Assembly (NCBI RefSeq): GCF_964204645.1
Contig: NC_134032.1
Location: 1,242,501-1,306,500, forward strand
Direction: 5' to 3'
DNA from: Tubulanus polymorphus
Taxonomy: Eukaryota; Nemertea; Palaeonemertea; Tubulaniformes; Tubulanidae
DNA: 64,000 nucleotides
Position 1 is the first letter of the stretch, and each line of letters begins with the position of its first letter. Shown in pieces: positions 1 to 64,000 of the stretch. The position numbers were made by a program, and so were the translations under genes. The notes under the pieces were generated by a model. The model worked only from the letters and a program-made list of their open reading frames with translations. It made no database searches and was not told the origin of the DNA.

Positions 1-60
1 GGGGAACCTGTCAGTTAGTCAGTGGCCACAAAAAAGCGCCCTGTGCTGATTATGAAATGC

Positions 61-178
61 CCTGGGTCCAGTTCCACGGTTCTGAGTTAAGATTTGACCC
101 TGGGTTAAAACAATGAAAATGAACTTTAACTCAGAGTTAACTCTAACTCACAACTGTGGAACTGGGTCCTGGTTCTCA
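61..178. mobile_element. Palindromic foldback element (GTTCCACGG / CTGTGGAAC family)
   Basis: The ends GGTCCAGTTCCACGGTT and AACTGTGGAACTGGGTCC are near-inverted copies, with AACTCAGAGTTAACTC-type sequence inside. The same family is expanded into arrays at 39574-41413 and 42785-43320, and another copy is cut by the window end. Non-autonomous, no ORF. Confidence 0.7.
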
Positions 179-2205
179 AATCCCGGGTGCGGTGTGGAAA
201 ATTGGTGCTGGATTTGCCCGTGATCCTAGAAGTCCTCATCTTACCCCGATCGCGACGGTCTGTTTTTTCATTTCTTCCCCGGATGAAAGCGATGTTATCG
301 TATCTGAGTGGGTGAACTTCAGGTTTCACGCGGTTCGTCGACTCGTGGTCGGAAACCACCACACATAGTTCGGTCGTATTTCACCATCTCGTTCAAATAG
401 GTCCGAAATACAGCGCGACAGCGTGTTCAAACCCGTGATCGACGATCTCTAGACCCAACCATACTTCCGACTAACTGACATTCGGTTTCATTTAGTTCGA
501 CTATTGTCGACTAACTCCAATATCTGAAGTTCAGTTGGATCGAGCGTAGCAAAAAATACAGGTTTTAATTGTTGGCCATGACATAATATAATAACATTAA
601 GCGTACACAATAAGCAGGGATGAAAATCTTCCGACCGTAGACGGATTTCCGACCTTTTCTAACATTTTCTTTATTCCCGAGACCGGTGTAAATCACCTCA
701 ATCGCTTTAATCACCTCAATCGCGGGCGTCACATCGGAGTGCTCCGTAGTTAGAGGAGTGCTCCTTAAGACGGTTTTCGGCAGTTGTTAGCGCAACTGCG
801 GAGTCGGAGAAACCAATATGGCGTCTCATTCAAAAAGCGGCTCTAATTCAGGCCCAAACTATTAACATTTTGACCGAAAGGAAGTAAGTTTTTTGGCTAA
901 AAGTTACTGATTTTTGTTCCCCAAAATAATCCTTTTTTTTTAAATATTTTCCGACTTTTTCAGTATGGGTCGTTTTCATCCCTGAATAAGACCTTATTGA
1001 AATAGATGAGCTACTTTCACAGAGCGTAACAACACTGACCAAGTTCGAAATACCGATAAGAATTTATTAACATTTGACTTATTCTCATTTATGCTAGATG
1101 ACAAACTTGTATTATTAAACGCACAGTAATAGATATAACATGAATCTAGATAGTCGAAATTGAAATCGGTAATTATTGCTATAAAAAATTAGACAGTCGG
1201 CATGAAAATAACATCGGACGTGATAGTCATATTTACACTAGATGACATTTAGATACAATATTTTTCTTGATTTTTGGAAATGAATGCGCAGTTTAGATAT
1301 AACACATATTTCTAGATTAATGCAATTGAAAAAGTAAATAATATACAGTCATTTATTTGTATTTTTTATTTGTGATACGCGGAAATAATGCCATAGATCT
1401 GGGTAGAGGTATACAATAGGTAAAAATACCCGAAGGAAATATACAGCAGAATTAAATAGATGTGTGGATGGGAAATAAATCGATTCTGTGTTATAGGCCT
1501 ATAGTAAAACGGAAATAATTTTACTTCCATTTGATTTAGAAATCTGGATGGTCTGCGTAACTTTTGTAAAAATTTTTCATCCCGATAAAATTTCTACGAA
1601 ATGATTTTCGAAGATTTTCATCAGAGTGGAAATCTCTGTCCGGGCCACGAGGCTAGATTCGAATCATGACGGAGGGGACGAGTCGCCGATGAAATTTCTG
1701 AAATGCTGCCAAAAACGTGAAAAATTGCTTTAGAAGTTTTCTGGTAGAGGATCCCCAGACAAGTCTTTCAGGGCTTCGCGCCTCGTGCAAATGAAGCACT
1801 TTCACACATACTAATTTCAGTGTTTTCATCTGATTGTAATTGTATATATGTTTCAACACCTATAACATCGATAACTCATTTGTGTAATTCAATCATTCGC
1901 ATTGGAATAACTGTAGGGACCCTGAATTAGAATCTTACTCTCTTGACTTGATGCAATAGTTAACGTAGTATACTTTATAATTAATGAAATACTAAACATG
2001 ATCGTGATCAATAAGTCGGGTACTATCCACAGATAGCTGTAGTCAGCGCTCTTCATTACCGGTGGCTAATTTTTGTGTCAGTCAAACATTTCATCTCTGT
2101 CCTCGCGCTCATGACTTTTTTTTTACATAAAGCTAATAGATAGGCCTGTAATTATTGTCGACATGCCGGGTATTCAATAGTGATTCTGCGTTAAACAGGT
2201 CTATA
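179..2205. other. No gene recognised
   Basis: Mostly AT-rich non-coding sequence with some degenerate internal similarity (950-1400). Short ORFs show no family resemblance. It could be part of the ASAP first intron. Confidence 0.5.
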
Positions 2206-2565
2206 AAGCCTAGCGCACATCGACACTGCGATTGGAGACAACTAGTTGCTACCGAACGATTACCCCGCGCACATCGAAATCTAGTTACGACCGGTCAGTT
2301 GCAGCAACTGCATGGCGCGTGTCGATCGTCCAGATCCAGAGCGCGCACATCGACGGATATGACTGCGATTGAGTACAACCAGTTGCTCAAAAGTAGAACA
2401 CGGGCAACTGGCTGGAACTGGAGATAGATCGACGCTTACCAATCGTAAGCTCGCTCACATCGACACATTCAAGCAACTGATCGTATCCAGCCAGTTCCTC
2501 TCATGCGCCGAAAACTGCCTTGCAACTAGTTGTCTCCAATCGCAGTGTCGATGTGCGCTAGGCTT
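2206..2565. mobile_element. 360-bp element with perfect 44-bp terminal inverted repeats
   Basis: The left end (2206-2249, starting AAGCCTAGCGCACATCGAC) and right end (2522-2565) are exact reverse complements over 44 bases. The interior repeats GCGCACATCGA and GCAACTG motifs and contains no transposase, so this is a MITE-like or foldback element. No clear target duplication was identified. Confidence 0.8.
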
Positions 2566-2939
2566 AAGAGATTATTTATACAGGGTGGTTGTTCCTGATG
2601 GATACAATCCTGTGTACGACCGATGGTTAGATTCAGCCTCAGTTACATGCAGCCTGTTATTGTCTGATATATACCATATCCTCGTAGTGCATGATTATAT
2701 CATCATATATTCAGGCGTTGAAATCTGAAATGATTTGTTCAATATTAGATAGTATCGAATGTATTGTTCGTTATAGGGGCTTCAATTGAACCAGATGATA
2801 AAAGCGTTTCACTGTGATTTAACAACAACTACTCGACTCATATACGTAAACAAACAGCTACCAGCTAGGATTGCCGGGGCTAGCTAACCCTGACCCCGCC
2901 TAACCTAGGGTCCTACGCAATTCACATTGTCAGCCAACT

Positions 2940-3958
2940 GTAGAGCTCCTCGGGGATCTACCTTGGTTAAAACTGGATTCTCACAGTAGATCTTGGTCCG
3001 CTAGCCGATATTTACCAGCAACTCCTCGGGGATCTACCTTGGTTAAAACTGGATTCACTCTCACAACTGTAGATCTTGGCCCGGTAGCCGATATTTACCA
3101 GCAACTCCTCGGGGATCTACCTTGATTAAAACTGGATTCACTCTCACGACTGTAGATCTTGGCCCGGTAACCGATATTCACCAGCAACTCCTCGCGGATC
3201 TACCTTGGTTAAAACTGGATTCACTCTCACTGTAGATCTTGGCCCGGTAGCCGATATTTACCAGCAACTCCTCGGGGATCTACCTTGGTTAAAACTGGAT
3301 TCACTCTCACAGTAGATCTTGGTCCGCTAGCCGATATTTACCAGCAACTCCTCGGGGATCTACCTTGATTAAAACTGGATTCACTCTCACGACTGTAGAT
3401 CTTGGCCCGGTAGCCGATATCTACCAGCAACTCCTCGGGGATCTACCTTGATTAAAACTGGATTCACTCTCACGACTGTAGATCTTGGCCCGGTAACCGA
3501 TATTCACAAGCAACTCCTCGCGGATCTACCTTGGTTAAAACTGGATTCACTCTCACAACTGTAGATCTTGGCCCAGTAGCCGATATTTACCAGCAACTCC
3601 TCGGGGATCTACCTTGGTTAAAACTGGATTCACTCTCACTGTAGATCTTGGCCCGGTAGCCGATATTTACCAGCAACTCCTCAGGGATCTACCTTGATTA
3701 AAACTGGATTCACTCTCACGACTGTAGATCTTGGCCCGGTAACCGATATTCACAAGTAACTCCTCGGGAATCTACCTTGGTTAAAACTGGATTCACTCTC
3801 ACGACTGTAGATCTTGGCCCGGTAACCGATATTTACCAGCAACTCCTCGGGATCTACCTTGGTTAAAACTGGATTCACTCTCACGGTAGAATTCACTCTC
3901 ACGGTAGATCTTGGTCCGGTAGCCGATATTTTCCAGCAACTCCTCGGGGATCTACCTC
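2940..3958 (+). repeat. Minisatellite, about 80-90-bp unit, about 12 copies
   Basis: The unit begins CAGCAACTCCTCGGGGATC and includes TTAAAACTGGATTCACTC and TGTAGATCTTGGCCCGGTA. Copies differ by small substitutions and a 5-7-base indel around the CTCAC...TGTAG junction. GATCTACC and GTAGATC within each unit are complementary. Confidence 0.9.
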
Positions 3959-4372
3959 GGTGTTATTTCAAATCTCTTAATTGTCTATAAATAGACTAGA
4001 GGTGCCACACCCTGTTTACCACTGGCACACACACCCACAAGTGATGTGTAGATTCAATGATTTCGAACAATTAAAACTGGATATGTATTTCCTCAGTCCT
4101 CACAGAATTTTTTGTGTTCTCGTAAACGTAAAAATTCCCGAGAATCAAGAGTCCAAAATGTTTCCGTGTGTTTATAAATATTTGATGCGTCGATTACTTC
4201 TATCCTAGCAGAAATCTTCAAGAATGCTGAAATAAACTGAGCAGTCTAAAGGAAACAATTTTGGCTGAAATCAGCCGTGTCATGTAAACTGGTCCATGTG
4301 TATAATAATCAGCTGTGACGTAAACTGGTTCGGTGTCATCATTTCGTTAATTTCTCATCTTCTATTTTGTAG

Positions 4373-4445
4373 ACGTTAGATTTCGACCGAAGTGGTCTGA
4401 ATAAAACGAAGAAATCAATAAAAGCCCTGTATAACTCGGGAAGTA
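4373..4445 (+). CDS. asap: ASAP exon 1 of window (BAR domain)
   Basis: The exon follows an ATTTTGTAG acceptor and ends at A|GTAAGT. It encodes a peptide with [13 protein letters not shown], close to the KVKKSVKAIYNSG segment of vertebrate ASAP BAR domains. It enters in phase 0 and leaves in phase 1; the split codon joins exon 2 to make ATG (Met). Confidence 0.82.
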
Positions 4446-5911
4446 GTAAGTACCAGTAACAGGAAGCAGCCCCTTTCCCCCTCCCTCTCCTCCCCCTCCT
4501 CCCCTCCTCCCCTGGTAACGCTGCAAACTGGGTTATCTTCTATATCCAGGTTCAGTATTTGTCTTCTATAGAAACCGTGTTAATTGGCCTCTTATAGTTC
4601 AAATATACGGTGTCAAATAGCTCGGTATTGGAAACTAATGTCTTCGGAATTGAAATGATTGTGGGTGACCCCTCGCTGGTTCTGCCGCCCGTGTCCCTCC
4701 CTGGCCGCGATGACTATCACCGTAACTATCAGTGTGGCTGTAAATATCCGCGTGTAACTATCTCACTGTGTAACTATCAGTGTGACTGTAACTATCAATG
4801 TGACTGTAACTATCAGTGTTGCTGTAACTATCAGTGTGACTGTAACTATCAGTGTTGCTGTAACTATCAGTGTGACTGTAACTATCACCGTGTAACTATC
4901 ACCATGTAACTATCAGTGTGACTGTAACTATCAATGATGCTGTAACTATCAGTGTTGCTGTAACTATCAGTGATGCTGTAACTATCAGTGTGACTGTAAC
5001 TATCACCATGTAACTATCACCGTGTAACTATCACCGTGTAACTATCACCATGTAACTATCAGTGTGACTGTAACTATCACCATGTAACTATCAGTGTGAC
5101 TGTAACTATCACCGTGTAACTATCACCGTGTAACTATCACCGTGTAACTATCACCATGTAACTATCAGTGTGACTGTAACTATCACCATGTAACTATCAC
5201 TGTGTAACTATCAGCGCGTAACTATCACCATGTAACTATCACCGTATAACTATCACCGTGTAACTATCACCGTGTAACTATCACCGTGTAACTATCAGTG
5301 TTTAACTATCTCCAAATGATGTTTGTTTCAGTGCATTTTACTAATGAGATGTACATGATCGAAAACCTGGAGAAACTCGGAGAAAATGCCAAAACTAAAG
5401 AGGCAGAAAGTGAAATCGGTAAAAAACTAAATCAAATATAGAATCTCCTCCATTCTCTATAGATAGAATCTCCTCCATTCTCTATAGATAAAATCTCCTC
5501 CATTCTCTATAGTTTATGTGCAGCTGCTGAATTCGTTTATATTTTTCAGGCGCTGCTTTTACTCAATTTGCGAAAGTCACCCGGGAACTGACGTTACTGA
5601 TGAAAACACTGGTAAACATTATACTCTACCTCATGATAATGTACCTCCGTAGACGAGGAGTTTAGATTCGATTTCGAATTTTGAAAAAAAAAGAAATCTG
5701 AGCACGTCACACCAACGTCGCGAGCTTTACGCCGGGTACCAATTTCTGTGTGGGGAAGGAGACAAAATTGCCTCAGATGCTCTCTGATTGGGCTTGTCAA
5801 ATCCAATTCAATTAAGACTCATTGCTACAGGCCTAATGGATTCCAATCGTGTTGTTTTGAATCAATGGATTTGGGCTGAGGAATCAATGACCAGAGATAC
5901 CCTCATGCTAA

Positions 5912-5978
<67 letters not shown>

Positions 5979-8900
5979 CACTATCACTATCACTATTACT
6001 ATTATTATTATTATTATTATTAATCATTAGATGCAGCATCTTCACAATATTGTGATGTTTCCGTTGGACTCGTTTCTGAAAGGCGACCTACGCGGTGTGA
6101 AAGGCGATATGAAAAAACCGTTCGATAAAGCGTGGAAGGATTACTTCGCGAAATTGTGAGTGATGACGTCGTTACTCCGCCGGCGACGACGGCTGCGTCC
6201 GATATTCCCTCTCTATGATATCGTCGATCTTTATAATTTCAGTCAGAAAATCGAGAAGGAGAAAAAGGCTCTAGCTCGCGAGTACGGCGGTATACGAACG
6301 GACGTCTCCGGACCCGAGGTAAGCCGATCGAAACCCCCCCCTCCCCAGAATAATTTCAACGTCAATTTGTAACAATTTCCCAGTCGGTGCAACTTTTTAT
6401 TATTAACAACGAATAAAACCCACAGTTACATCTGTACAAACAGTTTATTGCCTTACAGTTTCGAGGTTCAAACTAAACCGCATCATCAGAGGAACAAAAG
6501 ATACAATAAGCAAATAAATAAATGAAAATACAAAAAAGAGGTTTAGTTTTAACCTCGAAACTATAAGGAAATAAACGGTTTTTTCTACGGATCTAACTGT
6601 GAGTTAAAAGAATTTAAAAACAAGAATTTATTTATTCAATCTTAAATATATAGAATACGCGACTATATTAGATTAGAAAAAAATATAGAAAACGTCGTGT
6701 ATTCTATATATTTTAGATTGAATAAATAAATTCTTGTTTTTAAATTCTTTTAATCTGTAAATAGTGCGTTTTTATCTTATTATCCGTTCACAACGTTTGA
6801 GTGTGGTTATCGTTCTAACTGTGGGTTTCTATTCGTTAACTCTACGCTGAGATTTACATCAGTTCAAACTGCGGTCACTTTTTATCGTTAGTTTTTTGTT
6901 CAAAATTTGCTTCTAAACTTGCTCGAGGCCAACTTGCCGGAAAATAGAGCCAAGTTTTCAGGGGATCGGTGGCTTGATTAAAACTGGTCAAAAGCTGTTT
7001 CTCTTCGCATCTATTTATCGAGGGGCGAATTAACTAAAATTAAGCTCCCTGGCGTATGCGCCTTGTCCCCACTCCCTTCGATTGACAGGTTGCAGCGACA
7101 CCAGTTTCTATTATTCGTCGTTATTGTATCGGATGTTGATTTATTATTTACAGATCGCTGAAGAAATGGAGAAAGAGAGAAGAATATTACAGCTTCAAAT
7201 GTGCGAGGTACAGTCGTGAAACACTCTGAGTCCGTGTTGTTGTAAATCGCTGCACACTAAGAATAACAAGAGTCTGAAATGTTTCCTTGAGCTAGTGTAG
7301 TTTATTCAACGTTTCCACTATATCCTAATAGTCATCTTCAGGAATACTGTATTCCTTGAGCTAGTGTAGTTTATTCAACGTTTCCACTATATCCTAATAA
7401 TCATCTTCAGGAATACTGTATTCCTTGAGCTAGTGTAGTTTATTAGACGTTTCTACTATATCCTAATAGTCATCTTCAGGAATACTGTATTCCTTGAGCT
7501 AGTGTAGTTTATTCAACGTTTCGACTATATCCTAATAGTCATCTTCAGGAATACTGTATTCCTTGAGCTAGTGTAGTTTATTCAACGTTTCAACTATATC
7601 CTAATAGTCATCTTCAGGAATACTGATGTTTTCCTCATTATAACCATTGATGAAACACTCTGAGTCCGTGTTGTAAAGATAATATAAAATCCCTGCACAC
7701 TAAGAAGAAAAAGAGTCTGAAATGTTTCCTTGAGCTAGTGTAGTTTATTCAACGTTTCAACTATATCCTAATTAGTCATCTTCAGGAATACTGATGTAAT
7801 GAAATTATGAGATATATCAAACAATCTAGAACAAAGAGACTAATTGAGTTATGATCCAGTTGACTAAAACATTCAAAAGAAACTGAGTTATTTTCAAAAC
7901 AAATTTGACTTCACCCTATGAATATAATTCAGTTTGTTGATTTCTATTTATTCTGGTTGTCGGATGTTCAAATCATAAGTCGGCTGTCAATGAACTGATC
8001 TCACTGTATGTAAACATACACCTCCTCCCACCTAGAAACAGCTAACCATAACCCTAGCTTGTGATTGGCTGGAGCTGGTCACCTGATATATGCAAATAGC
8101 CCCAAGCACATGATCACTAACCCTAACCCTAGCTTGTGATTGGCTGCAGCTGGTCACGTTATATATGCAAATAGCCCCAAGCACATGACCGCTAACCCTA
8201 ACCCTAGCTTGTGATTGGCTGGAGCTGGTCATCTGATATATGCAAATAGCCCCAAGCACATGACCGCTAACCCTAACCCTAGCTTGTGATTGGCTGGAGC
8301 TGGTCACCTGATATATGCAAATAGCCCCAAGCACATGACCGCTAACCCTAACCCTAGCTTGTGATTGGCTGGAGCTGGTCACCTGATATATGCAAATAGC
8401 CCCAAGCACATGACCGCTAACCCTAACCCTAGCTTGTGATTGGCTGGAGCTGGTCACCTGATATATGCAAATAGCCCCAAGCACATGACCGCTAACCCTA
8501 ACCCTAGCTTGTGATTGGCTGGAGCTGGTCACCTGATATATGCAAATAGCCCCAAGCACATGACCGCTAACCCTAACCTTAGCTTGTGATTGGCTGGAGC
8601 TGGTCACCTGATATATGCAAATAACCCCAAGCACATGACCAGTAACCCTAACCCTTGCTTGTGATTGGCTGGAGCTGGTCACCTGATATATGCAAATAGC
8701 CCCAAGCACATGACCACTAACCCTAACCCTAGCTTGTGATTGGCTGGAGCTGGTCACCTGATATATGAAAATAGCCCCAAGCACATGGTCATTTACCCTA
8801 ACCCTAGCTTCTGATTGGCTGATATAAAATCCCTGCAAACTTAAATCTAGTATGCTCTCAAGTGAAGTTGAAATAGACATTAGCAGTTGATTCAATGTTT

Positions 8901-11900
8901 TTGACTATCTTATGCTAATTAAAGTCATCTTCAGAACAACTAGTGCTATACAGCATTCACTTTTCACCCATTCATTCGTCTATAGAGGGTATTTAGTTTC
9001 CTCGGGATGTTTTTTGATACACTTCCACGTACGGTTTTGATATTTGGTTTCTGTTTGTACCTACCCTAGCTGCAGAAACATTTATCAATTATCTTTCATC
9101 GATTGAGGATTGGTATGTATGTATGTATCCCCCTAACGGCCTAGTGCCTCGCTAGAAAAACTGAATTAACCGCAAACAAGTTACCACATTCAATGTTGTA
9201 GCTTATTTAACGAGTTCTGTGAAATTCAGATTTGAGACCACTTTTCAAGCGGGCACGATGTCCCAAGACCGCTAGTTTTTGTATGTAAACGTGGTTTCGC
9301 AACACTCGAAACTGTAGGATTAAATTTATTTTACTCCATCATTTTTTGTTTCAGTATTTGATTAAAGTGAATGAAATACAAACGAAAAAAGGAACAGAAT
9401 TTATCCAACATTTAGTGGAATATTACCAGGCACAGTGCAAGTGAGTAATGCAGGAGAGAGAGAGAGAGGGGGGGTTGCAGGGAGTAGTGTGTTGTACTGG
9501 GCTCACATGAGAGGGAGGAGGGGGTTGCAGGGAGTAGGGTGTTGTACTGGGCTCACAGGAGAGGGAGGAGGGGGGTTGCAGGGAGTAGTGTGTTGTACTG
9601 TGCTCACATGAGAGGGAGGAGGGGGGTTGTAGGGAGTAGTGTGTTGTACTGGGCTCACAGGAGAGGGAGGAGGGGGGTTGCAGGGAGTAGTGTGTTGTAG
9701 TGTGCTCACAGGAGAGGGAGGAGGGGGTTGCAGGGAGTAGGGTGTTGTACTGGGCTCACAGGAGAGGGAGGAGGGGGTTGCAGGGAGTAGGGTGTTGTAC
9801 TGTGTAGCAGGGTTGAGGAGGTTGGCACAGTGCAAGTGAGTAACGTATGAGGGCTGGTGATTGACAGGAAGGGTTGAAGGGTTGAAGAGAGGAGTCATCG
9901 GTTGTCACTAGTTCACGTTGATAATCCTCTCCCTCACTTATAGATCATTTCTTATTGATATTTCACAGTTATTTTCAAAGCGGCGTTCAACTGCTCACAG
10001 AACAGAACGCGTATATCGATGAACTCGGTGGTAGTTTGAATAAAGTGAAACATAGTCACGATCAGGAGCGTAGGAAACTGCTCGAACTGAGTGACGCCAT
10101 CAAAGGATCGTTAAGTAACTATAAAGAGGTGAATATTGTTACAACATCTAGTTAATCAGAGGTTCTATTTGAACATGTAACATGACGGTTAACTGCATGT
10201 AAGATGCTAGTTAACTACATGTAACATGACGGTTAACTGCATGTAAGATGGCGGTTAACTACATGTAACATAACGGTTAACTGCATGTAAGATGGCGGTT
10301 AACTACATGTAACATGATGGTTAGCTGCATGTAAGATGGTGGTTAACTACATGTAACATGGCGGTTAGGTGCATGTAAGAAGGCGGTTAACTTCATGTAA
10401 CATGATGGTTAGCTGCATGTAAGATGGTTGTGAACTACATGTAACATGACGGTTTAATGCATGTAACATGGTGGTTAACTACATGTAACATGGTGGTTGC
10501 GTAGGTGATGCGTAACTGAGATTGTATTTTTCTGTATAATTCAAGATAAATCCGACATGTTTCCGTGGTTTTTCCGCCACATCAGTGAGTATTCTAAACA
10601 ATTCCGTAGCTGCGGCTGCTCCATGGTCTCAGTTTCAGCTGCAGCTGCAGCACGGTCTCCGTGTTTATGTCGTGATCCACCGTTTTACCCTTCAGTTTGT
10701 CATCATCAGATTTACATTCTTTCAGCACTACAAATTGCAATTCAAAGTTCAATATATGCCACTCAGTTTTTTTCTGCTGTTATTTTGAGGCACTATATTT
10801 TTAAATCCCTTAATATTCATTTACTTTCAAAGGATTTATATTTCTACAGATTCCGTTGTTGTTTTCAGGATGTACTTGTATTTCTATTCTCGTAGTAATT
10901 TTATTTCACTACGTGTGATGTTTGGATGTTTGAATGTGTTACCGGGTTCTTACAGATTAGTGAAAGTCGGGGAATCCCAGATTTATTTTTCTCTGCAGAG
11001 AAATCAGGGAATTGTGACTTTTTCAAAGAAAATTAACCCTTTCAGTGCTGACTAATAAATACCCTATAGTGCGGAAGATAATTTGAAAATTCTGAAGAAT
11101 TCCACCCTAGTGCGTTGATCCACCCTAGTGCGTTGAATAACAGGAATACCACCATAGGTGCAGTGTATCGTTAGTTACTAGTATTCCACTATATTTGACA
11201 GGTGCTGCCATCTTTCAAGAGAGATAATTAGTAATTACTAATTAAATCAATACACCGCAGTGCGGTGTACTAGCAAAATCCATCACTGATTGGTACACCG
11301 CACTGCGGTGTAGACGCACTGAAAGGGTTAAGGGAATATGAATTTTCGAGGTCAGCTGTGACCAATGGTCAGTGGCGCTGACGGCTGGGTGGTTACCTGC
11401 AAGCGTCTGTTCGTCGTCCAACAGTCACCTTCGTTATTTGCAGCCGCTTCAGAACAAAGATGCGTCCGGCGGCTACAATTTACATCAGTTGCAGGGAAAT
11501 AAGAAATACGGCTACGAGAAAGTGGGATATTTATTGAAGAAGAGCGAGGGTATGGTGAGAAAGGCGTGGCTTCGTCGTAAGATACTCGTTAAAAACGGAA
11601 TCATGAACATTTCCAGAGCAGACGTAAGTAGCTCGAACACCGTGAAGTTTTCTTTCGATAAGTCATCAGGGACCAGTTCTATAGTCATGGCTTAGACTTT
11701 GGACCAGTCTAAGACCAACTTAGTTCTATAGCTAATCTAACAACTTAAGACCAGTCTTAAGATTTAAGACCACTTTTGGTGGTCTTAAGTCTTGACTATG
11801 GAACCGGCCCCCACATCGCTAGTTTACTTAAGTCATCTATTGTTTTAGTCCTAACTTACAATTCTAATTCTGATGAAATCTCCCTGACCAAGTTTGTAGG

Positions 11901-14900
11901 ATACGGTATTATGGTTTTGGCTGTATGGCGTCTGCCACGCAAACATGGGTGGTTATTTTTTAGATGTCCGGGGAATGTGCATGAGTTCACATTAAGTCAT
12001 CACCGTAATCATGTGTATCTCATGACTTACGAGTCTCAATGACTTATAATCACTTAGAGCCTACGTATTGATAGAGTTATATGTTATATGTTTTGCAGGT
12101 AAATAAAGAACCGGTGAAACTAAATTTATTAACGTGCCAAGTGAAACTGGTTCCAGACGACGCCGGCAAAAAATGTTTCGACCTGATTTCTGGTTCACGT
12201 ATGTAAAACCTGATTTGTCCTTCATTGCCCCTTCCTCTCACTACTCCCCTCCCCTCCCCCTCACTACTCCCATATTGTTTATATAAATGACCTCATGATA
12301 ATGAATGAATTTGAAGCCTAATAATTTCTAGCCCACTTTGTCCATGCATATTTTTTACCACATTCAATTGCAAAATTGTAACTAGCAGCGTTATTACATC
12401 ATTGTGGGGATTTCTAAGATCATCAGTTTCTTGATAAGTGGCCACGGTTCGTTTCCCTGTAACCCTAGATTTTTGTTTTTTACATTTTAGAAAATCGTAC
12501 TTATCACTTCCAAGCAGACGACACAAAAGAGATGGAAGCGTAAGTGATGTAACTACGAGGAATAGGAGGGAGGGGGGCTGGTGCCATATCAGTTCAAACC
12601 GGGTGCCATCCAAAGTTTCCATTCAGTTAAAGCCGCGTTCACACTAGATTGGGCGCTTACGAAGTACCGTACTTCGCTGATGCCGAATTCACCAAAATAT
12701 GGCGCTTATACAGCCAGTTACGTTCACACTACGAGTCGGCAATTCGGCGCTTAGTAAAGTAGTCACCCGGTGTGCCGATAGAGGGCAGTGTAATTAGCGT
12801 TTAGTGTTTTGTACTACGAGGACGTGAATACGCGGCTAGCTAAGCGCTGAATCTGCGTTCAGACTACAGAAAATACGCGGCCAGCTCAATTCCGCGCTTA
12901 ATAAACCGCGTATTTCAGTACGGAACTGCATAAGCCGTGAATAGGCCTCGAATTATCTCCTAGTGTGAACGCTTAGTACCGTATTGAAATCCTAGTGTGA
13001 ATGCAGCTTAACCCTTTCAATGCTGACTAATTAATACCCTATAGTGCTGGAGATAATTTGAAAATTTTGAAAAATTCCGCCCTAGTGTGTTGAATAACGG
13101 GAATACCACTATAATGCGTCTACACCGCGGCGCAGTGTATCATTAGTTACTAATATTTCACTATGTTTGACAGATGCTGCCATCTTTCAATAGTGATAAA
13201 AACTAATTACTGATTACACCAATACACCGCAATGCGGTGTACTAGCAAAATCTATCACCGATTCATACACCGCACTGCAGTGTAGATGCACTGAAAGGGT
13301 TAAGTAGCGAAGGAACTTAGATATTTGAATACGATCTCTGTAAAACGCGGCCAGAAAAGTGTTAAAGACTCACACACCCTGAAGGTTACGAGGAGGGGCT
13401 GAAGGTTACGAGGAGGGGCTGAAGGTTACGAGGAGGGGCTGAAGGTTACGAGGAGGGGCTGAAGGTTACGAGGAGGGGCTGAAGGTTACGAGGAGGGGCT
13501 GAAGGTTACGAGTAGGGGCTGAAGTGGTGTATTTATTATTCCAGATGGATATCAGTATTAAACAACGCTAAAGAAGCCGTTCTACTGAAAGCCTTCGGTG
13601 ATTCGTGCGACGACGACAACAATCATATCAGTTTAACGGTGAAAGAGTTAACTCGTAGTATTATCCTAGAAATACGACGCATTCCTGGGAATCTCTATTG
13701 TTGCGACTGCGGCGCTTCAGGTCAGTGTAACCATAGCTATGGATGACAGACGTTACGATTGAATCAAAATCAAAGTAAACAATTTACTGAAAAGTTTGCA
13801 GAAAAACAAGTAGCATAAGACCCTGAAAGTATGTCCAATAATCTCTATTCAATATATAGACCCAAAAAGGATGTCCATAAAATCTCTGTTTGCTATTGTG
13901 TTTTAGACCCTGAATGGATGTCCACCAAACTCGGTGTTCTATTATGTTATAGACCCTGAATGGATGTCCACTAATCTCTTTTCGCTATTATGTTTAAGAC
14001 CCTGAATGGATGTCCACTAATCTCTTTTCGCTATTATGTTTAAGACCCTGAATGGATGTCCACTTATCTCGGTATACTATTATGTTATAGACCCTGAATG
14101 GATGTCCACTTATCTCGGTATACTATTATGTTATAGACCCTGAATGGATTTCCACTTATCTCGGTATACTATTATGTTATAGACCCTGAATGGATGTCCA
14201 CTAATCTCGGTATACTATTATGTTATAGACCCTGAATGGATGTCCACTAATCTCGGTATACTATTATGTCTGGAATGTTGCGGTATCCACCGGGAACTCG
14301 GAGTTCATATATCTAGAACTCAATCGATGGTTATTGATGATCTCGGAACCTCACAGTTACTCGTACGTCTCAATAAATCTATTTCTATTAACTGCTGCCA
14401 TCTACTTCCGATTGTAGCTGCCATCTACTTCCGATTGTAGCTGTCATCTACTTCCGATTGTAGCTGTCATCTACTTCCGATTGTAGCTGTCAACTACTTC
14501 CGATTGTAGCTGCCATCTACTTCCGATTGTAGCTGTCATCTACTCCCGATTGTAGCTGTCATCTACTTCCGATTGTAGCTGTCATCTACTTCCGATTGTA
14601 GCTGTCATCTACTTCGATTGACAGCTATTTTTTATTTTCATTGACAGCTCGCTCGAATGATCGGTAATAAGAGTTTTAATGATATCATGGAAGCAACTCT
14701 CGACCCTAAACTGAAACCGAAGCCTTCCAATGAAATGTAAGTCGTCGAATTCGAATTGTTTAACCGATATAAAGTTTTCAACTGGGTAAAATCTATAAGG
14801 AATCTGAATTGAATCTGAATGGAATCTGTACGGAATTTCTAGAACTCAAGAGAGAAAAGATTTCATCCAGAATAAATACGTGCGACATCGTTATGCGTAT

Positions 14901-17900
14901 AAAATGTGCACGAATTCAGACGAACTTCAACAAGATTTGAAACAAGCAATTCTCAGTATGGATATCTGTGCTTTACTGCAAGTGTTCGCCGAGGACGCGT
15001 TGTTAATGTGTAATCTACCCGATGTGGTAAGTGTAGTAGGGCAACGTAGGATTTATCGATGAGCGTCTGCCCTGATATCAGCCTAATGAAATTTGAGTAT
15101 CGCTTTATACTCATTGCGACACTTTTGTCGCAGCGAGCAATGAGGTACCGGCATATGCCTGGGCCCAGTTTCACGAAAAAGTTTAAGCCTAAAACGGTTA
15201 AGTTTGAATTGTTGTCCTCATTGAAAAGATGAAGTAACCAATGGCAATTACACCAAAAATTTGAGTTTAACTTTTTTGTGAAACTGGGCCCTGGGGTCAG
15301 TTGCTTAAAAGTTGGTTAAAACTTGGATAAAAACCATAGTAACTATGAAGTTTTAATTGTCACCACGTCAACTATCCACTGGTTAACTCTAACCAACCTT
15401 TGAGCAACTACAGCCCCTGATAAATACTATAGTAACAATGAAATTTTAATTGTCAATTTATCAACTAACCACTGGTTAAACTATAACCAACTTTTGAGCA
15501 ACTGCAGCCCCAGGGGCCGGTTCCATAGTCATGGCTTAGACTTAAGACCGGTCTAAGACCATCTTAGTTCTACAGCTAATCTAACAGTTTAAGACCAATC
15601 TTAAGATTTAAGACCACTTCTTGACTTAAGTCTTTACTATGGAACTGGCCCCAGATAAATATCATACTAGCAATGAACTGTTAATTGTCACCACATCAAC
15701 TATCTACTGGTTAACTATAACCAACTTTTGAGCAACTGCAGCCCCTGATGGCGTAACATTACACGCAGTTACGGTATACTTAATGAAAATTAGTTCATTT
15801 TCGATGAACTTTGAACTGGATTTTTAGGCTCGGAAAAGGAAATATTATCAAACAAGTCATCGAATAGATAAAAGATTGGCATCCCCAATGAGTGTATGAT
15901 ATACTTGTGTAGGTGGGCACGGTGTCTCTGGACCCCTAGTTTCACTATATTTCACCAATACACGACTGGCTTCAGGCATCAGCGTGGTAACTCGGGGGCA
16001 GCAGGGAGATGTGACTATATATACCGGTATATATTTTTAGGAATCTAATGAATCGGCCCTACACCTGGCTATAGAACAAGATGTCGATGGTTCCTCTTTA
16101 CACATTGTTGATTTCATTCTACAAAACGCGCAAGGGTTTGTACTCATCTATTACTCATTTTTACTCAATTTCTTATGGACTTGCTTCTGCGCGGCCATTT
16201 TGTCACCAGCTATCTCGGTGAATTGTTCGTTATGTCATTTTCATCATTCTGTTGTTCCAATAAATGACAACGTCTCATTAAAAGTTGACAAAGATGAAAA
16301 GTGAGTCCATTTTAACCCTTTCAGTGCTGACTTATTAATAGCCTATAGTGCTGAAGATAATTTGAAAATTTTGAAAAATTCCACCCTAGATTGTTGAATA
16401 ACGGGAATAGCACTATAGTGCGTCTACACCGCGGTGCGGTGTATCGTTAGTTACTAATATTTCACTATGTTTGACAGGTGCTGCCATCTTTCAATTGAGA
16501 TAAAAACTAATTACTAATTACATCAATACACCGCAGTGCGGTGTACTAGCGAAATCCATGACCGATTAATACACCGCACTGCGGTGTAGATGCACTGAAA
16601 GGGTTAAGGCTTGATATAATTCGATTAACTGTCATGATCATTGTTGTAGGAATTCGTTGGATAGAGTCGATCGCCATGGGAACACCGTATTACACGTATG
16701 CGCTCGGTATAATCGTACGGAATGTATGAAACTGGTTCTCCGCTCGCGACCTCAACTCGTACCGTTAGAGAACGCAAACGGGCAGACGGCGGCCGATATA
16801 TCCAGAGAGAATAACTCGGAAATCTGTTTAGAACTGGTGAGATCACTGTTTCAGAACTGCCAACTATTCCTCATTTTCAGTGTTTGTTACTACTTAATCA
16901 TAACAAGAGAAATACTGATTATATTTGTATGAAAATATGAAAGATGTTACTGAGGGTCTTACTGTTGATTACTGATTAATTTGAACAGAAATATGAAAGA
17001 TGTTACTGAAGGTCTTACTGTTGATTACTGATTAATTTGAACAGAAATATGAAACATGTTACTGAGGGTTTTACTGTTGATTACTGATTAATTTGAACAG
17101 AAATATGAAAGATGTTACTGAGGGTCTTACTGTTGATTACTGATTAATTTGAACAGAAATATGAAAGATGTTACTGAGGGTCTTACTGTTGATTACTGAT
17201 TAATTTGAACAGAAATATGAAAGATGTTACTGAGGGTCTTACTGTCGATTACTGATTAATTTGAACAGAAATATGAAAGATGTTACTGAGGGTCTTACTG
17301 TTGATTATTGATTAATTTGTACAGAAATATGAAAGATGTTACTGAGGGTCTTACTGTCGATTACCGAATAATTTTAACACTTTCATATTTCAATGAAATG
17401 TTACTGAAAAAAACTCAATTTGTTACTTATAGCACTTTTCAGAGGTTGGCAGCCCTGGTGTTTATTCATTTCCACAGTTTTTAAGGGCTCAGGTCAACAG
17501 TTCTTTAAGGCCCAGTCTCAATGGTTATTTTACCCTAACAGGCAATGTGGAATTATGTAACCGGAGGGTCTAGTAATCATATCGCTGTGTGTATATTGTA
17601 TTTTGTATTGTATATCTTGAGTTTTGTTTATTTCTAGTTGAAACACGCGAGTGAAAAGAGAACAGCAATATTCAATCACGTCAACATAGACTGGAATCTT
17701 ATAGAGGAGGATCATATTTACGATCCAGTCGATATGAGTGATGAGGAACTGGATGATAGAGGGGTAGGTAATAGATACGGGTACCAGTAGGTGATAGATA
17801 GGGGGGTAGGTGATAGAGGAGGGGGGCAGGTGATAGAGGAGGGGGGTAGGTGATATAGGGGGCAGGTGATATAGAGGGGGCAGGTGATAGAGGGGGCAGG

Positions 17901-20900
17901 TGATAGAGGGGGCAGGTGATAGAGAGGGGGCAGGCGATATAGAGGGGGGCAGGCGATATAGAGGGGGGCAGGTGATATAGAGGGGGCAGGTGATATAGAG
18001 GGGGCAGGTGATATAGAGGGGGGGGTAGATGATAGAGGAGGGGGTAGGTGATATAGAGGGGGGCAGGTGATAGAGAAGGGGGCAGGTGATAGAGAGGTGG
18101 CAGGTGATATAGAGGGGGGCAGGTGATATAGAGGGGGCAGGTGATAGAGAGGGGGCAGGTGATAGGGGGGGGGGGGGGGTAGATGATAGAGGAGGGGGTA
18201 GGTGATATAGAGGGGGGCAGGTGATATAGAGGGGGGCAGGTGATATAGAGGGGGGCAGGTGATAGAGAGGGGCGCAGGTGATAGAGAGGGGGTAGGTGAT
18301 ATAGGGGGGGGGGCAGGTGATATAGAGGGGGGCAGGTGATATAGAGGGGTAGGTGATATAGAAGGGGGCAGGTGATATAGAGGGGGGCAGGTGATAGAGA
18401 GGGGGGCAGTTGATATAGAGGGGGCAGGTGATATAGAGGGGGGCAGGTGATATAGAGGGGGGGCAGGTGATATAGAGGGGGGTGGTGTGGAGTCCAAAGA
18501 ATAACAAACCGAACAAACAACAATCCAGAAGCCCGACTATTTACCAGCACAAACCCAAAAAATGGAACTTGGAATTCTGAAGTTGGGGGTGGGCAAATCC
18601 AACAGATGGTGATAGAGGGGAAGTATGTAACTAAGTAAACTGTATTTATTATAGGTGACCCCCGAGAGGAAAACTAGGTCTCGTCCGTCCAGTATTGTAG
18701 GGTTGATAGATGTAGGAAGTATTACACCGGATGTCAAAATGTCACCGAGTCCGCAACATACAACACCAGCCGCAGCAGCAGCTGCGCTGAGAAATCAGAA
18801 ACGTGAGTAGTTATTCCCTCTCTTCCCTCATCCCTAACCCTCCCTTATGTCGTTACTTCTAGCTGTATATAACCCTAAGCATTAGTATTTTCTGTATAGA
18901 ATCTGTAAAGACTTCAGAAAAAAAATAGAAAAGGAGCAAAAATTGTTTGAATTGAATTCAAACGATTCGAGAAACAATGAAAAATAACGTCTTTGAAATC
19001 ATTTCTTTTATCCTGGGCAGTGGATCTCGACCCCAAGTAATCAAAAAACTCCTTTCTGTCGTTCATTATTTGGTTTAGGTCTCGTATTTATTCTGTGTGG
19101 TGATCGGTTTCTCTTTCTGTTTCAGCTCTCACTCCTTCTAGCTCAACGCCACCTTGTAGTTTCCTGCCGAATGCGCCACCTAGTGGTGGTGGTGGTGGTA
19201 ACTTCGTCATTAAGAAGAAGCCAGCTCCGCCTCCCCCACCGCCGAGAGTGCGTACGATTTCTAACTCGAGCACGCTTCAGAACGAACAACTTAAAACCCA
19301 CAGACGCACTCCTTCTGAACCTCCTAAACTACCCCCGAAAACACTACCAGCAGGTGAGCCTCCTAAACTACCCCCTAAAACACTACCAGCAGGTGAGCCT
19401 CTTAAACTACTCCCTAAACACAACCAGCAGGTGAGCCTCTTTAACTACTCCCTAAAACACTACCAGCAGGTGAGCCTCCTAAACTACTCCTGATAACACT
19501 ACCAGCAGGTGAGCCCCTAAACTACCCCCTAAAACACTACCAGCAGGTGAGCCTCCTAAACTACTCCTGATAACACTACCAGCAGGTGAGCCCCTAAACT
19601 ACCCCCTAAAACACTACCAGCAGGTGAGCCTCCTAAACTACCCCCTAAAACACTACCAGCAGGTGAGCCTCCTAAACTACCCCCTAAAACACTACCAGCA
19701 GGTGAGCCCCTAAACTACCCCCTAAAACACTACCAGCAGGTGAGCCCCTAAACTACCCCCTAAAACACTACCAGCAGGTGAGCCTCCTAAACTACCCCCT
19801 AAAACACTACCAGCAGGTGAGCCCCTAAACTACCCCCTAAAACACTACCAGCAGGTGAGCCCCTAAACTACCCCCTAAAACACTACCAGCAGGTGAGCCT
19901 CCTAAACTACCCCCTAAAACACTACCAGCAGGTGAGCCTCCTAAACTACTCCTGATAACACTACCAGCAGGTGAGCCTCCTAAACTACCCCCTAAAACAC
20001 TACCAGCAGGTGAGCCTCCTAAACTACTCCTGATAACACTACCAGCAGGTGAGCCCCCTAAACTACCCCCTAAAACACTACCAGCAGGTGAGCCTCCTAA
20101 ACTACTCCTGATAACACTACCAGCAGGTGAGCCCCTAAACTACCCCCTAAAACACTACCAGCAGGTGAGCCTCCTAAACTACTCCTGATAACACTACCAG
20201 CAGGTGAGCCTCCTAAACTACCCCCTAAAACACTACCAGCAGGTGAGCCTCCTAAACTACTCCTGATAACACTACCAGCAGGTGAGCCCCTAAACTACCC
20301 CCTAAAACACTACCAGCAGGTGAGCCTCCTAAACTACCCCCTAAAACACTACCAGCAGGTGAGCCCCTAAACTACCCCCTAAAACACTACCAGCAGGTGA
20401 GCCTCCTAAACTACCCCCTAAAACACTACCAGCAGGTGAGCCTCCTAAACTACTCCTGATAACACTACCAGCAGGTGAGCCTCCTAAACTACCCCCTAAA
20501 ACACTACCAGCAGGTGAGCCCCTAAACTACCCCCTAAAACACTACCAGCAGGTGAGCCTCCTAAACTACCCCCTAAAACACTACCAGCAGGTGAGCCTCC
20601 TAAACTACTCCTGATAACACTACCAGCAGGTGAGCCTCCTAAACTACTCCTGATAACACTACCAGCAGGTGAGCCTCCTAAACTACCCTCAAAATACCAC
20701 CAGCAGGTGAGCCCCTAAACTACCCCCTAAAACACTACCAGCAGGTGAGCCCCTAAACTACTCCTGATAACACTACCAGCAGGTGAGCCTCCTAAACTAC
20801 CCCCTAAAACACTACCAGCAGGTGAGCCTCCTAAACTACTCCTGATAACACTACCAGCAGGTGAGCCCCTAAACTACCCCCTAAAACACTACCAGCAGGT

Positions 20901-23900
20901 GAGCCCCTAAACTACCCCCTAAAACACTACCAGCAGGTGAGCCTCCTAAACTACTCCTGATAACACTACCAGCAGGTGAGCCCCTAAACTACCCCCTAAA
21001 ACACTACCAGCAGGTGAGCCTCCTAAACTACCCCCTAAAACACTACCAGCAGGTGAGCCTCCTAAACTACTCCTGATAACACTACCAGCAGGTGAGCCCC
21101 TAAACTACCCCCTAAAACACTACCAGCAGGTGAGCCTCCTAAACTACCCCCTAAAACACTACCAGCAGGTGAGCCTCTTTAACTACCCCCTAAAACACTA
21201 CCAGCAGGTGAGCCTCCTAAACTACTCCCTAAAACACTACCAGCAGGTGAGCCTCCTAAACTACCCTTAAAACACTACCAGCAGGTGAGCCCCTAAACTA
21301 CCCCCTAAAACACTACCAGCAGGTGAGCCTCCTAAACTACCCTCAAAATACCACCAGCAGGTGAGCCTCCTAAACTACCCCCTAAAACACTACCAGCAGG
21401 TGAGCCCCTAAACTACCCCCTAAAACACTACCAGCAGGTGAGCCTCCTAAACTACCCCCTAAAACACTACCAGCAGGTGAGCCTCCTAAACTACCCCCTA
21501 AAACACTACCAGCAGGTGAGCCTCCTAAACTACTCCCTAAAACACTACCAGCAGGTGAGCCTCCTAAACTACTCCTGATAACACTACCAGCAGGTGAGCC
21601 CCTAAACTACCCCCTAAAACACTACCAGCAGGTGAGCCTCCTAAACTACTCCTGATAACACTACCAGCAGGTGAGCCCCTAAACTACCCCCTAAAACACT
21701 ACCAGCAGGTGAGCCCCTAAACTACCCCCTAAAACACTACCAGCAGGTGAGCCTCCTAAACTACTCCTGATAACACTACCAGCAGGTGAGCCCCTAAACT
21801 ACCCCCTAAAACACTACCAGCAGGTGAGCCTCTTTAACTACTCCCTAAAACACTACCAGCAGGTGAGCCTCCTAAACTACTCCTGATAACACTACCAGCA
21901 GGTGAGCCTCCTAAACTACCCCCTAAAACACTACCAGCAGGTGAGCCTCCTAAACTACTCCTGATAACACTACCAGCAGGTGAGCCCCTAAACTACCCCC
22001 TAAAACACTACCAGCAGGTGAGCCTCCTAAACTACTCCTGATAACACTACCAGCAGGTGAGCCCCTAAACTACCCCCTAAAACACTACCAGCAGGTGAGC
22101 CTCCTAAACTACTCCTGATAACACTACCAGCAGGTGAGCCTCCTAAACTACCCCCTAAAACACTACCAGCAGGTGAGCCTCCTAAACTACTCCTGATAAC
22201 ACTACCAGCAGGTGAGCCTCCTAAACTACCCCCTAAAACACTACCAGCAGGTGAGCCTCCTAAACTACTCCCTAAAACACTACCAGCAGGTGAGCCTCCT
22301 AAACTACCCTCAAAATACCACCAGCAGGTGAGCCTCCTAAACTACCCCCTAAAACACTACCAGCAGGTGAGCCTCCTAAACTACTCCCTAAAACACTACC
22401 AGCAGGTGAGCCTCCTAAACTACTCCTGATAACACTACCAGCAGGTGAGCCTCCTAAACTACCCCCTAAAACACTACCAGCAGGTGAGCCTCCTAAACTA
22501 CTCCCTAAAACACTACCAGCAGGTGAGCCTCCTAAACTACTCCTGATAACACTACCAGCAGGTGAGCCCCTAAACTACCCCCTAAAACACTACCAGCAGG
22601 TGAGCCTCCTAAACTACTCCTGATAACACTACCAGCAGGTGAGCCTCCTAAACTACCCCCTAAAACACTACCAGCAGGTGAGCCTCTTTAACTACTCCCT
22701 AAAACACTACCAGCAGGTGAGCCTCCTAAACTACTCCTGATAACACTACCAGCAGGTGAGCCCCTAAACTACCCCCTAAAACACTACCAGCAGGTGAGCC
22801 TCCTAAACTACTCCCTAAAACACTACCAGCAGGTGAGCCCCTAAACTACCCCCTAAAACACTACCAGCAGGTGAGCCTCCTAAACTACTCCTGATAACAC
22901 TACCAGCAGGTGAGCCCCTAAACTACCCCCTAAAACACTACCAGCAGGTGAGCCTCCTAAACTACTCCTGATAACACTACCAGCAGGTGAGCCTCCTAAA
23001 CTACTCCTGATAACACTACCAGCAGGTGAGCCCCTAAACTACCCCCTAAAACACTACCAGCAGGTGAGCCTCCTAAACTACTCCTGATAACACTACCAGC
23101 AGGTGAGCCTCCTAAACTACCCCCTAAAACACTACCAGCAGGTGAGCCTCCTAAACTACTCCTGATAACACTACCAGCAGGTGAGCCCCTAAACTACCCC
23201 CTAAAACACTACCAGCAGGTGAGCCTCCTAAACTACTCCTGATAACACTACCAGCAGGTGAGCCCCTAAACTACCCCCTAAAACACTACCAGCAGGTGAG
23301 CCTCCTAAACTACTCCTGATAACACTACCAGCAGGTGAGCCTCCTAAACTACCCCCTAAAACACTACCAGCAGGTGAGCCTCTTTAACTACTCCCTAAAA
23401 CACTACCAGCAGGTGAGCCTCCTAAACTACTCCTGATAACACTACCAGCAGGTGAGCCCCTAAACTACCCCCTAAAACACTACCAGCAGGTGAGCCTCCT
23501 AAACTACTCCCTAAAACACTACCAGCAGGTGAGCCCCTAAACTACCCCCTAAAACACTACCAGCAGGTGAGCCTCCTAAACTACTCCTGATAACACTACC
23601 AGCAGGTGAGCCCCTAAACTACCCCCTAAAACACTACCAGCAGGTGAGCCTCCTAAACTACTCCTGATAACACTACCAGCAGGTGAGCCTCCTAAACTAC
23701 TCCTGATAACACTACCAGCAGGTGAGCCCCTAAACTACCCCCTAAAACACTACCAGCAGGTGAGCCTCCTAAACTACTCCTGATAACACTACCAGCAGGT
23801 GAGCCTCCTAAACTACCCCCTAAAACACTACCAGCAGGTGAGCCTCCTAAACTACTCCTGATAACACTACCAGCAGGTGAGCCCCTAAACTACCCCCTAA

Positions 23901-26900
23901 AACACTACCAGCAGGTGAGCCTCCTAAACTACTCCTGATAACACTACCAGCAGGTGAGCCCCTAAACTACCCCCTAAAACACTACCAGCAGGTGAGCCTC
24001 CTAAACTACTCCCTAAAACACTACCAGCAGGTGAGCCTCCTAAACTACTCCTGATAACACTACCAGCAGGTGAGCCCCTAAACTACCCCCTAAAACACTA
24101 CCAGCAGGTGAGCCTCCTAAACTACTCCTGATAACACTACCAGCAGGTGAGCCTCCTAAACTACCCCCTAAAACACTACCAGCAGGTGAGCCTCCTAAAC
24201 TACTCCTGATAACACTACCAGCAGGTGAGCCCCTAAACTACCCCCTAAAACACTACCAGCAGGTGAGCCTCCTAAACTACCCCCTAAAACACTACCAGCA
24301 GGTGAGCCCCTAAACTACTCCTGATAACACTACCAGCAGGTGAGCCTCCTAAACTACCCCCTAAAACACTACCAGCAGGTGAGCCTCCTAAACTACTCCT
24401 GATAACACTACCAGCAGGTGAGCCCCTAAACTACCCCCTAAAACACTACCAGCAGGTGAGCCTCCTAAACTACTCCTGATAACACTACCAGCAGGTGAGC
24501 CTCCTAAACTACTCCTGATAACACTACCAGCAGGTGAGCCTCCTAAACTACTCCTGATAACACTACCAGCAGGTGAGCCTCCTAAACTACTCCTGATAAC
24601 ACTACCAGCAGGTGAGCCCCTAAACTACCCCCTAAAACACTACCAGCAGGTGAGCCCCTAAACTACCCCCTAAAACACTACCAGCAGGTGAGCCTCCTAA
24701 ACTACTCCTGATAACACTACCAGCAGGTGAGCCTCCTAAACTACCCCCTAAAACACTACCAGCAGGTGAGCCTCTTTAACTACTCCCTAAAACACTACCA
24801 GCAGGTGAGCCTCCTAAACTACCCCCTAAAACACTACCAGCAGGTGAGCCTCCTAAACTACTCCTGATAACACTACCAGCAGGTGAGCCCCTAAACTACC
24901 CCCTAAAACACTACCAGCAGGTGAGCCTCCTAAACTACTCCTGATAACACTACCAGCAGGTGAGCCCCTAAACTACCCCCTAAAACACTACCAGCAGGTG
25001 AGCCTCCTAAACTACTCCTGATAACACTACCAGCAGGTGAGCCTCCTAAACTACTCCTGATAACACTACCAGCAGGTGAGCCCCTAAACTACCCCCTAAA
25101 ACACTACCAGCAGGTGAGCCTCCTAAACTACTCCTGATAACACTACCAGCAGGTGAGCCTCCTAAACTACCCCCTAAAACACTACCAGCAGGTGAGCCTC
25201 CTAAACTACTCCTGATAACACTACCAGCAGGTGAGCCCCTAAACTACCCCCTAAAACACTACCAGCAGGTGAGCCTCCTAAACTACTCCTGATAACACTA
25301 CCAGCAGGTGAGCCCCTAAACTACCCCCTAAAACACTACCAGCAGGTGAGCCTCCTAAACTACTCCCTAAAACACTACCAGCAGGTGAGCCTCCTAAACT
25401 ACTCCTGATAACACTACCAGCAGGTGAGCCCCTAAACTACCCCCTAAAACACTACCAGCAGGTGAGCCTCCTAAACTACTCCTGATAACACTACCAGCAG
25501 GTGAGCCTCCTAAACTACCCCCTAAAACACTACCAGCAGGTGAGCCTCCTAAACTACTCCTGATAACACTACCAGCAGGTGAGCCCCTAAACTACCCCCT
25601 AAAACACTACCAGCAGGTGAGCCTCCTAAACTACCCCCTAAAACACTACCAGCAGGTGAGCCCCTAAACTACTCCTGATAACACTACCAGCAGGTGAGCC
25701 TCCTAAACTACCCCCTAAAACACTACCAGCAGGTGAGCCTCCTAAACTACTCCTGATAACACTACCAGCAGGTGAGCCCCTAAACTACCCCCTAAAACAC
25801 TACCAGCAGGTGAGCCTCCTAAACTACTCCTGATAACACTACCAGCAGGTGAGCCTCCTAAACTACTCCTGATAACACTACCAGCAGGTGAGCCTCCTAA
25901 ACTACTCCTGATAACACTACCAGCAGGTGAGCCTCCTAAACTACTCCTGATAACACTACCAGCAGGTGAGCCCCTAAACTACCCCCTAAAACACTACCAG
26001 CAGGTGAGCCCCTAAACTACCCCCTAAAACACTACCAGCAGGTGAGCCTCCTAAACTACTCCTGATAACACTACCAGCAGGTGAGCCTCCTAAACTACCC
26101 CCTAAAACACTACCAGCAGGTGAGCCTCTTTAACTACTCCCTAAAACACTACCAGCAGGTGAGCCTCCTAAACTACCCCCTAAAACACTACCAGCAGGTG
26201 AGCCTCCTAAACTACTCCTGATAACACTACCAGCAGGTGAGCCCCTAAACTACCCCCTAAAACACTACCAGCAGGTGAGCCTCCTAAACTACCCCCTAAA
26301 ACACTACCAGCAGGTGAGCCTCCTAAACTACTACTGATAACACTACCAGCAGGTGAGCCCCTAAACTACCCCCTAAAACACTACCAGCAGGTGAGCCTCT
26401 TTAACTACTCCCTAAAACACTACCAGCAGGTGAGCCTCCTAAACTACCCCCTAAAACACTACCAGCAGGTGAGCCTCCTAAACTACCCCCTAAAACACTA
26501 CCAGCAGGTGAGCCTCCTAAACTACCCCCTAAAACACTACCAGCAGGTGAGCCTCCTAAACTACCCCCTAAAACACTACCAGCAGGTGAGCCTCCTAAAC
26601 TACCCCCTAAAACACTACCAGCAGGTGAGCCTCCTAAACTACCCCCTAAAACACTACCAGCAGGTGAGCCTCCTAAACTACCCCCTAAAACACTACCAGC
26701 AGGTGAGCCTCCTTAACTACTCCTGATAACACTACCAGCAGGTGAGCCCCCTAAACTACTCCTGATAACACTACCAGCAAGTGAGCCTCCTAAACTACTC
26801 CTGATAACACTACCAGCAGGTGAGCCCCCTAAACTACCCTCAAAATACCACCAGCAGGTGAGCCTCCTAAACTACTCCTGATAACACTACCAGCAGGTGA

Positions 26901-29900
26901 GCCCCCTAAACTACCCTCAAAATACCACCAGCAGGTGAGCCTCCTAAACTACTCCTGATAACACTACCAGCCGGTGAGCCTCCTAAACTACTCCTGATAA
27001 CACTACCAGCAGGTGAGCCTCCTAAACTACCCTCAAAATACCACCAGCAGGTGAGCCTCCTAAACTACCCTCAAAATACCACCAGCAGGTGAGCCTCCTA
27101 AACTGCCCTCAAAATACCACCAGCAAGTGAGCCTCCTAAACTACCCTCAAAATACCACCAGCAGGTGAGCCTCCTAAACTACCCTCAAAATACCACCAGC
27201 AGGTGAGCCTCCTAAACTACCCTCAAAATAGCGAGAGAATCTCAAACCATTCGTGACCCCTTAGAAAATTCTTGCATTATGCGTAAAAACCTGCTGTGAC
27301 CTCGGTCTCTGCTGGTTCTAAGTCTAACTGTTCTGTACATGTAAAAAGTCAGTAAGTTCCCTGACAAAGACTTTGGCTTCAGTTTGATGAAAGTAACATC
27401 GTGTAAATACAACCTCGGTGATAGTGGAGAAAAAATAATCCTGTCCCGTTAGTGCGTGCTCGGTGCAGCGGCCCGGCTTGTACCCCATGTCTATATATCT
27501 GTAGCTAGCTCGCACTACAGAGGTTGGAAATGTATTACTAGCTTTTCGATCCCCCGATTGTTTAAGGGGATTCTACTTTATATTTTGGAAGATCCTCCGC
27601 GCGTATTGTAAGCATAAATTTCTATTTTACAGGTGCTAAATTAGTTCTTCCTGTCGGAGTAAATGAGTAAGTTAGTTTTTCGAATCCGATGGTTCCGGCA
27701 GTACTTAGAATTTCGAAATGATATCGCTTTGGAAATATTAGGGAATTCGATTGATTTTCCTTTAATACAGGAAAATTTTGGAAATTAATTTGACGCTTCA
27801 CATTTAACCGAGGCTAAATTCTTTCTTGGCATTCTTTCTTGAAGATCGCCTTTATCACCCAGTCACTATTAGAATAGCGACATCCACGCGGTTCGATGGT
27901 ATGTTGTTCACTTTTACGAAGACCTCATTTCCGTATGGGAAAATGAAAAAATCAACCCTGTTGAAATGCTGCAGAAAATGTTTAGGAATTTCGAAATCCT
28001 GTAACTGTGGGAACCATGAAACTCAAACAATCTCTATCTCCATCTTTGAATGCTTTACTATGTTTATTATGTTTGTTTCAGAGCTCGAGTTCACAGACGG
28101 TCTCCGAGTGGTGGAGATTTCGGTCAGTTTCTGGTTTACGTTTAATTCGCTTCCTCTAAAACCCTTAATTCACTAAGGATATTTGTATCGAAACTAATCA
28201 ACGTCTGAACTCACAAATAAATTATCTCACATTTAATTTTTGATGCTAACCGCCCTTTTAATACACACCTTCCCCTCCCTCTCATCCCCGCGCCCATCTA
28301 ATCACCATTCAATCGGTATGATTTATGATATTTCAGTAACTGCGTTTAGAAAGCACCACCCGATTAAACATAGTTTATCAGTTGGTGAGTGACGCATGAA
28401 TTACATTCAACAACATTAACACACCTCGAAAAACCGATGTTACAGTAAACCACGCTCAAATCGGATATTTGGGGAATGGAAGATTTTCTCTGACTTAGAG
28501 AACTTGCATTTTTTGAAAAAGTCGGATTTTCAAGTTTATGTAAAAAAATAAGGCTTAACCCTTTCAGTGCGTCTACACCGCAGTGCGGTGTATAAATCAG
28601 TGATGGATTTTGCTAGTACACTGCACTGCGGTGTATTGATGTAATAAGTAATAAGTAAATATCTCTCTTGAAAGATGGCAGCACCTGTCAAACATAGTGA
28701 AATACTAGTAACTAACGATACACCGCGCCGCGGTGTAGACGCACTATAGTGGTATTCCCGTTATTCAACACACTAGGGTGTAATTTTTTTAAATTTTCAA
28801 ATTATCTCTAGCACTATAGGGTATTAACTAGTCAGCACTGAAAGGGTTAAATCGGATATTTGGGGAATGGAAGATTTTCTCTGGCTTAGAAAACTCGCAA
28901 CTTTGAAAAAATCGGATTTTCAAGCTTATGTAAAAAGAAACTAAGGCTTTTAAAAAAAACTGAGCTCATTTTTTGTGCCGTGTATCGACTCATTATTAAC
29001 AAGAGTGGGTAAGAAATTTGAGACTTCGGGATAGAAATTTATTTGTAAAGGAGAAGAATACAATGGGAGCAAACGTTTTGAACGTCTATCCGAAATACTG
29101 CGATCCGACTCGCGCGTGGTTCACTGTACGATATTCAAACTGCATGAATCAAATCATCTTCAAACATCGTTCGTCGTTTGTTGCGGTCGAAATATTTTCT
29201 GAAAAAAAAATATACAATCGACACGAATTCATTCACGTCGCGATTTATTTTCGTTTCAGATAATCGTTTAAGCTTATCGAACGGACAGTCGAGATCGATG
29301 GATTGCTTGAACTCGTCGACTGATTCTAGCAGCACGGATTGTAAACCGACCCCGGCTCCGCGACAAAAGGTGAATAACGTTCTCGTTTAAACTTTCGAAT
29401 TCGCCGAGGTCTATTGATAATTTATGACGAAGCGTTGTTTTATGTTGCTCTATTCAGATATATCGATTGTCCTCATTTCTGCAGGTAGAATTCGTGTTTC
29501 AACGACGGCCCAACACAAACAAAAAACATTGAAATACAGTCAACTTAGGTTAATCCATCCTCCCCCCTCCAGTAAATAGTTTAAGTAACAACAGATTCAG
29601 GCCTGAGCCCCAGGAGCCAGTTGCACAGTCGAGACTTAAGTCCAAAAGTGGTCTTAAATCATAAGACCGGTCTTAAATTGCTAGATTGGCTGAAGAACTA
29701 AGTCGGCCCTAGAACTAAGCCATGACTATGCAACCAGCCCAAGGAGCCGGTTCCATTGTCGAGACTTAAGTCGAAAAATGATCTTAAATCTTAAGACTGG
29801 TCTTAAGTTGTTAGATTGGCTATAGAATAAGCTATAGTTAGATTGGCTATCGCACTGTCTCCGGTGATACGGATTAACCGAGGTTGATTGTACTTGAATC

Positions 29901-32769
29901 TTTTCAACGAATTATTTCTACTACAGATTTCAGTGTAACTGTGTTGGGCTCGGATTGTTAATAATTTTATCCGTTGTTGCTTCCGTTCGATGGAGCATGT
30001 TTGTACGACCAGTGCAGGATTACTGAGTCAATAGCTGTGATTACAAGGCCACGGTCAGTCAAACTAGCCCGGTCCAGACTTGAGTCATATTTGGTCCGTG
30101 CCGAATCAGAGAGAGCGTGTATTCACGCGTAAATCGATCGCTTGTTACTAAAGCGATATCGAAAATATGCCGCGGCAAGTGAGGAGACTCGCTCCCAGAA
30201 CAAGTTCGCGTTAACGCGGAATGGTTTGACCCTTGCTAAAATATGGCACGGGTCGAACTAACAGGCGCAGACTTGCATCAGTGTAAAGAGCTCAGCTGGC
30301 ACGGGGCCGAGATCGCTTTATGACCACGGCTAATGACTTTCAGTGATCTATAATTTAGGTTTCAGAGTTAGGATGAAACCCAGCCCTCAGTAATTGAGCC
30401 CCCTCCCCCCTCCCCACCACCAGCAGTGTTGTATCGACATTTCTGTATGTAATTGTGTGTTGTATATTTGTTTATCTTACAGTTTACCGATGATTATGAA
30501 ACTTTGTTTCACAGACCGAAACCTGTCTATTTCAAGGTTCTATAAACGAATATAATGCTTTCAATTCACTTTTTCCCTGTCACTGTTTGAGGCCTGCTGT
30601 TTACACACAATCATAGTTCTTACTCATTATTCAATCTCCAGGGCCGTACACCTAGCGTTTGAATTTTGGGAGGGCAGAAAAACCCGAAAAGGGCAGTTTT
30701 ATGGACTAACAATAATATTTGTACAAAAGGCAATTTTCAGAAATTTCTGGGGGTTACTGCCCCCTGGTAAATACGGCCCTGAATTCTCGGGATGTCTCGG
30801 ACTGGAGGGCTATTGTGTTCAGTTTTTACCCACCCATATCTCAGCAAACGAGTCTTATGCGGGGTATAACCCAAGGCATCCCCCCCCCCCCGATTAGGTT
30901 CAGCCCTTAGGCTGGGGGGGTGTCCTGCTTGAATGTATAGATCATGTACACTAATTATTTATGTTATTATGTATTACACATTTGAGAAAATATATTCATT
31001 CATTCGACTCCGATTTCAAGTCAGACATATTTTGCTAGATAGACGAGTAGTACTGTGATATTACTCTTTGATCAATTGTTAGATTGTCACGCATTTCACC
31101 AATCGGGCATGTTGGCCTCAGACCCGTAGTAAACTCATGATTCTGATGATTCAAAAGCTTTGATCCTCACAATTGAAATTTTCTGCTCTGATGGAATTCA
31201 CTGGTTTTTAATTCACCAAACTGTCCATCTCCCCCACCCCACCCACTGCTCCCCCACCGACACTGCCCTGTGTTTCTGGCTTCTGTTTCACTGTCGTAAG
31301 TTGTTGATTGATTATTTCCAGCCCCCACTCCACCTCACCCCCTAGGTCGACACCCCACTCCACCTCACCCCTAGGTCGACACCCCACTCTGCCACACCCC
31401 CCTAGGTCGACACCTTTCTCTTCACATGGTCTATGAACCTTTCTGTTGCTGCTATTGTATATATTTATATATCTCCTTTGAGCCATGGAACGAATAGTTG
31501 GAACCTGGGCGGAACGACACAGGAGCACATACTCCCAAATTTCATGCACCCTTTTGAAAAACATCAGCAATCTAAAGACTTGTAATGAGCATTGTTAGGC
31601 ATACAATATACATGTATAACAATACAGGTATTACAATGTATTACTGCACTACGTGGCTAGTTTCAATCTGAAGAATTTTTTGTTTCAAGATGTTTCTTCG
31701 AATTCACACGAGACAATACGTTGATATTGCGTTAAAACGCGCTGAAATTTCATCGTTGTGCTCCTGTCAATTCCGGCCCGTCGGTCCAACCTAAAAACAT
31801 CGGTTATAAACAACAGCGGAAAAATAGAGGTTTTAAATACTGCTATGTGATGATGCTATTATGATTTTGCGGTTCAAGAAGGGAAAGTAGGCCTACGTCT
31901 ATTTTTTTCTTTTGATTACCGTGTTTTTGTCGTATTCTCCGTGATGGCAGAAATCTTCTGCTAAAATGAATATTCTATCCTCTAAAAGTGCGATTAACCC
32001 TTTCAGTGTGTCTACACCGCAGTGCGGTGTATGAATCGGTGATGGATTTTGCATCGCAGTCAACTTCTCTTTAACTCTATCAGTGCGTCTACACCGCAGT
32101 GCGGTGTATGAATCGGTGATGGATTTTGCTAGTACACCGCACTGCGGTGTATTGGTGTAATTAGTTTTTATCTCTATTGAAAGATGGCAGCACGTGTCAA
32201 ACATAGTGAAATATTAGTAACTAACGATACACCGCACCGCGGTGTAGACGCACTATAGTGGTATTCCCGTTATTCAACACACTAGGGCGGAATTTCTCAA
32301 AGTTTTCAAATTATCTCCAGCACTAAAGGGTATTAATTAGTCAGCACTGAAAGGGTTAAGGCTGATAAATGATTAGTTCTAATTCAGCCTGTTGGTGTCT
32401 GTGCTCTATGAGTTCTCCTGTTTTCGACGTTTAAAGATGTTTTTCGTTTATCGTATTTTCAGAAACGTCTCGGTTCAACGACCGCGACGTCGTTGCCGCG
32501 GCGACGGTGTAAAGCGTTGTATCCGTGCATCGCCGGGTCGTCGGACGAGCTCTCGTTTCAAGAGGGAGAAATAATCAACGTCGTGAAAGCGGACGGTGAG
32601 GAGTGGTGGGTGAGTGTCTCGTGAGGAATCCGAGGGTTTACGGCGCGACGTGTGAAATGTCTTATTTATCTGTGTTTTATATTTGATATAGGAAGGTGAA
32701 GTTGAAGGTCATCCAGACAGACGCGGTCTATTTCCGGTCACATACGTGCATATACTCACCGATCTATGA
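4373..32769 (+). CDS. asap: ASAP-family Arf-GAP (BAR-PH-ArfGAP-ANK-Pro-rich-SH3), 27 exons, 5' incomplete
   Basis: By family, this protein stimulates GTP hydrolysis on Arf GTPases and links membrane curvature, phosphoinositides and actin/focal-adhesion remodelling at peripheral membranes. Joining 27 GT-AG exons gives 2931 nt (976 codons plus stop) with every phase consistent. Domain order is that of ASAP1/2: BAR (exons 1-8), PH (9-12), ArfGAP zinc finger (12-14), ankyrin repeats (15-17), acidic linker, proline-rich region with PPKLPPK motifs (19-20), basic/serine linker (21-25) and C-terminal SH3 (26-27). The zinc finger is C-x2-C-x16-C-x2-C, followed by GIHRELG with the catalytic-arginine position kept. 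The N-terminal part of the BAR domain is missing and was not found in 1-4372, so it should lie upstream. The introns are loaded with minisatellites, several built from the splice junctions. Vertebrates have three paralogues; which one this matches was not resolved. Confidence 0.93.
4709..5312 (+). repeat. Minisatellite of TAACTATCAGTGTGACTG-type units (ASAP intron 1)
   Basis: Interspersed 15-bp (TAACTATCACCGTG-like) and 18-bp units fill most of intron 1 and end about 20 bp before exon 2. The ORF through it (Cys/Asn/Tyr-rich) is an artefact of the repeat. Confidence 0.92.
5332..5418 (+). CDS. asap: ASAP exon 2 (BAR domain)
   Basis: The acceptor is TTTGTTTCAG and the donor G|GTAAAA. The peptide ([19 protein letters not shown]) is a charged helix aligning with the ASAP BAR region just before the AF-x-F-x-x-LT segment. 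A minisatellite fills the intron immediately upstream. Confidence 0.85.
5438..5512 (+). repeat. Three copies of a CTCCTCCATTCTCTATAG unit (ASAP intron 2)
   Basis: Each 27-bp unit is a pyrimidine tract ending in TATAG and thus resembles a 3' splice site. The true acceptor of exon 3 lies 37 bp further on. Confidence 0.8.
5550..5611 (+). CDS. asap: ASAP exon 3 (BAR domain)
   Basis: The acceptor is TTTTTCAG and the donor GTAAAC. It encodes [19 protein letters not shown], matching the GTAFVKFSTLTKELSTLLK region of ASAP1. It ends in phase 0. Confidence 0.9.
5911..6022 (+). repeat. (ATT)n microsatellite with ATC variants (ASAP intron 3)
   Basis: ATT/ATC/ACT trinucleotides run to within about 10 bases of the exon 4 acceptor, replacing the usual pyrimidine tract. 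Confidence 0.95.
6031..6155 (+). CDS. asap: ASAP exon 4 (BAR domain)
   Basis: It encodes a helix containing [20 protein letters not shown], almost identical to the diagnostic ASAP BAR segment. The start at 6031 (after ATTAG) keeps the alignment length. A competing GCAG acceptor five bases downstream would break the frame. An (ATT)n microsatellite runs almost to the acceptor. Confidence 0.92.
6243..6318 (+). CDS. asap: ASAP exon 5 (BAR domain)
   Basis: The acceptor is AATTTCAG and the donor GTAAGC. It encodes [19 protein letters not shown], matching the KIEKEKREHAKQHGMIRT stretch of ASAP1. The upstream intron is only 87 bp. Confidence 0.92.
6603..6757. repeat. Long AT-rich inverted repeat (ASAP intron 5)
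   Basis: Arms of about 50 bp (around 6606-6658 and 6699-6752, containing CAAGAATTTATTTATTCAAT and its complement) flank a 40-bp spacer. Outer sequences with GAGGTT / AACCTC are also partly complementary. Probably a foldback MITE. Confidence 0.75.
7154..7207 (+). CDS. asap: ASAP exon 6 (BAR domain)
   Basis: A 54-nt phase-0 exon encoding [18 protein letters not shown], essentially the ASAP consensus. Confidence 0.93.
7283..7620 (-). mobile_element. Penelope-like 69-bp repeats with hammerhead-like core (ASAP intron 6)
   Basis: About five direct 69-bp units. Read on the minus strand each has CTGAAGATGACTAT, a short loop, ATAGTC and GAAACGTTGAATAAACT. CUGAAGA plus a stem plus GAAAC resembles a hammerhead ribozyme core of the sort known from Penelope-like retroelements. 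A further unit lies at 7725-7790 and a diverged one near 8870-8935. Confidence 0.55.
7725..7795 (-). mobile_element. Additional Penelope-like unit
   Basis: The same CCTTGAGCTAGTGTAGTTTA ... TCATCTTCAGGAATACTGAT sequence as at 7283-7620, with one inserted base in the stem. A second copy of the CACTCTGAGTCCGTGTTGT flank precedes it. Confidence 0.55.
8050..8825 (+). repeat. 75-bp minisatellite, about ten copies, rich in regulatory-type motifs (ASAP intron 6)
   Basis: Unit begins AGCTTGTGATTGGCTGGAGC. Nearly every copy holds an inverted CCAAT box (GATTGGCT), an octamer ATGCAAAT, CACATG, and telomere-like CTAACCCTAACCCTA. The period is 25 codons, so an open frame of 287 codons exists on the minus strand; it is repeat-born and I do not call it a gene. 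Confidence 0.92.
9355..9440 (+). CDS. asap: ASAP exon 7 (BAR domain)
   Basis: It encodes [13 protein letters not shown] followed by [11 protein letters not shown], matching the ASAP BAR helix ending YYHAQCNFF. The donor GTGAGTAA directly abuts a tandem array, and the last exon bases plus donor are duplicated at 9824-9843. Confidence 0.93.
9441..9843 (+). repeat. G-rich minisatellite flanked by duplicated exon-7 donor (ASAP intron 7)
   Basis: Units of about 50 bp with GGGAGGAGGGGGTTGCAGGG and TGTGTTGTACTG. The 20 bases across the exon 7 donor (9429-9448, GGCACAGTGCAAGTGAGTAA) recur exactly at 9824-9843 at the far end. Confidence 0.92.
9969..10128 (+). CDS. asap: ASAP exon 8 (end of BAR domain)
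   Basis: The exon follows TTTCACAG and ends AAAGAG|GTGAAT. It encodes YFQSG then a charged helix ([19 protein letters not shown]), corresponding to the last BAR helix. Confidence 0.9.
10155..10505 (+). repeat. Minisatellite of GGTTAACTGCATGTAAGATG-type units (ASAP intron 8)
   Basis: Alternating 22-bp half-units (CTGCATGTAAGATGG and CTACATGTAACATG) form a dimeric repeat of about 44 bp. Confidence 0.9.
11033..11331. mobile_element. piggyBac-like MITE, copy 1 (ASAP intron 8)
   Basis: The ends are TTAACCCTTTCAGTGC and its complement GCACTGAAAGGGTTAA-type sequence, with TTAA as the putative target site. The inside holds two TACACCGCNNTGCGGTGTA palindromes and a GGTGCTGCCATCTTTCAA core. Length about 300 bp, no ORF. 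Confidence 0.88.
11444..11623 (+). CDS. asap: ASAP exon 9 (BAR-PH linker and PH start)
   Basis: Sixty codons in phase 0. It includes [13 protein letters not shown] and [10 protein letters not shown], the conserved ASAP linker and first PH strand, and ends in [12 protein letters not shown] domains of this family bind phosphoinositides and help activate the GAP. Confidence 0.94.
11669..11811. mobile_element. CTTAAGAC foldback element (ASAP intron 9)
   Basis: A palindromic element of about 140 bp whose arms contain CTATAGTCATGGCTTAGACT and its near-complement GTCTTGACTATGGAACCGG. Other copies at 15513, 29611, 58818, 59111, 59255, 60062 (truncated) and 63364. Confidence 0.8.
12099..12198 (+). 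CDS. asap: ASAP exon 10 (PH domain)
   Basis: It encodes a [10 protein letters not shown] core and CFDLISGS, matching ASAP PH strands. The donor GTATGT at 12199 gives the phase needed for exon 11; an earlier GT (GTTCAC) would not. Confidence 0.9.
12491..12539 (+). CDS. asap: ASAP exon 11 (PH domain)
   Basis: A 49-nt exon encoding [16 protein letters not shown], nearly identical to the ASAP PH segment [12 protein letters not shown]. Confidence 0.93.
12627..13011. mobile_element. TIR element with GCGTTCACACTAG ends (ASAP intron 11)
   Basis: The left end TTAAAGCCGCGTTCACACTA and right end TAGTGTGAATGCAGCTTAA are imperfect inverted repeats. Internal GTTCACACTACGAG and CTGCGTTCAGACTAC repeats. 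It abuts the piggyBac-like element at 13008, sharing a TTAA. Confidence 0.6.
13008..13303. mobile_element. piggyBac-like MITE, copy 2 (ASAP intron 11)
   Basis: Same family as 11033-11331: TTAACCCTTTCAATGC start, ACTGAAAGGGTTAA end, internal ACACCGC/GCGGTGT palindromes. Confidence 0.88.
13381..13520 (+). repeat. 20-bp minisatellite GAAGGTTACGAGGAGGGGCT, seven copies (ASAP intron 11)
   Basis: Seven nearly identical 20-bp units (last one has AGTAGG) ending 25 bp before the exon 12 acceptor. Confidence 0.96.
13545..13720 (+). CDS. asap: ASAP exon 12 (PH end, ArfGAP start)
   Basis: It begins with the PH helix [13 protein letters not shown] and ends with the first zinc-binding pair of the ArfGAP finger in [16 protein letters not shown]. 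The donor CAG|GTCAGT splits the finger between exons 12 and 13. Confidence 0.94.
13818..14228 (+). repeat. 46-bp array made of the exon 13 acceptor and exon start (ASAP intron 12)
   Basis: Each unit reads GACCCTGAATGGATGTCCAC, a TCTCGGTATACTATTATG stretch and TTATAG. The first part equals the beginning of exon 13 (coding [13 protein letters not shown]) and the end equals its 3' splice site. About nine copies; the five nearest the exon are exactly 46 bp apart and nearly identical, the distal ones more diverged. Confidence 0.95.
14229..14362 (+). CDS. asap: ASAP exon 13 (ArfGAP catalytic core)
   Basis: It encodes [20 protein letters not shown], supplying the second zinc-binding CxxC, then [14 protein letters not shown] with the family's arginine-finger position. 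The acceptor TTATGTTATAG is pyrimidine-poor and is the last copy of a 46-bp array whose units repeat this acceptor and the exon start. Confidence 0.93.
14393..14635 (+). repeat. 23-bp acceptor-like minisatellite (ASAP intron 13)
   Basis: About ten units of CTGTCATCTACTTCCGATTG plus TAG. The last unit ends ATTGACAGCT, like the true acceptor ATTGACAG|CT of exon 14 at 14648. Confidence 0.92.
14648..14736 (+). CDS. asap: ASAP exon 14 (ArfGAP domain)
   Basis: It encodes [13 protein letters not shown], matching [13 protein letters not shown] of ASAP1. The acceptor is CATTGACAG and the donor GTAAGT. Confidence 0.93.
14843..15026 (+). CDS. asap: ASAP exon 15 (ArfGAP end, first ankyrin helices)
   Basis: It encodes [18 protein letters not shown] (ArfGAP end) then [20 protein letters not shown], the start of the ankyrin region. 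The acceptor is TTTCTAG and the donor GTAAGT. Confidence 0.92.
15161..15292. mobile_element. GGGCCCAGTTTCACGAAA foldback element (ASAP intron 15)
   Basis: The arms GGGCCCAGTTTCACGAAAAA and TTTTTTGTGAAACTGGGCCC are inverted repeats. A second copy lies at 57360-57492. Confidence 0.78.
15293..15747. mobile_element. Nested cluster of foldback elements (ASAP intron 15)
   Basis: A full GGGGTCAGTTGCTTAAAAGT ... TTTGAGCAACTACAGCCCC element (15293-15419) is followed by a right-half copy (15420-15511), a complete CTTAAGAC element (15513-15652) and another right-half copy (15653-15747). The same family recurs at 37913-38115. Confidence 0.72.
16041..16135 (+). CDS. asap: ASAP exon 16 (ankyrin repeat)
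   Basis: It encodes [20 protein letters not shown] and DFILQN, matching the ETALHLAVR ankyrin repeat of ASAP1. The donor is GTTTGT. Confidence 0.9.
16312..16607. mobile_element. piggyBac-like MITE, copy 3 (ASAP intron 16)
   Basis: TTAACCCTTTCAGTGC start, GCACTGAAAGGGTTAA end, same internal palindromes; lies about 40 bp before exon 17. Confidence 0.9.
16650..16836 (+). CDS. asap: ASAP exon 17 (ankyrin repeat)
   Basis: It encodes [20 protein letters not shown] then [14 protein letters not shown], two ankyrin repeats parallel to GNTVLHYCSMYSKPECLKL in ASAP1. The donor is GTGAGA. Confidence 0.93.
16915..17370 (+). repeat. 56-bp minisatellite (ASAP intron 17)
   Basis: About eight units containing GAAATATGAAAGATGTTACT, GAGGGTCTTACTGTTGATTA and CTGATTAATTTGAACA. 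Confidence 0.94.
17638..17763 (+). CDS. asap: ASAP exon 18 (acidic linker after ankyrin repeats)
   Basis: Forty-two codons in phase 0. It includes [10 protein letters not shown] and an acidic tail [10 protein letters not shown], like the ASAP linker VHVEYEWNL...DESDDDLDD. The donor is GGG|GTAGGT. The last exon bases plus donor are the seed of the purine-rich array that follows. Confidence 0.9.
17750..18485 (+). repeat. Purine-rich array built from the exon 18 end and donor (ASAP intron 18)
   Basis: Units of about 17-20 bp (GGTGATATAGAGGGGGGCA and variants) continue directly from the exon end GATGATAGAGGG and donor GTAGGT. GTAGGT and CAGGTGAT occur throughout. Three overlapping minus-strand ORFs rich in Pro, Leu, Ser and Ile are repeat artefacts. 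Confidence 0.93.
18655..18802 (+). CDS. asap: ASAP exon 19 (Ser/Pro linker)
   Basis: The acceptor is TTATTATAG and the donor C|GTGAGT. It encodes [13 protein letters not shown] and a short poly-Ala run. Low-complexity sequence, placed by splice phase and by continuity of the frame. Confidence 0.82.
19126..19353 (+). CDS. asap: ASAP exon 20 (proline-rich region, PPKLPPK motif)
   Basis: It follows CTGTTTCAG. It encodes a Gly run, [11 protein letters not shown] and finally [13 protein letters not shown], a 13-residue proline-rich unit of the type vertebrate ASAP1 also carries in tandem (PPKP repeats). The first possible donor, CAG|GTGAGC, is at 19354. Later identical donors would add one or two further 13-residue units, because the frame stays open until 19493. 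The exact 3' end is therefore uncertain. Confidence 0.82.
19315..27230 (+). repeat. 7.9-kb, 38/39-bp minisatellite carrying a splice donor in every unit (ASAP exon 20 / intron 20)
   Basis: The units correspond to the last 13 codons of exon 20 ([13 protein letters not shown]) plus CAGGTGAGCC. Roughly 200 copies by length. Subtypes differ at CCTCCTAAA/CCCCTAAA/CCTCTTTAA and CCCCCTAAAACA/CTCCTGATAACA/CCCTCAAAATACC. The CAG|GTGAGC motif is nearly invariant. Single-base-shorter units break the reading frame after the first few copies. Confidence 0.97.
27633..27666 (+). CDS. asap: ASAP exon 21 (microexon)
   Basis: A 34-nt exon after TATTTTACAG with donor GTAAGT, encoding [11 protein letters not shown]. 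Entry phase matches exon 20 ending at any of the in-frame CAG|GTGAGC donors. No domain; supported by splice signals and phase. Confidence 0.7.
28082..28122 (+). CDS. asap: ASAP exon 22 (microexon)
   Basis: A 41-nt exon after TTTGTTTCAG with donor GTCAGT, encoding [13 protein letters not shown], a basic, Ser-rich linker. Supported by phase continuity only. Confidence 0.68.
28337..28384 (+). CDS. asap: ASAP exon 23 (microexon)
   Basis: A 48-nt exon after ATATTTCAG with donor GTGAGT, encoding [15 protein letters not shown]. Phase 1 in and out, so it could be skipped without a frameshift. Confidence 0.7.
28456..28935. repeat. Duplicated 90-bp segment split by a MITE (ASAP intron 23)
   Basis: AAATCGGATATTTGGGGAAT and the following 70 bp occur at 28456-28547 and again at 28849-28935 in the same orientation, with the piggyBac-like element between them. 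Confidence 0.82.
28555..28850. mobile_element. piggyBac-like MITE, copy 4, inverted (ASAP intron 23)
   Basis: Opposite orientation to copies 1-3: starts TTAACCCTTTCAGTGCGTCT and ends CAGCACTGAAAGGGTTAA. Confidence 0.9.
29260..29369 (+). CDS. asap: ASAP exon 24 (Ser-rich linker)
   Basis: It follows TCGTTTCAG and ends AAAAG|GTGAAT. It encodes [15 protein letters not shown], a Ser/Thr cluster and TPAPRQK, a short proline motif. Confidence 0.78.
29611..29850. mobile_element. CTTAAGAC foldback elements, one full and one partial (ASAP intron 24)
   Basis: The full copy 29611-29741 (AGGAGCCAGTTGCACAGTC ... GACTATGCAACCAGCCC) is followed in tandem by a left half at 29742-29850. Confidence 0.75.
30483..30536 (+). 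CDS. asap: ASAP exon 25 (linker, tentative)
   Basis: A 54-nt phase-0 exon after TATCTTACAG encoding [18 protein letters not shown]. The donor AAG|GTTCTA is weak. Phase allows inclusion or skipping. Confidence 0.55.
31994..32359. mobile_element. piggyBac-like MITE, copy 5, with internal terminal duplication (ASAP intron 25)
   Basis: Same family, inverted orientation. The first 60-70 bp (CAGTGCGTCTACACCGCAGT ... GGTGATGGATTTTGC) are repeated once inside, making this copy about 65 bp longer than the others. Confidence 0.87.
32463..32609 (+). CDS. asap: ASAP exon 26 (SH3 domain)
   Basis: It encodes a basic linker then the SH3 core [20 protein letters not shown], ending in KADGEEWW. The ALYPC, DELSF-x-EG and WW signatures mark an SH3 domain, the usual ASAP C terminus. 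Confidence 0.94.
32692..32769 (+). CDS. asap: ASAP exon 27 (SH3 end and stop)
   Basis: It encodes [20 protein letters not shown] then ILTDL and TGA at 32767-32769, matching the ASAP1 ending FPVSFVHILSD. Confidence 0.95.
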   Translation, partial: EGEVEGHPDRRGLFPVTYVHILTDL

Positions 32770-33169
32770 TAGAGCATTCTTTCCTCCTCCTCTCTCTATC
32801 ATCCTCTTCTCTCCCTCTTTCTCTCTCCCCTCCTTCCTCTCTCCCATCTCCCCCTATTTCCTCTTTTTCTATCCCCTTTTCCTCTTTGTCTCCTCCTCTC
32901 TTATTCATCCCTCTTCTCTTCCTCTCCTATCAATCTGTGTCTAGTCAAAATCATAGCTACCGGTATTCGCAGCCTGAACGCACCAGAACGCTGCGTACTG
33001 GGTAGATTGTTCATCGAATTGAGAGAATTGCTCGGAAATTAGAAATTAATATTCTATGTTTGAAATCCGTGATGAATCGTAGAAATTTGAGCAATATTTT
33101 TTACGCTCATTGTGGCTTCTTTGTCTTATACTACTAGTCAATGGCAAAATAATGACATTCGATATAAAT

Positions 33170-33810
33170 GCCTGGGCCTGGCCTATAACCTACCGGGTGT
33201 GGCCTATAACCTACTGGGTGTGGCCTGTAACCTACTGGGTGTGGCCTATAACCCACCGGGTATGACCTATGACCCACTGGTTAGTTAACATACCGGATGT
33301 GGCCTATAACCCACTGGGTGGTGTGACCTATAACCTACTGGGTGTGGCCTATAACCTACTGGGTGTGGCCTATAACCTACTAGGTGTGGCCTATAACCTA
33401 CTGGGTGTGGCCTATAACCTACCGGGTGTGACCTATAACCTACTGGGTGTGGCCTATAGCCTACCGGGTGTGACCTATAACCTACCGGGTGTGGCCTATA
33501 ACCTACTGGGTGTGGCCTATAACCTACTAGGTGTGGCCTATAACCTACCGGGTGTGACCTATAACCCACTGGGTGGTGTGACCTATAACCTACCGGGTGT
33601 GGCCTATAACCTACTGGGTGCGGCCTATAACCTACCGGATGTGGCCTATAGCCTACCGGGTGTGACCTATAACCCACTGGGTGGTGTGGCCTATAGCCTA
33701 CCGGGTGTGACCTATAACCCACTGGGTGGTGTGACCTATAACCTACCGGGTGTGGCCTATAACCTACTGGGTGCGGCCTATAACCTACCGGGTGGTGTGG
33801 CCTAAAACCT
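33170..33810 (+). repeat. 21-bp minisatellite GTGGCCTATAACCTACTGGGT, downstream of ASAP stop
   Basis: About 30 units, some with a two- to three-base insertion (GGGTGGTGTG). The period of seven codons opens frames of 178 and 201 codons on the two strands (YNLLGVA and GYRPHPV repeats), which are not genes. It probably lies in or just beyond the ASAP 3' UTR. Confidence 0.94.
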
Positions 33811-35220
33811 ACCGAGTTGTGAGCAGTTTGCTGTTTATTGTACGGATATACGTAATTTAAGGTAATCTTATATATTCTAAGAGAAATCATTGTTTCAGAC
33901 TTTACCGATATTGATATATCTGTAAAACATGTAACAGGATGTAGATATTAAACAGACGAAAGAAAATATATTTATTAAAGTGTAAGATTATTGTAATGAC
34001 TGTAAATAATTTCTAAATGGCCAAATCTTAATCATTTTAACCGTAGAAATGCTGGGCATTTTTAAAGAATTAAATGTTTGATGAATTATAGATGCATTTA
34101 TTATAAAGAATGTCCGTGTATTTTTAGTGAAATTATACACTATGTTAATCAATATTGGGGGGGGGGGGGGAGGGCGGGACCAAGACTAAGGGAAAATAAA
34201 CTACATGACCTAACGGGGTTTAAACTTGAATCGAGAACTAGGGTCTAGCTACGCAGTAGAACCTGCTTACGGTTATAACGTGGGACCGATGAAATGAATC
34301 CTGTGAAAAATCTGGATTACGTGTTCGATGGACCATGAGTAATATTCAGACAAGATCAGCATCGAGATTAATTAAATTGATCGGCGGGTTGACTGTAATA
34401 CAGTGGACTCCGCCCAGGTCGGATCCGATCAACTCGGAGATCACCCTTCGAACTCCGGGCCCGGTTTCATAGACCGAGTATCGAAGTTATCCCGAAGGGG
34501 TAAATCCTCAATCGGGGTGACAACCACCGTAGTAACAATGAGAAACCGTGGTTATAACTGACGAATTTCGAAATATTCCCAGGGACTATTTTTCTGCCAC
34601 ATCTATGAAACCCAGCCCTGAAGTTTTTTGAAATGTTGTTTGCGACAATATTTATGAAATGATGTATATAAAATCGAACTCAGATATCACTCAAGTCTCA
34701 TAAAATCTAACTTAAGCGGAGTCTACACAGTTACACTGTATGTACACAGTTGTACATGTACGTGTAAACCCATGGCTTTCTGATGTTCATGTTGTAACAC
34801 GGGGAATCAGGGTGTTGTTTGTTGCACCAAAGGGACGAGGGGGTTGTTTATTGGACGAGGGGATTATTTGTAACGAGGGGGTTGTTCGGGGACAGTTGTT
34901 TATTGTTAAAGAGATTGTTTTATGAATGTTTAATTATAATGAGTGTAAATACATGGTAAAATATAGCCGAGAATGTAACTCTCCGTAACAAACGTGTTCA
35001 GTTTCACTTGTGGTTTTCGATACCGATGCCATCATTCCTCTGCGCAGTCTACGGAAGTTAAATTAATGGTTGATAATTCCTCTTTTTGTTGTTTGTAAAA
35101 TTCGGTTAAATCATCGTTTGTTTACAAGTTACCACTTTTTTCCTTCGTTCCAATGAGATATCAAAAATGTTTGATCAATACTAAAATTGCTTGAAGCCAA
35201 GCAAACACTATGCAAATTTT
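33811..35220. other. Intergenic / ASAP 3' flank with one foldback element
   Basis: No gene seen. A possible AATAAA polyadenylation signal at 34195-34200 follows a poly-G run. 34457-34619 is a foldback element with ends GGGCCCGGTTTCATAGA and TCTATGAAACCCAGCCC. Confidence 0.5.
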
Positions 35221-37175
35221 GTCCTCTGCTATAGTCTGTCCTCTGCTATATAGTCTGTCCTCTGCTATAGCGTGTCCTCTGCTATAGTCTGTCCTCTGCT
35301 ATATAGTCTGTCCTCTGCTATAGCGTGTCCTCTGCTATAGTGTGCCCTCTGCTATAGTCTGTCCTCTGCTATAGTCTGTCCTCTGCTATAGCGTGTCCTC
35401 TGCTATAGTCTGTCCTCTGCTATAGTCTGTCCTCTGCTATAGCGAGTCCTCTGCTATAGTCTGTCCTCTGCTATAGTCTGTCCTCTGCTATAGTCTGTCC
35501 TCTGCTATAGCGTGTCCTCTGCTATAGTCTGTCCTCTGCTATAGCGTGTCCTCTGCTGTAGCGTGTCCTCTGCTATAGTCTGTCCTCTGCTATAGCGTGA
35601 CCTCTGCTATAGTCTGTCCTCTGCTATAGCGTGTCCTCTGCTATAGCGTGTCCTCTGCTATAGCGTGTCCTCTGCTATAGTCTGTCCTCTGCTATAGTCT
35701 GTCCTCTGCTATAGCGTGTCCTCTGCTATAGCGAGTCCTCTGCTATAGCGTGTCCTCTGCTATAGTCTGTCCTCTGCTATAGCGTGTCCTCTGCTATAGC
35801 GTGTCCTCTGCTATAGTCTGTCCTCTGCTATAGTCTGTCCTCTGCTATAGTCTGTCCTCTGCTATAGTCTGTCCTCTGCTATAGTCTGTCCTCTGCTATA
35901 GTCTGTCCTCTGCTATAGCGTGTCCTCTGCTATAGTCTGTCCTCTGCTATAGCGTGTCCTCTGCTATAGCGTGTCCTCTGCTATAGCGTGTCCTCTGCTA
36001 TAGTCTGTCCTCTGCTATAGTCTGTCCTCTGCTATAGTCTGTCCTCTGCTATAGTCTGTCCTCTGCTATAGTCTGTCCTCTGCTATAGTCTGTCCTCTGC
36101 TATAGTCTGTCCTCTGCTATAGTCTGTCCTCTGCTATAGCGTGTCCTCTGCTATAGTCTGTCCTCTGCTATAGTCTGTCCTCTGCTCTAGCGTGTCCTCT
36201 GCTATAGCGTGTCCTCTGCTATAGTCTGTCCTCTGCTATAGCGTGTCCTCTGCTATAGCGTGTCCTCTGCTATAGTCTGTCCTCTGCTATAGTCTGTCCT
36301 CTGCTATAGTCTGTCCTCTGCTATAGTCTGTCCTCTGCTATAGTCTGTCCTCTGCTATAGTCTGTCCTCTGCTATAGCGTGTCCTCTGCTATAGTCTGTC
36401 CTTTGCTATATAGTCTGTCCTCTGCTATAGTGTGCCCTCTGCTATAGCGTGTCCTCTGCTATAGTCTGTCCTCTGCTATAGTCTGTCCTCTGCTATAGTC
36501 TGTCCACTGCTATAGCGTGTCCTCTGCTATAGTCTGTCCTCTGCTATAGTCTGTCCTCTGCTATAGCGTGTCCTCTGCTATAGCGAGTCCTCTGCTATAG
36601 CGTGTCCTCTGCTATAGTCTGTCCTCTGCTATATAGTCTGTCCTCTGCTATAGCGTGTCCTCTGCTATAGCGTGTCCTCTGCTATAGTCTGTCCTCTGCT
36701 ATAGCGTGTCCTCTGCTATAGTCTGTCCTCTGCTATAGTCTGTCCTCTGCTATAGTCTGTCCTCTGCTATAGTCTGTCCTCTGCTATAGTCTGTCCTCTG
36801 CTATAGCGTGTCCTCTGCTATAGCGTGTCCTCTGCTATAGTCTGTCCTCTGCTATAGCGTGTCCTCTGCTATAGTCTGTCCTCTGCTATAGTCTGTCCTC
36901 TGCTATAGTCTGTCCTCTGCTATAGTCTGCCCTCTGCTATAGTCTGTCCTCTGCTATAGTCTGTCCTCTGCTATAGCGTGTCCTCTGCTATAGTCTGTCC
37001 TCTGCTATAGTCTGTCCTCTGCTATAGTCTGTCCTCTGCTATAGCGTGTCCTCTGCTATAGTCTGTCCTCTGCTATAGTCTGTCCTCTGCTATAGTCTGT
37101 CCTCTGCTATAGTCTGTCCTCTGCTATAGTCTGTCCTCTGCTATAGTCTGTCCTCTGCTATAGTCTGTCCTCTGC
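35221..37175 (+). repeat. 17-bp satellite-like array of two unit variants
   Basis: About 115 copies (by length) of TCTGTCCTCTGCTATAG or CGTGTCCTCTGCTATAG. The two variants are intermingled; rare variants (AGTCC, 19-bp units with extra TA) cluster at 35221-35330 and 36400-36660. Confidence 0.97.
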
Positions 37176-37794
37176 AGACTTGAGTGTAGTGTACCTATAT
37201 TTTTGGTAATGTTATACAGATTTATGGTGGGTTCAGACCGTAACTAATTTCAGGGTGCGAACCAAAACGAAAGCCTTCATCGAATACATGTACTTGAAAA
37301 TCTTTTATTCGTGATAAAAACTATTAATAATGTCGTATTAAATGTTCGCATAAAATATATATAGAAAATAACCATAATTATCTGAATATTACATCATTTA
37401 CATTGTAACGGAAGAGTTTGATTTATTTGGTCCTAGTTCGAGACAGTAGTCTAGGCTTCTGGAATATTCAGCAGTGTTTGTTCATCGCAAGTGCGGATAT
37501 TTTGCCAATACGGCATTATTTTGGTCGCCATTTCTTCTTGTCCACCGGGCTACTGCGATTTTATGCTTCAAAGCTTTTATCCCACTCGATACAACGGTTG
37601 ATAGTGCCACCAATCGGACTGCCTGTGTAGGGCAAGTTGATTTTTGGGGGGGGGGGGGGGGCTAGCGAAATTTCAGCTTAAATCGAACCCTGTATTATGC
37701 CTAGTACATAACAAATATACCGGTAGTTAAAACTAATGAGCACGCCGCAAGTGATGGGTTAAAATCTTCAAAGCTTTTTTCACTTACAGTCAAC

Positions 37795-38282
37795 CCCCGA
37801 TATACCGCCCCACATCGGTGCAGAACGATTTTGGCGGTATATTGAGAGTATAGCGGTATATCGGGGCTGTTTTACTGTGTATTTGTATAGAGATGTACAT
37901 TGAGTAAAAACCTGGGGTCAGTTGCTCAAAAGTTGTTTAGAGTTAACCAGTGGATAGTTGACATAGTGACAATTAAAAGTTCATTGTTACTATAGTATTT
38001 ATCAGGGGCTGCAGTTGCTCAAAGGTTGGTTAGAGTTAACCAGTGGATAGTTGACATAGTGACAATTAAAAGTTCATTGTTACTATGGCATTTATCCACT
38101 GGTTATCTTTAACCAACTTTTGAGCAACTGGCCCCTGGTGGTAGGCAGGGATGGCGGTATATGGCAGGGCGGTATAGCGGGGGTGTTTTACTATGTATTT
38201 GTGCAGAGATATACATCGAGAAAACCTGGCGGTAGGCGGGGTGTCGGTAAATGGGAGGGTGGTATATCGGGGGTTGACTGTA
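37795..38282. mobile_element. Tigger/pogo-like TIR element carrying nested foldbacks
   Basis: TACAGTCAACCCCCGATAT and its complement ATATCGGGGGTTGACTGTA bound the element, with TA as the likely target duplication. Internal GGCGGTATA motifs repeat. About 200 bp of GTTGCTCAAAAGTTG foldback copies (37913-38115) are inserted. No transposase. Confidence 0.75.
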
Positions 38283-38408
38283 TTCCTTTTTTTCTTGAAT
38301 TTAGAGATTAGAGCGCGTTAACGACATAATTAACCAAATCAAAATTAGAGCTATACCCTGAAAACGAGAATAACACCGCATGAGCAAAATATCAACGCGC
38401 GCAGTTAA

Positions 38409-38763
38409 TTAACAATTACAAGGTGATTGATTATTTCTATTCCTCGATCCTCCGTGAACGGTTAGATCCACCGTATCGTTTTCGGCCGCGTCGTTTTTCG
38501 GAGGGTAAAATTCGGTGACGGTGGCGAATACTTTCTGAAACGCGACATCGATATTATCGCCAGTGAGACTGGACGTCTCGTAATACGGAACGGTCGCGCG
38601 CGGCGCCGCCGTCGACAGATTGTTTATAGTACGCGTGAACTCGAATGCCTGTCGTTCGGTTACTCGGCGACCGGAGCCGCCGGCGATTAGGTCCGATTTG
38701 GTCCCGATGACGACTTTGACGCAGTTTTCGGTACCGTTTTCTAAAAGCGGTATAAATCGATCG
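38409..38763 (-). CDS. Rab exon 5 (G4/G5 and prenylation tail)
   Basis: It follows CTATTTTCAG. It encodes DRFIPLL, VVIGTKSDL (G4 with Thr instead of Asn), YYETSSLTGDNIDVAFQKVF (G5) and a variable tail ending CNC then TAA at 38411-38409. Confidence 0.92.
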
Positions 38764-41700
38764 CTGAAAATAGAATAGAATTTTCAAGCTACAGATATTT
38801 CAAATCCTACACGGGCTATTCATTCGAGTTCATCGCCTATGTGGTCAGTAACCTGTCTGCGGTTTAGTTTCACGATCGGATATTTTCACAAACCACATCC
38901 GATTATAAAAGGCTTACGACCAACGATTAGGTAACTAACTAATAGCCTATGCAGATTTTTGCTGGAATACGTAACAAGAAAACAGAAATGACTGGTACGG
39001 TTATTGCGACAGTTTAACCCTTTCAGTGCTGACTAATCAATACCCTATAGTGCTGGAGATAATTATGAAAATTTTGAAAATTCCATCCTAGTGTGTTGAA
39101 TAACGGGAATACCACTATAGTGCGTCTACACCGCGGTGCAGTGTATCATTAGTTACTAATATTTCACTATGTTTTACTGGTGCTGCCATCTTTAAATAAT
39201 GATAAAAATTAATCACCCGTACTAATTACATCAATACACCGCAGTACGGTGTACTAGCAAAATCCATCACCGATTCATACACCGCACTGCAGTGTAGACG
39301 CACTGAAAGGGTTAACCAATTTGACTGGTGACGAATTAACCCGCTAATGCTAATTCGGATCATTTAGGACAAATGAAATTAATCCAGTTTTTAGAATTCC
39401 AGATTAACATAGGCCTAATACAGCGGAACCTCATTGCAACTTTCCAGGGACCAGAAAATCTATTCGTTTGTTATATATCCAGTATGAAAGTAATTGATAT
39501 CGTCATATTTGGAATTCTAGGTTTTTCATAACCGATGAATTGTTGTATCAGAGGTCATTAAAACGACACTCAACTTGATCCAGTTCCACGGTTTTGAGTT
39601 AAGATTTGACTCTGAGTTAAAAACATTGAAGTGAGTTAACTTTAACTCAGAGGTTACTCTAACTCTAACAACTGTGGAACTGGAACCTTAGCTCCGAGTT
39701 AGGATTTGACTCAGAGTTTACTCTAACTCTAACAACTGTGGAACTGGATCCTTAGCTCCGAGTTAGGATTTGACTCAGAGTTTACTCTAACTCTAACAAC
39801 TGTGGAACTGGATCTTTAGCTCCGAGTTAGGATTTGACTCGGAGTTTACTCTAACTCTAACAACTGTGGAACTGGATCCTTAGCTCCGAGTTAGGATTTA
39901 ACTCAGAGGTTACTCTAACTCTAACAACTGTGGAACTGGATCCTTAGCTCCGAGTTAGGATTTGACTCAGAGTTTACTCTAACTCTAACAACTGTGGAAC
40001 TGGATCCTTAGCTCCGAGTTAGGATTTAACTCAGAGTTTACTCTAACTCTAACGACTGTGGAACTGGATCCTTAGCTCCGAGTTAGGATTTGACTCAGAG
40101 TTTACTCTAACTCTAACTGTGGAACTGGATCCTTAGCTCCGAGTTAGGATTTGACTCAGAGTTTACTCTAACTCTAACAACTGTGGAACTGGATCTTTAG
40201 CTCCGAGTTAGGATTTGACTCAGAGTTTACTCTAACTCTAACAACTGTGGAACTGGATCCTTAGCTCCGAGTTAGGATTTAACTCAGAGTTTACTCTAAC
40301 TCTAACGACTGTGGAACTGGATCCTTAGCTCCGAGTTAGGATTTGACTCAGAGTTTACTCTAACTCTAACAACTGTGGAACTGGATCTTTAGCTTCGAGT
40401 TAGGATTTGACTCAGAGTTTACTCTAACTCTAACAACTGTGGAACTGGATCTTTAGCTCCGAGTTAGGATTTGACTCGGAGTTTACTCTAACTCTAACAA
40501 CTGTGGAACTGGATCCTTAGCTCCGAGTTAGGATTTGACTCAGAGTTTACTCTAACTCTAACAACTGTGGAACTGGATCTTTAGCTCCGAGTTAGGATTT
40601 GACTCAGAGTTTACTCTAACTCTAACAACTGTGGAACTGGATCTTTAGCTCCGAGTTAGGATTTGACTCAGAGTTTACTCTAACTCTAACAACTGTGGAA
40701 CTGGATCCTTAGCTCCGAGTTAGGATTTGACTCAGAGTTTACTCTAACTCTAACAACTGTGGAACTGGATCTTTAGCTCCGAGTTAGGATTTGACTCAGA
40801 GTTTACTCTAACTCTAACAACTGTGGAACTGGATCCTTAGCTCCGAGTTAGGATTTGACTCAGAGTTTACTCTAACTCTAACAACTGTGGAACTGGATCT
40901 TTAGCTCCGAGTTAGGATTTGACTCAGAGTTTACTCTAACTCTAACAACTGTGGAACTGGATCCTTAGCTCCGAGTTAGGATTTGACTCAGAGGTTACTC
41001 TAACTCTAACGACTGTGAAACTGGATCTTTAGCTCCGAGTTAGGATTTGACTCAGAGTTTACTCTAACTCTAACGACTGTGGAACTGGATCCTTAGCTCC
41101 GAGTTAGGATTTGACTCAGAGTTTACTCTAACTCTAACAACTGTGGAACTGGATCTTTAGCTCCGAGTTAGGATTTGACTCAGAGTTTACTCTAACTCTA
41201 ACAACTGTGGAACTGGATCCTTAGCTCCGAGTTAGGATTTAACTCAGAGTTTACTCTAACTCTAACGACTGTGGAACTGGATCCTTAGCTCCGAGTTAGG
41301 ATTTGACTCAGAGTTTACTCTAACTCTAACAACTGTGGAACTGGATCTTTAGCTTCGAGTTAGGATTTGACTCAGAGTTTACTCTAACTCTAACAACTGT
41401 GGAACTGGATCCAGTAATTTACATTACTTGGTGTGTATAACATCAATACATGCAATGGACCAGAATAAAAACCAGATTAAACTGATCCGGATTAAGCTCA
41501 ACTTTAATGAATATATATATATATATATATCTTACTGTAAAGCTTCGAATGATTTGGAGTTCGTCAGATCGAAGCAGAGTAACGCACCCGCCGCCCCTCG
41601 GCAATAGAATGAACTCAACCCTGAGAATCTCTCTTCACCTGCGGTATCCTGAAAATTAAACGATCGCATGATAAATCCAAGGGGGGTTTTTCAGGGTCCG

Positions 41701-43639
41701 GGGATCTCGATCGTAACCGGCTTCGTACCCATAATGCTATATTTTTATCGCCCCATCTCTTCAGAGTAAATGACGCACCGATTGTCTGAAGTAAAGAAAA
41801 AATATTATCTTAAATTTGCGGCCCATACTGAATATCAGACGGCACCAGGCACAGATACTGGATATGCTAATTAGCCATCAGGTGTCACTAAAGCTATGAC
41901 CGTATGTTTAGGGGGGTCTTAGGGTTAGCGACACTCTCATTAAATACATCTATACTGAACCTAAGACCCCCTACAGATTTCCCTACAACGTCTGACCTGA
42001 AAATGCCAAAAAACAGGTTGCGGTGATTTCCGATTCTTACAATTAAACCACAGATTTTGGGGCCAACGCAATTTATAGAAATTTAACAAAGAATGAAATC
42101 TGCAATCCAATGTCGGAATCCCAGAATTCATACAGAATCCGAAATTCCCTGATTTTTACCGTGGACTCTACTGCGACGCAGATTCAATAATACGTTGTTA
42201 ACCCTTTAGGTCTGAGGCCTAAAATAAGCACTTTCGACCGAGACCTTGTGCGGGAATGACAGCTAGATTGATATTAGACCACTCCCTAATTATAAATTCT
42301 ACCGCTATTTAAAACTTACACTGGTAATCGAGTCTTTGAATACGCCATCTATATACCTGGTGAGAAGTGAGGTTTTACCTACATCGGCATCACCCAACAG
42401 CACCACTTTATAATCACTGTGGGTGAAAATAATTGGTAGAATTATTACAACAAACAGTCTGCATAGTTACGGGGGGAATCTGTACTAAATCTACGTACGC
42501 CGAGCGTGAAAAAATAGGGATAGGCTAATGTTAGATATGAATGAACTCGTCCAGCTTCCAGTCGTATGTTCTGAGGCTCAGTGGGTAAAACACTCTACTA
42601 TTTTTCCGTTTGGTTTCGAATCTCAATTTTGCAAGTCAGAATTTTACTGTGTTGCGCATGCGCTAACTGTACTCCATAACCGAGTTAACGGACTCTGTAA
42701 CTGGAGCCACATCGTTATTACTGGTGTGACTCAGAGAGGAAACGAGCACATTTCCAGGAAAAAAGGCAAATTCTGCAGAGATCTGGATGATCATATGGAT
42801 CCGGTTCTACAGTTATGAGTTAGAGTTAACTGTGAACTCAGGATCCAGTTCCACAGTTGTGAGTTAGAGTTAACTCTGAACTCAGGATCCGGTTCCACAG
42901 TTGTGAGTTAGAGTTAACTGTGAACTGGGGATCCAGTTCCACAGTTGTGAGTTAGAGTTAACTGTGAACTGGGGATCCAATTCAACAGTTGTGAGTTAGA
43001 GTTAACTGTGAACTCGGGATCCAGTTCCACAGTTGTGAGTTAGAGTTAACTCTGAACTCGGGATCCAATTCAACAGTTGTGATTTAGAGTTTACTGTGAA
43101 CCCAGGATCCGGTTCCACAGTTGTGGGTTAGAGTTAACTCTGAACCCAGGATCCGGTTCCACAGTTGTGGGTTAGAGTTAACTCTGAACTCAGGATCCGG
43201 TTACACAGTTGTGGGTTAGAGTTAACTGTGAAGTCAGGAGCCAGTTCCACAGTTGTGAATCAAAATTAACTCTAAAAGATTAGTTAAAATTAGTTCATTT
43301 TCAATAAGATAACTCTGAGTCAAATGTTAACTCACAACTGTTGAACTGGATCATGGACAACAAAATGCAGGCAAAAGTTTATGATCAGGTTTCATTGGGG
43401 TTTCGGTGGGGTTTAACGCCTGAAATGGACAAGATGCGCACTCGCATGTTGTAAAAGTTACGTCAGATCATTTTTTGTGCTGAGTTTATTCCGCGCAAAT
43501 CGTGGAAAATTCTGGAAATTGCAGTAGATTGAAGCGGGGAGGGGTAATCTACAAGCCCCTGTGTGTGAAGTGTGACAGAGACCCCTGTCTTTTCGACTTA
43601 CGCAGTTTGTTTCTTTAGTGACAGTGTTGAAGAAGCCAT
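38409..43639 (-). CDS. Rab20/Rab24-like small GTPase, five exons, complete
   Basis: A membrane-traffic GTPase of the Rab family. Exons on the minus strand are 43639-43602, 42416-42320, 41785-41729, 41648-41536 and 38763-38409, totalling 660 nt (219 codons plus stop) with all phases matching. Visible motifs are the P-loop GDADVGKTS, switch I STIGASF, WDTAGEE, GTKSDL in place of the usual NKxD, ETSS, and a C-terminal CNC suited to double geranylgeranylation. The YCRGAA segment, a TVDL near the C terminus and the DRF helix resemble Rab20; TIGA-F and GTKSDL resemble Rab24. A phylogeny is needed to choose. Introns carry a piggyBac-like element and a 1.8-kb minisatellite. Confidence 0.9.
38838..38942. 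repeat. Dispersed 105-bp repeat, copy A (Rab intron 4)
   Basis: GGTCAGTAACCTGTCTGCGG ... CGATTAGGTAACTAACT matches the reverse complement of 57247-57352 with few differences. Confidence 0.75.
39014..39315. mobile_element. piggyBac-like MITE, copy 6 (Rab intron 4)
   Basis: TTAACCCTTTCAGTGCTGAC start and GCACTGAAAGGGTTAA end, with the usual internal palindromes. Confidence 0.9.
39574..41413. repeat. 64-bp minisatellite grown from a foldback element (Rab intron 4)
   Basis: It starts as a normal foldback copy (GATCCAGTTCCACGGTTTTG), then about 27 units of GGATCCTTAGCTCCGAGTTA, GGATTTGACTCAGAGTTTAC and TCTAACTCTAACAACTGTGG, and ends with the element's right end. Confidence 0.93.
41536..41648 (-). 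CDS. Rab exon 4 (G3 motif)
   Basis: It encodes DTAGEERFSGLSSFYCRGAA then a hydrophobic strand and DLTNSKSFEAL. The donor is GTAAG. Confidence 0.93.
41729..41785 (-). CDS. Rab exon 3 (switch I)
   Basis: A 57-nt exon between TTTACTTCAG and donor GTACGA encoding TIGASFTLKRWGDKNIALW. The Thr is the switch I (G2) residue. Confidence 0.9.
42320..42416 (-). CDS. Rab exon 2 (P-loop)
   Basis: It follows CACCCACAG and ends at donor GTAAGT. It encodes DYKVVLLGDADVGKTSLLTR and YIDGVFKDSITS: the G1 P-loop and the region leading to switch I. Confidence 0.93.
42567..42640 (+). other. tRNA-like sequence, possible SINE head or tRNA relic
   Basis: GGCTCAGTGGGTAAAACACT resembles a tRNA D-arm/A box and TGGTTTCGAATCTC, 30-odd bases on, a T-arm/B box. 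Acceptor stem and anticodon arm do not fold convincingly, so it is not called as a tRNA. Confidence 0.35.
42785..43345. repeat. 43-bp minisatellite from the same foldback family (Rab intron 1)
   Basis: About ten units of GGATCCAGTTCCACAGTTGT and GAGTTAGAGTTAACTCTGAA, ending in AACTCACAACTGTTGAACTG, the complementary arm. Confidence 0.9.
43602..43639 (-). CDS. Rab exon 1 (start codon, N-terminal extension)
   Basis: ATG at 43639-43637 followed by ASSTLSLKKQT, then donor GTAAGT. It ends in phase 2, which the first base of exon 2 completes (Ala), leading into DYKVVLLG. Short, but its position, start and phase fit well. Confidence 0.72.
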
Positions 43640-44325
43640 CACTTCGTCCACATCGTATCCAACAAACTACGACGGCGTCAATTACTGGATCCTGTTCCGC
43701 ATCCGATTTTAGTGGAATACGTTCATTATAATTCAAAGAGGAAAGTGGGCAGGCGTGGATCCTCTCACGGGACGCTACAGTTTCATCGAAGTGAGATTGT
43801 TTTGGGGATTTCCGTCAAAAATACTTCCGGGTTTATAACGCCATCTAGAGGATTTTCGGCGAACTATCGGTGGTCGCGGTCACACAGGCCGCTTTACTAA
43901 AGTTAAAACCAAACCACATGATTACCCGAAACAGCGGAACATCATAAAATGTATTTGCGGGGTTTCCATTATAAATGTACAACACCCGAACGTTAGAGCT
44001 TGCCTAACTCGCTCGAACTTTGGCCGATCCTTTAGCACCTGAGAATAACTTGTACTTGGCGCATTGTGCTGCGCCCGGATCAAACCAACCCGGAGCTTAA
44101 TGTTTAAAATTTGTACATCATATTGATTGAAAAATGCAGATGATGGTTAAATCTATGTAAACACAGCTCGCAAAAAGCTCGTGCCTAATACGCTAATATT
44201 CATTTCCGTACCGTAACGCTTATTGAGTTTGCATTTTACTCGAAGATCTGCGACGCCGTATCCGATATGACCCGTAGACTCGTGACGCCATGTAACTGCT
44301 GAACTCCGCAGTGGATGCTCCCCTG

Positions 44326-44500
44326 ATGGAGGGAACAGGCCGCGTTATGACACTTGCCTCCTGTAGCAGCACCCCCAGTGAAATGCAGCCTTCTTCAATC
44401 AGCAGAATCGACTGCAGCTTCACTCAACAACCACCAGCAGCAAACTCTAATAAATGGCATCACCACAACAATAATAGTGATCTCGTCAATTTCAATGAAG
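44326..44500 (+). CDS. Zinc-finger gene, putative first coding exon
   Basis: ATG at 44326 with an in-frame stop upstream at 44293. The peptide is Ser-rich with a His/Asn run (KWHHHNNN) and no finger. Donor G|GTGTGT at 44501 gives phase 1, which both candidate acceptors of exon 2 accept. Without a transcript this exon is plausible, not proven; translation could instead start inside exon 2 at 44854. Confidence 0.5.
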
Positions 44501-45840
44501 GTGTGTTACTACTAAATACTACTGTTTAAAGCTCCAGCCAATCACAGGCAAATTATCCACTTCCTTCACTTTTCTAAAATTTAAGTATTTCAATATTATT
44601 TTGCAATCACAATCAATTGCAAAACGTGTTCCAAAATTGTGGTGAGTTTCAGTCATTGGCTTCAGTATATGTTCACCAGGGGGCGTTGAATATCGAAATT
44701 GTCAGATAGTTGAGCATTTCAAACCAAGCGTCCCCAAGGACCCGTAGTTTGATACATCCCGAGGTTCCATTCCGAAAAACATTATCTGACTGTTTGATAT
44801 TTCCAGCAGGTTGCGATAAATCGGCGGACAGCGGAGGAGGAGGAGGAGCGACGATGAAACAGAGGAGCCACTTCTGTACGGTGTGCGATAAGTCGTTTAA
44901 CTGGAGGAGTAATTTAAAGGAGCACTTGGCGTCGCACACGAACTATCGTCCGTTTAACTGTCGTCTGTGCGGTAAATGTTTCAACCGAAGCGGTAATTTA
45001 AACCGTCACATGTTGTCGCACACGGCGAATAAACCGTTCAGCTGCGCGACGTGCGCCAAATCGTTCTCGCGCAAGTGTCTACTAACGGCGCACGAGTTTC
45101 GGCACACGGGCGCGCGCCCGTTCGAGTGCGACGTGTGCCACGCCGCGTTCAAACAGAAGGCGCACATGAACGACCACCGACGCGGTCACTTCGCCGAGAA
45201 GTTCGCGTGCGATTACTGCGCGAAGAGTTACACGCGTCGGTGGCAGTTAAACGCGCACATGAAAGTGCACACGGACGAGACGGGCGTCGTGCCGCACACG
45301 TGCGCCGTGTGCCGCGCTGAATTCGCGTACGTCTGCCTGAAAAACGCGCACGTCTCGGCGGAGCACGGCGACACCGCGAACTCGTTCGAAACTGACTTAC
45401 CGGTGAATAAAACGACAGCGGCTGGTGCGGAGAGGCGGTACAGCTGCAGGTGCGGCGTGTGCGGGATGCAGTTCGGTCGTTTGTTCCAATTAGAGAAACA
45501 CCTGGCGTTCCATCGGAAGTGCGACGCCTGGAAACGCGGCGTCGAGTTCACCGAGGGCGAATACGTCGGTAAACTGACGCGACGCGAGAAATATGGAAAC
45601 CTACACGATAAACACGCTCGACACGCGTGCGACGTGTGCGGTCGCAGATTTCACCGCCCGTACCGATTACGACGCCACCTAGCGACGCATCGTCGTACTA
45701 CCGCCGTCGATTTAACAACCGCGAAGTTTCATGACGCGGGTAAAATCACAATGGCGAATGACTCTACGGTTGTTTATGATAGTAATGACCTGGAATCAAA
45801 AGGTGAACTCTCAGAAATAGAAGACGCACTACTGACGTGA
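44326..45840 (+). CDS. C2H2 zinc-finger protein with eight fingers, two exons
   Basis: Probably a nuclear DNA-binding protein. The 402-codon model joins 44326-44500 to 44807-45840. Exon 2 encodes eight C2H2 fingers; fingers 1-4 are tightly spaced with short linkers, the later ones more dispersed. Fingers begin FCTVCDKSF, FNCRLCGKCF, FSCATCAKSF, FECDVCHAAF, FACDYCAKSY, HTCAVCRAEF, CGVCGMQF and HACDVCGRRF, each ending with a His pair. Finger 6 has an H-x4-H-type spacing. An acidic tail (ELSEIEDALLT) ends the protein. There is no KRAB, BTB or SCAN domain. The coding exon is strongly GC-rich compared with its surroundings. No orthologue was recognised. Confidence 0.85.
44807..45840 (+). CDS. Zinc-finger gene, exon 2 (all eight fingers)
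   Basis: The acceptor region TTTCCAGCAG offers two in-frame sites three bases apart. The open frame runs through eight C2H2 fingers to TGA at 45838-45840. A glycine run (SADSGGGGGA) precedes the first finger. Confidence 0.9.
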
Positions 45841-45844
45841 GTCA

Positions 45845-46230
45845 CTGAGTGACTGGTCATAGACAGGTTAATGTCAGTCACAGACGGGTTTATACTTTAT
45901 ATCTGTCGCAGACTGGCTGCGATCCTGCAATAAGAAATGTCAGTCACAGACTTCATATCTGTCTCAGACAGGCTGCGATCCTGCAATAAGAAATGTCAGT
46001 CACAGACTTCATATCTGTCTCAGACGGGCTGCGATCCTGCAATCAGAAATATCAGTCACAGACAGGTTATACTTCATATCTGTCGCAGACTGGCGGCGAT
46101 CCTGCGATCTGAAATGTCAGTCACAGACTTCATATCTGTCTCAGACTGGCGGCGATCCAGCAATCAGTAATGTCAGTCACAGACTTCATATCTGTCTCAG
46201 ACTGGCGGCGATCCTGCAATCAGAAACTCT
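45845..46230 (+). repeat. Minisatellite after the zinc-finger stop codon
   Basis: Units of about 53-60 bp with GTCAGTCACAGACTTCATAT, CTGTCTCAGACTGGCGGCGA and TCCTGCAATCAGAAAT, about six copies, presumably in the 3' UTR. Confidence 0.92.
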
Positions 46231-47690
46231 GATGATAAACAGTTCATTCATTCAATTGCAAGTCACTGTTTAAATGCTGATAATGTTACCACTGTGCTGG
46301 ATCCAGATCGGGTGGCATCGCAATCCTCCTGATGCTGCTGATACAGGGTCCCTACGATTCCTTGATTCATCCTTCTAAACAGAGAATGCTTTTAAAAGCG
46401 CTTGAAACTACTTTAGTCTGAACAAAATGCCAAAAACTTAAATTTTGAGAAATAGGCAATTTGAAATGTTTGTAGTTGTCCGGTAGGCTGCGCCTAAATA
46501 GGTACACTTGGAACCAGGATTTTTTTTACCCAATTAGGCAGTCTTTGTGCCCCTGTATCGGCCCCTGGACCATGGAGATTATGCAATCATGTTAGTTAGT
46601 GATGGATATTAAATCATGTTTGGTAAGAAATGTCAGTAGTCATATTGATCGCTGTTCTAGCTGAGCCTCGTTTGTTTTGTTTGTATTTTTGTGTTTGATT
46701 TTATTATTTGTTTCGAATTTTAGCTCGATATTATGAATGCATTTATAATTGTTTAATATATTAGATTGAATTGTTGTTTTTATGGAAAAGAAGAAACTCT
46801 GTAAATTGTGGAAGAATGATCATTTGAAAAGAACTGATTCTGATTTAGCGAAGAAACTCTTCTTATTTCATTTATTGGATTATTTTTAACTTAACCAGGT
46901 CTGATCAACGGCTCAGAATTGGCTCAGTCGTGTGTAGATGGAATTCAGTTATTCTGGGAAGTCTAAGGGATTGCCAGGGTTCGATTGCCTCCCGCTGAAG
47001 CTCACGTCACCCATACCCTCATTGGTCTACAACTGACGTGACATTCGATTTGAATTGAAGTGGCTATTATAACAACAGGTCCATATGTTCGAAGACAGTG
47101 TTTAGAATTGACTTGATAGTAGTGAGTGAATGCATTGCGAGATATCAGTTTTATTAGTGAAAACAAATTCACATTTCCAGTGTCCTTTGAACCGCAGTTT
47201 CATATGGTAATTCCTTGGGTCTTGTAGGCTAATCAAATAAATCGTAGGTAATTCTTGGTGCAATGGGACGTTACTTAAAATTCTACGATCTTATGTCCTT
47301 TTAGGACACGAGCAAAACGACGGCTTAACGTTAACAAAAGCTCATCAGTCGATAATGAATTGGAGGATTATCAGATATTTTGCCTGAAATAAGTGAATAA
47401 ATCAATCGATGATAATAAAAACCAATTTGTTATACAGTAATCATCGCGCTTTACAATGGAAATACATATGAAAGCACACAATTATTTAAATGCCAAAACA
47501 AGAACATTTAAAAACACTGAAAGTGTAGACATTATTCAATTAATGGTAAAAAGCTTTCCTAAAAAGATGTTTTGAGGTATGCGTTTAAAAGTATCAACGG
47601 ATTCCCGAATACATTAAGTCTACCAACTGCGTTCACCATTTGAGGAAATTTACGTTCATTTTATATAATTAAGTTGGTTGATGTGTTTTG
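46231..47690. other. No gene recognised
   Basis: AT-rich sequence, possibly zinc-finger 3' UTR and intergenic DNA. No convincing ORF or exon. Confidence 0.5.
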
Positions 47691-48034
47691 TACCCAGTAA
47701 TTGCTGATACTGATTCAGAGTGGTCCTGGTGCTGAATAGAGAATGTACAGGGGTGTCCCAGGTTCAAACCCAGTAATTACTGATACTGATTCAGAGTGGT
47801 CCTGGTGCTGAATAGAGAATGTACAGGGGTGTCCCAGGTTCAAACCCAGTAATTACTGATACTGATTCAGAGTGGTCCTGATGCTGAATGGAGGATGTAC
47901 AGGGGTGTCCCGGGTTCGAACCCAGTAATTACTGATGCTGATTCAGAGTGGTTCTGATGCTGAATATATAGAGGTTGTACAGGGGTGTCCTGAATCAGTT
48001 ATCAGTAATTACTTTTGTTAAGATATCAACATTT

Positions 48035-48213
48035 TACCGTACGGTGCTGTCTCTACGCTCATCGTTAGCGGGATTTTTATACACTAACGTTAGTCAACTC
48101 TGGCAAGCTAAGGTCACGGAGTATAACTGGACAGCACGTCAATTGCCAGAGTTGACTTTAGTTAGTGTATAAAAATCCCGCTAACGATGAGCACAGCGGC
48201 AGCACTGTACGGT
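48035..48213. mobile_element. Foldback element, hairpin copy 1
   Basis: The left arm TACCGTACGGTGCTGTCTCT through CGTTAGCGGGATTTTTATAC and the right arm GTATAAAAATCCCGCTAACG through GCAGCACTGTACGG are near-perfect complements of about 70 bp. Confidence 0.87.
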
Positions 48214-48375
48214 CTAGACACCCCTGTACATCCTTTATTCAACATCAGGACAACTCTGAATCAGTATCAGTAATTACTGGGTTTGAACCCAGGACACCCC
48301 TGTACATCCTCTATTCAGCATCAGGACCACTCTAAATAAGTGCCAGAAACTACTTTTGTTAAGATATCAACATTT

Positions 48376-48554
48376 TACCGTACGGTGCTGCCGCTATGCT
48401 CATTGTTAGCGGGATTTGCATACACTAACGTAATTCTACTCTGGCAAGCAAGGGTTACGGAGTATTACTGGAGAGCACGTCGATTGCCAGAGTTGACTTA
48501 CGTTAGTGTATGCAAATCCCGCTAACGATGAGCATAGCGGCAGCACCGTACGGC
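48376..48554. mobile_element. Foldback element, hairpin copy 2
   Basis: Same structure as 48035-48213 and the same length, with GGGATTTGCATACACTAACG replacing the TTTTATAC variant on both arms, i.e. compensatory changes. Confidence 0.87.
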
Positions 48555-49921
48555 CGGTACACGCCAATACATCCTCTATTCAGCATCAGGAACACTCAGA
48601 ATCAGTACCAATAGACCAGGATCGAACCTGGGCACCCCTGTACATCCTCTATTCAGCATCAGGACCACTCAGAATCAGTACCAATAGACAGGGATCGAAC
48701 CCGGGACGACCCTGTACATTCTCTATCCAGCATCAGGACCACTCAGAATCAGTACCAATAGACCGGGATCGAACCCGGGACGACCCTGTACATTCTCTAT
48801 CCAGCATCAGGACCACTCAGAATCAGTACCAATAGACCGGGATCGAACCCGGGACGACCCTGTACATCCTCTATCCAGCATCAGGACCACTCAGAATCAG
48901 TACCAATAGACCGGGATCGATCCCGGGAGGCCCCTGTACATCCTCTATTCAGCATCAGGACCACTTTGAATAAGTGGCAGTAATTACTGGGTTTGAACCC
49001 TGGACACCCCTGGACATCCTCTATTCAGCATCAGAACCACTCTGAATCAGCAGCAGTAATTACTGGGTTTGAACCCGGGACACCCCCGTACATCCTCTAT
49101 TCAGCATCAGAACCACTCTGAATCAGCAGCAGTAATTACTGGATTCGAACCCGGGACACCCCTGTGCATCCTCTATTCAGCATCAGGACCACTCTGAAAA
49201 AGTATCAGTAATTACTGGGTTCGAACCTTAGAGACGATCAGGAGGTCATCGGCTACATTTACCGAAAGCATGAAGAAAATAAAAACAATGATTTTTACAA
49301 GAGAAACACAAATCTCATGTAATTAATCATGTAATGTTAACACCAAAAGAAGGATATACTGGGTGCCACTTTTAAAGGCAAAGTTAACTATTCAGGACTC
49401 TGCTTCTGTATATAAAAATCAAACCGATCATCAGTGGAAATATCAAATTAGCGGGTGGTGAAATATATATGCCGTCACAAAATATTGCCGAAGGGCACTT
49501 AAATTTTAGACCGTACGAACAATGTATTGGGCAATACGGTCTGGATCCGCCCCTGATGGCTATAGTGACAATCAAAAAGATTGCTAATTTCGTAATTACT
49601 CTTCGGCAGCTCAACACTCGCTTCTAACAGGTCTACAAGTGTCAGTGTGAAGTTAAAGTTGTAAGCTGTATTGCCAATATTCGATTATCATGTTTTCCGG
49701 ACATTCTCGTCTCCGCACAATGTTGGTGTGAATATTGGTTTGAAAAAAGAGGTGGATTGCAAGATAACAAAAAACTAACAAAGTTCAGATAGAGTAGCTA
49801 AACAGATAAAGAATTTCAATCATATTTATTCTCATACAACAATTATACAAAATGCCAGGTTTGTGCTCGAGGAATTACAACGTAAGCTCCTCAAACACGT
49901 GGACTGTATTTCAAAAACAGT

Positions 49922-49968
49922 CCAACCATGGATGTATAAACTATAAACTAGAGTTTATACATCCATGG
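49922..49968. repeat. Short perfect hairpin
   Basis: ACCATGGATGTATAAACT and AGTTTATACATCCATGGT are complementary arms around an eight-base loop. Confidence 0.75.
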
Positions 49969-50399
49969 TCCAACCATAGACTCTAAAACAGAAACGTCTA
50001 TGGCCTACAACCATGAACTCTCGAGTCCATGGCTCCCCGCACTAAAACCAGAGATAAACCTGGCCAAATACTCTGGAAAGCGTAGGATTAAGTAATCAAT
50101 CTGATTTACATTTTTACATCATTTTATTTTCACATATCATATTATTAACTTTTAGCTCATTTTCTCAAATTTTAATAGTAATTTTATTTCTATTACTATG
50201 AATGAAATTGTAATAACTCTAAGTCGGTTGGTTTCTGTGCACTGTTTTCTCTCTTTGGCAGATTTTTGATGAGTTGTTGACCTCAAGCTCTCGTTTGACT
50301 TTTCGAGTTGGTGTCCCTTACAAACCTACCACACCTGGCGGGAGCGATACGGCGGTTTTTTTCAAAATCGGAAATCGAAGTACAGATATAGTTGCGTGA

Positions 50400-50940
50400 T
50401 CGGCGGTCGTTTTTACAGATCTTTTTTTTTAAGTCCAAGAACATAATTGGTAATTCGGTTCCGGTTCATTCAAACAATCTTTTATTCTGCCTAATTCTGA
50501 TTTTGGAAATAACTATATTGTTGAAGATAATTTTACAATATTTGGTCTTTTTTAATGTAACTAGTCCGAAAGTTTACAATGTTTAATAATTTTGTCTAAC
50601 TTCAATTTTTTTGGTCGTTTTCACCGTTTAAATAGTCGAAGCACATATTAAGTGACTGATTGGGGTTAACTTTTTTTCTGCCTAACTTAATACATTGAGA
50701 TTTTTGGAAATAACTATATTTTACAATATTTGGTCTTTTTTCATGTAAATAGTCCGAAAGTTTACAAGGTTGAATAATTTTATCTATTTTTTTTCTGCCT
50801 AATTTAATACATCGAGACTTTGGAAATAACTATATTTTACAATATTTGGTCTTTTTTTCATGTAACTAGTCCGAAAGTTTACAAGGTGGGAGAATTTTGT
50901 CTAACTTTGTCTAATTTTTTAAAGTTTATTGTAGTTTGTC
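50400..50940 (+). repeat. Degenerate AT-rich tandem repeat, three units
   Basis: GGAAATAACTATATTTTACA, ATATTTGGTCTTTTTTCATG and AGTCCGAAAGTTTACAAGGT recur three times with a spacing of roughly 120-190 bp. Confidence 0.75.
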
Positions 50941-51159
50941 TCGAGTATGTCTGAAATCGAAGTACATAATTGGGAAATTCGATTCCGGTTCATTCAAACT
51001 ATCTTCCAATCAGTCTGAAACGGCAAGCTGAAGAAAAGAGCAGAACCTTTTGAGCAGAAAATCCTTTGGAATATCACTGATCATAATTATCATGTCAATT
51101 CATATATAAGATCAGCAACGTGGATCGATACGTAGATTTTAATAGTAGTCTTAAATGAT

Positions 51160-53830
51160 ATTTATGAAATTCAACTCATATAGTAATTCATCTATATTCT
51201 AAATATCTAAGCAATGGTTGATTATTATAGTTTAACAACAATTCAACTAAAGCATCTATAGTCATCTCTAGGAATACCAGAGTTACAACAAATTTAGTAA
51301 TGCATAATCAATCTTATCAAATCGTTTTTGAACTGTTTTCTCTTCTATCTTCTTGAAATTCTTGATGTGTCTTTTATTGAAACCCAGGCCCATCATACAG
51401 TGCAAACCTGCTAGTAATATTGGCCTATATATATTTCGATTGTCAGCTAAACCATGTTCGTATTATCAAGTTTTCTTCATCGTCAGTCAATAAACTTAAG
51501 AGATGTTTTCTACCCACAGATGGCGACATCTGTACCCAGTGAATGGTATTCTAATCCATTTCATTAATTCTAAATATTGCTCCTAATATATGCAATGATT
51601 TTGTAATTATGATAATATAACTAACTGAAGAGTGAGTGCGCTGCCAGCATTGAGCACACTGATCCTATAAGTAACATGGTTCTACAGATTTAAGAAACCT
51701 CGAATCATTCCCACAACTCGACAAATCCAGAATTCTGCAAAGCCTTAAAGATTCAATAAATCCCACGCACAAGAGACAGAGTTAAAACATACCCAGTATT
51801 CTTTATATATCAACCAATATTGAATTATACTTATCAACCCCTATGGTTTAGATTTGAGGCACTTTTACCTTATATGAAGATGCTGAATTAGATACCTAAT
51901 CTATAAGTTAATTGATAATGCCCTAGCTATAATTGAAATTGTCTCGGACAATATTTTATATGGGGCTTGAAATTTCTACACGAGAAGAATTTCAGATCCG
52001 GTAAGAATTTGAATTAATCACTATTTGAACTGCTAATTTTGCATCAGAGCTTTTGATACCTAGCTTAACTAACCCAGAATCCCCCAAAACCTAACTGATT
52101 CAACAGATCCCACACACACATGTGGCCCAGTTAGACGCAGATGACATTGCACGATACAGTCGTCTCATCCACTGTGCAATTTTGAATAAGTTTCACTTAT
52201 ATTCATTACATTGAATTAATTTTAATTAAATTCTAGGTATCTAAGCGAACCATTAATTAGTAATCATACTAGCTATATTTTAATAGTCAGTTGAACAATA
52301 TTTATATGGAGCCTGAAAATCTACATGAGTAGAATTTCAGATGTGGTGAATTCGTCACTATTTGAATTCATCAGAAATTAAAGATAAAAAAGCATATTTT
52401 TAGTGGTAAATTAGAAATTCCCTTAGCCGAATGGCTATTATATAGTACACTGTGTATAAGGACCAAAAGACCTTGTTATGACCGGACCTCCCTGGTGCGG
52501 TGCGAGTCATGATGCTAGAAAATAGTTTGAAGGAGAGGGGTTAGTAAAAGAGAGCTATTAGCAAGAGGAATAAGACCTAAGTTTAGGATATCCTGTCAGA
52601 ATAAGGCTTTCAATCTGACATAGGCCTACACAGTGAAATTGAAATATTCCCCCTTCCAAATCCAGGAATGTATTTGTGCACAGATTCGATCGGAAGTAAA
52701 TCTGCGTTAAATGATTTTGGCAATATGTATCAAAACTAATACAGCTGTGTGAAGACACCATAGGTTCACTTAGATACAGATAAATAAATGTGCTCAGATA
52801 CACATGTATAACAATTGAATTAACCTTAATCGATCTAAGTAATACGTTAATGAGTAATTCATCTTAGATTCTAATTTTCAGTTAAACTATATCTATTATG
52901 CGTCACTTGACACACAGTATGGCTTTTAGATATTAATTGAATCAGTTAGGTTTGAGTAAATTTTGCCAATATTGAAAAGCATGGCTAGTCGTCGTAAGCG
53001 CGGCAGTTGGCGTTACAGAACTGATCAGTCAATGAGACTGATTCACTTATAGATGTGCTCAAATATATTATATATTTCAGCTATATTTCAATCAATATTT
53101 ATGATATAAAAAGTTTTTGATCTAACATCAAATATTGAATTCATCTTAATTGTGAATATCTAAGCCATTTTTCCTGGCTGTATGCTAATTGTCAGTCAAA
53201 CAACAATTATCATGCGTCGGCCAAAACAAGACGCAGTGTTTCAGGAATGAATTAAATCAATTAAAGCTTTGGTTCATTCTGGATTTATCAAAGTGTTGAG
53301 ACCAAATCACTGTTTCATAAAGACCTGTAGTCCATAGTTTTCCCCATATAACACCAGACCTCGATAGAGCCCTAGACACTATCTTATGAAATTCATTACT
53401 GTTATGTGTGAGGCAGCACACAGTATATATTGTAAAGTATGGCCTCAATCTTAATAAATTTATCAATTTATTATTTGTAAAGAAAAATCTATCAACCAAC
53501 GATAAAGTTTAATTGATATATCTTTTAGTAAAAATTGTCCTATCTAGATCTTGATTGTCAGTTAAACAATAGTCATATGAGGCCTGAAATATCTACGGTA
53601 CATTCGAATAATTTCAAATGTCACATAAGATATTGAATTTACCTTAATTGTACGTACTTACAAAATCTTTTAATCAATAACTGACCAATCTACATTTTGA
53701 TTATCAGACCAAAGAATATTTAAAGGACTTCACTCAATCATTTCGTCTAGTATTGTAAATATTCAAGCAATCATTGCCTAGCTATATTTCAATTTACTAC
53801 CGGCCACAGAGCCTCAATAAAGTAGTGCGG
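51160..53830. repeat. Ancient, highly diverged tandem repeat region
   Basis: AT-rich blocks with a recurring order TTGAATT..CTTAATT, ATATCTAAGCAAT, TAGCTATATTTTAAT, GTCAGTTAAACAATATT, ATGAGGCCTGAAAT and TCTAC appear at about 51190, 51880, 52210, 52830, 53130, 53500 and 53640. No gene is visible. Confidence 0.55.
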
Positions 53831-54248
53831 ATATAGTGAGCTTGACCAGCGCCTATGCATTCTACCCCAGATATGAAAAATCAACTTAGCTTTATGTATG
53901 TATGTATTTCTGTTGCCATGCAGGATGAGCCATGCAAGACTGCCAGGTTCGGTTGCGACAGGTCTTTGCGACAGGTGTTTGGTGGTACTTCAAGGTGGAG
54001 TCTTTTGTGGGCACTTCTGGTGGGCAGATTTTAGATGGGCCTTTCCGGATTAACCTGAAATGAGTAAAAGAACGATATTCTGTAGTTACACAATCCTTTC
54101 CGTATCACGCATCGTAATTTACATGTGTATCAACTTAACTTTCAATATTGCTGAGTTCAGTGTTCTTTTTTGGCATCGTCTTCGTTGTAGTCGCCTTCAA
54201 CATCTTCTTCAACTTCTTGGGAGTCCTGAAATGAAAAAAAAGAGAAGA

Positions 54249-54400
54249 GCGATGAAAACCTGGTACGGAACAAAACTAATGTTCGAAAGCTTTTCAGCTC
54301 TCCGTCGCTGGTCACATGCCGAGAACACCAGACAATGAGCCAGCCAGGAATATACTGCCCTCTACACGCCCTCACACAGAACGCGAAAACCAGAATGACA
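54249..54400 (+). pseudogene. LINE reverse-transcriptase 3' fragment, copy A
   Basis: GGAACAAAACTAATGTTCGA to CCCTCACACAGAACGCGAAA is homologous to copy B at 54905-55050 but on the other strand. Reading frame broken. Confidence 0.5.
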
Positions 54401-54529
54401 ACGCCTCACATTCCCCATCTAACTGCAGGATGTACTGGGCGACGTCAGTAACTGACACACCTGTAAAATTGCACGAAACACAAACAGCGCAGTACAACCA
54501 GCTTGACCGGGTTGAGATTCAGGATCTCA

Positions 54530-54820
54530 ACTAGCACTCAAAAGCGTGACAAGAGACTTCATCCACTGACCGAGGTTGTCACAAGGACACAATGAAACTA
54601 GCACTCACAAGCCGACAAGAGACTTCATCCACTGACCGGGGTTGTCACAAGGACACAATGAAAACTAGCACTCAAACTAGAAATCAAAGAGCGTGACAGT
54701 AGAATCATCCCTCAGCCGACTCAGAATACCAGAAACAAAGAGCGTGACAGTAGAATCATCCCTCATCCGGGCGGTCACAAGGACACAATGAATGCTAGTA
54801 GCGTGACAATCCAGTATAAC
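54530..54820. repeat. Short tandem duplications beside the LINE fragments
   Basis: AGACTTCATCCACTGACCG with GTTGTCACAAGGACACAATG occurs twice, and AAAGAGCGTGACAGTAGAAT with CATCCCTCA occurs twice. Confidence 0.75.
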
Positions 54821-54904
54821 CGCTCCATTTGTATCCCGCGCAATCCCACAGATATGCCCGTCATTGACATCACTCGGCACACTTTGTAGATAGGTGGGGG
54901 CAGT

Positions 54905-55050
54905 GAGGCCTCATCATCCTGGTTTTCGTGTTCCGTATGAGGGCGTGTAGAGGGCAGAATTTCCTGACCGACTCTTTGTCTGACATCCTCGACACATGAC
55001 CGGCGAAGGAGAGCTGACGCTTTCGGACATTAGTTTTGTTCCAGCAAACG
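54905..55050 (-). pseudogene. LINE reverse-transcriptase 3' fragment, copy B
   Basis: The minus strand encodes NKTNVRKRQLSFAGHVSRMS then KFCPLHALI, resembling the LRxAGHVxRM motif near the C-terminal part of many LINE endonuclease/reverse transcriptases. No catalytic motif is left. Confidence 0.5.
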
Positions 55051-55174
55051 TTGAAATTCGACAGAGAAATCGGCCCTGAAAAACAAAACGGGTTAATTGC
55101 TGAAAAATAGAACGGATTAATGAACACATAACAGTACAGGACAGCACAGAGACGAACAGTAACACATAAAACAT

Positions 55175-55260
55175 AAAGACGTCGTTCCTCAGGAAGCAGG
55201 AACAGGAGCAGGAGCGGGAGCGCAGCGAAAATCGCCAGGAGGAGAATCCACGGTAGCATG
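55175..55260 (-). other. Short hydrophobic ORF segment, possible signal-anchor exon
   Basis: On the minus strand an ATG at about 55260 opens MLPWILLLAIFAALPLLLLF followed by LLPEERRLYVL, a strong Leu-rich membrane segment. The frame then runs into retrotransposon-like sequence. No good donor was seen, so it may be chance or a first exon of an unrecognised gene. Confidence 0.15.
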
Positions 55261-55309
55261 TTCACGGTGTGAGTGTGCAGAGGTGAATGGTCTATGCTTG
55301 TGTACACCG

Positions 55310-56580
55310 TGGTCAGCCGGTGACGTATTCAATAGCGCGTGTCAGAATGATATCAACAACTCTGAAAACCCGCAATTGTGTCTCTATTGTTGAATGGATT
55401 TACATTATGAGGTTCCACCGCCGGGTTGAATACGCGCCAGTAGTCAGCTGAACAATATAGTGGAGGAACTTTAATAAGGCCATGAAATAAATTACTTGAT
55501 TCCCAACAGCTACTTCCGAATTTATAAGCATCCACCTGTTTTTTTTTCTTAAATTCTAGAATAATTATAAATTATACCGACCGATAGCACTTCCAGTTAA
55601 AGATTCACACCAACACAGGTCTTCCTATCATAGAAACCGCGCAAACATTTACTAATGAAATTAGTTTATTAGTCACGGACAGTTCATGCACCCCGAGATA
55701 ACTACCTCACATGCACGAGGAAAGCGGTCTATTTGAGTCATTGGGGGAACCCACTAATACCATGTTTCACGATTATTCATCATTCATACTGTTATCACAG
55801 AATCCCGTCAATAGACAGATTTTCATTAAAAAAAACTCCTCGATTCTATTGAGGGGAGATATATGAGGCATTTTTAATTAATTGGAGCCAGAAAATGAAC
55901 GATCATGAAATACGGCTTGAAGGTGAACTTTTTGGGGCGCGAAAAAATTGGACAAAACGAACGTAAAGTCAAAGACACATGCTAAACATTTAATATGATA
56001 GAAAACCATTCAATAAACATGTGAAGGGGCAACGGGTTGTTAATTTTCGGGTTTTAGGATCGCTAGCCCTGTTACGTTAGAGATGTACTTTATATTATAC
56101 TGAATGACGGCCGCGCAATTTAAAATGACTTGATATATCATGGCTGCTGACTAGCTTTATCTCCCGATAGCTGCCATCATAAAGCAATTCTGTTGTTAGT
56201 AGGAATAAAAAGCGATAAAGATTTTGATAGATCCCCGAAAAGTTGATTTATTAGGATCGCAGCTATATCGGCATGAAATTATGGGCCCAAAATCCAACTT
56301 ATTTAATGCCAAGACGGAACAGGCCTGTCCTCCAGAAATCTTGGGCAGCAGCAATACAAAAGACCAATGAGAAAATGGAGAAGGATTCTTTTTCAGTTTC
56401 CGGATCAGTTTAGTTAATCTAGTGAGCTAGAAGTTACTTTAATTACTGAATCTCCAACTGGAGAGGCAGTTCAATGGATTATTTGATCACTAGGAGGTGC
56501 TGCCACCTGATGTGAATGAATGTAACTATATCAGCTGCAATAATGGTGGATTTCTGCGATGAAAAAGCGTCTCACAAATG
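55310..56580. other. oaf upstream region, no gene recognised
   Basis: No exon or known element seen. It may hold the oaf promoter and 5' UTR. No TATA box could be assigned with confidence. Confidence 0.4.
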
Positions 56581-56584
56581 AACG

Positions 56585-56797
56585 ATGCTGACCGTGATTA
56601 CAGCGGTCTGTGCGTGCGTATGGGTACTGTTATCAGCGGTGGATTCGAGCCTCGGACAGCTGGTGGTGAATGTAAAGAATAAAGGAGGTGAAGTGATGCG
56701 TCAGGAGATACAAGCGAACACCAGTCACGATTCGATCAGTTTGAAATTCCAGAAAGCCGACGGAACCATCATTACTCAATTCATAGACTTTAAAAAT
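56585..56797 (+). CDS. oaf: oaf exon 1 (signal peptide)
   Basis: Start ATG at 56585, then a hydrophobic signal sequence and QLVVNVKNKGGEV. The exon ends AAAAAT|GTAAGA, phase 0. Confidence 0.92.
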
Positions 56798-58962
56798 GTA
56801 AGAATTCTCTTTCATCCAGGGGCGGATTTAGGAGGTTGTCTGGAGGGTCTGGACTCCGGGACTCCTGCCTTCAAGAAGTTAACCTTTTCTTTGTCAGGAC
56901 AGAGAGAGGCTGAGGAGAGATCGTTAAAACCTCTTAAAATTTGACCCTCAAGCTCGGTCCTTCTCAACACAACCTCTCATTTTCGGATTTATTTCTTCAA
57001 AAATATCTTAAAGATAAACCGATGCTGGAACTGTAATAGAGGCCGTCGACTTGGCAGCTCAAGAAATTCCTTCTCGACCATCCGCCCCGGTCACAGGTCA
57101 GGGGGGTATCTGAGGGTTCTGGAATACTGTCAAGCTTTGTCTGGGACCCTTGATGATGCCCCTAAATGTATAGATTTGACGCAGTAAGCGCCCCCTCCAA
57201 CATAATAGTGAGTGCCCTTATACAATTTGGAATCCCCTCAAGATATAGTTAGTTACCTAATCGTTGGTGGTAAGCTTTTTATAAACGGATGGGCTTATAC
57301 CAACCAATATCCGATCGTGAAACTAAACCACAGACAGGTTACTGACTACTCAAGATAGGGCCCTGGGTCTAGATTCACGAAAAAGTTTAAGCCTAAAACG
57401 GTTTGAATTGTTGTCGCTCATTGAAAACATGAAGTAACCAATGGCAATTAATTGAAATTTGAGTTTAACTTTTTTTGTGAAACTGGACCCTGGATCCGGC
57501 CCTTGGTCATCCCCGCTCTCCTCGTCACCGTCACAATCTCTCAGTTTTAACCGATGTTTGTTTGTTCGATTTGTAGGATATCCAGATATTTAAGTCGTTA
57601 GTTCTCGGCGAAGAGGAACGTGGCCAGAATCAGTATCAGATAATGTGTTTCGTAACGAAACTGATGAAAAATGAGTTTATTTCATCGGACGCGATGTCGA
57701 AATTACGACAGGTATAAATAATAATCGATGAAAGAGATCATTCATTTATTATTACCCGCGCATAAAATTTGAATTTTTCAACCCCCCCTCCCCCTCTGTA
57801 CGCAAAATCGGCCATTTTTTCATATACATTAAGCATCACAGTACGCAATCGCACTAACCCCTCCCCCTCCCCTAATGCGTACGTAATATATGAATGACCC
57901 CTAATAGCAATTCTAATTGTCATTAACGGGGAACCTCGAATGCGAGGATGTGGCAAGCGAGGATCCACCAGGTGTCGCTAGTAGTAACTTGGTCTTAGGC
58001 GTTCGATTTCTTCGATAAGAACTGAATGAATTTTTCTCCTAAATGAATCAATTATTTATTCGATCGATATCTAGAGAAATTTATTCACTAGAAATGTATC
58101 TTTTATGAGTCTATAGAAATTCAGTTCGAAGTTCATCGAAAATGAACTAATTTTGACAACGAAAAGTGCTCGTCACGCCACCTGGTGGGATAACTCGGTA
58201 TTTCCCAATCGGTGTAGCTATAATGTTGCGATGTTTGTGTATTTTATAATAGAAGAACCCGGACGCTATCAGAACCCCGGAGAACGATAAAGGCCACGAA
58301 ACTCACGGAATGGATTTACAAATACAGCATTCGTCGTCGCACAACGTGTCGCCGGCGATTAGTGAACTGTGTCACGACGCCAGTGACGCCACCTATACTC
58401 GAGATACCGATTTACGATTTCTATCATTGAGATGTAAGCATTTATTTATTATTGCCATTAACCCTTTCAGTGCGTCTACAACGCAGTGCGGTGTATGAAT
58501 CGGTGATGGATTTTGCTAGTACATTGCACTGCAGTGTATTGATTTAATTAGTAATTAACTCTCTTGAAAGATGGCAGAATCTGTCAAACATAGTGAAATA
58601 CTAGTAACTAACTATACACTGCGCCGCGGTGTAGACGCACTATAGTGGTATTCCTGTTATTCAACACTCTAGGGTGGAATTTTTCAAAAGTTTCAAATTA
58701 TCTCCAGCACTATAGGGTATTGATTAGTCAGCACTGAAAGGGTTAAGCTCTAAAATCAAAAAGCTATCCAATCTCTACCTGAGGAGCTTAATTATACCGG
58801 ACTCTCTTTGGGGACCTGGGGCCAGTTGCACAGTCGTGACTTAAGTCCAAAAGTGGTCTTAAAACTTAAGATTGGTCTTAAATTGTTAGATTGTCTATAG
58901 AACTAAGTTGGTCTTAGACGGGTCTTAAGTCTAAGCCATGAGTATGCAACCGGCCCCTGCTC

Positions 58963-59003
<41 letters not shown>

Positions 59004-59765
59004 GTTATTATTATTATTATTATTATATGCATCACCTCAATAACTTGTGAATGTCTAAAGGGCTGAATATCTTGAGAAGCGGTTGCATTTTACCAACCCC
59101 TAAAACCTCTGGGACCGGTTGCCTAGTCATGGCTTACACTTAAGAGCAGTCTTAAGACCAACTTAGTCCTATAGCTAATCTAACAACTTAAGACCAGTCT
59201 TAAGGTTTAAGACCACTTTTGGTCTTAAAAGTCTTGACTATGGAACCGACCCCTGGGGCCGGTTGCCTAGTCATGGCTTACACTTAAGATCAGTCTTAAG
59301 ACCAACTTAGTTCTATATCCAATCTAACAACTTAAGACCAGTCTTAAGATTTAAGACCACTTTTGGACTTAAGTCACGACTGTGCAACTGGCCCCAGGGC
59401 TCAGTCAGGCTCATCCAGTGATCATATGTATATTTCTGTAATTAACGAAACTGTCCGCTGATACGTGTGTGTATGTTTCTGTCTCTATTTCAGCGTCCGA
59501 TAAACCGTATTCGACGTTGGTTTCGAACGCGCGTCGACTGATACCTCACAAACAACGCCGCTGCAAAGACACGACCGATTTGCAGCATCACTGCACGTGT
59601 CGTTACGAGATCTGTATCGGCTGGTATCCATGCGGATTGAAATACTGTCGCGGCAAAGACAACGGCAAACCGACGAACTACCGCTGCGGGATTAAAACCT
59701 GTCGCAAGTGTCGAATATTCGACTACGTCGCCAAACAGAAATCGTCGTGTTTGTGGGATGAGTAA
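56585..59765 (+). CDS. oaf: Out at first protein (OAF), four exons, complete
   Basis: A secreted protein first described in Drosophila; its molecular role is poorly understood. Exons 56585-56797, 57577-57711, 58253-58433 and 59494-59765 give 801 nt (266 codons plus stop), close to human OAF (about 273 residues). There is an N-terminal signal peptide (MLTVITAVCACVWVLLSA). Conserved blocks are SISLKFQKADGTIITQFIDF, GEEERGQNQYQIMCFVTKL, AMSKLRQKNPDAIR, the Cys-rich HHCTCRYEICIGWYPC and the C terminus CGIKTCRKC...SSCLWDE. The human protein ends LCLWDEDPYPG, so this one stops slightly early. The last 29 codons are repeated just beyond the stop. Confidence 0.95.
57247..57352. repeat. Dispersed 105-bp repeat, copy B (oaf intron 1)
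   Basis: Reverse-complement relative of 38838-38942 (GTTACCTAATCGTTGGTGGT ... CAGACAGGTTACTGACTAC). Confidence 0.75.
57360..57492. mobile_element. TTTCACGAAAAAG foldback element (oaf intron 1)
   Basis: Second copy of the 15161-15292 family: CCCTGGGTCTAGATTCACGA left, TTTTTTTGTGAAACTGGACC right. Confidence 0.75.
57577..57711 (+). CDS. oaf: oaf exon 2
   Basis: Between TTTGTAG and GTATAA. It encodes DIQIFKSLVLGEEERGQNQY and CFVTKL, corresponding to [20 protein letters not shown] in human OAF. Confidence 0.94.
58253..58433 (+). CDS. oaf: oaf exon 3
   Basis: Between ATAATAG and T|GTAAGC. It encodes KNPDAIRTPENDKGHE and DASDATYTRDTDLRFL, matching AVDAIYTRQEDVRF in human OAF. Confidence 0.93.
58458..58746. 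mobile_element. piggyBac-like MITE, copy 7, inverted (oaf intron 3)
   Basis: TTAACCCTTTCAGTGCGTCT start, CAGCACTGAAAGGGTTAA end. Begins 25 bp after the exon 3 donor. Confidence 0.9.
58818..58957. mobile_element. CTTAAGAC foldback element (oaf intron 3)
   Basis: GGGGCCAGTTGCACAGTCGT left end, TATGCAACCGGCCCC right end. Confidence 0.82.
58962..59027 (+). repeat. (TTA)n microsatellite (oaf intron 3)
   Basis: About 21 TTA/ATT trinucleotides with one TTG interruption. Confidence 0.95.
59111..59395. mobile_element. Two tandem CTTAAGAC foldback elements (oaf intron 3)
   Basis: Copies 59111-59253 and 59255-59395 are head to tail, each with GGTTGCCTAGTCATGGCTTA at the left end. Confidence 0.82.
59494..59765 (+). 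CDS. oaf: oaf exon 4 (Cys-rich C terminus)
   Basis: It follows CTCTATTTCAG. It encodes the Cys-rich region CTCRYEICIGWYPCGLKYC and ends CLWDE, TAA at 59763-59765. Confidence 0.95.
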
Positions 59766-59922
59766 CCAGGTGGCGCTACTATACCGCGCGCGTCCCCGAC
59801 GAACTACCGCTGCGGGATTAAAACCTGTCGCAAGTGTCGAATATTCGACTACGTCGCCAAACAGAAATCGTCGTGTTTGTGGGATGAGTAACCAGGTGGC
59901 GCTACTATACCGCGCGCGTCCC
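59671..59922 (+). repeat. 126-bp tandem duplication of the oaf exon 4 end
   Basis: Bases 59671-59796 are repeated in direct tandem at 59797-59922. I see no difference between the copies. The unit covers the last 29-32 codons, the stop and the start of the 3' UTR. The period (42 codons) keeps the frame, but the first stop ends translation before the second copy. Confidence 0.93.
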
Positions 59923-60061
59923 CCGGCGGTTATCAGCGGGGAGTTTGAATTTCTCGTTTGAAATACCGAACCTAGTCACTTCTACGAGCTGCCGTTTTGG
60001 GGCAATTTCAGGGTGCGATCGAAGAGCTTGTCCGATCACCCGGATCAAGTAGATTCTCATC

Positions 60062-60150
60062 AGGGTCCGGTTGCATAGTCGTGGCTCGGACTTAAGACCA
60101 GTCTAAGACCAACTTAGTTCTATATAGCCAATCTAACAACTTAAGACCAG
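60062..60150. mobile_element. Truncated CTTAAGAC foldback element
   Basis: It starts GGTCCGGTTGCATAGTCGTG and breaks off at AAGACCAG|GCATGTGTAGGGCAAG. The latter sequence also occurs near 37625 (TGTGTAGGGCAAGTTGATTT), so a second dispersed repeat may have landed here. Confidence 0.7.
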
Positions 60151-61970
60151 GCATGTGTAGGGCAAGTTGATTTTGGAGGGCAAGCAAAATTTCAGATATG
60201 CTTTCATTCCTAATAGATCGGACTCTGCAATTTAGATTAGAAAAGTTATTGCTTAAGATCCCTCAGGCTAGATCTCGGTGTTCTAAGCTTGGAGAAGACT
60301 ATGATTTATGAAGTAAAAATGAAATATTTTTCATTATTCCTAAAAGGGCACTTATATGCCCGTGCAGGGGTGCGCCATGTATGCAGCGGAACAAGAGAGG
60401 GTCAGATTGATGTGAAAAATGGTCCTCTGCTTAAGATGATATCCAAAATACATGAACAATTAAAAAAGTTTGAAAAGAAGCGAAAAGCACAAAGAATAGA
60501 AGTAATGATAATTATAATATTGATAATAATTAATGAAAAAATTTGAATATTGCAGAGTGCATGTATATAAATCTGACCTTCTGCTAGAGGGCGGTGTCTG
60601 TAACGTTTCAGCGAGTTGAGATCTGACTTGCCACTAGATGGCGGTGTTTTTGATGTTTCATGCGATCTGATGTTCGATCATTGAAATTAATTTCATGTTC
60701 GGCGTATTTCACTAATTCATAATCGAAATGATAATCGCTGAACATTTTTAGAATATAACGACAGCCGTTGTTTGAGGTTGTATTTATATTTTAACGGTGG
60801 TATTTTTTAATACCAGAAATGCTTCGACTATCAATAAATATGTCATTTCATAAACGGTGCTACTGGATATTGTGTGTGGGGGGTATGCAGAGGAGAGGGG
60901 AGGGCTGGGGAGAGGGGAGGGGTACTGAGGTATATAGATATTCTGTTATTTTAAACTTGTCTATCAGGGGCGGACTAGCTTTTGGGCAAAGTTGGGATGA
61001 TGGGCGGATATACACTCTTTTGTAGAGAATCGAGAATATTAGTTAAAATCCACTATATACAAAGATTATAAGATTAAAAATGAATTTTATTTATCAAAAA
61101 CTTTGTGTTTAGATTTAAATTTTTGAATTTTGTATATAGTGGCCCTTAAACTTGGAATCATTTTAATTCTTAGTAAATCAATGGACAATTTATTAATTCA
61201 TTTTCTGTTGCAATGATTCTGAAGATTTGCGTTGGAACGAATTAAGTAATTTATATTTCCACTTGAAAGTATTTGAGTTATTGTAATGTAATAAAATTCT
61301 CTAGTGTAACTGTGGTTAAATCTATTAAATGTGGTTTAATGTAGAATTTCTGTATCAGTTTTGTATAAATTGTAATAAAATATATCGATTGTAATAAATA
61401 TTTGTAATGTAACAAATGTCGTTAGTAATTCTACTTTGTATCTCGAGTATTGATTTGCTCCGAAGTCAAAGAGGGGCTCGCGACGACTATCTGCTTCACG
61501 TATGGCCGGCTTTGGACAATGCTGGGTCGACGGCGCACCCGGTTGGCCTCGTAAATACAGCATGGCGCTGGTGAACGGTTTAATATTGTCTCGCCTCTGG
61601 GAGTCGAACCCAGCCTCGCATGGCGCTGATATTTCTAGGAACTCTTAATTGATTTCCTGGCCGCTAGATGTCAACCGCGTAGTTAATATCGATCGAGCTT
61701 CGCGGAGCAGTCAACTGATGTATCAACTCCTCCTGGTGGGGAGGATGCATTTATCTAACGATGGCGAATAGAATCCGAGTGTAGTTACACTACTACTGTG
61801 TATCATCCAGCCTCTTAAAATGTTGCATTTACGCTTTCCCTATCATCGCCCGTAAATTAGGATACGCCGGATAGACTCGTCATTATCGATGGATTAAATT
61901 CTCTCAATCTCACAGATTTAGGATTAGTAGTTCGTTAGAGAGGAGTGCGTGTGTGTATATTTGAGAAACA
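60151..61970. other. oaf 3' flank, no gene recognised
   Basis: AT-rich. AATAAA signals at 61290, 61374 and 61393 could end a long oaf 3' UTR, but they are far from the stop. CCACTATATACAAA and TTTGTATATAGTGG (61050 and 61129) form a small inverted repeat. Confidence 0.4.
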
Positions 61971-61978
61971 ACCGAACC

Positions 61979-62141
61979 ATGGCCACCGAAAATAGTGGCG
62001 GTGGCGGCGGCGGCGGCTGTAGCGAGGAAGAGATGGGACACGGACATTACTTCAATAAGCGAACTTTCCATAAGCCAACCTACTGCCATCATTGTACGGA
62101 TATGCTATGGGGTCTGATGGGCCAGGGTTATGTATGCGAGG
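61979..62141 (+). CDS. First coding exon of a C1-domain protein, diacylglycerol-kinase-theta-like
   Basis: ATG at 61979 in a strong Kozak context (ACCATGG), then a glycine run and an N-terminal C1 (phorbol-ester/DAG-type) zinc domain: GHYFNKRTFHKPTYCHHC and DMLWGLMGQGYVCE. The exon ends at G|GTAAGT, cutting the domain before its last Cys/His ligands. An N-terminal C1 with KPTYCHHC resembles diacylglycerol kinase theta-type proteins. PKC, PKD or RasGRP-like proteins are alternatives. No further exon was found to the window end. Confidence 0.7.
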
Positions 62142-62199
62142 GTAAGTGTTAGTGTTGTTTCATTTACAGTAGTGTAGTTGTTAATGTATGCATCACCAC

Positions 62200-62227
62200 C
62201 GTGTGTCAGCAGCAGCAGCAGCAGCAG
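62200..62227 (+). repeat. Short (CAG)n run
   Basis: Seven CAG repeats shortly after the C1-domain exon donor, in its first intron. Confidence 0.9.
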
Positions 62228-63016
62228 TAACCGGGGCTGTGAGAAGAGCAGGGAGCAATCTGTTTACTGTCTACCCCTGTCGTTGCTGTCATCCATACTA
62301 ATACTATAACTGTCAAACCGACTATTATTGGCCCCAATCCCCTACACGCCTAACCTGGTCAACCTACTACGTACCCACGTACCTGCAATCTATCAATTTA
62401 ATGGTCAACCGGCTCCTCGCCGAAATCAAACATGCTTATTGCCAAATTGCTTTAGATACCGGTAAACAGTTAACTCCGCAAGGTACTTTAATACGGGCTA
62501 TGATACTGGAAGATATATTGATAATCCACTTAATGATTTAAAAATTCCTATTCTCCAGTTCAACTTCGATCCACCATTTTTGAAATTCGCCATTTTACAA
62601 CGGGCGCGTCTCCTGTCTCTCTATACACTAGGCCGAGGTAGTAAACGACCCTATCTCACGTGATGACAACGAGCCGCTGAAGTTGGGACCAAGCCGCACA
62701 CTGCCGATGATTGCCGAAGTGAATTTGTTCTGAAGGACTAGGAAATTTTATCGTGAAAGGGGCGAAGAAAGGGCATTCGAAAAAATTTGAGACAGTCATT
62801 AAGCCCTACCATAAGTACACGTAGCCCTAAGACATGTACCGCTATGTAAATGTACACATATTATTTAGATACATATTGGTTTTGCAGTAACAATGTACTA
62901 TTAATAGAAGTACATTAATAAAGGCTCGGGTGGAAATTTACAAGTTTTTAAAGGACCATTTTTCAATTTTTTGAGGGGAATAGAATTTGATGGATTGCCT
63001 TAAAAGGCTATATGGG

Positions 63017-63019
<3 letters not shown>

Positions 63020-63108
<89 letters not shown>
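63020..63108. repeat. (TA)n microsatellite
   Basis: Uninterrupted TA dinucleotides for about 88 bp. Confidence 0.98.
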
Positions 63109-63112
<4 letters not shown>

Positions 63113-63363
63113 GTACTAGTACAGAGCACATATATGGACGGATTCAATTCAGAAAATTAAGAGCTGAAGGCTTGTCTTGGTGTTTGGTTTAGGCGCGTGA
63201 GTATCTATACCCTAGACACGTTTTGCCTACAGCCCAAAAACCGGTCCGACTGGAATCCAGAAGGATGACTGGCGGCGGTCGTCGTTTGTCGAAATTAACA
63301 CCCCGCGTGTTTTTAGTTTTCCGAGCAAATTTTGATCCATATTGTCTAAACGTTTCAGCGCCT

Positions 63364-63504
63364 GGGGCCGGTTGCACAGTCGTGACTGAAGTCCAAAAAT
63401 GGTCTTAAATCTTAAGACTGGTCTTAAGTTGTTAGATCGGCTATAGAACTAAGTTGGTCTTAAACTGGTCTTAAATCTAAGTCATGACTATGCGACCGAC
63501 CCCT
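63364..63504. mobile_element. CTTAAGAC foldback element
   Basis: GGGGCCGGTTGCACAGTCGT left, GACTATGCGACCGACCCC right, in the first intron of the C1-domain gene. Confidence 0.82.
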
Positions 63505-63944
63505 GGGGCTTATCGTCTTCAGAAAAAATTGGGTCGACCGGACGCTTATCTGAATCGTAGGCCTGTCCCGGATTTGGGATTACGCAGTTTTATTGTTCCC
63601 CGCTAGGGGGAGTCGAATATCGAATATATTTCCATTCCTCTCCCTCTCATCTGTTCTCTCACTCGCCTCACTCCAGAAGCTAGTAGATGAAATAGGGTTG
63701 CTCTATCAGTTCTGTTGTTACCATGGATACGAGAGACAGTCGTGCTAATGCTGCATACATACTGTTGTAACGGAGGCTATACTGGCTGTACGGCGAGCGC
63801 GTAGTTCAGCTATACATGCGCTCTATCCCACCCTATTCATACAACCTGGTCCCGAGTATCGACTAGGTCTATTCCTGTAACGGTATATCCTAGGCCCTGT
63901 TTTAGACGGGGGTTATCCTTTACGGGAATCCGTTTTATAAACCG

Positions 63945-64000
63945 GGTCCGGTTCCACGGTTGTGAGTTAAGATTTGACCCGGGGTTAAAACATCGAAAAT
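63945..64000. mobile_element. Foldback element cut by the window end
   Basis: CCGGTTCCACGGTTGTGAGT and AAGATTTGACCCGGGGTTAA match the left half of the element at 61-178. Confidence 0.75.

Follow-up and report, generated by a model that had tools for sequence, protein, structure and literature searches.

A putative donor mirage minisatellite with 204 copies of an exon-intron junction in the ASAP gene of Tubulanus polymorphus

Repeats at splice junctions and the ASAP array

Minisatellites named “mirages” are known from amphioxus, where they were reported in Adh3 and in the globin genes BflGb6 and BflGb9, with TnC and PGBD5 cited as further cases in the excerpts of the two sources covered here (PMC3087553, PMC3902484). 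The amphioxus data, as given in the excerpt of the first source, suggest that splicing is left undisturbed where mirages are present (PMC3087553). The excerpts describe 6 and 3 copies for the two BflGb6 haplotypes and three copies of a 108-bp repeat for PGBD5, whereas the array in ASAP contained 204 junctions. All of the mirage cases cited in these excerpts were in lancelets, and the host group was not treated as defining. Intron 7 of human F7 contains about 5-8 repeats, a variable number, unlike the roughly 200 in the ASAP array. According to the section of the source covered here, these 37-bp repeats of F7, close in length to the ASAP units, are highly homologous, with the normal donor in the first repeat, as is probably the case in ASAP, and the most upstream donor alone is normally used (PMC6627357). 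The variable internal tandem repeats of human paralogs are also minisatellites at exon-intron boundaries and may change introns, but their units averaged 30 bp with 4 copies in the part of the source covered (PMC2812944).

The sequence-only reading of this DNA had considered such heavy amplification of a splice donor to have no known precedent in a described gene. In the literature covered, the degree was indeed without equal, but the kind of repeat had already been described and named. The ASAP array is an extreme case of this known kind, and what is new is its scale, the rule that two of the 204 donors keep the frame, and the presence of several mirages in one gene.

Anatomy of the array

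The array lies in the ASAP gene, within a window of 64,000 nucleotides (Table 1). TRF analysis revealed a period of 39, 204.5 copies and 91% matches, and it was evident from the sequence itself that this periodic run was not due to chance. Dissection of the units showed 204 junctions of the form CCAGCAG/GTGAGC, with the first intronic base at 19354 for the first junction and at 27203 for the last, and the 9-mer at the junction was CAGGTGAGC in 201 of them, CAAGTGAGC in two and CCGGTGAGC in one. As had been read from the sequence alone, the array began inside an ASAP exon, numbered 20 in that reading; each unit consisted of an exon end followed by a strong 5' splice site; and the coding frame was lost through 38-bp units. 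The 38-bp units accounted for 68 of the 203 units between the junctions (the other 135 were 39 bp long). Unit 1 formed the end of exon 19126-19353, and two of its 39 bases distinguished it from the most frequent unit of coding type. Short open frames were observed inside the array on either strand.

Table 1. Positions of the features in the window, all numbered from its first nucleotide
Feature	Position	Strand	Basis
Donor mirage minisatellite; 39/38-bp units, each exon end plus 5' splice site	19316..27222	+	TRF and unit dissection
Internal duplication of the array, 1,392 bp (36 units)	23529..26274	+	Exact copy from 24883, period 1,354 bp
Donor 1, CAG/GTGAGC, probable normal donor	19351..19359	+	Predicted U1 pairing -11.1 kcal/mol
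Donor 2, CAG/GTGAGC, sole other donor keeping the frame into the SH3 exons, +13 codons	19390..19398	+	Frame analysis
TGA stop in the array, reached from 200/204 donor choices	19491..19493	+	Frame analysis
Last array donor (204th)	27200..27208	+	Sequence
ASAP proline-rich exon, 228 bp, phase 1 at both ends, last 38 bp = array unit 1	19126..19353	+	Gene model
34-bp microexon, next after the array, requires phase 1 from exon 19126-19353	27633..27666	+	Gene model
Exon after the microexon	28082..28122	+	Gene model
Exon after 28082-28122, translation ends ...KPTPAPRQK	29260..29369	+	Gene model
SH3 exon a	32463..32609	+	PF00018 (E=2.6e-8) in the open frame that contains the exon
SH3 exon b and stop codon	32692..32769	+	Gene model; alone without Pfam match
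Acceptor mirage, ASAP gene; 46-bp units = AG/ plus first 41 bp of the ArfGAP exon, last copy coding	13855..14269	+	TRF, sequence
ArfGAP exon whose start lies in the final acceptor-mirage copy	14229..14362	+	Sequence
Second donor mirage, 19-bp units, resembles exon end GATAGAGGG/GTAGGT	17763..18482	+	TRF array 17789-18482; likeness by eye
Exon end plus donor GGCACAGTGCAA/GTGAGTAA, two copies (9429-9448, 9824-9843) flanking a 51-bp array (9458-9802)	9429..9843	+	TRF, sequence

The 203 units comprised 17 distinct sequences, and these few types together with the exact 1,392-bp repeat speak for unequal exchange and showed the concerted evolution that marks a mirage. In mirages the boundary units escape homogenisation. 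In the ASAP array, the rare units (types seen three times or fewer, n=14) included six in units 192-202, one at unit 3 and seven in the interior, and a gathering was clear at the 3' edge only. Among the best candidates scored, a 78-nt query from the array gave 102 matches in the assembly, every one at the ASAP locus, and a 196-nt query from the exon gave one match. The exact 1,392-bp recurrence could also point to an assembly error that collapsed or expanded the array, which is quite unlikely: the contigs of 16-32 Mb point to long reads, which may be able to cover 8 kb, and the array was anchored at both ends in non-repeat flanking sequence.

The proposal that the donor had been specially retained among the copies was not supported, as 2 of the 9 donor columns varied in comparison with 11 of the 30 other columns of the unit (Fisher p=0.69). 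The six columns of GTGAGC were invariant in all 203 units, compared with 20 invariant columns among the other 33 (Fisher p=0.08), and these six positions may be under weak constraint. On these counts, conservation of the donor beyond the rest of the unit is not clear, and special conservation is unproven. We propose that the donors have stayed intact owing to the young age and the homogenisation of the array.

Reading frame and donor choice

The 3' gene model with donor 1 ran in frame through 17638-17763, 18655-18802 and 19126-19353 and then through the five downstream exons of Table 1 (27633-27666, 28082-28122, 29260-29369, 32463-32609 and 32692-stop), and its splice sites and phases, read from the sequence, were mutually consistent. 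By this model, exon 19126-19353 would end at the first array donor, 19353/19354, and no better donor was seen upstream of the array within that exon. If donor 1 is used, a single unit of the array would be coding. The intron bearing the array was 8,279 bp long, with an unrepeated part of ~0.4 kb. When the microexon was skipped, the SH3 domain was reached from none of the 204 array donors.

The frame continued into the SH3 domain from donors 1 and 2 only (2/204), and the extended exon was free of stops for donors 1-4. The expectation that the first few donor choices keep the frame open was upheld in a sharper form, and the full protein would require a proximal donor choice. Donor 1 was the strongest predicted U1 partner among the 22 donors of ASAP. 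Since 201 of the 204 array donors are the same 9-mer, no feature of the site itself favours the first one. Hiding of the donors by RNA structure was also considered and rejected, as the predicted unpaired probability was 0.27-0.35 across the first eight donors and donor 1 was not set apart. The view that the real exon end is ambiguous appears not to be supported.

Retention of the array in the mRNA as coding or 3' sequence is extremely unlikely. The stop-free extension as far as donor 4 and the short open frames on both strands would be compatible with it, but the stop at 19491 and the 68 38-bp units close the frame, and from donor 1 the frame runs on through the five downstream exons as far as SH3. 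No AATAAA or ATTAAA was found on the plus strand of the array, compared with 12 and 8, respectively, in the rest of 5000-33000. The lack of these signals argued neither way for telescripting.

The reading that we favour, with a probability of about 0.8, is that the array is a passive mirage minisatellite in which the first donor is used and from which the remaining copies are spliced out. The repeat spans the exon-intron boundary, its terminal copy is, as far as the sequence goes, the real exon end, its units contain the AG/GT splice signals, and the normal donor appears to lie in the most upstream repeat as in F7, with the frame supporting donor 1 or 2. We infer that a tandem duplication with breakpoints flanking the exon-intron junction placed copies of the exon end and the donor inside the intron, and that unequal exchange then brought the number of donors to 204 and homogenised the copies, which would have lengthened the intron from its unrepeated part to the present size. 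The spliceosome would take donor 1, or in rare cases donor 2, and remove the whole array, and the intronic copies would be carried along without a function of their own. Preference for the most upstream donor may be attributed to exon definition from the acceptor at 19126 together with an oriented 5'-to-3' choice of donors. Oriented scanning is reportedly the subject of a paper by Borensztajn et al. (2006).

If the downstream donors instead competed often, many transcripts would end at the array stop, and might decay, or would skip the exon, so that array length would tune the amount or the form of ASAP with the SH3 end. Such a regulatory switch would be consistent with the one common stop for 200 of the 204 donors, with the identity of 201 donors, and with the skipping of the whole 228-bp exon, which kept the frame. 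The splicing of human TERT is altered in a copy-number-dependent manner by intronic 38-bp repeats, a short-unit minisatellite like the ASAP array; however, the section of the source covered places these repeats >1 kb from the junctions and attributes the effect to pairing of the RNA rather than to donors within the units (PMC3948165). The precedents of F7 and amphioxus favour the normal donor, and the donor columns gave no clear sign of selection, which leaves a switch unlikely. It is likewise improbable that each ASAP transcript keeps numerous U1 snRNPs bound at its ~200 donors, with array length setting the retention of SH3 (donors 1 and 2), the in-frame loss of the proline-rich exon or decay. 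With active donors of this kind, the array length of an individual would be an expression allele.

Dual-specific or recursive splicing, in which each unit would serve as acceptor and donor alike, with removal of the array in steps or splicing from unit to unit as reported for polyubiquitin UBC, is very unlikely. CAG/GT was present at 201 of the 204 junctions, and UBC and VCX3A (8 repeats) are, like the ASAP array, tandem units with AG/GT, although UBC consists of coding monomer repeats whose sites are used as donors and as acceptors in the part of the source covered (PMC10809524). In ASAP, the 15 bases at -18 to -4 ahead of the array junctions averaged 16% T and 47% pyrimidine, compared with 62% and 70% at nine acceptors of the gene, and by composition alone the AGs of the array look like poor acceptors.

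Because the first two copies alone keep the protein readable, the locus is a natural test of splice-site choice. With 204 donors, of which 201 are the same 9-mer and two keep the protein, the rule of 5' splice-site choice, whether nearest first, a fixed exon-length limit or chance, should be readable from one RNA experiment.

Other mirages in the gene and the genome

Mirages were found at donors and acceptors of the ASAP gene (Table 1) and in other genes, which bears on the lengthening of introns and the origin of new junctions. This recurrence of the architecture favours the mirage reading. Counts of MAGGTRAG against the same pattern read backward gave no support for a general tendency of the genome's tandem repeats to contain consensus donors. 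Three MAGGTRAG spaced 16-46 bp apart occurred 243 times forward and 93 times in reverse, compared with 325 and 264 for the backward-read pattern, and 193 of the 243 forward matches were the ASAP array itself. At a spacing of 47-77 bp, the counts were 104 and 85, compared with 267 and 221.

Fourteen arrays with a donor pattern (9 + 5) were fetched from the first places of the listings, a non-random sample. In 10 of the 14, at most 27 aa were open ahead of the first donor. In array L030, the longest open frame at the true start was 32 aa, and a stretch resembling an acceptor lay 38 bp upstream; in L033 one frame was open for 70 aa, without a Pfam match. A coding exon clearly ended at the first donor in the remaining two (L035 and L038); these are the two further donor mirages of the genome, one of them within a TRPM gene. 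For the exon of L035, neither Pfam (under its cut-off) nor PDB (under E=0.65) gave a match.

Structure and reading frame of the donor array

Ten upstream open frames were submitted to domain search, and only two passed the curated cut-off, matching ArfGAP (PF01412, E=1.9e-14) and ankyrin repeats. The best match of the ArfGAP exon peptide was 1dcq (PYK2-associated protein beta, E=1.6e-17), which we take to be ASAP2, and a chain named ASAP3 was among its 19 matches. A downstream exon encoded an SH3 domain (PF00018, E=2.6e-8). By these sequence matches, the gene hosting the array is an ASAP. Tandem Repeats Finder (TRF) analysis revealed a single array of period 39 with 204.5 copies as assembled, and cutting it at the junction CCAGCAG|GTGAGC gave 204 junctions, whose first intronic base was 19354 at the first and 27203 at the last. 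This bore out the splice-donor minisatellite proposed in the sequence-only reading. The 203 units between the junctions represented 17 distinct sequences; 135 units were 39 bp long and 68 were 38 bp.

The proline-rich exon was read as starting at 19126 and ending at the first array donor, a length of 228 bp, with phase 1 at both ends. From donor 1, no stop was encountered through exons 27633-27666 (34 bp), 28082-28122, 29260-29369, 32463-32609, and 32692-32769, the boundaries of this 3' gene model being set by sequence, not RNA. The splice-site dinucleotides and phases were consistent at each step, so the phase required of the array donor was fixed. Relative to donor 1, the 204 donors were divided among the phases as 67, 63, and 74. 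The SH3 domain was reached from donors 1 and 2; donors 3 and 4 extended the exon without a stop, yet reading ended just past the next junction, and the other 200 of the 204 ran into one common stop, TGA at 19491-19493. The earlier proposal that only the first few choices keep the frame open was sharpened to four donors for the extended exon and two for the SH3 domain. If the 34-bp exon were skipped, SH3 would be reached from none of the 204 donors, and skipping of the whole proline-rich exon would keep the frame.

Donor strength, uniformity of the array, and a proposed mechanism

As a measure of donor strength, pairing between each donor and the U1 5' end was predicted (ViennaRNA duplex, with a standard U1 tail). 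At -11.1 kcal/mol, the array donor CAG|GTGAGC ranked first among the 22 ASAP donors read by eye from the window, ahead of the next two at -10.1 and -9.7. No GT inside the proline-rich exon had predicted pairing below -5.2, so this exon was without a credible donor ahead of the array. The sequence CAGGTGAGC was exact at 201 of the 204 junctions, and the changed donors were CAAGTGAGC at two (-4.6) and CCGGTGAGC at one (-8.3). The donor was kept in nearly all copies, as the sequence-only reading had stated, but without a clear excess over the rest of the unit. Of the 39 columns of the whole unit, 13 varied, and special keeping of the donor gave no clear sign when varying columns were compared (2/9 in the donor versus 11/30 elsewhere, Fisher p=0.69), and the six bases of GTGAGC were all invariant versus 20 of the 33 other columns (p=0.08). 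A 1,392-bp stretch starting at 23529 recurred without a single change at 24883, and of the 14 rarest units, six were among units 192-202 at the 3' edge, one was unit 3, and seven were inside. With these features and the 17 unit types, homogenization by unequal exchange suffices to explain the uniformity of the array.

We infer a duplication across the exon-intron junction, which would have been followed by expansion of the array through unequal exchange. The first donor would be used, favoured when the exon is defined from its 19126 acceptor (an exon of 228 bp versus 267, 305, and more), and the 8,279-bp intron, of which the array makes up 7,869 bp, would then be removed as one piece. Random donor choice would give the SH3 end to about 1% of transcripts (2/204), so the SH3 form would be made in quantity only if donor choice were strongly proximal, which is the testable core of the proposal.

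Arrays of this kind, known as mirages, have been described. In amphioxus, repeats that span an exon-intron boundary occur at both boundaries and show length and somatic instability; their units measure 10-72 bp in Adh3 and 150-160 bp in the globins (PMC3902484). Tandem AG|GT arrays with stochastic splicing occur in UBC (PMC10809524), and variable tandem repeats at exon-intron boundaries were reported in human genes (PMC2812944). A donor repeated near 200 times was found neither in these systems nor among the matches listed, in a search of titles and abstract openings with most subscription journals outside its scope. The sequence-only reading knew of no gene with a donor amplified to this degree; as far as these searches go, the degree is new and the kind is known.

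Other splice-site arrays in the gene and the genome

Three further arrays touched a splice site in the same ASAP gene (first three rows of the table). The acceptor mirage at the ArfGAP exon had 9.0 copies (TRF), with a 19-bp core exact in seven; its unit length was not a multiple of 3, and its last, most downstream copy was coding and supplied peptide aligned to 1dcq. The units of the probable second donor-side mirage resembled, by eye, the exon end GATAGAGGG|GTAGGT, and AGGTGAT occurred 32 times in 17741-18500. The coding copy was on the exon side in both arrays. Shortly ahead of the exon start at 14648, a 23-bp array is perhaps another acceptor mirage.

Coordinates of repeat features (window positions unless a contig is named)
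Feature	Position	Strand	Description
Acceptor mirage, ArfGAP exon	13855-14269		46-bp units, AG acceptor plus first 41 bp of exon (TRF)
Probable second donor-side mirage	17763-18482		19-bp G-rich units with AG|GTGATA or GTAGGT
Exon end plus donor GGCACAGTGCAAGTGAGTAA, exact duplicate	9429-9448 and 9824-9843		one either side of 51-bp minisatellite 9458-9802
ASAP donor array	19316-27222		39/38-bp units
23-bp array	14394-14620		units with TAG|CT after C/T-rich stretch
L035	C1:91700-93000		31-bp units; exon open 61 aa after acceptor; next open frame in phase
L038	C4:21832300-21833700	-	TRPM-channel exon end plus donor, 8 donors, 58/74-bp units; PDB E=2.3e-14
L030	C1:31370000-31371500	-	CAG|GTGAGT array; acceptor-like TTTCTTATTTCAG 38 bp upstream
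MITE-like elements, ~300 bp	11035-11330, 13010-13302, 16314-16606, 39016-39314		dispersed; inverted ends AACCCTTTCAGTGCTGACT ... CACTGAAAGGGTTA
Single ends of MITE-like element	28835, 32344, 58731		
64-bp array	39641-41412		27.7 copies
44-bp array	42797-43258		10.5 copies

The window begins at C8:1242501 in an assembly of 267.8 Mb in 77 contigs. Twenty stretches of 10 kb elsewhere on contigs C1-C9 contained 28 TRF arrays (a score of 50 or more, a period of 10 or more, and no fewer than 2.8 copies) covering 3.8%, the longest 889 bp, versus 26 arrays covering 30% of the window, indicating that the window is minisatellite-rich and the ASAP donor array its outlier. Genome-wide, tandem donor motifs were rarer than the same motif read backwards; donors are therefore not general seeds of arrays, and this speaks against the idea that donors drive such arrays.

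Among 14 fetched donor arrays, which were picked from listings and not at random, a coding exon ended at the first donor in two (L035 and L038), and ten had no exon-end arrangement of this kind; two more, L030 among them, were placed in neither group. No named relative was found for the L035 exon. Each of its units carried a C/T-rich stretch ahead of CAG|GTAAGA, so that L035 resembles an acceptor and a donor combined and, as a candidate for dual-specific splicing, is better than the ASAP array. L030 may be a short exon that carries a donor mirage. Within the window, MITE-like elements and their single ends were also observed, and the 64-bp and 44-bp arrays had a common GGATCCAGTTCCACAGTTG core in opposite orientation.
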